Shown here one piece after another: positions 1-64,000 of a stretch of 64,000 nucleotides of DNA. The translations under genes were made by a program, and so were the position numbers. The DNA comes from Brachypterus glaber (taxonomy: Eukaryota; Arthropoda; Insecta; Coleoptera; Kateretidae). Below the pieces are notes generated by a model that was not told where the DNA came from, searched no databases, and was given only the letters and a program-made list of their open reading frames with translations. The stretch is taken from contig OY294045.1 in NCBI GenBank assembly GCA_958510825.1, positions 7,863,916 to 7,927,915 of the forward strand. The letters run 5' to 3'. Position 1 is the stretch's first letter. Every line of letters begins with the position of its first letter.

Positions 1-480
1 CCACATATCGGTAGTAGGGACAACTACGAAAATCAAATCCTTTCCATATATCTCTATATAGAGTTTAAAAATCGTTGTAAGGAAAAGCAAAAACAGCTAG
101 CGACATCTACTGCTAAAAGCAGAGACTGGATAAACCTATCGACAGTCCAAAAAAGGAAGCAGTTATTGGTTTCAAGAACCTATTGCACGCTGGGTTCTTG
201 GAACCAATAACTGCTTCCTTTTTTGGACTGTCGATAGGTTTATCCAGTCTCTGCTTTTAGCAGTAGATGTCGCTAGCTGTTTTTGCTTTTCCTTACAACG
301 ATTTTTAAACTCTATATAGAGATATATGGAAAGGATTTGATTTTCGTAGTTGTCCCTACTACCGATATGTGGCTCTGAAGAGTGCTAAAAAGCACGAAAT
401 CGATCAGTCACTTCGGAGGGACGACTGCGTTAATCAAACAAAAGTCGTTTTAAGGAATAGTAAAATGTTTTATATAGAGA
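1..480. repeat. Fold-back (palindromic) repeat, cut by the window start
   Basis: Bases 1-180 are the reverse complement of 193-372, with a 12-base loop at 181-192 and almost no mismatches by eye. The right arm continues past the palindrome to about 475 with sequence that recurs at 12.6-12.7 kb and 13.0-13.1 kb (inverted) and at 13.40-13.51 kb (direct). The left arm probably continues outside the window. No coding capacity is seen. A transcript across it would form a 180-bp hairpin. This is the same family as the units at 12547-13510. Confidence 0.85.
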
Positions 481-719
481 AATATGTTCTTTTGTTGGTC
501 TTTCATATTTTATGATGTAGAATCATACCCTTTAATTTCCTATTAAAGACTGTAAACATCGTGTATACAGCATATTTAAATCTAAATATCCCGGCATCAA
601 ATAAAGCGTAGGACATCCTTTTAAAGGACTGTATTTTATACTTTATCAGAAGATTTACTTTGCCATTATTAAATTATTCACTGCGCCTGCGCTAAAATAA
701 TATTATACGGTAGTTTCGA
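481..719. other. Unassigned AT-rich spacer
   Basis: No open frame, RNA gene or clear repeat boundary is seen. The stretch around 505-580 weakly resembles the ends of the long palindromic element found at 6543-7721, so it may be an old relative. Confidence 0.35.
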
Positions 720-2345
720 ATTAAAAAAAAAAAAACAAACAAAAATCGTCCTAGACTAAATTCGTTTCATGAAAAAATAAAAAACATTGTTTTTTTTGTC
801 GTTCTGTCTGTATTTTTAAAACTAATACCTCCAAAAACAAAAAAGTTATGGGGGTTTAAACTTTTAAAAAAATCGAAAAAAGCGGAAAGAAAATTTCGTT
901 TAACTTTTTTAGGAAAATAGGAAAAATTACTTTTATTATAAGGATCAATTCTACCAATTTTGAAAGTAATCCCCATAAAAACAACTTTTTTTTTTATTTC
1001 ATTTTTTTTTCAAAAACTATCATTAAAAAAAATTTTTTTTTTGCAAAAACAAAATAGAGAAAAAATTTTGAATTTATTTTTTATTTTTTTTTTTTGAATT
1101 TTTTTTTTCAACAACTTTAGGTTTTTCAAAAAAGATCTTAAAAAAATTATTAAAAATTTCTTTAATTTTTTTTTTCGTTTGAAAAAATATATTTTATTTG
1201 AAAAGGAGATAAAAAAATGCTAAAAAATGTTTTTTTTTTAATATTTTTTTGAAATTTTTGTATTTGGGAAAATGCAATATACTATTTACTGTAAATAATA
1301 TATATTGGAATGGGTAGCATTACATATCTTCACAGCTTGTTTGTTTAATTTAATTAAAGAATTACGTTCACAATACAGTAACTATGGAATAACCCGACTA
1401 TGTTTCGCTGAAGTTATCTTGTTGCAGGAAATTAAGCTTTTTCCATACTTTACTTTCAGACCGTTAAATTCAATTTATATTAGAGATGTGCCTTTTGTAG
1501 TCTGCCAGACTTCTGCCTACCATTTTTGAAGTTATTATGCTTCCAATATCACGTAAATTGGCCTTTAATTTATTGTCTGGAATGGAAGCAATAAGAATTT
1601 TATATGAAGGATTATTAAAAATAATAATATTAAATTTATAGCAAATTACACAGGTCTACAAAAAATAAACATGCCGTGAAGGTATGTAATGCTACCCATT
1701 CCATTATATACACAGTAAATGGTATATCGCATTTTCCCAAATACTTGAAAAATGTTTTATAAAAAAAACTTTAAAACATTTTTTAACATTTCTTTTTATT
1801 TTCTTTTTGCAAAAAAAATCACTTAAAAAAAATTAAAAGATATCTTTTTACAAAAAAAAAAATATTCAAACAATTTTCAAATTATTTTCTTTATTCTATT
1901 TTGCAAAAAATGAAAACATTTTGATTTTTTTTTTTGGTTTTCATTTTTTAAAAATGTTATAGGGGGACCCCCGATTAACGTAAATTTTTCAGGAATTTCT
2001 TTTATTATAATCACCAATCCTACAAAAAATAATAAATAAAAAATAAAAAAAAATGAAAAATTTTGAAAAAAAAATAAAAAAAATTGGTTTGGACTTTTTC
2101 GCAAAAAAGAAAATTTTATAACAAAAATTTGAAAAATTAAAAAAATTTTTTTTTTTTCTAAATTTTTTTTTAATTGTTTTCAATAATTTTTCGTTTTTAA
2201 AAAAAGATCTTTAAAAAAAATTATTTTTTTTGTTATTTTTTTTTTGAAATTTAATTTTTTTTTTTTAGTTATTTGGGAAATGCAATATACTATTTACTGT
2301 GAATAATATATAATGGAATGCGTAGCATTACATATCTTCATGGCT
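720..2345. repeat. Cluster of an AT-rich dispersed repeat (at least three partial copies)
   Basis: Long A/T runs alternate with a recognisable end sequence that includes GTAGCATTACATATCTTC (direct at about 1315 and 2325) and its reverse complement at about 1682. A related copy lies inverted at 51290-51965, where both the end motif and the internal stretch 'TCATGAAAAAATAA' recur. The copies at 720-1340 and from 1680 onward face each other. Short open frames here are low-complexity translations of A/T runs and are not genes. Confidence 0.65.
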
Positions 2346-2401
2346 TGTTATTACTATTATAGTATAGTATTATAGTACTATATTATGTTATAATAGTACT
2401 C

Positions 2402-3041
2402 GGCATAGGATTTTAAAAGGGCAAGTTTTTTATTTAAATCAACTAAGGAGTCTGCAAGTAAAATTAAATCATCGGCGTACAAAAGTAACAAAATATCAAA
2501 AAAGCCATCGATATTAAGCCCAGAAAAGCCATTGCCTCTAAAATATTTTTCAAGGTCATATAAAAAAAGTACGAAGAGATAAGGGGACAGTGGTTCCCCC
2601 TGAAGAACGCCTTCAGTAAGGTCAAACTTTTTGGTAAATTTGTTGTTAACACGTACCTGTACTGTAGCCATTTCATACAAAGCTTTTATTATACGTATAA
2701 TTTTAGCACTAAGTCCGAGATCGTGGAGTTTTTGCCAAAGAATAAGGTGAATTATTTTGTCGAAAGCTCTTTTAAAATCAATAAAGGCTACATAAACTCT
2801 GCGGCCCTTGAGCCGTGTGTATTTGAATAATGGAGCTAAGTGTAAATAAATTGTCAATGCAGCCCCTACCCTTTCTGAAACCGGCCTGGCATTCTGGGAG
2901 TATATTGTTATCATCGGCCCAGGTTTTTATTCTTTCCAAAATAATGTTTGAAAAGAGTTTCCATATACAGTTTATAAGAGCGATTCCCCTATAATTCTCA
3001 GGATTGTCCTCAGGACCTTTTTTGTGAAGCAGGGGGGCCAC
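2402..3041 (-). pseudogene. LINE reverse transcriptase, inverted fragment
   Basis: The minus-strand translation contains the typical LINE RT blocks: NPENYRGIAL, then QAGFRKGRGCIDN, then VAFIDFKRAFDKI, then LQGEPLSPYLFVLFL, and the catalytic LLLYADDLILLAD box. The frame changes once near 2780-2910, so it is already disrupted. The last codons of the long frame (after KSYA) are target DNA, because the target-site duplication starts there. The missing residues between here and the plus-strand piece correspond to the short stretch after the YADD block. Confidence 0.85.
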
Positions 3042-3042
3042 G

Positions 3043-4072
3043 AGACTCGTCAGATATCATTTATGATAACCAAAAAATTGAAATTGTCAAAAATTATGAC
3101 TACCTAGGAGTGTCCTTTTCTACGTCCTCTTTGTTTCTGGACATGGCATATAATGCTTCTAATAAAGGTAAATCGGCCGCTGGGGCCGTGCTTGCATTAA
3201 TGGCGAAGTCTAAAATAAATTGCTGGAATACACGGGTTCGGCTGTACCATTCAATGGTTACTAGCACGATCTCTCATTGTCTAGCAATATGGGGACCTAG
3301 ATATCCCGATATTATAGAAAGGGCCCAGCTTTCATTTTTCAAGAGCCTACTTCTTGTATCTAGAAATACACCCGATCATTTAATTAGATTAGAAACGGGT
3401 ACAAGAAAACTGGAACTTTTGATCTTTAAGTCTATTTTGACTTTTTGGCTAGAAAAGCTGTTAAAAATGGATAACAATAGATACCCAAAACTGTGCTTCA
3501 ATCGGCTACTCCAGCTTTCAGAAATCGACTGTGATATTAAATACAACTGGGCAAAACAGGCTCGACATTTTTTTGCAAACATTGACGCTCTAGACTTCTG
3601 GTCCCGTTTATCTTTAAATACACTAAAAACTCATAAGAATAATTTAATTGAAAAATACTCAAACTATCTATATAAATCCGATGTTACTAGGCTGTCTACA
3701 AGTAGTTACTCTAACATATACAGAACCCTCACTATAAATAATTCTGCTAGGAATTACCTTTTGTAAAAAAAAATTAGCCAATTACGAGTAGCTAGCACTA
3801 AGTCTTTAAGATTCACTTTGGATAACATGATTCACGTTATTGACACGACGCAACTTTGCACCTGCTGTAACCTGCATAAAACAGAAAGCTTACTGCATTT
3901 ACTGGTAGAATGCCCCATATATAATGAGGTCAGAAATCCTTTTATACGTGAAATCAACACCCTGAATAATTTGGTACATGTTCTTGACAATTTAGATTTA
4001 CTTGCAGTAAACTGTCTAATTACCTATTTTTCTAATATGCTTAAGCTTAGATCTTTTATTTTAAACGAATAA
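3043..4072 (+). pseudogene. LINE post-RT region and C-terminal Cys/His motif, interrupted by a stop
   Basis: The open frame from 3044 reads DSSDIIYDNQKIEIV and NYDYLGVSFST, which is the usual sequence just after the catalytic core of LINE RTs. It continues to a TAA at 3764-3766 beside an A-run. The same frame resumes at once and contains CTCC-HKTE-LLHLL-ECP (about 3855-3915), the Cys/His signature common at LINE C-termini. One nonsense codon therefore separates the two parts. The frame ends at 4072 and an AT-rich 3' UTR with an (ATCT)n tail follows. Confidence 0.85.
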
Positions 4073-4321
4073 TAAAACAAAGTATCTTGTTAAATTTTTT
4101 CTATAAATTAATTTTATTTTTTTTATATTCTTTTTTTTTTCGTTACTTAGTCATACACATTATGTGTAACACATATTAATCATGTTGTAAAATTAGCTCT
4201 GTAAAACCAAATTTTTATTATTTTTTTTTTTTAATCAACCTGTACCTCTTGTTATAAAATGTATATTTTGTAAACAATAAATTTATCTATCTATCTATCT
4301 ATCTATCTTATAATAGTACTC

Positions 4322-4756
4322 AGATAAAATCTGTAGGCCAAATAGTATTTAGAGGTCATACCATAAGTAACTTACCCTTCTATAAATACGTAACGCATCC
4401 CAGACTTCCCCTAACAAAAAAAATTGGTAAAAAATAAACCGTTTTTATTTCTTTAAAAATTATAAAGAGGGAAAGGTAAAAGGGGGGAAGTTATGCATCA
4501 GTTCCCCTCCCACTTTGTAACTCGTAACGCTAGGCACCTCCTTTCCCCCCTTCTAAGTACGTTACGTATTTTAATTTAAAAGTAAATAAAGTTAGTTTAT
4601 ATATGCAAGTTTGCAGCAAAATCAAATTATCCAATCTGAGACTTTTATTTTCAGCGCCTTTGATTGGTCAATTTTGTCTTGCCACAAACTTATCACGCAT
4701 ATTGCCACAAATCTTTGATAGCTTGAAAACAATGAGTTCACATTTTCATAGCTAGT
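4322..4756. other. Intergenic, nothing recognised
   Basis: No open frame of note and no repeat partner seen elsewhere in the window. It contains C-rich runs around 4480-4550. Confidence 0.4.
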
Positions 4757-5412
4757 TTTTAACCGACTTCCAAAAAAGAGGAGGTTATCAATTCGACGTG
4801 TGACTTTGTGTTTTTATGTTTGTTCCCGCATAACTTTGGAACGCATGAACAGAATTTGATGAAACGTTTTTCAACTTAAAGAGGGCATTCATGAGGTGGT
4901 CCCATTTTAATTTGACGGATAATTTAGATAAATCTAATCATTTTACGCAATTTCACTTAAAATTTAATTTGGTTCTAATACCAGCAAAATTTTTAGGGAA
5001 ATATCGGATAACTTGTATAAGCCGAATAAGGCGTCACTTAAATATTACGGCACACCGAAATAAAAATATTACTTTTATTTTTTAGAAATTTATGTTTAAT
5101 ATAAATGCACTAACAGTGCATTGTGACGTCAGCAGCTTGACGAGATGGAAGGACAACTATAATTTAGCCTAGATGACGTTACAAGTCTACAAGTTCTATG
5201 TCTCTAAAGACTAAAAAATAAAAACTTTTCGCAAAAAAATATGAACCTACTTCTATGTCTCTAAAAAGTAAAAAAAAGTCGGTGCCAATTTCACAGCAAA
5301 CAATAATAAAATAATAAAAAAATAATTGTTAGTAATTAATTTAGGGAATGGTGAAATTGGCACCGACTTAGGTATTTTTTATTTTTTACTTTTTAGAGAC
5401 ATTGAAGTTTTC
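4757..5412. repeat. Dispersed repeat with 'TTTTAACCGACTTC' end (copy 1)
   Basis: The repeat starts with TTTTTAACCGACTTCC and ends with a segment that folds on itself: GTCGGTGCCAATTTCAC at about 5278 is matched in inverse at about 5350-5370. An inverted copy lies at 44459-45372 and shares the GAGGTTATCAATTCGACG block, the 'AAGAGGGCATTCATGA' block and the TCTCTAAAAAGTAAAAAATA blocks. I see no coding function; it looks like a non-autonomous element. Confidence 0.75.
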
Positions 5413-5825
5413 CAAATAAATAAAAATTAAGCAAGACTAACGAGTGGAATAAGATGAAGCTTAGTTGAATTAGTGCTTGCGGTTTAATTCCAGAGACATC
5501 ATTTTAGAGAATCTCTGGAGTCACTCTAACTACTAGCGGTTTTAGAAATATGAACAAAAAAAAAAAAACTGTTAAAACCTATGTAAAAAAAACATCGAAC
5601 GCATATGCTTAAAAGAAAAACATTTTAATGTAGATTAATTAAAAGTCCCTGAGACAAGATCAATCTACTCACCTTTACAAATGACAGTTCAGAGTCATAT
5701 TTTGCTAACTTTTAAACGCCTAGATCTAAAAACATAAAATTTGGTATAGGTGGTCCCTGAAACAACACCAATCTACAGACCTGTCAAAATGACAGTTTAA
5801 GGTCATTTTTTTAGATTTAGAAAAT
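5413..5825. other. Intergenic, nothing recognised
   Basis: Two short similar stretches (about 5640-5700 and 5745-5800, each with a 'caatcta..ac' and 'atgacagtt' pair) suggest a degenerate duplication that leads into the tandem repeat that follows. Confidence 0.35.
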
Positions 5826-6320
5826 TTTTAAAATATTTCCCCCGCCCCTCAGGGAGTGGAGCTAGAATTGTTTTATTATAAGATTCAGCTTAAGCCATCT
5901 CAAAAAACCCTATAAACCAATATTCACGAAGGTAAGGTAAATATTTAAAATTAATTACCCCACGCCCTCCAGGGTTGGATTTAGATTTTTTTTATTATCA
6001 GATCCAGTTTTAGCTACCTCAAAAACCCCCATATACCAATTTTTACGAATATATTGTGATCATTTAAAAATAATGACCCCCCACCCCCAGGGTAGAGTTA
6101 GAAAATTTTTATTATCAGATTCAATTTCGACGTACAAAAACTCTTATATACCAATTTTGACGAAAATATTGAAAACATTTAACAATATTTACCCCTTACC
6201 CCAAGGTGAGTTGAAAATATTTTTTTTTTGTTACAGATTCTATTTCGGCAACCTCAAAAAACCCTATATAGCAATTTCCTAATTTTTGTAAAAAAATATT
6301 TTTTCCCCATTTGCCCCCCC
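5826..6320 (+). repeat. Tandem repeat, about 120-bp unit, four copies
   Basis: Four diverged units each contain a C-rich run (CCCC..CAGGG), then TTATTATCAGATTCA or a variant, then CTCAAAAA.CCC.TATA.A. The spacing is about 115-125 bp. The same unit recurs in two copies at 35692-35890. Confidence 0.75.
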
Positions 6321-6542
6321 CTAGCCCCAAAAACTAAAAAAATAACGCAAATCATTAACCTTTAAATTAACGTTGACTACTTAATATCCTTAAATCAAGT
6401 TTTAAAATTACAATATTACGGTATGCAATTCGTCAAAATTTTACTTTTTTTTTGTTACGGACATCAAATTGCAGGAAATATGTTTTGCAGGGTATGTGAT
6501 CTACACGGAAAAAAAATATAGCTAATAGCGCTATAAGGTATA

Positions 6543-7721
6543 CACGGTGTATTTGAATTAGCGTAGGAAATTTTATCAGATGATTCTACATCATAAAATA
6601 TGACAAAAAGTTCCTATAAACATATGTCTAAGAATGCGTCATAAGGGAGCTACGCCCCTTTGAAAGTGGCTAAAAAAATCTGTTTTTATTTAATAACTCA
6701 GGAACCCTTTGAGATATATCAACGAGGTTTTGCACGTCAACTAATCCTACCAAGACCCGTTTTTATGTGTTATTTTCATGTACTTATTTCAACCAGGGGT
6801 GTGCGAAACGGGGGGGGCTTATCAGTTTTTTGTCCCAAGCTTTTTTCTGTGTAACTTTTTTGCAATTTTATTTTTGAAATATGATTCCTCAGGTCAAAAT
6901 ACATAAAAAAGGTACTCTTGTTGTAATACTGTAGGATTAACCGTTTTCGAGAAAAATTCATTTGAAGGTGAAATTCCACGGTTCGAGGACGAAAAATTAA
7001 ATACTAAAATGTTGAAAACCAAAATTTTAATGATGCAGGGCGAATGTACATTAAAAACTAAGAAAAAAACCTCATATACAGGTACTTCCAAAAATCAATC
7101 CTAATCGAGCTATGGTCTCCTAAATATGCACCATTTTTAAAGGGCTATGGTAGCTTTAAAAGCGTTTTTTCGACCTACATGTATGGAAACTTTTTTTCTT
7201 AATTTTTGATGTAGAATAACATTGCATCATTAAAATTTTGGTTTTCGACATTTTAGTATTTAATTTTTTGTCCTCGAACCGTGAAATTTCACCTTCAAAT
7301 GAACTTTTCTCGAAAACGGTTAATCCTACAGTATTACAACAAGAGTACCTTTTTTATGTATTTTGACCTGAGGAATCATATTTCAAAAATAAAATTGCAA
7401 AAAAGTTACACAGCAAAAAGTTTGGGACAAAAAACTGATAAGGCCCCCCCGTTTCGCACACCCCTGGTTTAAATAAGTACATGAAAATGACATATAAAGA
7501 TGGGCCTTATTGGGATTAATTCACGTGCAAAACCTCGTTAATATATCTCAAAGGGTTCCTGAGTTATTAAATAAAAACCGATTTTTTTAGCCAATTTCGA
7601 AGGTGCGTAGCTCCCTTATGACGCATTTTTAGACATATGTTTATAGGAACTTTTTGTCATATTTTATCATGTAGAATGAAAAACCTGTTAAAATTTCCTA
7701 CGCTATTTCAAATACACCCTG
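6543..7721. mobile_element. Long palindromic TA-flanked element, family A copy 1
   Basis: The element begins CACGGTGTATTTGAAT and ends TTCAAATACACCCTG. TA lies on both sides, and its two halves are reverse complements centred near 7135. Open frames in opposite directions (6660-6854 and 7281-7472) are mirror translations of the arms, not genes. The TA duplication and terminal inverted repeats suggest mobilisation by a Tc1/mariner-type transposase. It sits inside another MITE. Confidence 0.85.
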
Positions 7722-8005
7722 TATACCAAGCAAATTATAATCGCTTATTATATAAATATAAAACTTTCTGTCACAATTACAGCATTCAGTGTAAAAAATT
7801 ATATGAAATACTTTAATTGTTTAGTGAATAATAAAATATAATCAATAGTTTAATATTTATAGCTTAAATAGATTTAATTATTATCCGTGCTAATAATTTT
7901 TATAATTTAATAAAATTTCTGTAAATTTATAATAGTGCCTGTAATAAATATAATCGTTTCCAATTTATTTTTAACATTATTAGTTATCGTGTCCCTTATG
8001 ATATA

Positions 8006-9283
8006 CCGGGTGTTTCAGGAAGGTGGTTCACCCCCCTTAACTTTTTTATACTTTGAGCTATCCAAATGAGATTTGGAGATCATGCATAAGACAAAATTTG
8101 CGATTTTTTGACATATCAAACAACTTTTTTTCACTTCCGGTTTTACCGGAAATTACCTTAATTTTCGATTTTTAAGTGGGACACCCTATATATTTTTACA
8201 TATTTTCTCTTAGAAATCAATTCTTAATACAACCATATATCACTTGTCAATTTTTGACAGGTCATGTCATTTTTTATTTAAATTTTCATTTTAAACCTAG
8301 AGTGCCTTGAATTGGCTTATTTGCTTATTTTTTGGTCCAGTTTCTTAAAAAAAAATACTATTTTGTTTTTTTTCCGAAAACTCTATTTTTGGTGCGCTCT
8401 TAAAAGTTACACTTTTGCCCATAAGTCATTTTTTTTTTAAATGGGAAGAGGGTGGCTCATTACTTTTAAATGATAGAGAATTTTTTTGCGAACATTTTGA
8501 TACTACACATGCATGGTTTATTTTAAAGAACTTGGCCTTAAAATACTAATTTTTACTATTCATTTTTTGTAATTGCATTTGTATTCAGATTTAATACGAC
8601 AAAACAAAAACTGAGATGGCTTTGAAAAACAATTTTTAGAAATGTCATCCTTCAAGTTTTAGTTTTGACAGTTTTATAGTTCATACTCTGATAGCGTTAA
8701 GATAAAACTTTCAAAATGTTTTTCAAAGTTTCAGTTTTTGTTTTGTCATATTAAATCTGAATGCGAATGCAATTTCAAAAAGTGAATAGTAAAAATTTGT
8801 ATTTTAAGGCCAAGTTCTTTAAAATAAATCATGCATGTGTAGTATCAAAATGTTCGCAAAAAAATTCTCTATCATTTAAAAGTAATGAGTCACCCTCTTC
8901 CCATTAAAAAAAATGACTTATGGGCAAAAGTATAACTTTTAAACTTTTAAGAGCGCACCAAAAATAGAGTTTTCGGAAAAAAATCAAAATAGTATTTTTC
9001 TTAAGAAACTAGACCAAAAATTAAACAAATAAGCCAATTCAAGGCACTCTAGGTTTAAAATGAAAATTTAAATAAAAAATGACATGACCTGTCAAAAATT
9101 GACAAGTGACATGTGGTTGTATTCAGAATTGATTTCTAAATTTAAAAATAGAAAGTTAAGGTCATTTTCGGTAAAACCGGAAGTGAAAAAAAGTTGTTTG
9201 ATATGTCAAAAAATTGCAAATTTTGTCTATATCTCTAAGTATAAAAAAGTTAAGGGGGTGAACCACCTTCCTGAAACACCCGG
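8006..9283. mobile_element. Long palindromic TA-flanked element, family B
   Basis: The ends are CCGGGTGTTTCAGGAAGG and the reverse complement CCTTCCTGAAACACCCGG, with TA on both sides (8004-8005, 9284-9285). The arms are about 600 bp and meet near 8645. The empty site at about 22143 has a single TA at the corresponding position. There is no transposase; the 9084-9293 open frame is part of the arm. Confidence 0.88.
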
Positions 9284-9367
9284 TATAGCGTAAATCACTA
9301 TAATTTTCCACTGTTACCAAATATCTTATAATGTATAGTGCAGAGCCCACTAATTTCTTTCCGTGTA

Positions 9368-11147
9368 TGAATAACTTTTTTTTCTGGCCATACTATAATG
9401 ACGGTGTTTAAACCGTCACTAGATAGACTGACTCTAATAATTTCAGGAAATTCTCTGGAGAGATTTGTGACAAATTACGAACACTATTTAATACTCCGCG
9501 TGTGGATGATATCTTAATTTAATTACGAAAAAGTCTTATTTCAGCGTAATAATTTACTCCATAATTTAGTACCTATAGTCTGAAAATCTTTTGCAAAATA
9601 TTTTATTTATTTAATTCAAATTATATTGCAAATATACAGTTGTGGCATTAAATATCGGGACAACCTCAAAAAAATTCGTGTCATTTTTATATTTTTTTCA
9701 TGTATTAAAATGGGAAACTAGGTTAGTTCGTTTTGACATAACTGAATTATTTAGTTGAAGTTTACTGTCAAAAAATATTAAATTAATAAATTAATATTTA
9801 TTGATTCTTCAAGTTTTACACAAATGTTGTAATTATTTAAATAATAATAAAACTTGTATTCTTTGGATCAAAATTGTACTATACGGGTAAGAATATGTGT
9901 TTATTATTCATTTTTCTCTTCAGTACAGCTAAAAACTCACAAGGTTTTATAAATTTTCTACTGAAAATGAATTTGAGTTTAAGAGTTCATTACTAAAGAG
10001 CCTCAGTGTGGTAAGCGAAAAAAAAATTCTAGTATACGGCAACTGCACCTTGTTTTTCTCGGTAACTTGCGTACAAATTGCTCCGTGTGCCGACATAGGA
10101 CCGGAACGTAATAATTGCAATATCGGAGCTGCCCCGACAGTGGACCGCAAATGGTTATCCTCTACAAAAAATGCCATATAGTTCCTTTCCCTATCTTTAA
10201 TACTTTCCGAGATATCGGTCAAAAAAGTGAAAACTTAGTCAGTCAGATTATAATCTAAAAATAATTATTTTTATGGATAGTTTTTTTGCGATTATTGTTT
10301 CAATTAGAACAGAAAGAAAGGAAGGCACCAAATTCCAGTTCAGCAGCCCAAAATACACAGCCAGCGACTAAAAGAACACACTTTTATGATCTAGTACAGC
10401 CTTTGGATTTTTTTTTCGCCATCACTTCTTCTCTCTGAGGTAACTTAAAAGTAAACAAAAACAATATATTCAAGTTTTCAATTTAAATTTTATTCATAAA
10501 CATAAATATTCAAAGAAAAATGTTCATTCACTTGTTTTTTGTTTTATTTAAGAACAGTCAGGTGGAAAACATGTTCTTTGATGTTCAGAATAATAATTTT
10601 AAGCTTTTTATTCAAGATAAAAAAGATGTAAATGAAAATTCCTTAGAGAAATAAAAAAAATAAACTGTATGGTTTTTTTAAATCAAAAAGCGATAAATTG
10701 CCTTTGTTGAAAATATATTTACGAATAAAATAGAAAGATCAAAATCAACTTTTATATTCCGGCGAAGTGACACGTCGCGACGCAATATTTTAAATTTTAA
10801 GATTTAATATGATAAAAATTCCTGTGGGATCAAAGGGAAAAAATATTTAAAGAGGGAAATTAAGAAAAGTGTATTTTTTAAATATTTTGTTTAGATAAAT
10901 ATATTTTATTTTAATGTACTTTACCGCTGTATTTTATTTTTAACAGTGTATGTTTGAATTAATATGTAGCAGGAGAGTACTGTGTTAAAACTGATTTTAC
11001 CGTAGTGGGTGGTCTTTTTTAAATGTTTGTTTATATTTTTCTTTCTGTTCTTATCTGGTCTATATTTGACTATATGTTACCATTAAAAAAGTCTATGACT
11101 AAAATGCTTTAAGTATTAATTTTGTTTGGGAAAGTTTCGTGTATATA
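9368..11147. other. Intergenic region between repeats
   Basis: No gene is recognised. A 91-codon minus-strand open frame (9947-10222) has no family signature that I can name. Its sequence around 10060-10220 is less AT-rich than its surroundings and could be a piece of an unrecognised transposable element. Confidence 0.35.
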
Positions 11148-12310
11148 CACGGTGTATTTAAAATAGCGTCGGAAATTTTAACAGATGATACTACATCATA
11201 AAATATGACAAAAAGTTCCTATAAACATATGTCTAAAAATTCGTCATAAGGGAGCTACGCCCCTTTGAAAGTGGCTAAAAAAATCGGTTTTTATTTAATA
11301 ACTCAGGAACCCTTTGAGATATATCAACGAAGTTTTGCACGTCAACTAATCCTACCAAGGCCCGTTTTTATGTGTTATTTTCATGTACTTATTTCAACCA
11401 GGGGTGTGCGAACAGGGGGGGGCTTATCAGTTTTTTGTCCCAAACTTTTTTCTGTGTAACTTTTTTGCAATTTTATTCTTGAAATATGATTTCTTAGGTC
11501 AAAATACATAAAAAAGGTACTCTTGTTGTAATACTGTAGAATTAACCGTTTTCGAGAAAAATTCATTTGAAGGTGAGATTCGAGGACGAAAAATTAAATA
11601 CTAAAATGTTGAAAACTAAAATTTTAATGATGCAGGGCGAATGTACATTAAAAACTAAGAAAAAAACCTCATATACAGGTACTTCCAAAAATCAATCCTA
11701 ATGGAGCTACGGTCTCCTAAATATGAACCATTTTTAAAGGGGTAGCTTTAAAAGCGTTTTTTCGACCTACATGTATGGAAACTTTTTTTCTTAGTTTTTG
11801 ATGTAGATTAACACTGCATCATTAAAATTTTGGTTTTCGATATTTTAGTATTTAATTTTTCGTCCTCGAACCGTGAAATTTCACCTTCAAATGAACTTTT
11901 CTCGAAAACGGTTAATCCTACAGTATTACAACAAGAGTACCTTTTTTATGTATTTTGAACTGAGGAATCATATTTCAAAAATAAAATTGCAAAAAAGTTA
12001 CACAGAAAAAAGTTTGGGACAAAAAAACTGATAAGGCCCCCCCGTTTCGCACACCCCTGGTTTAAATAAGTACGTGAAAATGACATACAAAGATGGGCCT
12101 TATTAGGATCAATTCACGTGCAAAACCTCGTTAACATATCTCAAAAGGTTCCTGAGTTATTAAATAAAAACCGATTTTTTTAGCCAATTTCAAAGGGGCG
12201 TAGCTCCCTTATGACGCATTTTTAGACATATGTTTATAGGAACTTTTTGTCATATTTTATCATGTAGAATTACCTGTTAAAATTTCCTACGCTATTTCAA
12301 ATACACCCTG
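11148..12310. mobile_element. Long palindromic TA-flanked element, family A copy 2
   Basis: This matches the element at 6543-7721 along nearly its whole length, with the same CACGGTGTATTT and AAATACACCCTG ends and TA at 11146-11147 and 12311-12312. A few small deletions distinguish it, for example near 11575 and 11740. It is non-coding. Confidence 0.85.
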
Positions 12311-12390
12311 TATGTATTTATATATGTGAGATGTGTACTATTTACATTTATTTTTAAGTATACTTATTACGTAATTTTCCTATTTTAGTC

Positions 12391-12436
12391 AACCCTGAGG
12401 ATGTTTACAAAGAATAAACAAAACTGTCGATTTAGT
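12391..12436 (+). ncRNA. Degenerate hammerhead-like motif (solo remnant)
   Basis: The order is CCTGAGGAT, a GTTTA/TAAAC stem around AAAGAA, then AAAACTGTCG. It resembles the ends of the Penelope-like element at 53.8 and 55.6 kb, but the conserved GAAA is AAAA here, so activity is not expected. Confidence 0.35.
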
Positions 12437-12546
12437 TAAAAATGTTTTTGGCGTTGTTTTCTTTATGTACTATATCCCACAACTCAACCAATTTTATAAA
12501 TATTTGAGGTCGTTACCAGTTTTTAATTTTAATTAAACATTTATTT

Positions 12547-13510
12547 AAACTAAATTAAATTGTTTGATATTTACAAATTTAAAAAATCTATATAAAACAT
12601 TTTACTATTCCTTAAAACGACTTTTGTTTGATTAACTCAGTCGTCCCTCCGAAGTGACTGATCGATTTCGTGCTTTTTAGCACTCTTCAGAGCCACATAT
12701 CGGTAGTAGGGACAACTACGAAAATCAAATCCTTTCCATATATCTCTATATAGAGTTTAAAAATCGTTGTAAGGAAAAGCAAAAACAGCTAGCGACATCT
12801 ACTGCTAAAAGCAGAGACTGGATAAACCTATCGACAGTCCAAAAAAGGAAGCAGTTATTGGTTTCAAGAACCTATTGCACGCTGTCGATAGGGGGCAGAT
12901 TAATCAATGCCACGGTGGACATTGCCGCCAATTGAATCCTAAACGCTAGGAGGTCACCTTTTACAGTGGTATCTGAATTAATAAACTAAATTAAATTGTT
13001 TGATATTTACAAATTTAAAAAATCTATATAAAACATTTTACTATTCCTTAAAACGACTTTTGTTTGATTAACGCAGTCGTCCCTCCGAAGTGACTGATCG
13101 ATTTCGTGCTTTTTAGCACTCTTCAGAGCGACATATCGGTAGTAGGGACAACTACGAAAATCAAATCCTTTCCATATATCTCTATATAGAGTTTAAAAAT
13201 CGTTGTAAGGAAAAGCAAAAACAGCTAGCGACATCTACTGCTAAAAGCAGAGACTGGATAAACCTATCGACAGTCCAAAAAAGGAAGGAGTTATTGGTTT
13301 CAAGAACCTATTGCACGCTGTTCAAACGATTTTTAAACTCTATATAGAGATATATGGAAAGGATTTGATTTTCGTAGTTGTCCCTACTACCGATATGTGG
13401 CTCTGAAGAGTGCTAAAAAGCACGAAATCGATCAGTCACTTAGGAGGGACGACTGCGTTAATCAAACAAAAGTCGTTTTAAGGAATAGTAAAATGTTTTA
13501 TATAACATTT
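12547..13510. repeat. Fold-back repeat cluster: tandem pair plus inverted arm
   Basis: A unit starting AAACTAAATTAAATTG at 12547 is repeated from 12981, a direct period of about 434 bp. Bases 12884-12980 are a spacer present only after the first copy. The second copy ends at about 13320 and is followed by an inverted arm (13323-13510). The units are the same family as 1-480. The inverted arm stops about 13 bases before the syntrophin exon acceptor. Confidence 0.8.
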
Positions 13511-13523
13511 ATTTGTTTTTCAG

Positions 13524-13708
13524 GGTGTAAATGGAAAGGACGGCCCGCACAGCTTGTGATTCACTACGAAAACGGCTTCACATTATTAGAAGGAGGCACA
13601 GGATCCAGAACTCTCTGGAGATACTCTTATGACAGACTAAGGAATTCCTCAGATGACGGAAAACGATTTTTATGGTTGGACTTTGGGTCCGGCGAGGATG
13701 GTGACGTG
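13524..13708 (+). CDS. Syntrophin penultimate coding exon
   Basis: The acceptor is TTTGTTTTTCAG at 13512-13523. The first two bases finish a codon begun in an upstream exon outside the window. The donor is GTATGT at 13709, after GGTGACGTG. Coding from 13397, including its Met, is read-through of intron and repeat sequence and is not part of the protein. Confidence 0.9.
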
Positions 13709-16700
13709 GTATGTATGTAATTTATTTATTAACTAAATGGGTGTAAAGTAGTTTTCTACAATGCTTTTTCATATTTATGTGTTATTATATTTTTTCTATA
13801 GCATGACCTGTTAGTTTTGAATTTACTTTCTCGAGTTCTTTTTTATTTGTATTTATTAAGTCATCAGTCATCATCAAAGAGTGATTTAAGGCAGCTCTCT
13901 CTAAAAAATGTCTTATTTTTCCCATTTTAACATTAATATGTTTAAGACGGGGAGGTAGAGGGCTTAAGAAAAAAACCGTTACAAAAAAACATGAGAAATC
14001 GTGACGAAAATCCCAACAAAAATCGTAACAATTGTGACAAAATCGTGAGGAAAATCCCAACAAAAATCGTGACAATTGTGAGGAAATCGGGAGAAATCGT
14101 GAGGGAAATCCCAGCAAAAATCGTGACAATTGTGAGGAAATTGTGAGGAAAATCCTAACAAAAATCGTGACAATTGTGAGGAAATCGTGAGGAAAATCCC
14201 AACAAAAATCGAGACAAAAATTAATGGGTTTTGAGCCATAAGACATGTCCAATGTTAACTTTAAATTTATGTAACGCTCACATTGAGTTCTCGGCTGGGA
14301 TCATTGTTGATATCGGAAGCGTCAAATATATTTAAAGTTCTCGGCTGGGATAATTGAGTTCTCGGCTGGGATCATTGTTAAATAGATTCTACTGTACAAG
14401 TAAAGGAAAACCGTGATAACATATGTGACGCTTACGATATCAACAAAGTTCTCGGCTGGGATCATTGTTGTTATGTGACGCAAAAGTGTCCCAATTATGT
14501 GAAGATCCCAGCCGAGAACTTTAAATTTATGTGACGCTTACGAAATTAAGAAATATGCATGTAAAGAAAAACGTGTCTCGTAACTGGAGGCTTAAAACAT
14601 ATTAATGTTATCACGGTTTTGCTTTACTTGTACAGTAGAACGTTTTTAACAATGACGCCAGCCGAGAACTTTTATATATCATTTTTCCACTTGCCCCGCC
14701 CCAATTTTTCCAAAAACAATCTCAACAGACAGATTTTGGTAAAAAATCTGCCAAATTTCAAGTTTTTAGCTCAAATCGTTATAGAGAAATGCCAATGTCA
14801 GTTTGTTTGTGTTAATGTGTTGATAAGGAAATTATTTGGTATCAAGCTAAAATTAATTCAAGTTTTTATAGCTAATATAAAATATATATGATAATAATAG
14901 TCTAGCTCTGGAAATGAAGACAATACCAGCCAATTGGTATTTTTTGAAGAAAATAGTCAAAAAAGCAGAATTCACAAAAATGTCAGAAATTTCAGAAGAA
15001 ATCACAAACATTTATTTTATACAGAAGTAAAGATAAAAAAATCTATGGAGATTTGTTTATTATTTTAAGCACGTATAAAAAGCAAATGTTTATATTTATG
15101 TAAATTATTGTAGCTGAACAGTCACATGGTTAAAATACCTCAGTTGAGGTTCCATCAATGACAATAAACAATAAATAAAATAAATAAATTTAGTTCTTAC
15201 AAGAATCAACATAAAACGTCATAAAACGCAAAAGTAAGAAAAGAAAAATTGAGTTCAAATGTAATCAGTTTCAAAATCAACTATTAAACTTTTCGCAGTT
15301 GTACGAAAAATCATACTTTTCTCACAAAATTCTTATACAGAAAGTGGTGCTTTTAGATACCATGCAATAAAATGTTTTTTATTCGATTTCAGTATATAGC
15401 CTGTTCCAGAACTCGCGTACAGAAATTTGAGGGTGTATTAAAAACCCTCTGGAAAATATAAAAAAAATGTCAAAAAAATCCCTCTTCCTTCAATTCAAAA
15501 ATAAGAACACTTTAGGTGGACCAATACTGTTGCTGATGTTAAATTACCTTTAAAAGTTGAATTTGTAGCTATGGAAGCAAATTTAATTATTGCAGGTAAA
15601 TATTCTGTAGGTTCACATGGTGATTAATGTGACATAAATATTTATTAATGTCAAAAAACCACCGCCGGATGGAGTGACTCTATAAAAATTTAATATTTGA
15701 TAGACCCTGTCGGTTTTGTCAAAATATAATAACCTAAAAAGATTCTAAAGTTGAAAGTCTCAAACAATGCACGCGTCAACAATTAAAATGCAACCATAGT
15801 TACTAATAAGTAGGGAAAAACTAATTTGTAGGTAATTTAACATTAGCAATAGGATTGGTCAGATTAAATAGCTTCCTTTTTAATTAGTATTGAAGATGGA
15901 TTTTTTTTGAATTTTTTTTCATATTTTCCAGAGGGTTTTTAATATACCCTCAAATTTCTGTACGCGAGTTCTGGAACAGGCTGTATTTAATAAATACAGT
16001 TGTATTTTTAAATAAGTTGAGGTTAGAACTCTATCAACCAATCAACGTCGACTATATTTTATTTTGCGGCCAAGGCCGAAAAATTAAACTTTTTTTACTG
16101 GTTTATTATACAAAAAGTGCCGCTTTTGAATACCTTCATTTTCATAGAAAACGCTCACATCACAGAACCCTGAGGTCCCCAACATTTTAAATTTTTAGTT
16201 GTGGTATATGTACTTTAATAAGATTGACACTGACATTTTCCGTAATAATTAAGTAAGGTTAAAGTACAGTCTATATTATATAGTGCAAGTCCTATAACTG
16301 TCTTTAAGCATATATGCTTATAAGCAAAAAGGTTAACAAATTTTATTATAAATGATATTTATACAGTATGTCTCCAGATAGAGTTACAAAGAGGAATTTA
16401 TTTTTTATTTTTGATTTGATCTCAAAAAAAGTCACTCTTTATAACTTGCCCTGCTTGATTTTAAACTCCCAAAACACTAAGCGCTTTTTGTACAACTCTT
16501 ACGGTTCATGGGATAATGTTTTTTTCTTCAAAATAGTGTCTTCAAAAATATAAAGAAAATAAAACATCATCAAGAGTGACTTATTTTAAGATATCAAAAA
16601 TAAAAAAATCTTCTTTGTAATTCTAACAGTTGGTTTGTGTAATTTGGTGTAATTTTTGCGTGCCAAGCCTCAATGATGGCCTGTCGTAATTCTTCAGCAT

Positions 16701-19700
16701 TATGACCCAGGAAAGTTAGTTTCTTCCCTCGCTCTGACTCCGGTATGGAAAGGGTTTTCCCGCAGATAATTCATTAATTGCATATCTTCTTCTGCACTAC
16801 TCATTCTACTTCGAACAGAACCCCGCTTTCTGCTAATCTGTCCAGTTTCCTCAAGTTTTTTCTTTGCTCGCATTATAGTGCTGTTTGCAACATTTAATTC
16901 AGTGGCTATTTCACGTACACTTATCCCGTCATTTATTCTTGCTGTTATAATACATTTTTGATAATTTGTAAGCTGCGGTATAACTAATGTGAATTATTTT
17001 GACAAGTAATGTCATAATAATATTTGACAAATAAATTTCAAAGAGACCTTGATAAAGTTCAATATAATCTGTAACATTTTTAGGTGTAAGCGTTTATTAT
17101 GAAAACGATGGTATCCAAATCCAATAAAAAACACAATTTAAATAAACCTAAATCCAAGTAAGCAAAGCAAAGCAAAGTATAATTTAAGTGAATCAAACGT
17201 ACCACATTTAAACTTTTATAATTCTTAAAATAGGTCATAGAGATAATACCTTGCCAAGGAAAATAAGGAAAATAAGGAAAACCAGCCAAGATATATTTCC
17301 ATTGTATTATCTGTCAGATAATCACGTCATTGAAATACATAAAATACGAGATTATTATACAGCCTGTTCCAGAAATCGCGTACAGAAATTTGAGGGTATA
17401 TTAAAAACTCTCTGGAGAATATGAAAAAAATTTCAAAAAAAAATCCATTTTCAATACTAATTAAAAAGGAACCTATTTAATCTGACCAATCCTGTTGCTG
17501 ATGTTAAATTACATACAAATTAGTTTTTCCCTACTTATTAGTACTATGATTGCATTTTAATTGTTGACGCATGTATTGTTTGAGACTTTCAACTTTAGAA
17601 TCTTTTTAGGTTATTAATAATAATAACTTATTATATTTTGACCAAAGCGACAGAGGCTATCAAATATTCTATTTTTATAGGGTCATTCCATCCGACGGTG
17701 GTTTTTTGACATTAATAGATATTTACGTCACATTAATCACCATGTCAACCTACAGAATATGTACCTGCAATAATTAAATTTGCTTCCATAGTTACAAATT
17801 CAACTTTTAAAGTTAATTTAATATCAGCAACAGTATTGGTCCACTTAAAGCATTCCTATTTTTGAATTGAAAGAAGATGGATTTTTTTTTGACATTTTTT
17901 TCATATTTTCCAGTGTTTTTAATATACCCTCAAATTTCTGTACGCGAGTTCTGGAACAGACTGTATATGTCCGAGATCTAGATTTTGTTATATTATGTAT
18001 ATTTTTATAGGATTATCACTATGTATACTTTCGTCAAAACATGACTTTGTCAGTATACAGGGTATTCTTTTAGTAGGCCAGAAACATGCCTTAATAAAAT
18101 ATAATTTACTTAAAAGAACTTTATACAATTTTGTCCTTGGTATACCACGTCGCACAGTGGTGGAATTTTCGTAAAAGCTGGCCAAAATTTAACTAATCTC
18201 TATATGGGGATTTTTCAGCTAGCTGAATACGAAAATGATACTATTATATATTTTTAAGAAAATGGCAGATTAAATATGTTGGACATAAATGTCAAAAGAA
18301 AAAAAAATTAAAATTATAAGTATGCAATTTTTAAGGTCGCTGATTACAAAAATTGTATTTTTTTTTTAAAGAAAATAGAGGATCCAATATGGCGGTATGG
18401 TTTTAAACGTCGTGCAAAATGCATAAATTAAAATTTGTGCTTAAAAACGACAAAATTTGGCATTCACCTACCTTATTACTAATTAATTAAAAAGAATGTA
18501 GTTTGTGTATTTCGAAATATACAATATTTATTCTTTTTAATTATTCTACACGGTATACAAATCAAATTAACCAATTTTTAATTGATTAAATATTTTTTTA
18601 TTTATTTAAAAACATGATTCTCTGCCAAATTTTAATTTAAAACAATAAAATTATCTTTCCACTTCATTTAAAAATTAAATAAATTAAAAATATTTTTAAT
18701 AGTATATTTTTTTCTATTTTGTTCTAAAATTTAAAAACTTACATTTAAATTGATGACTGATTTATGGATTTTTGTTCTGGGTTGGCATTACAGTTTACAC
18801 TATGTTTAAAATTCTAAGAACAAATGATATTTTGATATATTTTACAGTTATCTCTTCTTTTTACACTGCAATTAACCAGTCCACAATTTTAACACGGTAA
18901 AAAATAATATTAATAAAAAGTCCATACACAAAATTTTGTAAAAAATTAAACTTTAAATCGACATTGACATTTGCACGCAAAACGTCAAGAGATAGGCTTT
19001 TGTATGTTGCCAACCCAACACAAAAAAAAGTAGAGACCTCTTATGGGCCTATAAGAACACGCAAAATGCGTGTGATTATGAGCTTATAAGAGTCGCAAAA
19101 TAGAAAAAATATATTAATAACTTTTAAAATGGTGGGTATAGGTCTTTGTCCTTCAGAAAAACACGTTTCATAACTTGCCGACGTTTCGAAAAATTTATTT
19201 TCTTCCTCAGGGCTCTACAATTCAGAAAAAGGCAGAAATTACAATATGTTATACCATTAAAAAAATATATAAATATATAAAGATTTTACATGTTTTAGTA
19301 AATTATGGCCAACTCTATCAACTAAGGACCTTTTGGGCGTATGTAAACATCTACAATTTTTATATAACGATATTTTTATTATAATAGGAGACGTATGCTT
19401 GTAGAATAGCTCTTAAATTTGGGATAATCTCAATTTTAAATTGATATTAAAATCCCAGCATGTTAAATTAGAAAAATTTATAGCTTTTAAAGTATAATAC
19501 ATCTTAAGTTTTATTATTAATAATTTGAGCGTGCATTAAAAATAATCGTATACATATACATATATGTATTTATTATATTGCCTATTTCTTCTTTTTCTTC
19601 GTTTTTCTCTAAAATATCTATTTTTTTTTTCCGGATGATGATAACACAGGCCTGCATCAAGTTTGCTTTTTTGGTTTCATACTAAGAGAAGTCTTCTCCT

Positions 19701-22700
19701 TGCACACCAGTAACTTTTCTTCTAAGACTTTTTCTCATCATATCATAAATTTTTTTAGTGATTTAGTTTAAGACCTTGGGGTCCAGGAATAAAAAAAAAT
19801 ATAAAAATTTTTCGAACGGTTATTTTTCACTGCTGAAAGTTATAAAAACTATTTTTTGAGAATTTTAATGTGGGCCAATACTCAAATTGTATTCAACAAA
19901 AAAAAATAGAAATGTTCTTTTTTTGCCCTTTAAAAAGTATGTATTAATACCGCCTGGCGGGATTACTATAGACTTGAATATAGATAAAATTACATCATTT
20001 TAAAGCTTAAACATTCCTCTACAAAATAAAATTAAATTCACTTTTCTACCTCTACTAATAAAGCGGGAAATTATTTTTGAACGCGATCTATACATTCTAT
20101 ACCACTATGCGTCGGTAGCGACCATGTTAAAAAGTTTTAAAATGCAGAACAGGGTAGTTTTTAAGCCATGCGCTAAACCTAAAAATCTAAATGTACCAAA
20201 GATGGAAAAAAACCTAATTTACCCATTTAAAATAAAAATTCAAATTTTCAGTAATTAGGTTAATTTTTATTTACGTAGTTTACATTTATGAATATTCTTT
20301 TTTCGTTATCTCAATTTGCAAGATGTTTAGCAAAACATACGATGTGGAAATTTAATTAAAGCAAAACTTGGTTTAAAGACCACCAACAAAGAATTTTCAT
20401 CACAAAGAAAATGCATTTAAGTTTTCAATAGAAATATATAAATTTAAAGATGCACAAACTTTTCTTTGTGAAATCAAAGAGTTAGTAGATATGTACTTTT
20501 CATATAAGTGATGACATTATTTTAATTATTAAATCTTATTTAGAAAACAGAGTGCAGTATGTAGAGTATAAAGGCTATAAGTCAAAAGTTTATATTGCTT
20601 ACTCTGGAGTACCGCAGGGTTCTAACCTAGGCCCGCTGCTATTTTTACTTTTTTTTAATGATATACATACTTTCATCAGGTGCTGTAAATTATTATATGC
20701 TGACGATTTAAAGTTGTATTTTGTTATACGCACGATTTTTGATTGTATTGTCTTACAAAAGGATCTAGACAATTTACTTAATTGGTGCTTTATCAATAAA
20801 TTGGACTTAAATGCAAAAAAGTGCAAGGTTATGACTTTCTCACGTAAAAAAAATAATATTTACTTTAATTATGATATAAATAGAGTTATTTTAGAAAGAG
20901 TGTTTGAAATTAAAGACTTAGGTATTACTTTCGATCCAAAATTATATTTTGATGTTCATATAAGTAAAATATGCTCTAGTGCTCGAAAAGTTTTAGGATT
21001 TGTCATTAGAAACACAAAACATTTTTCAAACTGTGATTCAATTAAAACATTATACAATTCGTTTGTCCGTAGCAAACTTGAGTATGCGTGTATAGTATGG
21101 TCCCCTCACTATTCAAAGTATATAAACCAGATTGAAAAAGTGCAGAAAAAATTTCTTAAATATTTATACTTTAAAAAATATAAAGTTTATCCAAACGATG
21201 TTTCGTACTCAGATCTGTTAGAAATGTTTAATGTTCAGCCATTAGTAGAAAGACGTCTTTATCAAAGCATTATTTTTTTATACAAAGTACTGCATAGTCT
21301 GGTAGATGCTCCGTTGTTGCTTGACATGGTAAATATGGCCGTACCGCGTACATCTGCCCGTCAATTTCGTACTTTTCATATTGATGTAACTAACACAGTG
21401 AATCATTTGCACTCTCCTATGTTTGATATGTGCGCATCATACAACAACTTAGGTGATAATATTGATATATTTGATAATAATTTTAATAGGTTTAAAAAAC
21501 ATTTATTAGTTGATGTGAAAAATTGTATGTTGCCTGACATTTAATGTAATCTAATTTATTTTTTATGTTTTTTTTATATGTATTTTTATCTTAGTCTTAG
21601 TTTATATTTTAATCTTAGTTTTAAGCTTTTCTTTGATCCTGTTATTAGGTTCCTTACCTGTTGGATTTGTAATGAATAAATAAATAAATAAATTTTGTTT
21701 CGTATGTTGGTATATTCTTCAAAACAGGCATCCATGTTCTATTTAATTATGTACAGTTTTTTCCATTAGAAAATTATTAAGCATAAGCAAATGACTACCA
21801 CACGGAAAAAAAAAATTATAGCTAGGTGCGCTATAACACACATACCAAGCAAATTATAATCGCTTATTATATAAATACAAGGCTTTCTCTTACAATTATG
21901 GCAGTCAGTGTAAAAATTTATATGAAATACTTTAATTGTTTAGTGAATAATAAAATATAACAAATAGTATGGCATTTATAGCTTAAATAGATTTAATTAT
22001 TGTCCGTGCTAATAATTTTTATAATATAATAAAATTTCTGTAAATTTATAATAGTGCCTGTAATAAATATAATCGTGTCTGTAATATATATAATCGTTTC
22101 CAATTTATTTTTCACATTATTAGTTATTGTGTCCCTTATAATCTATAGCTTAAATCACTATAATTTGCCACTGTTACCAAATATCTTATAATGTATAGCG
22201 CAGAGCCCACTAATTTCTTTCCGTGCACTTGGCTGATATGATTTTTTGATATTTATTCCTAAACATACATAGAACTTATTATGGTCTGTTTGATCAAGCA
22301 AGATAGTAAATTAAAAATCGCACAATGAATATTTTCAAAACAGATTAGAATATTGGATGTGCGAATATACTGCTTGGTTTATTTTATAAAACATAAATAT
22401 ATTCTATACACAAACATATACTAAGGACAGAAATTTTTAATTTTAAACAAAATTATAAAAATATTAATTTATTATTTATTTCTTAATCAGCGTGCAGAGT
22501 TGACTCTTGGTACTGAAGAGGGCCAGCAGCCCGAAACTGTCAGTCTACCAATATCACTCTGTACGATGATTAGAAAATAGATTGATGGAATAATAAATTA
22601 ATATTTTTATAATTTTGTTTAAAATTAAAAATTTCTGTCCTTACTAATTTTACGTCTAACCACCCGTTAGTGGTACTATGTGCTTGAGACACACAAGTCT

Positions 22701-25700
22701 TCAACTTGCTACCATTCAAAGTCTCCAGATAAGGAGAGGTATGAGTAGTTGTCTACATCTAGAAATAGATGGCGCACAAGTCTACATCAATCTAATGGCT
22801 ATATTCCTTTTGCGAGTAAAGTCTAAAAACGTTTTCTTAATCAGCGTGCAGAGTTGACTCTTGGTACTGAAGAGGGCCAGCAGCCCGAAACTGTCAGTCT
22901 ACCAATATCACTCTGTACGATGATTAGAAAATAGATTGATGGAATAATAAATTAATATTTTTATAATTTTGTTTAAAATTAAAAATTTCTGTCCTTACTA
23001 ATTTTACGTCTAACCACCCGTTAGTGGTACTATGTGCTTGAGACACACAAGTCTTCAACTTGCTACCATTCAAAGTCTCCAGATAAGGAGAGGTATGAGT
23101 AGTTGTCTACATCTAGAAATAGATGGCGCACAAGTCTACATCAATCTAATGGCTATATTCCTTTTGCGAGTAAAGTCTAAAAACGTTTTCTTAATCAGCG
23201 TGCAGAGTTGACTCTTGGTACTGAAGAGGGCCAGCAGCCCGAAACTGTCAGTCTACCAATATCACTCTGTACGATGATTAGAAAATAGATTGATGGAATA
23301 ATAAATTAATATTTTTATAATTTTGTTTAAAATTAAAAATTTCTGTCCTTACTAATTTTACGTCTAACCACCCGTTAGTGGTACTATGTGCTTGAGACAC
23401 ACAAGTCTTCAACTTGCTACCATTCAAAGTCTCCAGATAAGGAGAGGTATGAGTAGTTGTCTACATCTAGAAATAGATGGCGCACAAGTCTACATCAATC
23501 TAATGGCTATATTCCTTTTGCGAGTAAAGTCTAAAAACGTTTTCTTAATCAGCGTGCAGAGTTGACTCTTGGTACTGAAGAGGGCCAGCAGCCCGAAACT
23601 GTCAGTCTACCAATATCGCTCTGTACGATGATTAGAAAATAGATTGATGGAATAATAAATTAATATTTTTATAATTTTGTTTAAAATTAAAAATTTCTGT
23701 CCTTACTAATTTTACGTCTAACCACCCGTTAGTGGTACTATGTGCTTGAGACACACAAGTCTTCAACTTGCTACCATTCAAAGTCTCCAGATAGGGAGAG
23801 GTATGAGTAGTTGTCTACATCTAGAAATAGATGGCGCACAAGTCTACATCAATCTAATGGCTATATTCCTTTTGCGAGTAAAGTCTAAAAACGTTTTCTT
23901 AATCAGCGTGCAGAGTTGACTCTTGGTACTGAAGAGGGCCAGCAGCCCAAAACTGTCAGTCTACCAATATCACTCTGTACGATGATTAGAAAATAGATTG
24001 ATGGAATAATAAATTAATATTTTTATAATTTTGTTTAAAATTAAAAATTTCTGTCCTTACTAATTTTACGTCTAACCACCCGTTAGTGGTACTATGTGCT
24101 TGAGACACACAAGTCTTCAACTTGCTACCATTCAAAGTCTCCAGATAAGGAGAGGTATGAGTAGTTGTCTACATCTAGAAATAGATGGCGCACAAGTCTA
24201 CATCAATCTAATGGCTATATTCCTTTTGCGAGTAAAGTCTAAAAACGTTTTCTTAATCAGCGTGCAGAGTTGACTCTTGGTACTGAAGAGGGCCAGCAGC
24301 CCAAAACTGTCAGTCTACCAATATCACTCTGTACGATGATTAGAAAATAGATTGATGGAATAATAAATTAATATTTTTATAATTTTGTTTAAAATTAAAA
24401 ATTTCTGTCCTTACTAATTTTACGTCTAACCACCCGTTAGTGGTACTATGTGCTTGAGACACACAAGTCTTCAACTTGCTACCATTCAAAGTCTCCAGAT
24501 AAGGAGAGGTATGAGTAGTTGTCTACATCTAGAAATAGATGGCGCACAAGTCTACATCAATCTAATGGCTATATTCCTTTTGCGAGTAAAGTCTAAAAAC
24601 GTTTTCTTAATCAGCGTGCAGAGTTGACTCTTGGTACTGAAGAGGGCCAGCAGCCCGAAACTGTCAGTCTACCAATATCACTCTGTACGATGATTAGAAA
24701 ATAGATTGATGGAATAACAAACATATACTATTCAAACCTGTTATAAAAATATTTACTGTGCGATTTTTAATTTTTTAATTTACTATCTTGCTTGAAAAAA
24801 CAGACCATAGCACCTACATGTATAGTAGGGCGGGGGTTACTTAATTTTTACATTTTGGAAACCGTATTTTTTTAAAATCTTAGTTACATGGAAATAGTTT
24901 AGATCTGGAAAAAAAAATGTTTGCAAAAAATATACGTTGCCTAAAAATATTACCGAAAATAAACTTTTTTAAAATATAATAAAACTTCGCCTCCAAATAA
25001 CTCAAAAACTTAATACTTTTACAAAAAATATACAAAATTACATTTTTTGGTCACATTCGGACAAACTTCTTTATATTAAAAAAGTAAAAAAATATGAAAT
25101 TTTGTGCTTTTTACCTTCTTTAAAATTTTAAAAAGCACCACATTTCCGCTTAAAAGCTTTTTATGAGCTTTGATATCTTATAAAAACAATTTTTTTATGC
25201 GTCTTGCTTTTCCCATTTATATGATGAAATAAAAATAATTAGGAATAATTTTTGATATTTTTGCCAGCCAGATTGGATCCGTGATACTGTAAAATATAAT
25301 TTTGACTTATTTTTTGTAACCAGCGACCTCGAATACCTCTGTTTACTAATTTTTCTATAATTTAATCCATATTTGGTATTTATGTCCGCCATATTGGATC
25401 AGCCATTTTGTAAAAAAAATAATTACCTTACCCTGCTGAAAATGACGGGTCTGGGCGGGTATAAATGGTGCATAAACCGGACTTTAGCGGATGTAATTCA
25501 CCCGCTCAAGTCCGGTCTATGCAACATTTATACCCGCGCAGACCCGTTATTTTCAATAGGGTAGATTCATAATTAGTGACTTTATCAACTTGGTAACATG
25601 ATAGTTTAAAGTGTTGGGCAAGTTTATAATTTAAAAAAAATCTAATTTAAAAAAACTTTAAATCAAATCCGCACGGATTAATTAATCTTAAATAATTTTT

Positions 25701-25897
25701 GTGTGTATTTTTTATTAATGTTTCTATTTGTTAAATTTTATATCGGTTGTATACAACTTATAAATGTTTTTTTTTTAATTTAAATATTTTCTTTTTTGTT
25801 CCAGGAACTCGATATGGAAGGATGTCCAAAGCCAATCGTGTTCATTTTACATAACTTCCTATCTGCCAAAATCCATCGACTTGGAATCAATGCCTAA
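13524..25897 (+). CDS. Syntrophin, alpha/beta type, C-terminal part (two exons)
   Basis: Syntrophins are cytoplasmic adaptors that bind dystrophin and place signalling proteins at the membrane. Two exons, 13524-13708 and 25805-25897, join in phase 0 across a 12.1-kb GT-AG intron. They give about 91 residues: the end of the second PH domain ([32 protein letters not shown]) followed by the syntrophin-unique C-terminus ([20 protein letters not shown], then [10 protein letters not shown] and stop). The CPKxxVFILHxFLSAK and RLG motifs are those of vertebrate alpha/beta syntrophins, and Syn1 would be the fly counterpart. The N-terminal PH1a, PDZ and PH1b exons are not in the window. The large intron is filled with transposable elements, including the sense-oriented hammerhead array. 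Confidence 0.9.
13975..14225. repeat. Minisatellite, about 45-50 bp unit
   Basis: About five imperfect copies contain AAATCGTGA, GGAAAATCCCAACAAAAATC and GTGACAATTGTGA. The open frames on the minus strand (13785-14252, 13979-14239) are repetitive translations of it ([14 protein letters not shown]) and are not genes. It lies 270 bp inside the syntrophin intron. Confidence 0.8.
14283..14662. repeat. Cluster of GTTCTCGGCTGGGAT motifs in both orientations
   Basis: Four direct copies lie at about 14287, 14336, 14358 and 14449, and two inverted copies (CAGCCGAGAAC) at about 14506 and 14650. A longer inverted pair surrounds them: CTACTGTACAAGTAAAG near 14389 and its complement near 14620. ATGTGACGCTTACGA is also repeated. 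It looks like the core of a fold-back element or a protein-binding array, and is non-coding. Confidence 0.7.
14663..15396. other. Syntrophin intron sequence, nothing recognised
   Basis: AT-rich. A 90-codon plus-strand open frame (14619-14891) overlaps the motif cluster and has no recognisable domain. Confidence 0.35.
15397..15983. mobile_element. TA-flanked MITE, family C copy 1
   Basis: The terminal inverted repeats carry CCTGTTCCAGAACTCGCGTA and its complement, extend more than 60 bp, and have TA on each side. The interior has no coding frame. A second copy in reverse orientation is at 17360-17963. Confidence 0.85.
15986..16590. other. Syntrophin intron sequence, nothing recognised
   Basis: Apart from a 61-codon plus-strand open frame without a recognisable domain (16368-16553), only AT-rich sequence is seen. 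Confidence 0.35.
16591..16975 (-). pseudogene. Tc1/mariner-type transposase remnant (N-terminal HTH plus C-terminal tail)
   Basis: On the minus strand from about 16978 the translation reads [38 protein letters not shown] and [14 protein letters not shown], the paired-type helix-turn-helix start of Tc1-like transposases. It ends in a stop after FPGS near 16707. In another frame the next stretch reads [17 protein letters not shown], resembling the C-terminal end of such transposases. The catalytic DDE core is absent, so this is an internally deleted copy. Confidence 0.7.
17360..17963. mobile_element. TA-flanked MITE, family C copy 2 (inverted)
   Basis: It has the same ends as 15397-15983 (CAGCCTGTTCCAGAA and TTCTGGAACAGACTG) with TA at 17358-17359 and 17964-17965. 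The interior matches copy 1 in reverse complement, for example the TAGTTTTTCCCTACTTATTA block near 17520. Confidence 0.85.
17966..18730. other. Syntrophin intron sequence with a weak repeat
   Basis: A block around 18290-18410 (with GGATCCAATATGGCGG) resembles one at about 25260-25400 in reverse (CGCCATATTGGATC), so a dispersed repeat is likely. No coding sequence is seen. Confidence 0.4.
18731..19110. repeat. Dispersed repeat, copy 1 (inverted copy at 57.1-57.5 kb)
   Basis: Shared blocks with 57080-57470, in reverse complement, include TTATGAGCTTATAAGAGTCG near 19076, TTATGGGCCTATAAGAACA near 19041 and ACAAAATTTTGTAAAA near 18929. It is non-coding and its boundaries are approximate. Confidence 0.65.
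19174..19213 (-). ncRNA. Hammerhead-like motif, solo Penelope-type remnant
   Basis: The minus strand reads CCTGAGGA, then a GAAAA/TTTTC stem, then GAAACGTCGGC. A GCC/GGC helix can form the outer stem. As in the Penelope element at 53.8/55.6 kb, there is one extra base before the stem and no loop for stem III, so cleavage in cis is doubtful. Confidence 0.45.
19214..20507. other. Syntrophin intron sequence, nothing recognised
   Basis: AT-rich sequence without a supported gene or repeat boundary. Confidence 0.35.
20510..21544 (+). pseudogene. LINE reverse transcriptase, C-terminal half, open frame intact
   Basis: The frame runs uninterrupted from 20510 ([10 protein letters not shown]) to a stop at 21544. 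It contains [20 protein letters not shown], the catalytic [10 protein letters not shown] box, [21 protein letters not shown] and the thumb-region [12 protein letters not shown] motif. The N-terminal RT blocks and the endonuclease are missing. The intact frame suggests a fairly recent insertion. Confidence 0.85.
20510..21692 (+). mobile_element. 5'-truncated LINE (jockey/CR1-like) with (TAAA)n tail
   Basis: The coding part starts abruptly inside the RT domain and the element ends in a short TAAA repeat at about 21675-21692. A short 3' UTR precedes the tail. I could not find a convincing target-site duplication. It lies inside the syntrophin intron in the same orientation as that gene. Confidence 0.8.
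21801..22225. mobile_element. MITE, uninterrupted copy of the nested one at 6504-9365
   Basis: CACGGAAAAA at 21801 and TTTCTTTCCGTG ending at 22225 form terminal inverted repeats. The interior aligns with the three separated pieces of the copy at 6.5-9.4 kb, plus a short local duplication of ATAATCGT near 22070. It serves as the empty-site reference for the two palindromic insertions there. Confidence 0.8.
22507..22551 (+). ncRNA. Type I hammerhead ribozyme, array copy 1
   Basis: Stem I is TTGGTA (22507-22512) pairing with TACCAA (22546-22551). The core CTGAAGA at 22513-22519 fits CUGANGA. Stem II is GGGC/GCCC around loop CAGCA (22520-22532), followed by the conserved GAA plus A15.1 at 22533-22536. 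Stem III is ACT/AGT with a three-base loop GTC. The predicted cleavage site is after C22545 (AGTC). All invariant core bases are present. The very short stem III is typical of retrotransposon-associated hammerheads, which often act best as dimers. Confidence 0.9.
22861..22905 (+). ncRNA. Type I hammerhead ribozyme, array copy 2
   Basis: Identical in core and stems to copy 1, with predicted cleavage after 22899. Predicted active. Confidence 0.88.
23215..23259 (+). ncRNA. Type I hammerhead ribozyme, array copy 3
   Basis: Identical in core and stems to copy 1, with predicted cleavage after 23253. Predicted active. Confidence 0.88.
23569..23613 (+). ncRNA. Type I hammerhead ribozyme, array copy 4
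   Basis: The core is intact. The unit differs from its neighbours by A to G just after the ribozyme (ATATCGCTCTG) and by GATAGGGAGAG further on. Predicted active. Confidence 0.88.
23923..23967 (+). ncRNA. Hammerhead ribozyme, array copy 5, G12 mutated
   Basis: GCCCGAAAC is GCCCAAAAC here. This changes the invariant G12, the general base of the reaction, to A. Predicted inactive or severely impaired. Confidence 0.85.
24277..24321 (+). ncRNA. Hammerhead ribozyme, array copy 6, G12 mutated
   Basis: It carries the same G12 to A change as the adjacent copy 5, which suggests that one unit was copied from the other after the change. Confidence 0.85.
24631..24675 (+). ncRNA. Type I hammerhead ribozyme, array copy 7 (last, unit truncated)
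   Basis: The core is intact. The unit stops about 40 bases after the ribozyme, at the right target-site duplication. Predicted active. Confidence 0.88.
24821..25428. other. Syntrophin intron sequence, nothing clear
   Basis: AT-rich. Contains the CGCCATATTGGATC block that is shared in reverse with about 18380. Confidence 0.35.
25429..25563. mobile_element. Small palindromic MITE (135 bp)
   Basis: TACCCTGCTGAAAATGACGG and its near complement ending AGGGTA form a hairpin through the middle GCGGATG region. It is much more GC-rich than its surroundings. Open frames across it are artefacts of the palindrome. Confidence 0.75.
25805..25897 (+). CDS. Syntrophin terminal coding exon
   Basis: The acceptor is TTTTTTGTTCCAG ending at 25804. 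Thirty codons follow, starting [10 protein letters not shown] and ending RLGINA, with a TAA stop at 25895-25897. This exon encodes most of the syntrophin-unique region. An AATAAA at 26206-26211 is a plausible polyadenylation signal. Confidence 0.92.
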
Positions 25898-28168
25898 CCC
25901 CATTTAACAATTTTATTTCAAATAGTCTTATTTTGCTAAGGCCAGTAATTTTATGATTAGATTTGCAACTAACTGAATTTACAATTTTTATTATAAATGC
26001 ATTTTTAAAGCCTGCTTAAAAGAATTATATCAAAAATAGTTTCTTTTTAATTAAGACAACCAAGATGTACCTACTAAAGCTAGTCTTTTTGGCGATATGC
26101 TGACTTTTATTTTTAGCGCGTTTGATTGAAAATTGAAAGTTTGTGTTGTATATCGGAAAAACTACATATCTCCAAATTGCATTACTTCTAAAGGTATATG
26201 AGATCAATAAAGATATAAAAAAATTATTTCTAAAAACTTACAAAAAGTAGCGCTGATATATATTTGCATACATTACACAATGTGACGCTTCTGCCAAGAA
26301 AAAAAAAGGAAGACATAAAATCTGGTAAAAATTGTTGTATGTTAGTTGGTAACTATGTCTTAAAATAAGATGTCACAAATTAAATAAGCAAAAAAAATTC
26401 TAAGAAAATGGTTTTAAAATGTTGCGTTTCAATTTGACATGAGTAGAAAATTTAAGGAATAATAATATTATGGTTAATTCCACTTAGAGAAATATGCAAC
26501 TTGCATAATGCAATGTATAATAAACAAGTTCGTTTTTGAATTATGCCACTGTAGAAGTACTTAAAAATATATTTTGACACACATAAATAGAAGGGAAACT
26601 TGGCATATCCGAAAAAGGCTAAAAGCTCGTTTGTAAGTTTTCCATTCGCCTCAAATATCTTCACTCATTTTCTTGACAGAAAAAGTCACAATAAGCTATT
26701 CTAATGCAATACCCGTAACTAAAAGTAGAGTCGCTGATTGAAGTAAAAAATCAGTGTTAATTAGGATCCTTAGCTCAGAAAAGTCTCTTTTGCTTCGATT
26801 ACTTGCTATAGAGCAAGCAAACAAAAAAAGTACTAATTTGTGTTAAAAATAAAAAAAAAACAAAATTATTGTCTTCCAGGCCCTGCTGTTTCCTATTTTT
26901 ACCAGTTAATGCATAATTTTAATTATAATTATTTATTTAAGAGTTGCAAATCTAAAAGGTAAAAATGTTTTGTCAATTATACAGAGACTAACTCATTTTT
27001 TTTTAACATTTAACTTTTATTATTTTTCAAACACTATCGGTCTATATAAGGAGTTGTGCCTTTAAAATATTAACACCTACAAAATGGTACAAATAATACT
27101 TTATTTCAAACATTTTTTCAACTTGACAAAACCACCTACAAAAATATGTATTTTCTACGTTTGTAATATTATAAACTAGCTTGATTTAGTGCATTCTACC
27201 AAGGTGATTCCTGACTTTCAGAAAGTAGAACGACTAAAAAAACGACCCTTCAATTATTACTTATTAATAGAAGTTTCGTAAAGACTTTTAATTTTAGTTA
27301 CCAAAGTTTTTAGTCATATATTTTGGCATTTACCGTTTGGTTTCAAAATACTTTGGTTACGTGCAGTTCAACCAATTGGTTATTAAAATCTCTAACCGTG
27401 CACTATCGATTTAATTAATTCAATATTTTACTTTCTAAGCGTTATTCTATCAATTCTGTTCTTCAAAAGTCAGAAATTCTTGCTAGAAAATTGGATTCTT
27501 TTTCTATAAGATATTTTTTTATAAATCCATGAACATGAACATCTAATTTTTTCACCAAAAGTCATTTATTTTTTATTTTGTTAAGTTGAAATTTTGTTTT
27601 CACCATTAAGTAAAGACAATAGTAAGCATTCCAATGATAACACTAGTCATAAACAAAATTTTTCTCAGGAAACATACCATTTTATATGATTTTTTTTTTA
27701 ATTTAAACAATGGGGTATTTATGTATATTTCTCAAATGTAATCTTGTAGAATTTTAAATATATTTTTTTAATTTTAATTTTAAATGTATTCAAACCTCCC
27801 AAATCTGGAGTCGAAACCAAAAATTTTCTCAGTAATATCTTTAAGCTCTTAGTGCTTGCGAGTTAAATTATTGACCATTTTGATTTGGTATATCAAAATC
27901 AATTTCCTTAAAACAAAATGATATGCCAGAACAACATTATCTAATAATTCAAACTGAATGACAAATATTTTGATGGACTAAATTAAAATGATTTTACCCA
28001 GGTAATAGTTGCACTTTTTCAAATTTCTGTCTAGTCTCAGGAGGCTGTAATAATTATAATTACAAATGAATTAATTATAATAATTGTAATTAATAATTGA
28101 AATATACTTTTTGCCCTATTTATAGTTATTTTAAAATATAAAAATGGGGATTAGTTAAGCATTAATTC

Positions 28169-28209
<41 letters not shown>

Positions 28210-28702
28210 CATTTTAAAGGATTGTAGAACCTACAATGTGGGTAAATGTAAATAATTATCATAAAATTTTCAAAATACTATACTATATATACAATTCCTT
28301 ATATTTTTTATTAACAATATTAACTGTATTAATATTGTATTAAAACGTATTACTCAATCTTTAAAATGCTATTTCTTATTCTTAAAATACAACTAAATCA
28401 AAACATGTTAATATTTTATAGTTTAATACTTATATATAGCTTTTGTAATATGCATATCATTTACGAACAATAAAATAACAATTGTATAAATTAATTTTAA
28501 ACAATTTAAGTGGATAGAAAACCAATTATGATTCTGTAATAATTATTCTTATCAAACTAAATCTAAAAGTTATCAAATTTTGGTAAAATACAATAATGAA
28601 CATATCCCATCTCATCTTTTTTCTTGCTTTAAAAATTGTTTCATTCAAAATTAATGTAATTTAAGAAATTCTTGATCCTTACTCATATTGGAGTTGATTT
28701 AA
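25898..28702. other. 3' flank of syntrophin and intergenic sequence
   Basis: No gene recognised. Short minus-strand open frames (26025-26207, 26452-26664) have no domain. The region is AT-rich with a pure AT microsatellite at 28168-28207. Confidence 0.45.
28168..28207. repeat. (AT)n microsatellite
   Basis: An uninterrupted run of about 20 AT dinucleotides. Confidence 0.9.
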
Positions 28703-29646
28703 ATAAACCATAGAAAAAATTGTTATCTCTCCAAAATATAAATTTATTGTCTATTAAACAAACATTACAGCGACAATTGTTTCGACTTTTTTAACATAAA
28801 GTCATTTTCAAGCTACAAATAATAAAAAATTAGGTTGAAAATGGTACAATTCCTTTTAGAAAAACTTACTTTTTTAAATTTATAAACAAATTAACTTGAG
28901 TACACATTATTAGAAATGTCATACTGACCTTAACAATATTATTTTTATAAAATCTTCAAAAATTAAACAAAAAGAAAACTACAATAAGTTAAAATAAAAT
29001 AAATTAATGAAATCTAAAATTTAAAATTGAATAAAAATCTGGGACATCTATCATAAAGTAATCCAAACTATATTTGAAACATTCTAAAGGAATTATCTTT
29101 AAACTGCAAAAAAGTAGTTGAACATAAAAAAAAGGAAAGAGATTAATTTATATTCAACTTGGTAATTGGTAATTTTATTCCAATTACCAAGTTGAATATA
29201 AATTAATCTCTTTCCTTTTTTTTATGTTCAACTACTTTTTTGCAGTTTAAAGATAATTCCTTTAGAATGTTTCAAATATAGTTTGGATTACTTTATGATA
29301 GATGTCCCAGATTTTTATTCAATTTTAAATTTTAGATTTCATTAATTTATTTTATTTTAACTTATTGTAGTTTTCTTTTTGTTTAATTTTTGAAGATTTT
29401 ATAAAAATAATATTGTTAAGGTCAGTATGACATTTCTAATAATGTGTACTCAAGTTAATTTGTTTATAAATTTAAAAAAGTAAGTTTTTCTAAAAGGAAT
29501 TGTACCATTTTCAACCTAATTTTTTATTATTTGTAGCTTGAAAATGACTTTATGTTAAAAAAGTCGAAACAATTGTCGCTGTAATGTTTGTTTAATAGAC
29601 AATAAATTTATATTTTGGAGAGATAACAATTTTTTCTATGGTTTAT
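28703..29646. repeat. Near-perfect 944-bp palindrome with 10-base loop
   Basis: Left arm 28703-29169 and right arm 29180-29646 are reverse complements with no mismatch that I can find, around the loop 29170-29179. There is no coding frame. Each arm carries an outward-facing hammerhead-like stretch about 60 bases from its outer end: right arm 29531-29585, with a GACTTT/AAAGTC stem, then GAAACAATTGTCGC. The core reads TTGAAAATGA rather than CUGANGA, so it is not a canonical ribozyme. It may be a recent inverted duplication of a retroelement end, or an assembly artefact. Confidence 0.75.
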
Positions 29647-32600
29647 CAAAATTAATGTGTTTTAATTTATCTTTTTCCACAAGGTATCAAGTGAAGGTGT
29701 AACCAATCCAGAAATTAGACTAAAGCATAGTCATTGACTATTGACTATTAGTCAATCAATCAACTTCTTTCTATTTATAATAAATTTTAAAAATTGTAAA
29801 CCAGAACATATCAAAATCGTCTATCCACTTAATGAAATACTCTTCCATTACTAAATGTAACATGTCGTTGACTATGTTTGTCCAATATCATTTTTCCAAA
29901 AAAATTGGTCAATATTTTAACCAGAACCTATAACCATACAGTACTAATTACAGTATACTAGGGAATCTTTTAATCCCACGGTTTACTTTGATCATCACCT
30001 ATTTTTACTTTTATATTTTGAATTCTAAAATTAAAAGTATTAAATTATACATTTTTTTTATTTGGTTTAATTTAAAAAAGTGATAATCAAAGAATACCCA
30101 GGTATCAAAGTATTCCTAACTGACGATATACCTTTTCCGCGGTACCCGGACAGCGAAAGGAAGCAAATTAAACCCCCATGGGGCCCCAGAGACATCGCAC
30201 ATATTTAAATATCACATAGTGCTTAAAATGTCCTACTTATTGTTGTCGGGATACCAGGAGCTCTCATTGAGGTCTTGCTGGAAAGTTGTGGTAAGATGTC
30301 AGAAGATATTTGTGAGTTAACAACTTCTGATCTTCTGATTTAATAATAACAAAATATTCAGAAAAAAGTTTAAGGACGTGGGTGTATCCACGATACTAAT
30401 GTCTATGGGCGCCTTTAAGTTTTGAGCTAATAAAACTTTAGAGCAAATTCATAGCTTTTAACAAATTTGACTTCAGATAAATATTTTTCTGGTGGGCCTA
30501 GTTTGTAGGTAGGTATACCTACATACCTCACAATTATTGATATTGTTATTATTATTATTATTGTTATTATTATTATAAATCTAAGAGTTAAAATAGAAGT
30601 TTGATTTAAACCTTCATCAAGACCATTCGAAGTGGGATATCAAATTAATACTGTATGGTTTCAGGTGACTATATAAGATAATACTTTTCTATGTACCTAA
30701 AACAATTTTTATAACTGTAAATTTTTTAATTATAGTAGAAACCTAAAAAAAATGTGTTAATCACAAACCTACCTATATTAGCCAAAATTATTGTTGAATT
30801 TTGTAGAAAAGTATTTCTTTAAATCAAAAATATATGAATATATGAATATATATTAGGTGTAGGTAACTAATGAATATTATTAACTAAGGTTAGTGATCAT
30901 TTTGTAAATAATTATGTAATCCTAGCCAATGTATTGTATCCTAGCAATAAATGTGTATGGATTGTAATCGTTGTTTTTTTTTTTAAATTTAAGATGCTAA
31001 AGCCATTAGCCATCTATAATAAAACCCAAAATAAACAGTGTAGAATTTTCATATATAATTACACAACAGGCTGAGAATTATGCGGGAAAAATTCGCTGTT
31101 TTTATGAAAATTTGCTGTCTGGAAATAATTACGACCCCTGCAGGGGCGATGCCCCTGGAGTAATTATTTCCTTTGATAGAAAATTTAAATGAAAACTGTG
31201 CATTTTTCCCGATAATTAGAAGAATCATGTGTAATTCGGAAGATTATTTTTTAACGATTTTTAATATGTTGTCAACTTTTATATTTTTTTCATAGCAAAT
31301 TGATATGAATTGTTTTATTACTTATCTTAATATTTTTACGGGCATATTCTTTGATTTGGTTAATTTAATTACATTCTCAACTGCTAAACTAAAACTTTAT
31401 TGTCTATTTTTAAATCGTAAATTATAGTTCTGTCAATAGTTTAGTCACTTACTGCAGTACTGCAGTAAGTGACTAAACTAGTCAGTACTTACTGACTAGC
31501 GCGGTACTGCACTAGGCTTGCAAGCATTTTATAAAAAGAATATTTTGAGGTATTTTTTGGTAGATAATAAATTAATAATAATAATTATAAATAGTAATAT
31601 ATTCATATTTAATTATTAATTAGTTTTAGGTATGAAATCTTGTTGAAAAACAAAATACTTCAGCGAATCTCACTAGAACTTTTTCCAGTAGAAAATTCCC
31701 AATATAGGCCAGAAATATTGTGAAATAATTGGTTGATAAAAATGTTAAAAAATAATCAGAATAAATAAATTTAGATAATTCTGAAAATAATATTTTTTAT
31801 AAAAAATGCTCGGACTTTTCTACTTTTATTTTGAGCGAGAACTCCTGATGTCCTAACTTTAAGACACATCTTCAAAAGTCATGGACTCCCCATTTTTATG
31901 GAAAACCGTAATATCTCAATTGGGAAAAAAATGTTATGAGATACTACACTTTAACAGTAAAGTATTAGTGTTCTTGTAAATTAAATCCACAGGGTAAAAA
32001 AAAATTAACAAAAAAGTGTCAAAATTTAAATTTTCAATTTTTTTATTATAACAAAAAATATCTGAAACGCAGAAGCGTTTGAAAACTTTTATATTTTAGA
32101 CTTTCAGAATAGTGGAAATTCATCCAGAACACTTCTGCGCATTCGTATGTATTATTAAACAATTCTGCTCTTATATATATATTCTACCAAACCTTACTGT
32201 GCATGATATATTTGTATGAAATATAAAAAGGAAAAGGAAAGGATTTACATTCGGGCAAAGTTTTTACTTTTTATAACATTTTATATAGAAAACATTAATT
32301 TTAAAAATAATTAATCGATTGTTTGGTTTGTTAATAAAAAATATTTTACTTTAATTTTTATATTAATAGCCCTATAAGTAAATAATAACAATAACAACAC
32401 ATAAAACTGGGTGTTATAATTTAAAAAAAAATAATAATTCGTGTATTTTTAAGTATAAATAATTTAGACTATAATTATAGATATTAATTATTTAAAACAT
32501 CATTTGAGCGATGGTAAAAATATAATTTCATAATAAAAATACCTATATCTTTAGAAGTATTTATTAAAATTTGTATTTGCTTAAGAAACAGAAGCTAAAC

Positions 32601-33475
32601 GAAGCTAAATAATATAAAAGAGATAAGTAAAGTTTTAAAGTCTTGCACATGGGAAGAAATCTCCGACGAAAGGGTGAGTTAAATGCAAAAAACTCAGCAA
32701 TAACATTATTTTGCTACAATTGCCCATTTTTATGATATTCTAATTTAAAATATAGTGTTGCTCACCACCCATATTTAGAATTATGCATGAGAATGCAAAG
32801 CAAACCTTCTCATGCGTTGTTGTCATATTTAACCCCAGAAATCTTAAAATTCTAGAGTTATTAAAAAGCCTTTTAGGCAACTCTGGCAACGCATTTGAGT
32901 GTCTCAGATCCTTGTGCCAAGCTTTAACTAATATATAAATGAAAGTGATGATCTGCCTGATAAGAAATATTCTAATTTTCTAGGTTGTATCATAATTTAG
33001 GTATTCTGTGAAAAGACAGAACGTTGTTCCAAAACGTGAGAAGTAGCTTGTTTTTCAAACTTGCATACAACATTTACTCTTTCCATATCATCAAAAAGAT
33101 ACCTTCACCATGACCGGTTAGGAAACTGGTATTTTTTCTTATTTAATTAATAAGTTTTGTATTAGTATATAAAGTCTTTCTGATAAAAGTTACATAAAGT
33201 TTGACACACTAAAACCTGATACGCAATCTATCTAAATTTAGTTTTCAAACCATTTTAGCATTTTTAGATGACACTATGGAGGAAAGAGAAAAATTATCTC
33301 TAAATAATAAAGTCAAAAGATTTTAATTGAAGTTGAAAAAGCAGTATCTTAAGTTTACATAAAATGGTGTGTAATTTAAATTTTACATAATACAGTATAT
33401 CACTTTACTATTATTTTATTATAACACACAAATTGCTTGCTAATTATTTTTTGTATTTTTTTTTTCGTTTGATTA
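29647..33475. other. Gene-poor intergenic region
   Basis: No supported gene. It contains a GC-richer block at 30120-30300 (with CCATGGGGCCCC) that may be a transposon scrap, a TTA/TTG run near 30545-30580, a palindromic MITE at 31076-31217, and a short palindrome of CACTTACTGCAGTA at about 31444-31475. The rest is AT-rich. Confidence 0.4.
31076..31217. mobile_element. Small palindromic MITE
   Basis: AATTATGCGGGAAAAATTCG at the left pairs with TTTTTCCCGATAATT at the right. The centre is the GC-rich palindrome-like CCCCTGCAGGGGC, flanked by AATAATTAC and GTAATTATT. Confidence 0.65.
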
Positions 33476-33596
33476 CACAGAGTGATCATTAAATGGCATG
33501 CTCATTTCCGGGCCAACCTTTAAGGGAACTCTTTTTCATATTTTTGGATGTAAAATTAGCTCCTAAATTTTGGCATGCCAGTTACAGATCACCCTG
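33476..33596. mobile_element. Small TA-flanked MITE just downstream of the odorant receptor
   Basis: CACAGAGTGATCATTAAATG and the near complement ending GATCACCCTG form terminal repeats with TA on both sides (33474-33475, 33597-33598). It lies about 70 bp beyond the receptor stop codon, so it may be in that gene's 3' UTR. Confidence 0.65.
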
Positions 33597-33667
33597 TATT
33601 AATATTTTAAATGTACTTTTAAGTATATTAAATATATTTAAAAATAATGTTTTTTTAAATACTTCGT

Positions 33668-33718
33668 TTATCTGGATCTTCTTAGCAGTGTTACGTAGGA
33701 ATATGCAGCTTTAAGTGT
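33668..33718 (-). CDS. Odorant receptor terminal exon
   Basis: The acceptor is TCTGTTTTAG. It reads TLKAAYSYVTLLRRSR and then TAA. This is the usual final pore-helix segment. Confidence 0.9.
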   Translation of the reverse strand, partial: TLKAAYSYVTLLRRSR

Positions 33719-36700
33719 CTAAAACAGATAAATAATATTATTTATTAAATTAAATTTAAATTTTTAATTGTTGTAACTATCTTGAATCATTTTACCTTAA
33801 TAAATGTAAATCTTAAAATAAAAAAACACTTACCACTAAAGAAATATCATTTGTCATAGGGAAAAACGGTCCGACGGACAAAGTCAAAGGCCTTTGTGAA
33901 CGCAACATAACCAGTAACAGATTTTTCCTAACACTGGAGCTCTTTTCGTACCAGTTACTCATATAAATTGAAGTTGAAAGAGCCATACTCTAAAAATAAA
34001 TACATTCTTATTCCATTAATCTATTTTTTTAATGTATGTACGATGATTGGATTAAAACATTAGATGTTGCATTTATCCGTTTTAAGGTCTATACATCGTC
34101 GGTCTGTCCGTCCGTCCATCCAGAGGCCTACAAGCCATACCGTTTTAAAGATGAAAATTAGACTTTAAACTTAAGGCTTTTACGGGATCGCTCAGGGGGG
34201 TATTATAAAAGTTACAAACATAACAATATTCCATTTCTAGTTTTTCACGGAAAAAAGGCGTAAGGGCGGAAATTATATTTTTGCAATTTTAGCGAAGGTG
34301 GATTAAAATTGACATTTGAAGATTACTTTTTTATCATAACCGATTACAAATGTAGGGTATAGACAAATGCAAGTTTTATGTTAATGCTTACAGATTGCAT
34401 CTTTCCTTTCAGTGTGTAAGACAAGGAAAAAAACAGTTAAGTCCGATCGAAAATGACCTGTGCTGAGGAAAAAGAGTCTTTTTATCGTTTTTATTTTCAA
34501 AAAATTACTGTGCAGGTATTATTTCATTATTTTACAGATTAGTACACACACGCAAAACATTTTGAAAAGTCAACTTCCAGTAATACCATATACCAATACC
34601 TCAATAAAGTGTTATAACCATAAAAATTCCATCATATCAAAAGTAACAAAAAGTGACTTAGCCGGTTTGTCCCTTCAAACGAAACATGATTATAAAAATA
34701 ACAAAAAAATAATCAAACCCTTAAAACTTGTCCGAACCTTGTCAGTTTATTTATATAAAACTACTCACCTCTTCTTTAATTTCATTGGCATACCATGACA
34801 AAAAGAATATCTGGACAACCATTAATCCAAAGTAAACCAATAAGAATATTATATCAGTTATTGGTGGTACCTATATAAATAAAAAAAAGTATTATAATTA
34901 GAATTGCTTTATTTCAGTTGAAAATATTCTAGATGCCAAATTATAAACAGGGATGACCCGATGTTTTTTTTTTTTTTTGGGGTGGAGGGGTGGGTCATAA
35001 ATTTTCCAACTAAATATTAACAATCTCCCAACCCAAAAAAGCTTTACCACCTGTGACGGAAAATTTTGTTTGATGACTAAAAAAAGGTGCTCACCTCTGA
35101 AAAAAACTTTACCACTGACGGAAAATTTTGACAACAAAAAAAAAGGTCTAAGGACTAAAAAAAAGTCCTCGCCTCTACGAACAACCAAACCAACTGTACC
35201 CCTCCAATTTTCGCAACTAGTAAATTTACTGACAATTAAACAAGGTCTTCGGCTCTACCATTTTCTCCACTCTGTCACTATTCTACCAATTTTTAAACTC
35301 TGCTCGACAGTGAATTTTAGAGCGTGGTTTGGACTTGGACTTTGGACGACCCCCCTACCCCCTCATGGTTTCATCCCTGTTCAAGAAGCCTTTTTTTATT
35401 TATTATAGAAATAGTGTTTTCATCTAAAGCTAGAAAAACATATTTCCTATTTTTCTAAAAACTTCATTTCAATGCAAAAAAAAACTATATATATATATAA
35501 AAATACAGGTTTACTTACTGAAAGAAACTGGAATAATATTGCTGCAAGTTGTAATGAATTTAGAGAAAAATCCATGAGTAAAATCATTTTTACAGAATTA
35601 TTGAATATTTTAACATATCTGAAAATAAATTAATCTCATTAAAATACACTGCCCAGTAAAAGAGCTTTCCCATTTTTCACACCCGCTCGTAAAATGGATT
35701 TTTTATTATCAGATTCACTTTCAGCAAACCCCAATATACCAGTTTTCACAAAAACTACCCCCCACTCCTCAGGGGGTGAAATTAGAAAAAAAATTATTAT
35801 AAGATTCAGTTTTAGCGAGCTCAAAAACCCCAATATATAAATTTTCAAAAAAACTACTCAGGGGGTGGAGTAAGATTTTTTTTTATTTTCAGATTTATTA
35901 ACAGGTGAAAATTATCACCTATGACACTGTCACTGTCAAACTAGGTGTCAAACATGTCATCATTAAAAATGCTTATCAAATACTTTGTGTTAAGTTTTTG
36001 CAGACAAAATATAAACTGCACAATGTAATGTCAAGAAAAATTAATACAACATTATGCAAAATTCAGTTATATTTTAGTCGTAATTTGACTGTTAGAAATG
36101 CTTTGGAAGCCAGCGTTTTAATGGGAATTGGAGACTTACTGGCACAAAAAGTGGTTGAGAAAAATGAAAAGTTTGATTTTAAGAGAAATTCTCATTTTGT
36201 AGCTGTTGGATTTTGTTTTGCTGGTCCTGTAAGTTCAAAATGGTTTCAATTTATCAATCGTAGATTACCAATCACAAGTTCGAATCATAATAAGGCAAAA
36301 ACTGTATTAACAAAAGTGTGGTTAGATCAAATGTTTATTGCTCCAATGGGACTAATTTTTACATTGACTACATTAATGTTACTGGACAACAAAACGATAG
36401 AAGAAATTAAGCAAGAACTTAATCATAAATATTTTACAATTTTAAAAAATAATTATAAAGTATGGCCTTTTGTACAGTTCTTTAACTTTTATTTTGTACC
36501 TTTGAAAAGACAAGTTGCTGTTTGCCAAATTGTAGGAATAATTTGGAACTGTTATCTTTCTTATGCGTATAAAAAATAAACATCAAATATTTAAAGTTAA
36601 TACATATTAGTTTTTTTTTAGTATTTCTCTTGGCACTGAAGAAGTCGAGCAGCCCGAAACTATCAGTTTACCAATATCACTCTGTGCGATGATTATAAAA

Positions 36701-38181
36701 TACATTGATGGAATAATAAATTAATATTTTTATAATTGTGTTTAAAATTAAAAATTTCTGTCCTTACTACAGTTTATAAAACTATAATACAGCCGCACTT
36801 TGATTACTGTGGATCAATTTTATATCTTTTAGACAATAATTCCAAAGATGTCTTGCAAAAGCTTCAAAATCGTGGAATGAGGATTATTTTACGATGTAGT
36901 AGGCTAACTTCTATTAATTTAATGCTCGGTACTCTGAAATGGATGTCAGTAATACAGCGACTGAATTTTTTGACTATGTGTTTTGTTTATAAGATTAAAA
37001 ATCATCAAATGCCTGTATATTTTAATAATTTTTTTAACTATGGTAGAGATGTTCATAGTTACGAAACTAGGAACAGAAATAATTTTTATATTAATAGAGT
37101 AAATACCACAAGGGGAATAAATTCTTTATTTCACAAAGGCTTTAATGCATTTAACAATTTACCAATTGTTATTAAGGATAGTCCGTCATTAAGAATTTTT
37201 AAAAATCGTCTTTCTGAACACATTTTGTTGTAACTGTGTTTTGCTTTACTTTGCTTTAATATAATCTAATTATACTAAGGTCTCTCATTACTTCTCATTA
37301 TTATTTTTTTTTTCACCATCTCTCTTTTATATTTTTGTTTTTTTTTATATCTTTATATATTCTATTATTTTTATTTTGTTATTATATTTAATGTTTATTA
37401 TTATAACATATTTATATTTGTTTATAAAGAACATTGTATAATTACTTTTGTGTATATTAGGCAAGTCCTATTTAATAAATTTCATTTCATTTCATTAATA
37501 AATTTAATAAATTTCATTTCATTTCATTTCATTTCACTAATTCTACGTCTAACCACATGTTGGTGGTACTATGTGGTTGAGACACACAAGTCTTTAACTT
37601 GCTACCATTCAGTCTACAGACTAGGAGAGTTATGAGTAGTTGTCTACATATAGCAATAGATGGCGCACAAGTCTAAATCAATCTAATGACTATATTTCTT
37701 ATGTGAATAAAGTCTAAAAACGTTTTGTTAATCAACGTGCAGAGTTGACTTTTGGTACTAAAGAGGGCCAGCAGCCCGAAACTGTCAGTCTACCAATATC
37801 AGTCTGTACGATCATTAGAAAATATATTGATGAAATAATAAATTAATATTTTTGTGTAATTTTGTGTAAGGTTAAAAATTTTTGTCCTTACTATAACTAT
37901 TTTATCATTATTATTGCTTTCTCTGGAACTAAACGACTCATCATCAGACTTAAAATTCAAAGTTTTAAACTGTGCAAGAATAAACATCATAGTTGTTACA
38001 AAAACTACTTGGGTTGTTGCATTAAAAGTGCAACCAATGAAACATGATACACAATTTATGGTAAACGCTGTAACGTAATGTTCGTCAGTGTTAAATGGGA
38101 ACCACATATAATAAGGTAAAGGTTTTCTTCTGTAAATGGTAACATTAAAGTCTTCTGGAATTTATTCTAGATTAGAATACT

Positions 38182-38248
<67 letters not shown>

Positions 38249-39295
38249 TGGAACTAGTGATGTCTCAGCTATACCAACATACTACTACTACTACTAATAA
38301 TATTTTACTTTTAAATTTGAATAATTTACTTCTAAATTTTAAAATTTTATATTTTGGTTTGTATTTTATTGTTTTAATAAGAATATATGGACAAGCGCAC
38401 ATATCTAATATTTAAATCTTTAAATTTAAATATGTATATCATGTAAAAATATCATAAACTAAAATATGTCTACAACTTACTCTATAATATTATTATGCTC
38501 AATAATAAACTTTCTAATAGTAGCTAAAACTATTTTATCATTATTATTGCTCTCTCCGGAACTACAAGGCTCATCATCAGACTTAATGCAATAATCATCT
38601 AAATTCTTAAACTTAAAATTCAAAATTTTCAACTGTCCAAGAATAAATATCATAACTGTTACAAAAACTACTTGGGTTGTTGCATTAAAAGTGCAACCAA
38701 TGAAACATGATACACAATTTATGGTAAACGCTGTAACGTAATGTTCGTCAGTGTTAAATGGGAACCACATATAATATGGTAAAGGTTTTCTTCTGTAAAT
38801 GGTAACATTAAAGTCTTCTGGAATTTCTTCTAGGTTGGAATACTCAATATATTTTGTTGAAACTAAAGATATTCCAACTATAGCTGTATATACTACTAAT
38901 ATTGCACTTCTAAATAAAGCTATTTTGGTCTGTTTATTGTATATATGCAAAACTTTCGCATCACATAATTTTCTAAAATTTTCTTCATAGTTTAAAACGT
39001 ATTTTAGCAAATCTCTGACACTGTCTGATTGTAGTATTAAAATTTTTGTGTAGATCATTATAACTAGTAAAAATATTGCTAGATTTTCGGTTAACTTGTT
39101 TCTAGCTACAAAGAACTGGTTTATAACTTCCATGAAAATTGAGATGAGGAAAACCAGAAAATAGTTTGGACAAAAATATGAGTAATATTTAAAAAATATT
39201 AGTATAAAACTAAATTTGGTCTTTAAGGGTATTTTCCAAACGCCTGTAATGACCATCAGAAATTTGACAAGTTTTAAATGATTTATATTTTGCAT
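33668..39295 (-). CDS. Odorant receptor (7tm_6), complete, five exons
   Basis: The exons are 39295-38481, 35618-35519, 34870-34769, 33989-33834 and 33718-33668. All introns are GT-AG and all phases match, giving 408 codons including the stop (407 residues), the normal size for an insect odorant receptor. These are membrane proteins that form ligand-gated ion channels with the co-receptor Orco in olfactory neurons. Exon 1 holds the N-terminal hydrophobic segments and FPFNTDEHYVTAFTI. Later exons hold VYFGLMVVQIFFLSWYANEI, the family hallmark LLVMLRSQRPLTLS and the C-terminal TLKAAYSYVTLLRRSR. Introns 1 (2.9 kb) and 2 contain an Mpv17 gene on the other strand, hammerhead repeats and LINE sequence. 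A second receptor with a compatible splice phase lies upstream. Confidence 0.92.
33834..33989 (-). CDS. Odorant receptor exon 4
   Basis: Fifty-two codons include SNWYEKSSSVRKNLLLVMLR and SQRPLTLSVGPFFPM, the most conserved part of insect odorant receptors. The acceptor is TTATTTTTAG and the donor is GTAAGT. Confidence 0.92.
34769..34870 (-). CDS. Odorant receptor exon 3
   Basis: Thirty-four codons from VPPITDIIFL to NEIKEE, phase 0 at both ends, acceptor TTTATATAG and donor GTGAGT. It encodes a transmembrane helix. Confidence 0.9.
34871..35518. other. Odorant receptor intron 2 with short internal duplications
   Basis: CTTTACCAC..TGACGGAAAATTTTG and AAAAAAAGGT/AAAAAAAGTCCTC are repeated around 35040-35170. 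The open frames on both strands here (34898-35188, 35070-35408) are lysine-rich low-complexity translations and overlap each other, so I do not call them genes. Confidence 0.5.
35519..35618 (-). CDS. Odorant receptor exon 2
   Basis: The acceptor is TTTATTTTCAG. The exon completes the split Glu codon and reads YVKIFNNSVKMILLMDFSL then NSLQLAAILFQFLS. The donor is GTAAGT. It is 100 nt and too short to stand out as an open frame. Confidence 0.9.
35692..35890 (+). repeat. Two copies of the ~120-bp tandem repeat seen at 5.8-6.3 kb
   Basis: It shares TTATTATCAGATTCA, CTCAGGGGGTG and CAAAAACCCCAATATA blocks with the first array. It ends about 140 bp before the preferred start of the Mpv17 gene, so it occupies that gene's promoter region. 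Confidence 0.7.
36028..36579 (+). CDS. Mpv17/PMP22-family membrane protein, intronless
   Basis: Members of this family are small four-helix proteins of the inner mitochondrial or peroxisomal membrane. The open frame starts at 35905, but I prefer the Met at 36028 (MSRKINTTLCKIQLYF), because family members start shortly before the conserved RNALEASVLMGIGDLLAQ. That gives 183 residues, a usual length. Other hallmarks are DFKRNSHF, FAGPVSSKWFQFINRRLP, KVWLDQMFIAPMG and the C-terminal signature KVWPFVQFFNFYFVPLKRQV, then GIIWNCYLSY. No stop or frameshift interrupts it. AATAAA overlaps the stop codon. It lies on the opposite strand within intron 1 of the odorant receptor. Lack of introns suggests either a single-exon gene or an old retrocopy that kept its frame. 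Confidence 0.85.
   Translation: MSRKINTTLCKIQLYFSRNLTVRNALEASVLMGIGDLLAQKVVEKNEKFDFKRNSHFVAVGFCFAGPVSSKWFQFINRRLPITSSNHNKAKTVLTKVWLDQMFIAPMGLIFTLTTLMLLDNKTIEEIKQELNHKYFTILKNNYKVWPFVQFFNFYFVPLKRQVAVCQIVGIIWNCYLSYAYKK
36630..36674 (+). ncRNA. Decayed hammerhead ribozyme (stem II broken)
   Basis: The core CTGAAGA and GAAAC are kept. Stem II is AGTC/GCCC instead of GGGC/GCCC, stem I has a mismatch (TTGGCA), and the cleavage triplet is GTT instead of GTC. Probably inactive. Confidence 0.7.
36771..37535 (+). pseudogene. 5'-truncated LINE RT C-terminus inserted in the hammerhead dimer
   Basis: The reading frame begins VYKTIIQPHFDYCGSILY just after the repeat breaks off. It continues through VLQKLQNRGMRIILRCSR, LGTLKWMSVIQRL and the ETRNRNNF region to a stop at 37233, the usual end of a CR1/L2/jockey-type ORF2. 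A T-rich 3' UTR and repeated TTTCATTTCA follow. The array unit supplies the uninterrupted target (CCTTACTAATTTTACG); 'acta' is repeated at both edges. Confidence 0.8.
37752..37796 (+). ncRNA. Decayed hammerhead ribozyme (G5 mutated)
   Basis: Stem I, stem II, GAAAC and the AGTC cleavage site are as in the array. The core reads CTAAAGA, which changes the invariant G5, so it is predicted inactive. Confidence 0.75.
37897..38277 (-). pseudogene. Odorant receptor exon 1 fragment, pseudogene
   Basis: It is nearly identical to the 3' half of exon 1 of the receptor at 38.5-39.3 kb (MWFPFNTDEHYVTAFTINC, FNATTQVVFVT, SNNNDKIV). It has an in-frame TAA in place of the second Glu of NLEEIPEDF, a short deletion and the hammerhead repeat abutting its 3' end. 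An AT microsatellite has expanded inside the codons after AKY. It represents a partial tandem duplication within the intron of the intact receptor. Confidence 0.85.
38187..38242. repeat. (AT)n microsatellite inside the receptor pseudogene
   Basis: About 28 AT repeats lie at the place where the intact paralog has only ATATATT, showing expansion from a coding seed. Confidence 0.9.
38481..39295 (-). CDS. Odorant receptor exon 1
   Basis: ATG at 39295-39293 opens 271 codons plus two bases, ending HNNIIE at the donor GTAAGT (38480-38475). It contains VFVTVMIFILGQLKILNFKF, aligned to the second receptor, and an Asn/Ser-rich intracellular stretch (SGESNNNDK). Confidence 0.92.
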
Positions 39296-39735
39296 TGTAA
39301 TAAAATCTTGCTAAATAAATTACTTAGAACTAATTTAAAATTTCACATTTTAGTTGAATATATAATAAATAGCCAGACGTGTAAAAATATAATTGTTTAC
39401 AAAAAGTGGTTAGTTTTTCAGTTAATTATTATTAAACGTTTTCTTTTTAATTATGAAATAAAAATACTAATATAAACCAATTAAATAAATAGTCTTATAA
39501 AAAAATATTTATTTTTAAGCTGATTAAATAACAAATTTAATTATATTTGTTTAAATAAAAATTTATCGTTCAGTCATTCGCGACTAACCTATCATATCTT
39601 TAGATTACTAACGGTAGTTAATTTGCTTTTCTCCACGTGTATCCTTAACCAAAAATAAGTTTAGGTTTCTTGACTTCAAGTCAACAACTTTTTTTAAGAT
39701 CGAAAGAGGTTGTTTGAGAAAAAGGAATCTCTTCT
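39296..39735. other. Upstream region of the odorant receptor
   Basis: AT-rich with no repeat partner seen. It should hold the receptor promoter, but I cannot point to a specific element. Confidence 0.4.
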
Positions 39736-40003
39736 TAGTTTGTTTGTTTGTTTTAACCGTACTATTCAACTTAATTAAGCATCCCCTAAGTCCAGAACTT
39801 GTGTGGGCTAGTAGTAGAGGGAACCACCGGCTTATACTTACTTTCGAACCAGTTTTTAGGGAGTGTCCGCTTCACTTACGCCTTCGCCAAATTTCAATTA
39901 TTAATTAACTGAAAAAGGCAAATCGGCGCCAGTGAGAATCGAACTCAAGCTAGTTGTAGTAGACTTGTCATGTACAGACGCGGTAGACCACTACACCAAG
40001 TAT
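39736..40003 (-). mobile_element. tRNA-derived SINE, full-length copy
   Basis: On the minus strand a pol III A box, TGGTGTAGTGG (39988-39998), and a B box, GAGTTCGATTC (39936-39946), are spaced as in tRNA genes. They are followed by a body with GGCGCCGATTTGCC and CTTAGGGGATGCTTAATTAA and a (CAAA)n tail at 39736-39750. There is no intact tRNA cloverleaf, so this is a SINE and not a tRNA gene. A truncated copy is at 51030-51233. Confidence 0.82.
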
Positions 40004-41275
40004 TCTGTTAATTTCTCAAAAAATCTATAATTGCTGTCATTTTCCCACAAAACCAGATTAAGAGTTCAAACTTGCTTTTATATAGAAAAAAAAAATGGAA
40101 AAAATATTAAAACATTCAAAATATTTCTCAAAAATTGAATAGAAAATGGAAGCTATAATTGTACGTCTAAAAGTACTCAGAATTATATCGAAAAATGTAT
40201 GCTATTTCATATTAATTTAAGTTCTTAGTTTTATAGGTTCCATGTTTAACACTAAATGCTTCCCAGGCAAAGAACTTTTATCTCAAGAAGGAACATGATG
40301 AAATCTACCGTATGCTTTGTTTGAAGTGTGAACCAACTACGGTGAGGGGCTGGTGGGGAGTGACTATTGTTTACACTTAGTACGCGTAAAGAGAGAGAAA
40401 GAATGTGTAAACTCACAGTCTAATGTCGTAAAATGACTGACAGGGGTACAGTGTTGCCGATTGGAAACATACTTTGGATATTTTATTGTAAATTTTAGGA
40501 AACATTAGTTCTGTATGAGTTTTATATGAACTAGTAGTTTAATTTTAATAGATTTAAATATACTATATTATTAAACATAATTATAGTATACACAATAAAG
40601 TTTTTTACATTTTTAATTTAAGTATAATGATTTGAATTCATGATAAGGTGGAAACTACGCAACATCGCTACTAGGTAGCCTGAAAATTGACTAGCGACAT
40701 CTACATTTTACACTACAAAGCTGTATCGCTTTTCTGTTAGTAAATAAACAAACAAAAAGATGATACCTTCATAAACATTGGTCTGAAATTACTTCTTGAG
40801 GTATAACTATTTTAGGTCGATAATATACGCCTTCATTTGACAAAATATAGGACTACCTAATAATTACCTATTTTATGTTAAAAGTATAAATAGCTTATAT
40901 TGTTTTAATTGAGAACGTGCTAATAATGAACTATTTTAGGTTACAAATATACTGCTCCAATTTAGTTTGCTAATATTTTCGCACTAAATGCAATCTAACA
41001 TTTCAAAATAGTGCTTATTTTGTTTAAAAATATCATAACATTCAGGAACTATTTTGGGTCGATATTTTCGTTATATTATATGACGTAAATAGCGTGCTAT
41101 TTTAAGTGTCTGAAGGGACCAAAAAATAGGAATAAAAATGCAGGCTATGTTATTAGTGCTAGTTATGTGCATTTGAAGACATTTTAAGGATGTTCCTAGA
41201 CGATACTAATCTCTGGCATTTATTGCACCAGTTTCAAGCTATTTTGGTATTCTGTGTTGATCGACCTTGTACATA
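40004..41275. other. Intergenic, with a degenerate ~120-bp repetition
   Basis: Between about 40800 and 41110 the phrase ACTATTTTAGGT (or GGGTCGAT) recurs three times at roughly 120-bp spacing, each followed by 'atat'. No odorant-receptor C-terminal exon is seen here on the minus strand, although one would be expected if the second receptor had its own. Confidence 0.45.
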
Positions 41276-43932
41276 CACTTCTGCTCAAAAATATCGGCCC
41301 ACCTAAAAAAATACACATTTTTGAATGCAAATATCTCCAAAACTATTTAATGGATTTATTCGATCTTTTTTTTATTTTGAAGCTTGAACTTTTAGCTCTT
41401 ACTTACTGGAATAAAAATTATCAAACATCTTTTTTTATACCGGCAGCAATGAAAAGTGCACAGCTATGTTTTTTTACTGCACCTTTCGATATGCGCATGG
41501 TTCGCCACTGCATATTTTTTTACAATTTAATTAATTGATTTTATAGCCTAATTAAATGGAAGTAATCTCTTTTTAAATTTTTTAATTTTCCTTTTCTCGT
41601 TTAGGAGATATAAGGTTTTTTCTAAAAATTTACATTTTTGCAAGTAACAAAAAAACTACACAATGGATTTAATTGATTTTTTTTTAATTTGAAGCTTAAA
41701 TCGTAAACTTTTATTTATTTAATTTAGGTTTCTGTTGGAAACATGTTTAAACTGAGTTTACATTGCTTAAATAGTCATGTTTTTTTTACTCGATCTTTTT
41801 TGTTGCAATTTAAACACAAACTCAAATCTTTCCATAAGTTTTAAAACTTATTCTAATAGCCACACTTATTGTGACTGATTCCGTCTTTTATTTTTTATCA
41901 TAAGTCTTCTCATTTAGGAGAAATTGTGTTTTTTTGGTAAATAAGGACTTTTTAAGTGGTGGGCTAGTGCCACCCCTGTAACTAACTTTTTTATGATTGA
42001 CAAGACTTGTCACTTATGTGACAATACTTTTTTAACTCGTTAAAATTTTATTTAATTGTATTATTTAAATGGAAACAAGTCCGGAAGTAGCTGCCCAAGC
42101 TGTAGCTCTGCTACAAGAAGGGCACAGTCAGCGTTATGTTGCTCAACAGTTAAATATTACGAGAGCAGCGGTAAGAAGAGTATTCCAACGTTGAGGAGAC
42201 CGGTTCCTTTAGTCGACGCCAAGGAGCTGGCAGACATAGGTGCACGTCCGCTCGGGATGACCGATTTATCGAGCTTAATTCCCTGCGGAATCGTCGTCTA
42301 AATTCAGTTAATTTGAGATCACGGCTTCAAGAAACAAGAGGTGTAGCAGTAAGTAGGTCCACTATTGGTCGAAGGCTTTTTGAAAGAAACCTTTGCTCTT
42401 ATAAGGCCGCAACTGGACCTAAACTCACTGCTAACCATCGTCGTGCCAGGCTGCAGTTTGCAAGAAGACATTTAAACTGGGACAGAAACCAATGGGCAAA
42501 GGTTATGTTTTCTGATGAAACCAGGATATGTCTATTTGGGAATGATGCAAGACAGCGTGTCTACCGACGTCCTGGAGAACGTTATGCACAGGCCTAAATT
42601 GCAGAAAATGTTAGTTATGGTGGTGGATCGTGCATGATATGGGGAGGTATATCATTGGAAGCTAAAACTGAACCCGTTTTTATTATAAGGGAAGAACGTG
42701 GACGGCAAAGGCGAAGTCTTACAGCTGAAAGGTATGTCGAAGAAATTTTAAAAAGAGCACGTCGTACCTTACGCCGGATTTATAGGCGATGACTTTATTT
42801 ACATTAAATTGAATGTTTTATTGACCATAATGTAATGTAACTAATAATAACGAAAAACAGCATTGTTGTAAAAAAACATACACGTCTAATACGTTTTTTT
42901 GTGTTTATAATTGTTATTAAATAATTTTAATAAAATTTAAAATTTGTTTATTGTTATTTTATTTGATAAAATATTTTGTTTAAAAAAAATTAAAAAGCAA
43001 AAAGTCCTTAAAAAGACGTTAGAACTTGTTTTTGGAGTACCATTAGAGATTTAAACAGTCTGTGCAAAGTTCGTTCGACATATATGCCTCAAAACGCAGT
43101 CTGAGCTGGGAACCAAAAAGTTGCTAACGCAGAAAACGTGTTAATTAAATGTATTTATTTAAGCTAAAGTTATAGAAGTGCAATAGATCTTTATATTCTA
43201 TCGACGCTTTTCCGTCATATACAGTTTTACAGGGGTGGCACTAGCCCACTGATTAAAAAGTCACTTTTTCCGAAAAACTTTAATTTCTCCTAAATGAGAA
43301 GACTTATGATAAAAAATAAAAGAAGGAATCAGTCACAATAAGTGTGGCTTTTAGAATAAGTTTTAAAACTTATGGAAACATTTGAGTTTGTGGTTAAATT
43401 GCATCAAAAAAGATTGGGTAAAAAAAACATGACTATTTAAGCAATGTAAACCCAGTTTAAACATGTTTGCACCAGAAACTTAAATTAAATAAATAAAAGT
43501 TAAGGACTTAAGCTTCAAATTAAAAAATAAATCAATTAAATCCACTGTGTAGTTTTTTTGTTATTTGCAAAAATGTTTATTTTCAGAAAAAACCGTATAT
43601 CTCCTAAACGAGAAAAGGAAAATTAAAAAGTTAAAAAAGAAATTACTCCCATTTAATTGGCCTATAAAATTAATTAATTAAATTGTAAAAAAATATGCAG
43701 TGGCAAACCGTGCGCATATCGAAAGAAGCAGTAAAAAAACATAGCTGTGTAATTTTCATTGCTGCCGGTTTAAAAAAAGATTTTTGATAATTTTTATTCC
43801 AGTAATTAAGAGCTAAAAGTTCAAGCTTTAAAATAAAAAAAAGGTCAAATAAATCTATTGAATAGTTTTGGAGTTATTAGCATTTGAAAATGTGTATTTT
43901 TTTAGGTGAGCCGATATTTTTGAGCAGAAGTG
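41276..43932 (+). mobile_element. Tc1-like DNA transposon with ~670-bp inverted repeats
   Basis: The ends are CACTTCTGCTCAAAAATATC and its complement, with TA on each side (41274-41275, 43933-43934). The terminal arms (about 41276-41980 and 43215-43932) are inverted repeats. Between them lies a broken transposase gene. The arms resemble the smaller MITE at 59175-60060 in layout. Confidence 0.85.
42069..42795 (+). pseudogene. Tc1-like transposase, broken
   Basis: The Met at 42069 starts METSPEVAAQAVALLQEG, then HTH residues YVAQQLNITRAAVRRVFQR, then a stop. Other frames continue through RSRLQETRGVAVSRSTIG, HLNWDRNQWAKVMFSDETR (first catalytic Asp in FSDET), RVYRRPGERYAQA, stop, then SYGGGSCMIWGGIS and TAERYVEEIL. 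A frameshift follows and the sequence ends near GDDFIY, before the second catalytic Asp. At least two stops, shifts and a 3' deletion make it non-functional. Confidence 0.85.
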
Positions 43933-44062
43933 TAGTACAACGTTTTCTGGTCAACTCTGATGTAATATTTTGAAAACGCTTCTATCCGACAAATGGAGTT
44001 ACTGCTTTCTAGGGTAGTAGGGCAGTATAGTACACCCTTACATTCATATTTTGTATACTTAC

Positions 44063-44285
44063 TCAATTATTTTGTTATGTTCCCGAATAAACTTTTTCAC
44101 AGTCCGCAAAATATTAACTTCAGTGAAATTTCCATTGCAGTACTGATCCAGATTGCCAAACTTATGCTGGAGAATTTGAAATTGGCCTCTGATGAAAATT
44201 AAAGTTGTGATAAAAAATACGCTTGTTGTAGCATTATATGTTGATCCAGTGAATGTACAAAATGTGTGATATGTTATTGCAACTC
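44063..44285 (-). CDS. Second odorant receptor exon 2
   Basis: The acceptor is TTTTTTATTAG at 44286. The exon reads VAITYHTFCTFTGSTYNATT, then RGQFQILQHKFGNLDQYC, then the conserved REHNKIIE. The donor is a perfect GTAAGT (44062-44057). Confidence 0.82.
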
Positions 44286-47200
44286 CTAATAAAAAATATA
44301 AGTTTTTGGTGCCAAATTTATAAAAATTTTTAATCATTAAGGAAAATTTTATATTTTGGTGGGCACTACTTTGGTTAATTTGGGCCAATAAATCGATATA
44401 AGAAGAGAGCCTAACATAAAAAAAAAATCCCAAAATAATCAGTTAATTAAATAAAAAAGTAAAAAATAAAAACTTTTCGCAAAAAAATTAACCGACTTGT
44501 ATGTCTCTAAAAAGTAAAAAATAAAAAATACTTAAGTCGATGCCAGTTTCAGCATTCCCTAAATTAATTACTAACAATTATTTTTTTATTATTTTTTGCT
44601 GTGAAATTGGCGCCGACTAAAGTATTTTTTATTTTTTACTTTTTAGAGACATAGAAGTCGGTTCATTTTTTTTGAGAAAAGTTTTTATTTTTTACTTTTT
44701 AGAGACACAGAACTTGTAGATTTGTAAAGTCATCTAAGCTAAATTATAGTTGTCCTTCCATCTCGGCAAGCTGCTGACGTCAAAACGTAGTGCGTTATGA
44801 CGTCATTATCTTAAAGATAAATTTCTAAAAAGTAAAAGTAATATTTTTATTTCAGCGCCCAAGAGTCCAACCAACCTTATTTTAAACGAAATAATAAAGA
44901 AAATCTTATTAAACTTTAAGCGTTAAGTAATAATCAAACAACGCCTTTTGGTAAAATCACAACATTTATCATTTTCTCTTGGTATTTTAATATTACAGGT
45001 CCAGAGAATCAAGTTTAGCGGCATTTAAAAGATTTTCAGGGTGCCGTAAAATTTAAGTGACCCCTTAAGTTATCCGGCTTATCCGAGCTATCCGATATTT
45101 TTCTAAAACTTTGGCTGGTAGTAGAACCAAGTTAAGCCGTTTTTAAGTGAAATTGCCTTAAAATGATTAGATTTATCTTAATTATCCGGCTTACCCGGCA
45201 TTATCCGAGCGTCAAATTAAAACGAGACCACCTTATGAATGCCCTCTTTAAGTTGCAAAAAGTTTCATCAAATTAGGTTCATTCGTTCCAAAGTTATGCG
45301 GGAATAAACATAAATAAAAAGAAAGTCACACGTCGAATTGATAACCTCCTCCTTTTTGAAAGTCGGTTAAAAACAGAACCTTGCGGGTTCCTATGTATCT
45401 TTTTGTATTCTATCCTAGTACTTCTAGTTGCTAAACACAAACTTATTGATAGGTTGACACAATCCCAAATACCTATTCTTTACAGTTTTTATATTGTGTC
45501 TAAGAAATTTTTGATCTACTGTATCAAACGCATTGATTAAATAAAAATAATAATAATCCTTTATCTCCTAGATAGATTATAGATTTGTATTAAATGATTT
45601 GGTTTAAGAAGACATGTAAACTTATTATTATTATTTTTTTTTAATTAAGAGTTAGTTCGTATGTATAGTTTTTGGTATGCTGACTCCAAAAATCACTTTT
45701 AATTATTATCAAGTCAAAATTGTTTGCAAACACTAGTGTAGCCACCCAATAATAAAATAAATAAATTGCATTTTTTAAATTAGCTTTAATACTCACAAGT
45801 ACCTATTTTAAAATCCCCATTATTGGGTTACTTAAACTTTAAAAAGTTATCTTTTTTTATTTCTTTATTTATTTTTGGATTTCAGGCGCCTTTTCACGGA
45901 GTAATTTATACGCAAGTTTGGTGCTATGCAAGTTTGCTGCCAGATATATCATGAGGACAATTACACATTCATTTGCCTTTTCACGGAGCAAATTATACGC
46001 AAGTTTGACGCTATATATTGCAAGTTAAACAATGCTGCCAACCAGACAATTTTGACATGTCTCTGCATTTTTTGACAAAAGCATAACCTAGAATTTGATT
46101 TTTTAAGGAAGCTTATTAGTTAGACAGACCGGCCTATTATTAATAACAATAATTATTAACGTGTCCAGTTGCTACTATATTAGTAAAAAGAAATCGATTT
46201 AGTAACTTTTTTCTAGGTTGGTACCACGAATATAACTATAAATCTTGCATGAAAATCGTCGAAAAATAGAACTTGTTCTAATAATTTAATGGCTCAAAAA
46301 TAGCATCAAATTTGCCTGAAGGCATGGGCAGTGACTGAATCATTCTTGCAACAAAATTGCATAGCACCAAACTTGAGTACAAATTGCTCCGTGAAAAGGA
46401 GCCTTTATAAATGCAATTTACAAAAACTCTTAAAGGATGGAAAACATGGAAATGATTTTCAGAAAGCAAACCAGGTTCTCATATTCCTAAATGACTCTGT
46501 TATTACATATCTGTATATTATTATTGACAGCCATCAAGAGATGTCATGTTTTGAAAATATCAGACACAAAATTTTAGTAATTATTTGTACAAAAACCATT
46601 TTAAAATCAAGTATATTATGGTAACGGCATACAAAACTTCCCAGAATATGTGTAATTGAAATCACGCAAAGAATTCTTCTAAAATTAACACTTTGGAGGA
46701 AGACCAAGAAGAAGCCGATCTGCTATCTATACCAAGATAAAATATTTTTTGTAATTTGTATTCAAAATTAATGGAGAGCCCCTAGCACAAGCATATGCTT
46801 ATTTGGGACTCTCCATGACACTGTATATTGTTCAAATAAATCAATAATACTTAATAATAATAATAATAATATAGCTTATAAGCCGGGTCTATTTTTTTTT
46901 TTCATTGGCGATAGCCGCAAAAGTTCTGCCCTTTTTAAGGACCAACTGACGATACTTTCATATTTTGAGCTTCTGATCTAAAAACACGTACCTACATGTT
47001 TTAAATCGGTTAACATTTCGGACAGCCGCTACCAAAAAGAAGCAAACATTCTAAAAATATTACGTACGCGCAATATTTTGCACAGTTATATCGGATATAT
47101 TTGAGAGTATCTATAGGATTTGGTTGAAAAAAAGTTCAAGTTTTCTATTTTTAGCCAAGTTTTAAAATGGCAAGTCTACTATTAAAAAAAAATAATAATC

Positions 47201-48591
47201 ATGTAATAGCATACGAAGTGAAAACTTTTGCGGGTATCGTCATTAGCGAAATCAATTTTTTGACTACTTACTTACTGTACAGAGCAGTCCAAAAGTCACC
47301 CCCCACCCCTCTTAACTTTTGAACCAGTTAAGATATCGACTTCAAATTTGGAACTTTTAAATAAGACAACTTAAACTATCTTTTAGCATATATTTAATAC
47401 TTTCAGCTCTTAAAATGTGGGATTGGGGGGCATGGGGGCACATTTTTTTAAATGAAAAGGGGAGTCGTGTAATAATCATTTTAAAGCTTATAAAATTCTC
47501 CTTTTAACTCCATATTTTTAAATTTAAAAAAAAATGGGTTTAAAATGGGGTTGAAAATGGGTATTAATGTCAAAATTCCTCTAAAAAAAACCAATAGTTT
47601 TTTAAAAATGCCTAATTTCATCATAAAAAAATGTTAATTATACTTTAAACTAATTTTAGTTGACATAAAAAAAAATTAAAAAAAAACCTAAAAAGTCGAA
47701 TATTTTAGCACAAAAAATTGATAAATCAAAACCTTAAAAAACATTTTTAAAAAATTTAAAAATGCTAGTTTAAATAGAGAATTTTATAAGCTTTAAAATC
47801 ACGTATCACACGACCCCCCTTTACATTTAAAAAAATGTCCCCCCATGCCACCCTGTCCACATTTTAAGAGCTGAAAATATCAAATATATGCTAAACGATA
47901 GTTTAAGTTGTCTTATTTAAGAGTTTTAAATTTGAAGTCAATATCTCAACTCGTTCAAAAGTTAAAAGGGTGGGGTGACTTTTGGACCGCACTGTATAAT
48001 TTAGGCCATACCATAATGTTCATCAGTATTAAATGGAAACCAAGAATGATACTGCAATGGTTTCCTCTGATAATATGTACCATTAAAACCTTCTGGTAGT
48101 TCTGGCAAGTTTAAATAAGCAATATATTTCGAACCAACCAATAAAACTGCAGTTGTAAGCGAAAATGACAGCAAAATAATATTTCTTGAAAAACAGGTGT
48201 TCGAATTGGAAATGTAAATTTTCTTTATTGCTCTATCACCAGAGTTAAGGATCAACTCTTCCTCTTCCAGGATATAGGCCAATAAATTCCTTATTTCTGG
48301 AGTTCTTATCCTTAATATTTTCATCAAAATCATGAAGCAAAGTAACATGAATGTTAAGCTGTCAGTTATCAGTGATGGGTCCACATATATCAAATTAAAT
48401 GTTTCTACAAACATACCAAACCAGTAGACAAAGAAAAAACCAAAATAAAACATTGAATAGAATTTATATATAGTTTTAAGAATTTTTGATTTTGTGGTTA
48501 ATGGTATTTTCCATAACCCAGTTAGAACCATCAAAGCTTTTAAAGATCTTAGATGGTACATGGTGAATTTTAACTTCTCAACTGTTATCAT
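44063..48591 (-). CDS. Second odorant receptor, N-terminal two exons (C-terminus not found)
   Basis: Exon 1 (48591-48012) and exon 2 (44285-44063) join TAT-G to GA-GTT in frame across a 3.7-kb GT-AG intron. Across the join, HYGVAITYHTFCTFTGSTYN aligns without a gap to HYVTAFTINCVSCFIGCTFN of the intact receptor, which has no intron there. About 267 residues result, ending REHNKIIE in the same phase as exon 1 of the other receptor. No exons 3-5 equivalents lie between 44.06 and 39.3 kb. It is either truncated or spliced to the downstream receptor's shared C-terminal exons. The intron holds three transposable elements. Confidence 0.75.
44459..45372. repeat. Dispersed 'ACCGACTTC' repeat, copy 2 (inverted), in the receptor intron
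   Basis: Reverse complement of the family at 4757-5412, ending AAAGTCGGTTAAAAA at 45372. It is longer than copy 1 because of an extra TTTTACTTTTTAGAGACA module near 44630-44710. Confidence 0.75.
45884..46404. mobile_element. MITE with ~48-bp terminal inverted repeats
   Basis: CCTTTTCACGGAGTAATTTA at the left is matched in reverse by AAATTGCTCCGTGAAAAGG at the right, and the TIR extends into GCAAGTTTGGTGCTATGCAA. An internal copy of the terminal motif occurs at about 45973. No target duplication is clear. Open frames over its right end are not genes. Confidence 0.8.
46405..47279. other. Receptor intron sequence, nothing recognised
   Basis: AT-rich. An ATA/AAT run lies near 46855-46870. No coding or repeat partner is identified. 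Confidence 0.35.
47280..47994. mobile_element. Palindromic TA-flanked element, family D
   Basis: CAGAGCAGTCCAAAAGTCAC and the complement ending GTGACTTTTGGACCGCACTG flank a palindrome centred near 47635, with TA at 47278-47279 and 47995-47996. Its right end lies only 15 bases inside the intron donor of the second odorant receptor. Confidence 0.82.
48012..48591 (-). CDS. Second odorant receptor exon 1
   Basis: ATG at 48591, with an alternative Met ten codons later (MYHLRSLKALMVLTGLWKIP) that aligns better with the paralog start. The donor is G|GTATGG at 48011. It contains FPFNTDEHYG as in the paralog. The stop seen at 48001 lies in the intron. Confidence 0.82.
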
Positions 48592-49312
48592 TAGACGTTG
48601 AATTTATTCTAATTTTTTAAAATTGATATTTTATATAATTTTTCTTTTCTAGTAAACCCTATGTTTATCTAAATGTACAAGATTATTATGTTGTTATACA
48701 ATTATATCATTATATAATTATATTAATAAATTTTAAAATTATGAATATGTAGAACAAAAATTATAGTTTTGAATTTTTATTTTACCTTAAAAAATTATTT
48801 CCTTTTAAATATTTTAAATAAATAATGAATTATTTTCTTTTATATAATATTAATTTTAAATGTTTTGGTAGACCTAAATTTTATTGTTTAATATTTGGAT
48901 GTTTAAGTTACACCCTCTTTTAATAATAATAAAAAAACATATTAGTAGAAAATTATAACTTCCTTATTTGTTATTTATGTTAGTATAGGCATTGTGAAAA
49001 TAAAGTAAAATTAAAAATTTAAATTTCATTCACATGCGTATTATACGCATAATACATAAAGGGCGCCACATTTTAGTATATGTATAGTTTTTGCTTTCCC
49101 ATTTCGAAAATTTTCATAATTTTGGTAAAGCCTTGTATTCGTGCAAAATTTTTCAATTTTTTTGCCTAATTTTACTTTTTATAACGTTTTATGTCAATAT
49201 AAATAAATTTCGAGCAAACAAAAATTATCGGTCAGTCTGTCGATGTGGAAACATGGGTCTGTCCGGAAAATCTTGTGGGCACGATTACCTAAGAACGGTA
49301 GTATAGTTAGGG
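48592..49312. other. Intergenic, upstream of the second odorant receptor
   Basis: AT-rich. GCGTATTATACGC near 49036 is a short palindrome. The 49091-49306 open frame has no recognised domain. Confidence 0.4.
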
Positions 49313-49374
49313 ACACTAGATCTAGGTCTTAAGTTAGCAAGTCGCCTTGCTAACTTAAGACCTAGATCTAGTGT
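49313..49374. repeat. Perfect 29-bp hairpin with 4-base loop
   Basis: ACACTAGATCTAGGTCTTAA and the next nine bases pair exactly with the sequence ending at 49374, around the loop TCGC. It is isolated in otherwise unstructured sequence. It could be a tiny fold-back element. Confidence 0.8.
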
Positions 49375-49796
49375 TCGTAAGTATAGTACCTTGACAATTG
49401 AATTTTAAAAAAGAAAAACTTAAAAAGAACAATAAAACAAAAATACAAGGTATATAAATCTATATTGAAACTTAAAAATAAAAAATATACATAAAATAAA
49501 TAATCTAGTCTATATATTGAAGGATATATCCAATAAATAGGGGGTTATCAGATTAAATCTAAATATTATATGGTGGAAATACCCAGTTTTATTTTTAGTT
49601 TTAATTTTTAAGAGTTTACCTATCATGTTTTATTTTTTAAGAAATCCCCAAGCACGGTTTTAATTTTTAAGACACGTCAAAATTTTTTTTTTTAATGTCA
49701 ATTTATATATTAAAATCGTGTTTATGGAGCATATACAGTGACTGCCATAAAGTTTGCACCATATGGAATTTTTTTTATTAACCCTTTAAGGACGGT

Positions 49797-50272
49797 TTTT
49801 TTTACCCTCATTAACTCACCCCCTTGAAAACCTTTTTTTTTTCAAATGGCACCAGCATATTTTTCTTAGTGATTACAAAATCACTTTAAATTCTGAATTC
49901 AACGGTGTGTTACACTTTGTATTTACCCTAAGGGGAAGTAGCCTAAAATAAAAAATATTTTTTTTTTTTTTGAAAAAATTGAATTTTTTTTTAAATTTTT
50001 TTTTTAAAAAGAAGTTTTTTTGAAAAAAAAAATGAAAAAAAAATGTTAACAATTTTTTTTTTCTTTCAACTTATTTTTTGAAAATATTTAAAATTTTGAA
50101 AAAAAATTTTTTTTCAATATTCTCCAAAAAAAAGTTTTTATTTTTTTATTTTAGGCTACTTCCCCTTAGGCTAAATAGAAAGTGTAATACACCGTTAAAT
50201 TCAGAATTTAAAGAGCTTTTATAAAAAAAGTTTGGGGTGGTTCCAAGGGGGTAAGTTAATGAGAGGTTTGTT
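49797..50272. mobile_element. Inverted-repeat element with A/T-run centre
   Basis: TTAACTCACCCCCTTG at about 49813 pairs with CAAGGGGGTAAGTTAA at about 50245. AAATTCTGAATTCAACGGTG and CCTAAGGGGAAGTAGCCTAA at 49887-49946 pair with 50155-50210. The centre is long T and A runs. Adjacent sequence (49735 and 50372) looks like termini of TA-target elements but does not form matched ends. Confidence 0.65.
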
Positions 50273-50388
50273 TTGGTGTGGCACTTTTGCTCCCATTTAT
50301 TATGTTTTTTGAATTGATTCTCTCTTTTAAAGTAACGGAGATATTGGCCGGGAATAAAATATTGGACACCCGGTATATAGTCTGGTGA

Positions 50389-50481
50389 TATCGATGGTCT
50401 AGCGTACAAAGGTGCTAGGTACATAAATTTTCCCTATATACTTAGTACCTTTGTACGCTAAACCATCGATATCACCACACT
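50389..50481. repeat. Palindrome 1 downstream of LPCAT
   Basis: GTGATATCGATGGT, GCGTACAAAGGT and AGGTAC in the left arm are matched by the right arm around TAAATTTTCCCTATATA. Confidence 0.75.
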
Positions 50482-50492
50482 AACGGAAGGTT

Positions 50493-50624
50493 AAGGGCAT
50501 ATCCACAGCCTCGCATAGTACATAAGAATGCGATGCTTGATGTGCCGTCATGTATCTTGTAAGCCAATCACGGTATCGCACTCTTATGTACTATGCATGT
50601 TATGCGAGGCTGTGAATATGCCTT
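50493..50624. repeat. Palindrome 2 downstream of LPCAT
   Basis: AAGGGCATATCCACAGCCTC and GCATAGTACATAAGA pair with the right arm ending GGCTGTGAATATGCCTT. It lies about 175 bp beyond the LPCAT stop codon, so both palindromes may be in its 3' UTR. Confidence 0.75.
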
Positions 50625-50798
50625 AAAACTAAAAATAAAACTGGGTTAATTCACTTATAAGTCTTAATTCGGTATTTTTTTTTTCTTGGAATATACAAAG
50701 TTCGAGATAAATATTTTCGGTATAAATACTTTCGGGACCGTAATCCAAAGTAACGCTTTCTTTTCGAGAAAAAATTACATATGGACTACGTGCGAATA

Positions 50799-50926
50799 TC
50801 AGTCAATTTTCTTAGTGTAATAATTTGGACATAGTTCTCCATTTCGAGGAATATATTTTTCATCAGAGGATAAGCTAAAAAGTCCTGCAAATTCTGCCTT
50901 TTTCTGTGCATAGATTAGAAATGAAT
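50799..50926 (-). CDS. LPCAT: LPCAT terminal exon
   Basis: The acceptor is TTTTATTTCAG. It reads SFLIYAQKKAEFAGLFSLSS, then NGELCPNYYTKKID, then TGA at 50801-50799. Confidence 0.9.
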
Positions 50927-53900
50927 CTGAAATAAAAAAAATAATTTTAAATTAGTACTATCAAAAAGAAGTTAAATATAAGTCAAAATCAAGTACTAAA
51001 AAAAATAATTTCCATACAAGTTACATTTGTTTGTTTGTTTTTAACCTCCTACTATTCTACTTAATTAAGCATCCCCTAAGTCCAGGACTTATGTGGGCTA
51101 GTAGTAGAGGGAACCACCAGCTTATACTGACTTTCGAAACCGGTTTTTATAGGACTTACGCTTTTGCCAAATTTCAATTATTAATTAACTGAAAAAGTCA
51201 AATCGGCGCCACTGAGAATAAAACTAAAGTAAAAAGTTACATTTGGGTTTAATAATTACCGAAAATAAATGTAGAATGATATGGAAACAAGCCGTAAAGA
51301 TATGTAATGCTACGCATTCAATTATATACTATTCACAGTAAATAGTATACTGCACTTTTTCAAAAAAAAAAAAAAAACTTGAAAAAAAATTATCAATATT
51401 TTTTTTTTCGTTTTGCGAAAAACAAAAATATTCAAAAATAAAAATATAATTTTTTTCAATTTTTTTTATTTATGCGAAAAACGAAAAAAAAAAAAGATTT
51501 TTTTTAATGATTAATGTTTTATTTTTTAAAAAAGTTTAACCCACCATAACTTTTTTGTTGTTGGGGGATAACTTTTAAAATTGGTAGAATTGATCCTTAT
51601 ATGATAAAAGTATTTTTTTCTGAAAAAGTTACTTTATTCGGATTTTTTTTAGCTTTTTAGGATTTTTAAAAAGTTTAACTCCCCATGACTTTTTTGTTTT
51701 TGGGGGGACTACTTTCAAAAACATTAGGGATCTTCCCATCGTAGAACTTAATTTTTCCTGGAAATATTATGTCGATCGGATTATTCGTGTTCACAATAAT
51801 CGTGACATAGGACGGGTGGACAGACATTATAAAAAAAACTTGCTTATTTTTTCATGAAAAAAATTTATATCCAAGAATTTTTTAACTAAGACGATTTTTG
51901 ATTTTTTTTTTAATTCGAAACTACCTTATGAATTTATTCTAGCGCAGACTCTGTGGATAGTATAATAACATCAAAATCCTAAAAATTTTACCCGAGAAAA
52001 ATTTCTATGGACAGTATCATTTTCAGTTTATTTCTTTTAAAATTAATGGCGAGAAAGCTTGTATATTTGGGGCTTTCCAAAAATCTTACCTCTTAAAAAA
52101 TAAATAAATAAAATAAAAAATAAATTAAATTTATTTACCAAAAGTAACATATCCAAGTTGGTTTCTATCCACTTGGTCAAAAACTTCTAATGCAAATTCT
52201 TTTCTTAATGCTAAAGTTTGACAAACTGCCCGACAAAAGTCTTCTGGTGATAGTCTTCCATATCCAGTCCTATCATATATCTGAAAACAAATAAATTAAA
52301 AATAACTCCGGCCCACAAAAAAACAATAGAGTCAATGACTTAACCACTATATTGTTATTAGTTATAAGCGATAACAACATGAAAACATACCATGGTACGG
52401 CTTGTTAAGGTTAGATCAAATGCAAAACTATTTGCTATATCCAAAGGTTTCCTGAGTCATTAAATAAAAACCAAATTTTTGAGGCCCCTTTTGAAGGGGC
52501 CTACTTTTAGACAAATACTGATAGGAACTTTTTTTCATACTTTTTTATGTACACTCTAAAAACATGTCCAGCAATTATTCTAGGTGATTTGTTATAGTAA
52601 ATTTAAAGCCTAACTGTATTTTTAAATAGCGATTGTAAAAATACCTTAATTTTTAAAGTAAATTTAAAGCATTTGAATGTATTACCGTCGTGTTTTTACA
52701 GCTTTTTTTTTACAGTTGTTCTGTGTTTTTTAATGTTACTGTTAATTCGACCTATTGTTACAAGCACTTCCTGTATTTTTCAAGGGATATTACAACCTAA
52801 CCTGTGGTTTAACTTAAAATTTACAAATAACATGAAAAATTAAGCATTATTACAGTTTTTTGTAAATTTGCTTATATGAGGTAGCATAATTCAGAATTTC
52901 CTCACAAGGATAACTGAAAAACCATCAAAGGAACATGTCCAAAAATAAGCCCGTATGTAGCTATGGCCCTTCGAAGATGGAACTAATGAAAATACTAATT
53001 AAAAAAGTATTCAACACCGAAACACCTAAGTTTAATATTAAATGAGCCTTTTAAAAAGTAATATTTCTGGTGGCCTCTGGATAGATTAAAATAAAATATT
53101 ACATAAACTAGTATACAGTGGGTTAGGCTAAATGTGACACCCAGGGTAATTGTGACATGTCCTGTTATAATTCTTCTAAACAAGTTTAAATCAAATCGAA
53201 ATTTTACGCGAAATATTTAATACTGTCAAAAACCTAATGCCAGGGTTGGATTGGATATAAACTACTTTAGAAGAATTATAACAGGACATGTCACAATTAC
53301 CCTGGGTGTCACATTTAGCCTAACCCACTGTATATGCAAAACCTTATTTTTAGTACAATTTTAAAGGGTCGTAACTCTCTAAGGGTTCGTTTACGGACTT
53401 ATGTTCCTATGCTGGTTATTCATGTTTTGTGATGTAGAATACTCCCCTTTATTTAATGTCAAAAATTCAAACACCGTGTATATTGTATATTACCTTACAA
53501 GCTATTTGTACAACGTCCAAAATATTTCTGTTAGTCCCGATGGCCAAAACTCCCAGCAAATACTCTCGAAAATCTATCACTCCTGTATTATTTTTGTCGT
53601 AAATTTTGAATAATTGTAGGGAAGCCATGTCGTTGGAGGAAATATTTAATAATTTAATAAATTCGATAAATGTAATTTTGCTGCAATCTTTGCACATGAA
53701 GTTTGAAGATACGAAGGTTTCTTCTGTGTTGCTGTTATCCAGTCTAAAAAAATTGTAATATAATTATAAAGAACTTTCACTTTCGGGTTTAGACCGTGTT
53801 AATGGATTTTCACTTTCCGACGTTTCGTCTCTTACTACTAGAGACATCTTCAGGGATTAATCTGAAACTAAGTTTCGAATCAACTTGTGTCACTATTTAT

Positions 53901-56900
53901 GACGAGTTGTGGTTATTCACCCGTGACGAGGTTTTTCCTATCAAAGACTTCCATATTGCAGGTAAGTGGTAACCAGTGTCCCGATTGATATTGTTAGGAT
54001 GCTTGATGATTTCTATCGATTCCCGTATCTTCCTTGGCATTTTTCTGTTTTCTGTTAATATTTGTTTTGTTTCAGACAAATTGATTTTATGACCTGTTTC
54101 ATGTACATGTTCGGCTACTGCCGATAAGGAAATTTGTTTCTTTCTTATATTGCGCTCATGCTCTTGAAGTCTTGTAGAAATTTTTCTCTTAGTTTCACCT
54201 ATGTAAACCGTACCACAGGAGCAGGGTATTTTATATACGCCTTCTGAACTCAGGGGTATTTTGTCTTTTGTTGAAGTCAAACATTGACCTAATTTTTGGT
54301 TGGACCGAAATATAGGCTTAATATTTGACTTTTTCAAAAGTTTACCTATTTTATCCGTGATACCGCTTACATAGGGAAGTATAACTTGTGTCTGTCTGTC
54401 ATTGTCACTATTGTCACTATTGTCCTGTTGTTTGGGTCTGGGATTTCTGTATTTGTATATGGTCTTATTAATGTCTTTTTTGGTATAACCGTTCATGGTC
54501 AAGGCTTTGGTTAGTTTAAGGAGTTCTGTGTCTAGGGAATTCTTGTCTGAAATCATGAAAGCCCTATGAACAAGTGAATTAACTACCGAGCGTTTTTGAG
54601 AGGGATGGTGATGTGAAAATGCGTTTAGGTATCTGTCAGTGTGGGTTTTCTTCCTGTATACCGAGTGTCCTATTGAGCCATTTTCCGTTTTGTAAACCAA
54701 AACGTCCAAAAATTGAAGTGATCCGTTGTTCTCAATTTCCATCGTAAACCGTATAGATTTATGTTGGGAATTGAGGTGATTTAGAAAACCTTGAAGGCTT
54801 TCCATGCCATGGGGCCAAATAGCATAGACATCGTCTACGTATCTGCGCCAAATTTTAGGTTTTAATGGAAATGACTCAATAGCTTTTTTCTCGAAGTATT
54901 CCATGAAAGCATTGGCCGCAGGGGGTGATAATGGGGATCCCATTGCGGCGCCTGACACTTGTTCATAGAACTCTCCCTGTATCAGAAAATATGTAGATGT
55001 CAGACAAGCTTCAAATAATTTACATAACTTAGGGTCAAGATTTCCAGTTGTAAGTAGGTCTCGTATAATATTTATTGTATCGGGAACGGGAACGGGAACA
55101 AATATTAAGCCTATATTTCGGTCCAACCAAAAATTAGGTCAATGTTTGACTTCAACAAAAGACAAAATACCCCTGAGTTCAGAAGGCGTATATAAAATAC
55201 CCTGCTCCTGTGGTACGGTTTACATAGGTGAAACTAAGAGAAAAATTTCTACAAGACTTCAAGAGCATGAGCGCAATATAAGAAAGAAACAAATTTCCTT
55301 ATCGGCAGTAGCCGAACATGTACATGAAACAGGTCATAAAATCAGTTTGTCTGAAACAAAACAAATATTAACAGAAAACAGAAAAATGCCAAGGAAGATA
55401 CGGGAATCGATAGAAATCATCAAGCATCCTAACAATATCAATCGGGACACTGGTTACCACTTACCTGCAATATGGAAGTCTTTGATAGGAAAAACCTCGT
55501 CACGGGTGAATAACCACAACTCGTCATAAATAGTGACACAAGTTGATTCGAAACTTAGTTTCAGATTAATCCCTGAAGATGTCTCTAGTAGTAAGAGACG
55601 AAACGTCGGAAAGTGAAAATCCATTAACACGGTCTAAACCCGAAAGTGAAAGTTCTTTATATCTTAATGGCCGTGAAAGCTTAAAATCTAAAATGTAATA
55701 TAATTAGTATAAAGCATTATAGTATATAACATAACTAGTGTGGAAAGTGACATATTTCACGGGAGTGGGAAGCTTTACGAACGAGCCGCTAGGCGAGTTA
55801 TAAAGCCCCACGAGTGTATAAAATACACTTTCCAACGAGTTATATACACTATTTTTCCTACGATCCCGAAAATAAGTTTCTTATTTTAAAATTTTCCAAT
55901 TTTTATTAATTGTTAAGAAAAGCAAAGCACAAAATAATTATAAAGAGCATACAAATTTATATATGTAGGTATGTCAAACTGGAAATATGATTTTCATTTA
56001 GCTTTAGTTTTCTTGGTTTTATATTTAACACAATACATTGCTGTTTAATGGGTTGCCTATTCCTAAATAAATGCAAACTTGAGTTTACTATTTAAATTAG
56101 ATTTCTGTGGGTATGCTGCCATATAGGACAGTAAATTTACATTCCATAAGAAAAATACTGTGTATTTGATGTTTTTTATGTAATATAACTAAATAAAAAA
56201 GTATGTAATTTTTATAAGATCTAGACTGTCCCGACTAGACAGTAAAAATAGTAACGTTATAACTATAGTTTCTATTTTTGACATGAAAAACAGAAATATT
56301 TGGACCAAAATACTTATAAGATATAAAAGGCTACGGTGATAGGTCGAAAATGGTTTATAAAACAAGGTGAATAAAATTCGTAGAGGTAAATATCTAAATA
56401 AAATTAGGCAAACCTCCATACATAAATATCACACGAGTGTGATATAAAAATATCAAACTAGTGCGATATGAGGCGTTTTCTAAAGAACAAAAGAGTGTGC
56501 TAAATGTCATTTTCATAGAGGATCGTAGGAAAACATTATATCGCACCCGTTACAGAAAAGTCTCATGAAAACAAAATTTTTAAAAATATGTTTTTAGTGT
56601 AATTACTGCTCTTATTGAGATCTACCGATCTGCACAACTGGCATATTACATATAACCAGCATAGTTATATGTAATATGCCAGTTATACAGATCGGTAGAT
56701 CTCAATAAGGGCAGTAATTACCCTAAAATAACATTTTTCAAAATTTTGTGTTATGACACTGTTCTGTAACGGGTACGATATGTTATAGTTTTTAAGTGTT
56801 CCTATATTAATTTTTAACCCTTTACTGCGGAAACGTACATGTATGCTTACGAACGTTTGCAGCAGTTTCAGGCTGTAAATAATTTATTTGGCCGCAACGT

Positions 56901-59900
56901 ATACCCAGTCAAGACTGTTCTATGTGATGTTGCACAGCCATGTAATTTTTATAGTCCATGTATAGTCCTTAGACTTTAACAATTCCGCTTTAAGTTATGT
57001 CACCTACATATCAGCTACATACTAGGTACATAACAATGAAAGTAGGCGTTTCCGAATTTTACGTGTAGTTTTTTCTCTTTCTTTCAAATACATTTTTTCT
57101 ATTTTGCGACTCTTATAAGCTCATAATCACACGCATTTTGCTTGTTCTTATAGGCCCATAAGAGGTCTGTACTTTTTGTTCTTTTGGGTTGGCAACAGAC
57201 CTGGCCTATCGCTTGACGTTTTCCGTGCTAATGTCAATGTCGCTTTAAGGTAGAATTTTCTACAAAATTTTGTGTTTAGGTTATTTTTACCATGTTAAAA
57301 TTGTGGCTTGGTTAATTACAGTAAAAAAGAGAAGAGATGAATATAAAATATATCAAAATATCATTTGTTCTTATAATTTTAAACATGGTGTAAACTGTAA
57401 TGACAATCCAAAACAAAAAATCCCTAAATCAGTCATCAATTTAAGTAAGTTTTTTTAAATTTTAGAGCAAAATAGAAAAAATTGTATAAAGAACTCGTTT
57501 CATAACACGTTTTAAGCGCACTATTACTTTAGAAAACTCGCCGCAATCGACTCGTTTTCTAAACTTGTACTCGTGCGCTAAAAACGTATGTTATGAAACT
57601 AGTACTTTAATATACTATTATAATACTCGTTACTTGTTATGGAGTGAATTATAAATTTAGACATGGAGAAAATTTTTACGAATTTTTGATAAATCTAATA
57701 AAGTATATAAAAATCTTTATATGTAACATCCCTCAGGTAAAATTCTTATGCGATATGCATTTTTACTGTGAAAGCAAACTTTCTACCAGGCTTAAAAATC
57801 ATGCGCCACATAAAAAGCCAATGTTTAGAGAAAAAATAGCAAATAATCATTTCAAAAAAAAAAAAAAAAAAATTAATTTTTTGTCTAAAATTATCTAAAA
57901 TCAGTTTAGTTCAGTCTAAAAATACACTCACATTTTCCAAATGTTTTAAAAATTATCTATCTAGAAATTACGCCCTCGTAAAAATTTGCAGATTTGCAAA
58001 AGTCCTAACATAAGGAAATCAATTTTCAGGTATCTTTATGCAACTATTTTTTTTTGGTTAAATTTAAATAAGTTTAAATAAGAAAACGTGTAAAAATTTA
58101 ATTTAACTGCAAAACTCAGAAGCACTTTAGTAGCTGTCCCTGAATATAAACTCCTAAATTATGAAAATTCTTACCCCAGTTTATGCCGTAATTTTCTAAC
58201 TTCCACCAGTTTTGTAGCATAAGGTAGGTTCATTTCTCTCGCTTTGGTCATTAATTTGCAGTCGTTGTACGTGTAATCCAGAACAGGTACCCCTAGGGAT
58301 CTGTCATAAAACAGAGAAACAATTTAAATATCGTCATCTAAAGGCTCTAACGGTCTATCTCCAAAACGTCATATTTTTCAGGAGACGTAAAAAACGATTT
58401 AAAACTTAATTATAGCAATTTAGAACTTTAACTTTAGCTTGTTCACAGGTAAAAATGTTTGAAATGTGTTAATGTATTTAAAACTTTTCATTGTTATCTA
58501 TTTTATATAAATTTTTGAAAATTAAATTTTAACCACAAAATCTAAATTCACTAATGGTCTAACTCCAAGGGAAGATAAAAGAGGATACCTATCGTATTAT
58601 ATCGCGTAATATTATTACAAAAAATTTATATTTTTATATTTAATATATAATATTACTACTAGGTAGGCATAATATATATACATTATTATTGGCAATAATT
58701 ATAATTATCATCAAACAGTAAATTAACAAATATTTGAATCCCCTGTTGTCGAGAAATAGTTTGACATTAGTGACAGTTCTCATTTAATTGTTTTCTCACA
58801 ATCATATGATGGGGTTAGACACTTAGCGACTTAAAATATTTACATTTTTGCATTTTTTGAGGCTGATATTGGTTTAATGCAACTTTTTTTTTTCAAGTAT
58901 GTTGGTAATCAGATAATGAAGAAAATTTGATAAAAATCTCATTTTTGAAAAATTTGGAGTTAGACAACTAGAGCCTTTAGTGGACGATATCTTACTTTTT
59001 TATATCTTATCCTATCTAAACTATTTTTTTGGTTTAAGACATAAAAGAGCTAATTTCGGCGAAAAATCTTTTTGGATGTTTGTCTATCTGCCTGTATGTC
59101 TATTTCTATATTTGCCTTTATCTATTTTTCTGTTTATATGAAAAATTTGTGATTTATTATGGTTTATTATAATACACTGCCGCACATTAAATTCCGGACA
59201 CCTAAAAAATTGACAATTTTTTAAATTCAAATATTTCGAAAACTAATTAATGGATTTGACTGATTTTTTTTGTGTTGAAGCTTAAACATTTTCTACTTTT
59301 GTTTGTTTTAAGAATGATTAATTTTTTTTTTTATTAACACCAATAAATAATGTACAAGTATGTTTCTTACCCCATCTTCTAAGACTTGCATGGTACGCCA
59401 CTGCAACTGTTTATTAAATTATTAAAGTCTTTCTTATTGCCGCAGTTTTAATGAATATTTTTTTTTATTTTTTTACTTTTTTCCTTCTGGTTTAGGAGAT
59501 ATCAGGATTTTCCTGAAAGTTGTCATTTTTTCAGTCAACTCAAAAAGTACTAAATCAGCGGAGTTTTTATTTGAAGCTCATGTCTTTTACTTCTTCTTCT
59601 ACAGTTTGTTCATCCCGGGGCAACTTTTTATTGCCGTCTGACGGAGACTTAACGGTGATTTCGAAGAACTGCTACAGGACGGAGTGACCCTATTTTTTCT
59701 TCTACTCAAGTTTTTCAAACCCAATTTATGTTTTTGATAAACTTGATTAGAAGAAAAACGTAACTCGGTTAAGCTTCAAATTTAAAGCAAAGCATCAATC
59801 AAATTCATGTAGTACTTTTTAAATTAACTGAAAAAATGACAACTTCCAGGAAAATCCTGATATCTCCTAAAGCAGAAGTAAAAATGTAAAAAAATAAAAA

Positions 59901-62184
59901 AGAAAATATTCATTAAACTGCGACAATAAGAAAGACTTTAATAATTTGATAAACAGTTGCAGTGGCGTACCATGCAAGTCCTAGAAGATGGGGTACAAAA
60001 CATAGTTGTACATTATTTGTTGTTATTTTTTAGGTGTCCGGAATTTAGTCTGCGGCAGTGTATATATTATAAGATTAATAAAATTTGTAAGGTTTTTCTT
60101 TAAACAGAAATCACTAGGAAATTTTCTGAAAAAAGCATAGGTATAATGAGATTTTAGCAGAGTTTTGGATTAAAATTTAATAAAATTTAAGGAAACGATA
60201 GTAAGGCAGAGTATTTTTTGAATTAAAAAACAAAAAATCTGTACATTACATTGATAGGTATTAAGTATTAAGACCTTTATCAGTTTATGCAAGAATTTTT
60301 AAGAAGCTTTTGGGTTCAAACCCAGTCTGAACAACTTTATTTTAAAATTCTACTTAATTATTCCCCTAATACAAGAATTTTATTTCATTTTACTATTGGG
60401 AAAAAATTACCGACTTTAAAATCAGCTTATTTAAAAGAAAAGTAGACATTTAAATATTTACTTTGCCATTACTGCTCGAACGTTGTTTGCAAACAATTTT
60501 GGATCTCGTTTCTCCTCTTCACTCGGATTGTAGACTGGCAGAAATTCAATTTCACAATAGTTAGTTGGCTGGGTTAAAGTTAACCATAGTAACTTCAATC
60601 TGAAATAAAAATAAAAAATAAATAAAAATCATATCGGGTCTAGAAGTGATAGTTTTTTCAATAGAGATTTCTAGGTTCTTAATGATGTAAATGGCCAATT
60701 TAGCACTTTTATAAATTTATTTAAACCTATTTTTAACGAGTGTTTTCCTCAAAAATATCACAAAAGCAATGTATCAGAAATAAACTATAATATGAAATAA
60801 AACAGTGTAAAAATAGGCTAGATATCCTATTTACTCTCAAGTCACATGATCAGAGATATGTTACACAATATAACACCGTGAAAAAACAATATAACAATCT
60901 ACTCATAAATTTCAGAAAAAATCATTATGCATAAAAAATAAGTAGATCAGACAACAAAAGCAAAACAGTATGGAACGTTGTGAAAGACATTAGATGTCAA
61001 AACAAAAAAGTTTTTTTTCAGGTACCAGGGGATGTTAACGAAATGGCAAACAAAATAAATAATTTTTTTTAGATGCAGCTCCAAGGTTAATAAACAACTT
61101 AGAGAGTGTTGAATTTAACTTCAATATAACAAATAACATCAACTCAATGTTTATTTCACCAGTTACACCCCTGGAAATTGTGGACATTGTAAGAAATTTA
61201 AAAAACAAATTAAGCAGTGGCGTAGACGAAATTCCGATTACTATAATAAAATTTTGTATTCCTGAGATATGCAAACCGCTTGGATATATAGTGAATAATA
61301 ATATTTTAAAGATTGCGCTAGTAAAACCTATACATAAGAAGGGTGACCCGGCACTTATAGAGAATTATAGGCCTATCAGCCTCTTGCCCTCTTTTTCAAA
61401 AATATTTGAGAAGGCGATGGTAAACAGAATTGTGGATTTCTTTAAACAAAATAACCTATTTAATGACTGTCAACATGGTTACTTAAAAAATAAATCGATA
61501 AATACTGCAGTGCACGCCTTCACACATGAAATACTCTTGGGCTTTGAAAATTTGGAGAACGTAATCGGTACGTTTTGGACCTATTACACTACCCTGTGCT
61601 ATTCCTATGTGGAACTCAATCGTCTCAGACGTTGATTCTTCGCCATCTTTAATGACTGTCACTTTTTGCTTTCGATTTTTGATGAATCATTTAATCCACT
61701 CCAGTGCAGCCCCCCTCACTCCATGCCTCTCTAGCTTTTCAATACGGACAAACCATCAAAACACAAGAAAACCAAGTTAACAAAAGCAGCATTACATCAA
61801 TTAAAAATAGAAAACTAAAATAGTAAACCATTTGTTTTGAATATTGCAAAATAATAAAACTGAAAATAACAAATAATTTTTTGAATCTATATGAGTAAAT
61901 AAAAAAAATAACTTACGCACTGGGCCCTTCCCAAGTCCACGTCACTGTATCCAGCTTATTTGGGTATCTAATGCAGACAGGTTGAATGGGAACTCCAGGA
62001 TAAAAAGCTCCCGGTTTAAAAGTTATGAGACAGGAACGGTTCGTGCACGTTCCCTCGGGAAAGATTAAAATTTGCGGCCAATCCAGATCCGAGGTGGCTC
62101 TGTTAATTATCTCCTTGATTGTGTTTTGACGGGAGTCTGGATCGTCTCTCCACACGTAGACAGGTTGAGTGAAGTTTATTAGTT
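50799..62184 (-). CDS. LPCAT: Lysophosphatidylcholine acyltransferase (LPCAT1/2 family), last six exons
   Basis: The enzyme moves an acyl group from acyl-CoA to lysophospholipids in the ER membrane (Lands cycle). The exons are 62184-61917, 60599-60462, 58300-58175, 53743-53494, 52280-52139 and 50926-50799. All are GT-AG and in phase, giving about 350 codons to a TGA stop. The first exon has the acyltransferase motif FPEGTCTNRSCLITFKPGAF and VPIQPVCIRYPNKLDTVTWT. Exon 2 has EFLPVYNPSEEEKRDP. Exon 4 has one canonical EF-hand loop (DKNNTGVIDFRE), while the EF-like loops in exons 4/5 and 5 are degenerate. The end, YYTKKID, fits the KKxx ER-retrieval signal, as human LPCAT1 ends in a similar dilysine motif. 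The N-terminal membrane segments and the HxxxxD catalytic motif are beyond the window. Confidence 0.93.
51030..51233 (-). mobile_element. 5'-truncated SINE with 12-bp target-site duplication
   Basis: Same family as 39736-40003, but the tRNA-like head with its A and B boxes is missing. AAGTTACATTTG flanks it at 51018-51029 and 51234-51245. It lies in the last LPCAT intron in the same orientation as the gene. Confidence 0.85.
51290..51965. repeat. AT-rich dispersed repeat (inverted copy of the family at 0.7-2.3 kb)
   Basis: It carries GATATGTAATGCTACGCATT near its left end and TTCGAAACTACCTTATG plus TCTAGCGCAGAC near its right end. These correspond in reverse to about 1320 and 690-715. It lies in the last LPCAT intron. 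Confidence 0.7.
52139..52280 (-). CDS. LPCAT: LPCAT exon with degenerate EF-hands
   Basis: The acceptor is TTTGTTTTCAG and the donor GTAAAT. It reads IYDRTGYGRLSPEDFCRAVC and VFDQVDRNQLGYVTFG. Confidence 0.9.
52385..52560. repeat. Degenerate relative of palindromic family A
   Basis: AAATAAAAACCAAATTTTT, a GAGTCATTAAATAAAAACC block and AGGAACTTTTTTTCATA correspond to the family A arms at 6.7 and 7.6 kb, but much diverged. The stretch 53340-53480 also resembles a family A end. Confidence 0.45.
53116..53330. mobile_element. TA-flanked MITE with ~62-bp terminal inverted repeats
   Basis: CAGTGGGTTAGGCTAAATGT is matched exactly by the right end ACATTTAGCCTAACCCACTG. The repeat extends to TAATTCTTCTAAA on both sides, and TA flanks at 53114-53115 and 53331-53332. 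It lies in an LPCAT intron. Confidence 0.88.
53494..53743 (-). CDS. LPCAT: LPCAT exon with canonical EF-hand
   Basis: The acceptor is AATTTTTTTTAG and the donor GTAATA. It contains LFKIYDKNNTGVIDFREYLL and ends QIACK. A Penelope-like element has inserted a few bases upstream of its polypyrimidine tract. Confidence 0.92.
53817..53855 (-). ncRNA. Hammerhead-like motif at left 3' end of the Penelope element
   Basis: The minus strand reads CCCTGAAGAT, then a GTCTCT/AGAGAC stem with loop AGTAGTA, then GAAACGTCGG. Core bases CTGAAGA and GAAA are present, but one extra T precedes stem II and stem III has no loop. Cleavage would need a dimeric arrangement, as proposed for Penelope-associated hammerheads. 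Confidence 0.6.
53897..55098 (-). pseudogene. Penelope-like RT plus GIY-YIG endonuclease, N-terminally truncated
   Basis: The frame is open for about 400 codons. It lacks the first RT blocks and contains QVSGAAMGSPLSPPAANAFM, the catalytic RRYVDDVYAIWP box, LQFLDVLVYK and HTDRYLNAFSHHHPSQKR. The GIY-YIG endonuclease follows: GVYKIPCSCGTVYIGETKRK, then STRLQEHERNI, AVAEHVHETGHKI. The endonuclease family nicks DNA for insertion. The true N-terminus is missing, so this copy cannot encode a complete protein. Confidence 0.92.
55099..55529 (+). pseudogene. Inverted duplicate of the Penelope GIY-YIG C-terminal part
   Basis: It begins at NIKPIFRSNQKLGQCLTSTK and repeats the endonuclease domain through RVNNHNSS and stop. 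It is not an independent gene. Confidence 0.9.
55572..55610 (+). ncRNA. Hammerhead-like motif at right 3' end of the Penelope element
   Basis: Identical to the motif on the left end, in inverted orientation, about 85 bases from the right target-site duplication. Confidence 0.6.
55707..56538. other. LPCAT intron sequence with short inverted repeats
   Basis: GGAAAGTGACATATTT near 55742 and its approximate complement AAATACACTTTCC near 55825 frame a small palindromic element with CGAGCCGCTAGGCGAG at its centre. No gene is supported. Confidence 0.4.
56539..56781. mobile_element. Palindromic MITE
   Basis: TATCGCACCCGTTACAGAA pairs with the right end TTCTGTAACGGGTACGATA. The central GAGATCTACCGATCTG and TATTACATATAACCAGC arms match perfectly around about 56660. 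Confidence 0.8.
57080..57470. repeat. Dispersed repeat, copy 2 (inverted relative to 18.7-19.1 kb)
   Basis: It begins TTTTTCTATTTTGCGACTC and shares GCTCATAATCACACGCATTT, GGTTGGCAACAGAC-like and ACAAAATTTTGTGTTTA blocks with the first copy. The 57270-57458 open frame lies in it and is not a gene. Confidence 0.65.
57490..57604. mobile_element. Small palindromic MITE
   Basis: CTCGTTTCATAACACGTTTT and AGCGCAC in the left arm match GTGCGCTAAAAACGTATGTT and ATGAAACTAG in the right arm. GAAAACTCG/CGAGTTTTC-type pairs lie inside. Confidence 0.65.
57605..58174. other. LPCAT intron sequence, nothing recognised
   Basis: The 84-codon open frame at 57644-57898 ends in a lysine run from an A-tract and has no domain I can name. 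Confidence 0.35.
58175..58300 (-). CDS. LPCAT: LPCAT exon (SLGVPVLDYTYNDC)
   Basis: The acceptor is TTTTATGACAG and the donor GTAAGA. It reads SLGVPVLDYTYNDCKLMTKA, then LPYATKLVEVRKLRHKLG. Confidence 0.9.
58301..59174. other. LPCAT intron sequence, nothing recognised
   Basis: AT-rich; no coding sequence or repeat partner noticed. Confidence 0.35.
59175..60060. mobile_element. TA-flanked palindromic MITE, related in design to the Tc1-like element at 41.3 kb
   Basis: CACTGCCGCACATTAAATTC and the complement ending GTCTGCGGCAGTG flank long inverted arms. TA lies at 59173-59174 and 60061-60062. Arm features (GTTATTTTTTAGGTGTCCGG, CAATTAATGGATTTGACTGA-like, GATATC.GGATTTTCCTG) parallel those of 41276-43932. 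There is no transposase. Confidence 0.8.
60061..60461. other. LPCAT intron sequence, nothing recognised
   Basis: AT-rich; no features supported. Confidence 0.35.
60462..60599 (-). CDS. LPCAT: LPCAT exon (LPVYNPSEEEKRDP)
   Basis: The acceptor is TTTTATTTCAG and the donor GTAAAT. It reads LKLLWLTLTQPTNYCEIEFL and PVYNPSEEEKRDPKLFANNV, closely matching vertebrate LPCAT2. It is too short to appear as a long open frame. Confidence 0.92.
60905..61745. pseudogene. Rearranged LINE RT fragments in an LPCAT intron
   Basis: The plus strand, from about 60950, reads KSKTVWNVVKDIRCQNKK and then SPVTPLEIVDIVRNLKNKLS. An internal deletion brings VNNN next to ILKIALVKPIHKKGDPALIE, followed by NYRPISLLPSFSKIFEKAMV and the FFKQNNLFNDCQHGYLKNKS block, up to about 61560. 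From there to 61745 the minus strand carries a further RT segment (GAALEWIK, then stop, KNRKQKVTVIKDGEE, GIAQGSVIGP). The two pieces are tail-to-tail and both broken. Confidence 0.75.
61746..61916. other. LPCAT intron sequence
   Basis: A short AT-rich stretch between the LINE fragment and the exon donor; nothing recognised. Confidence 0.4.
61917..62184 (-). CDS. LPCAT: LPCAT exon with EGTC acyltransferase motif
   Basis: The acceptor is TTCCTTTTAG and the donor is GTAAGT at 61916. It starts LINFTQPVYVWRDDPDSR, so translation does not begin at the internal GTG. The last codon (Ala) is completed by the next exon. Confidence 0.92.
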
Positions 62185-62940
62185 CTAAAAGGAATATAAA
62201 GTTATAGAACGGGGTAAAATGTGCAGAATTTTTTTAAAAGGCATTTTATCAAGCTGGGCATTGAAATCGTACATTTTACAGCATAGTTTGATTTAGTTTT
62301 ACAGGTGAGAGTTAATTTTTAAAGTAAGGTTATTTATTTGTCAAATTCAAAACATATAAAGCAAAAACACAGTATCCGCTTTATTTTTTTTTTTCAAAAA
62401 ATTAAAATTAGTAGAATAAAATTTACCGGAAAAATAAAACAACCTAATTTACATAACTTTTCTAATTATAAAGCATTATAAGAATAATTTAAATAGTACA
62501 ATAAAAAAAACTAACAAAAAATCCATTACTACTGTATTTTATCCAATCCAATACTACTGTATTTTATCCTGGATGGTTTTTGTCAAAAGCTTAACCCAAC
62601 TTTTAAAATCTCTTGTCAAAATGATATGATGTTGTAAAATTTACGATTTCAATGCCTCCCTTGATAATAGTTATTTATGGTACTAGTAATTTTCGAGAGG
62701 GCAATATCCATGAGTGCCATACAAGGTTTTATCCAATAAATAGCTTAGGAATTCATATTTTTATTAAAAATTTTAATGACATTTACAAGAAAATAATTTG
62801 ACAAGTGACAGTTGAGTGGGTAAAATAAATAATTATCCACTCAATAAAGTAAAAGCCACGCGGGGGTTATTATTGAGTTTATCTATTTAAAATAAAGCTG
62901 GTAATTGTCTCATTATCTGTATGTAAGGTAAATGTCCCAA
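62185..62940. other. LPCAT intron sequence, nothing recognised
   Basis: No upstream LPCAT exon is seen. AATACTACTGTATTTTATCC is locally duplicated near 62530-62570. Confidence 0.4.
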
Positions 62941-64000
62941 ATATCGGACATGACCCAACTATCGGACACTTTTTCACGTTTTTACAAAAAACATGATATT
63001 TAGGTAATAAAATCAAAAAAATATTTTTTATTTGAAATTATGAACGTATTTGAATCAGATCGTAAGTATCATTTGCCATTTATATCGTATTTTTTAAGCC
63101 CTAATAACAAATAAACAGTCATGTGTCAGCAGCCATGAAATATATATCCTTTTTCTAAGCAAAGTAAGTAAGCCAACGTTTAACTGTAAAATGATTTTTT
63201 TAATATAAGTAATTGTTAAAATGTCTATCAAACTCTTTTTAATTCATAATATTGTAGTTTTATACCATTTTAAACCATTTTTGATGTTATTTTAAAGATA
63301 TTTTTATATTAAATCGGTGTCCGATAAATAGGACAATAAAATATAGGCAGTTCCATATATCGGACGGGCGTCCGATATATAGTACGATGTAGATTTACTT
63401 TTAACTTCCAATATAAAATAAAGGAAATATATTTTTAAAACAAAAATTATATAAAATAATTCTAAAGAGTATAAAGCTTTTTCTACCCATTTATCGGACT
63501 AGCACTTTCTTTCAAATAAGCCGTTTATTAGGCATTTTTAGTAACTGTCCGATATTTGGGTCTACCCTATAATTTTGTTAGACCTAAATATCGGACAGCA
63601 TAAATTAATGCAAAGTCCATGGACTAGCAATATTATCTGGTTGATAATTTAAGTATATCGCCAATGTTTTTTTTATAGATCTTAGCTATAGTTAATTATA
63701 ATCATGTAATTATTCATTTCTGTTCAGGGAATCGTTATTTTAATACTCCTATTAATTTTAAAAACACATATTAGTCAAGAAAAAGCCTAAATGGACTACC
63801 ACCCATTATAACAATAATATAAAATTTTATAATATTTTGTCATAAAACCAGCAGCAAGTAAGTTTATAAAAAAATAATGACAAATATACACATTTGCATT
63901 ATATTAATAAATATATTTTTTTTTAATTTCTTTATTCATTATACATAGTCCGATAATTGAGACACAACTAGTCCGATATTTAGGACAAGGTGTCCGATAT
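62941..64000. repeat. Cluster of TATCGGAC / GTCCGATA motifs
   Basis: Eleven copies of ATCGGAC or its complement GTCCGAT lie between about 62949 and the end of the window. Most are in a wider AAATATCGGAC or GTCCGATATTT context and some are in close inverted pairs (for example 63357-63377). Spacing is irregular. The cluster runs off the window end, and no open frame is associated. Confidence 0.75.

Follow-up and report, generated by a model that had tools for sequence, protein, structure and literature searches.

Retrozyme block in the last syntrophin intron

The window, the whole stretch of 64,000 nucleotides of Brachypterus glaber DNA analysed here, contains the two coding exons that flank the last intron of a syntrophin gene, the upstream one being the syntrophin C-terminal exon (Table 1). 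Both exons and a tandem array in the intron between them lie on the + strand, so that the array is sense-oriented, in agreement with a previous sequence-only reading of this DNA. An open reading frame (ORF) with the look of a LINE-like reverse transcriptase (Pfam RVT_1) is also present in this intron, at 20552-21541.

Tandem-repeat analysis gave a period of 354 bp, 6.3 copies and 99% identity for positions 22479-24721, and the six full units plus a partial one that had been counted before were recovered. The block is bounded by a perfect 14-bp direct repeat, and the earlier interpretation of this repeat as a target-site duplication (TSD) around a block inserted as one unit holds. The description as a plain direct array, however, applies to the direct units only: an inverted arm at the left end, where an inverted repeat of 58 nt (98%) was detected, had been missed, and owing to this arm the insertion is head-to-head. 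The outer ends of the block lie at two unit positions, hereafter site A and site B.

Table 1. Positions in the window of the syntrophin exons, the retrozyme block and the Penelope-like element (PLE).
Feature	Positions	Strand	Basis
Syntrophin coding exon upstream of the last intron (Pfam PF23012, 74.6 bits)	13524-13708	+	splice sites by eye
Retrozyme TSD, left copy, 14 bp, ACAAACATATACTA	22410-22423	.	repeat search and sequence
Inverted arm, unit in opposite orientation; outer end at site B (unit position 159, ending CTGTCCTTA)	22424-22476	-	
Direct array ending at site A in a partial unit, after six full 354-bp units (22485-24608)	22479-24716	+	
Hammerhead 1, intact core, predicted cut after 22545	22507-22551	+	pattern search
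Hammerhead 2, intact core, predicted cut after 22899	22861-22905	+	pattern search
Hammerhead 3, intact core, predicted cut after 23253	23215-23259	+	pattern search
Hammerhead 4, intact core, predicted cut after 23607	23569-23613	+	pattern search
Hammerhead 5, G12 to A, predicted inactive	23923-23967	+	pattern search
Hammerhead 6, G12 to A, predicted inactive	24277-24321	+	pattern search
Hammerhead 7, intact core, predicted cut after 24669	24631-24675	+	pattern search
Retrozyme TSD, right copy, 14 bp, immediately 3′ of the site A end (GGAATA)	24717-24730	.	
Last syntrophin coding exon, through the stop codon ending at 25897	25805-25897	+	splice site by eye
PLE left TSD, TGTAATATAATTA	53754-53766	.	
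PLE main arm, 5′-truncated; outer end A′ (ribozyme cut +52)	53767-55098	-	
PLE inverted arm; outer end B′	55099-55693	+	
PLE minimal hammerhead-like motif, cut expected after 55607	55573-55610	+	read by eye
PLE right TSD	55694-55706	.	

Animal non-LTR retrozymes are described as carrying a type I hammerhead in units of 150-450 bp repeated in tandem, with a GC content <50%, TSDs >4 bp and a highly self-paired predicted circle, insects being among the named hosts (Cervera and de la Pena, 2020, PMC7229834). The block is alike in its type I hammerhead, its dispersed tandem units of 354 bp, its GC content of 36%, its 14-bp TSD and the predicted self-pairing of its RNA, for which the circular minimum free energy is predicted at -93.3 versus a mean of -65.3 for 100 shuffles (z -6.0; z -4.5 for the predicted linear fold). 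No ORF of at least 100 aa lies within it, and it is not a PLE: it is PLE-like in its ends only, without a reverse transcriptase (RT) or GIY-YIG ORF. The block is an animal retrozyme, that is a 354-bp unit without coding capacity that carries a type I hammerhead and is arrayed head-to-head between 14-bp target duplications, and its former identification as retrozyme-like is upheld.

Hammerhead ribozymes of the array

A search by core and stem pattern identified seven hammerheads in the array, with stems I, II and III of 6, 4 and 3 bp; the chance control yielded 2 matches in total in 200 first-order Markov sequences of window length. A complete hammerhead had been claimed for each unit, which is correct for five of the seven, the core being intact, and incorrect for those at 23923 and 24277, where G12 is replaced by A and which are predicted from this substitution to be inactive. 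The hammerheads would cut transcripts of the array, including the syntrophin pre-mRNA, into 354-nt units, which a host ligase would circularise; owing to the two core-mutated ribozymes, the predicted products of the window copy are three 354-nt monomers and one 1062-nt trimer, not 354-nt circles only.

The covariance comparison with the Rfam type I hammerhead, proposed earlier as a check, did not recover the motifs: no Rfam model matched at gathering score in the whole window, and no hammerhead family matched the retrozyme block at E<=10. For the 76 bases around one motif, the best Rfam match was RAGATH-1-hammerhead, with 17.3 bits versus a cut-off of 56.3. The genome listing contains one Hammerhead_1 match (L001), a solitary motif distinct from those of the array. 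Four matches in the window to a different hammerhead pattern, at 375, 12690, 13126 and 13403, belong to another repeat.

Ends, targets and junctions of the retrozyme family

The genome search for other copies, also suggested by the sequence-only reading, found 5026 ribozyme copies at up to 3 mismatches, versus 0 with the reversed-pattern control, and the retrozyme copies are dispersed over many contigs. We mapped 39 arrays, which were the best-scoring of 381 candidates, a choice that favours young, near-identical copies. In 27 of the 39, the window array included, site A (unit 109-119, mode 113) forms one outer end and site B (unit 154-164, mode 159) the opposite one, head-to-head, and no array with A at both ends or B at both ends was found among the 39. 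The ribozyme cut falls after unit position 61, which puts the modes of A and B at cut +52 and cut +98, respectively. If the two ends were independent, with p = 0.5 for each site, 27 mixed pairs out of 27 would be expected with p ~7e-9. A single reverse transcription from one end, as had been put forward for the window array, does not account for these two fixed head-to-head end sites. The LINE/SINE pattern of one fixed 3′ end and a variable other end does not describe the family either, two fixed ends being present in 27/39 arrays and a single end in five.

The other 12 arrays fail the automated A/B rule and are counted against a PLE origin of the ends, yet two of them (L038 and L069) appear A/B by eye. 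The five single-ended arrays have site A without a second site (L034, L048, L051, L058) or site B alone (L057); three (L032, L040, L054) combine one site with another end elsewhere, and L044 and L065 have neither A nor B under the automated rule.

In 25 arrays the TSDs measure 11-17 bp (mean 13.6), and the targets carry A at -3 in 19/25 and at -2 in 21/25; on the mirror side, T at +3 in 13/25 is not significant (p 0.13). Microhomology of at least 2 nt was present at 16 of 29 inner junctions, versus 18% expected, and 10 of the 29 carry extra or mismatched bases without overlap, which counts against the proposed insertion by a PLE. Among the first matches listed, all of them exact and on contig 1, all of the opposite-strand neighbours within 1 kb (11/11, counted from the list) are head-to-head. 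Sequence variants return at intervals of two or three units in L042, L045, L049 and L050 and are common to adjacent units in L056 and the window array, which does not fit a single monomer circle. Cut linear monomers as template would concentrate the inner ends of arrays at the ribozyme cut; by eye these ends are scattered, and the idea was dropped.

The Penelope-like element of the same genome

An abundant PLE of this genome has a copy in the window, 30 kb from the retrozyme array. Its protein (53900-55126) has 1047 homologues at E<=1e-10; PF00078 is found in most of the 120 listed, and PF01541, or the name GIY-YIG endonuclease, in a few, and on this homology to RVT_1 and GIY-YIG proteins the sequence at 53900-55126 is assigned to the PLEs. 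The window protein itself reached 22.8 bits with Pfam RVT_1, below the cut-off of 29.6; it had no PF01541 match in the Pfam search, no match in the PDB at E<=0.1 and, in NCBIfam, matches far below cut-off only, with a group II intron RT at the top. Its hammerhead-like motif matches no Rfam hammerhead family, a result that counts against the proposed insertion by a PLE. A first look at the genome gave 5635 PLE candidates, of which the best 102 were scored; these are 98-100% identical to the window protein, and most have no stops inside the match. The PLE family has recently multiplied.

We read the ends of 17 PLE copies. They recur at A′ (cut +52 to +55) and B′ (cut ~+85), with an offset between the two of 34 to 36 nt by alignment and 31 to 34 by eye, and the ORF-bearing arm ends at A′ in 11/17 and at B′ in 6/17. 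An inverted arm lies within the stretch read in nine copies; seven of these pair A′ at one end with B′ at the other, A′/A′ and B′/B′ being absent among the seven with both ends at these sites, and in L071 and L074 the inverted arm ends elsewhere. Five copies (L072, L077, L078, L080, L081) appear to be single-ended and have direct repeats of 10-15 bp, and the remaining three (L076, L083, L085) were placed in neither class. The seven A′/B′ copies have TSDs of 13-14 bp (mean 13.4) and targets with T at +2 in 7/7 and at +3 in 6/7; on the mirror side, A at -3 (4/7, p 0.27) and at -2 (5/7, p 0.09) is not significant.

Retrozyme and PLE are alike in their head-to-head copies, whose two ends lie at two different sites, in TSDs of ~14 bp and in the first end site at cut +52, whereas the second differs (B at +98, B′ at ~+85). 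No sequence likeness between their ends was evident by eye, and the fetched retrozyme loci (L032-L069) gave no PLE sequence; among the PLE loci, only L080 contains retrozyme sequence, the PLE sitting there inside a retrozyme. The lack of evident likeness at the ends, the different second site and the lack of PLE sequence in these retrozyme loci count against the proposed insertion by a PLE, and the abundant PLE is a candidate partner only.

Discussion

What moves animal retrozymes is an open question in the field. PLEs have been put forward as a strong candidate only (PMC7229834), a proposal that rested on co-occurrence and shared hammerheads (PMC7229834, PMC7761336). Ends of the A/B kind provide a specific mark of PLE-type integration that can be counted, here in a family of 5026 ribozyme copies with the ends read in 39 arrays. 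The two-site head-to-head ends set these copies apart from the animal retrozymes as described in PMC7229834, in the main text of which the word "inverted" occurs 0 times, and no report of such ends on retrozymes was found in open-licence PMC text, judged by title and abstract start.

The closest mechanistic parallel comes from PLEs. PAc, an Anolis PLE, cuts and extends both strands at AT-rich targets and has two internal RT start sites downstream of the hammerhead, the interval between them being the genomic tail; its hammerhead cut is at ORF +26 and its main start at ORF +111-118 (Frangieh et al., 2024, PMC11167929). The retrozyme likewise has two sites 3′ of the hammerhead; it codes for neither the RT nor the GIY-YIG endonuclease that make PAc autonomous, and its genomic ends are one A and one B, whereas no strand difference in the start site of PAc was observed in vitro (PMC11167929). 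Penelope of Adineta vaga carries an inverted pLTR at one end, with head-to-head order most frequent and a 31-bp tail optional on one of the inverted pLTRs, and a PLE of this species apparently acts in trans on another gene (Arkhipova et al., 2013, PMC3846280). The inverted arm, the optional one-sided tail, the order and the action in trans are points of likeness; the differences are that the Adineta elements are coding, that their TSDs are of 8-10 bp or none, and that palindromes at the inverted junctions are read there as self-priming on antisense template (PMC3846280).

The combination of A and B ends in 27/39 arrays fits priming from both sides of a break, as known for PLEs, and we consider it probable that the retrozyme block was inserted by a PLE enzyme, with both 3′ ends of a staggered cut priming at two fixed internal sites. 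The enzyme would make a staggered cut in the chromosome, and both 3′ ends would prime on the retrozyme RNA, at A and B. The template RNA may be circular or multimeric, so that each cDNA could run through many units by rolling-circle copying, and the two cDNAs would then be joined mid-block, often via short microhomology. Independent choices of site should often give A/A or B/B, and their absence among 27 retrozyme arrays and seven PLE copies points to a single RNA, or an asymmetric dimer, common to the two ends. This A-plus-B rule also constrains the PLE mechanism itself.

It is unlikely, in our judgement, that the retrozyme was moved instead by another two-ended RT sharing the PLE end rule, for example a second, more divergent PLE family. 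The lack of evident common sequence at the ends of the retrozyme and the abundant PLE, the position of B (+98 versus ~+85) and the fact that the best 102 of 5635 candidates scored were all 98-100% identical to the window PLE protein would suit such an enzyme, and nothing direct speaks against it, but the abundant PLE is the sole machinery of this kind seen. This explanation overlaps the one preferred here insofar as that enzyme is a PLE.

A LINE enzyme acting by target-primed reverse transcription, with the inverted arms as L1-style twin-priming products, could draw on the RT ORF in the same intron (20552-21541) and on the existence of single-ended retrozyme copies, and LINEs have TSDs of similar length and can have inverted 5′ pieces. 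LINE and SINE copies, however, have one fixed 3′ end and a variable other end, and in twin priming the second primer begins at scattered internal sites, whereas both outer ends fall on two fixed sites, one each, in 27/39 arrays, a two-site plan that the PLE copies of the same genome share; the LINE explanation is therefore improbable. We give still less credit to the earlier model, in which one multimeric transcript was reverse transcribed in a single step that began at one end: the single TSD pair, the 99% identity of the tandem units and the single-ended arrays (L034, L048, L051 and L058 at A, L057 at B) agree with it, but the inverted arm of the window array has its outer end at site B and 27/39 arrays have both an A and a B end. 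Hardly credible is an origin of the arrays as satellite DNA that expanded through unequal exchange or through DNA circles that re-inserted, with the ribozyme irrelevant to spread; exchange after insertion could produce the recurring variants (L042, L045, L049, L050, and in adjacent units L056 and the window array), but the dispersal over many contigs with TSDs and fixed ends speaks against this origin.

Beyond insertion by a PLE enzyme, retrozymes might be minimal Penelope parasites that keep only the hammerhead and two start sites, the first equally spaced, with one RNA circle loaded into the break and rolling-circle RT from both sides, one start site per side. We advance this tentatively, as slightly less likely than not; if true, it would be a natural route that writes an RNA circle directly into a chromosome as a head-to-head array. 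Copying by a PLE enzyme, if true, would settle how animal retrozymes move, and the question can be tested directly, since an assay with purified enzyme is already available for another PLE. Plant LTR retrozymes are alike in being non-autonomous, with a hammerhead and circular RNA (Cervera et al., 2016, PMC4918200), and differ in their LTRs with PBS and PPT, their 4-bp TSD and the Gypsy machinery proposed for them (as given in PMC7229834).

Retrozyme arrays of the genome and their ends

A search of the 648-Mb genome for the 48-base ribozyme with up to 3 mismatches returned 5026 copies (2547 forward, 2479 reverse), and none in either direction with the reversed-pattern control. From the matches listed by a DNA search with one 354-bp unit, in which 39 of 381 candidates were scored, we defined 39 arrays, that of the window included; the other 38 were fetched with their flanks (loci L032 to L069). 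Arrays were aligned to the unit, and each end was located from the exact 12-mer match lying farthest out, ends being called A at unit positions 105–124 and B at 153–172. By this rule 27 of the 39 arrays have one end at A (109–119, mode 113) and the other at B (154–164, mode 159), and none of the 39 mapped is A/A or B/B. L038 and L069 failed the automated rule, yet are A/B by eye. Among the remainder, four have an A end and lack the second site (L034, L048, L051, L058), L057 has a B end only, three use one site and end elsewhere on the other side (L032 at B, L040 and L054 at A), and L044 and L065 were placed at neither site by the rule. Target-site duplications (TSDs) measure 11–17 bp (mean 13.6) in the 25 arrays with a clear duplication, namely 24 of the 27 A/B arrays (L045, L055 and L063 being left out) and L069. 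At the inner junctions between arms, microhomology of at least 2 nt occurs in 16/29, where 18% would be expected; 10/29 show bases that are extra or mismatched. The retrozyme cut falls after unit position 61, which puts A, at 113, at +52.

Among 104 near-full units (at least 341 bp matched), 49 are identical to the window unit, in a search that favours such copies. In L042, L045, L049 and L050 unit variants return at every second or third unit and skip the neighbours, a pattern suggestive of a dimeric or trimeric template; in L056 and the window array variants are common to adjacent units.

The array in the syntrophin intron

Repeat analysis of the window detected a tandem repeat with a 354-bp period across the array. 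The sequence-only reading had placed it in sense orientation in the last syntrophin intron, within a perfect 14-bp duplication; it does lie between two same-strand syntrophin exons, in the last coding intron, and the duplication is present at both borders. The count of six full units plus a partial one also held, but an inverted arm at the left end had been overlooked, and the order within a single target duplication is inverted arm, six full units, partial unit. Because the left end holds a piece of the unit in opposite orientation, the insertion is head-to-head. The ORF scan found no ORF of at least 100 aa in the array, which is therefore not a Penelope-like element (PLE); its content is that of an animal non-LTR retrozyme, and its ends behave like those of a PLE insertion.

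The hammerhead is present in seven copies across the array. Each unit had been credited with a complete one; five of the seven have an intact core and are predicted to cut after AGTC, their stems being 6, 4 and 3 bp long, whereas those at 23923 and 24277, in two adjacent units, carry G12A. A change of G12 to A cripples the hammerhead ribozyme. This one is private to the window array, as it is absent among the variants found in at least 2 of the 39 arrays. Transcripts of the array, syntrophin pre-mRNA included, are predicted to yield three monomers of 354 nt and a single trimer of 1062 nt. As a circle, the unit has a strong predicted fold (z −6.0 against shuffles). The hammerhead search gave 2 matches in 200 random windows of a Markov control. 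With the Rfam models, the check that had been proposed, the array fell below thresholds, so that its identification as a hammerhead is based on the core, on all three stems and on the surrounding repeats.

A Penelope-like element of the same genome

Within the window, 30 kb from the array, lies a PLE with an RT-bearing protein whose homologues carry GIY-YIG. This copy is 5′-truncated and head-to-head, with 563-bp arms at 100% identity and a 13-bp TSD. By eye, a minimal hammerhead-like motif overlaps the ORF start as read, as described for PAc, the Anolis PLE; no hammerhead family in Rfam matches it. We read 17 copies, the window copy and 16 fetched from 102 scored, chosen for short open frames. 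Relative to the expected cut, the counterparts of the two retrozyme sites are A′ at +52 to +55 and B′ at about +85, and the ORF-bearing arm ends at A′ in 11/17 copies and at B′ in 6/17. An inverted arm was within the stretch read in nine, seven of which (the window copy, L070, L073, L075, L079, L082 and L084) pair an A′ end with a B′ end, and in these seven the TSDs are 13–14 bp; the inverted arms of L071 and L074 terminate elsewhere. Five copies (L072, L077, L078, L080, L081) are seemingly single-ended, with direct repeats of 10–15 bp, and the remaining three (L076, L083, L085) were assigned to neither form.

The spacing from cut to A is the same in the retrozyme as in the PLE of this genome, and the tail is longer in the former, 46 vs about 31–36 in the latter. 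Head-to-head and single-ended forms with the same end sites occur in both alike. A target motif, AA before the TSD and TT after it, is supported on one side only in each family.

Discussion

Purified Anolis PLE protein cleaves an AT-rich target on both strands and extends each of them, and copying begins at two sites within the RNA, the interval being the genomic tail; the PAc hammerhead cuts at ORF +26, with the main start lying at ORF +111–118, or +85–92 from the cut; in vitro, no difference between the strands was seen in where copying started (PMC11167929). Rotifer Penelope is described with pLTRs in inverted orientation, one of which carries a 31-bp tail, and with head-to-head order (PMC3846280). 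The retrozyme arrays share this plan of head-to-head order and two end sites. Two reports propose PLEs as the mobilising partner of retrozymes from co-occurrence (PMC7229834, PMC7761336). New here are the signature at the ends and, on retrozymes, the pairing rule of one A with one B; in searches of open-licence PMC text, none of the papers listed reports two-site head-to-head retrozyme ends, judging by title and abstract start.

We propose that the enzyme of a PLE, this family being the candidate partner, would make a staggered chromosomal cut, where one 3′ end would prime at A and the other at B. Each cDNA would extend up to the ribozyme and beyond it, and tandem units would result from an RNA template that was circular or multimeric; the two cDNAs would then be joined, often via microhomology. 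No copy with both ends at the sites is A/A or B/B, which suggests that the two ends share one RNA or depend on an asymmetric dimer. The recurring unit variants (L042, L045, L049, L050, L056 and the window array) speak against one monomer circle having served as the template; they could stem from RNAs of two or three units, from template jumps or from exchange at a later stage.

Additional features

Several further features were seen in the window and at the fetched loci (see table). The ribozyme of the older retrozyme copy is predicted dead because its core reads CTAAAGA. Parts of the L038 repeat also occur in L049, L061, L065 and L076. In L080 the PLE copy lies within a retrozyme unit and is flanked by a 10-bp repeat.

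Coordinates of the features (window positions unless a locus is named)
Feature	Position	Strand or orientation	Remarks
Repeated stretch	375, 12690, 13126, 13403		hammerhead-like match with the looser script, not seen under the stricter rule; adjoins syntrophin exon
RT ORF	20489-21541		same syntrophin intron as the array; RVT_1, LINE-like by eye
Retrozyme array	22410-24730	sense to syntrophin
Inverted arm	22424-22476	opposite to direct units	53 bp of unit, left end
Older retrozyme copy	36627-36769 + 37536-37893		90-93% identity, ends at site B; pieces parted by ~770 bp holding an RT-like ORF fragment (by eye)
Putative insect odorant receptor ORFs	38477-39295, 44059-44433, 48001-48591	minus	by eye
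PLE copy	53767-55693
Interspersed repeat in array locus L038	3205-3904 of L038		700 bp, between two retrozyme pieces within one insertion
Separate hammerhead locus L001	G000 C10:30938340-30938386		lone canonical Hammerhead_1 match, 45.8 bits; sequence context differs from retrozyme
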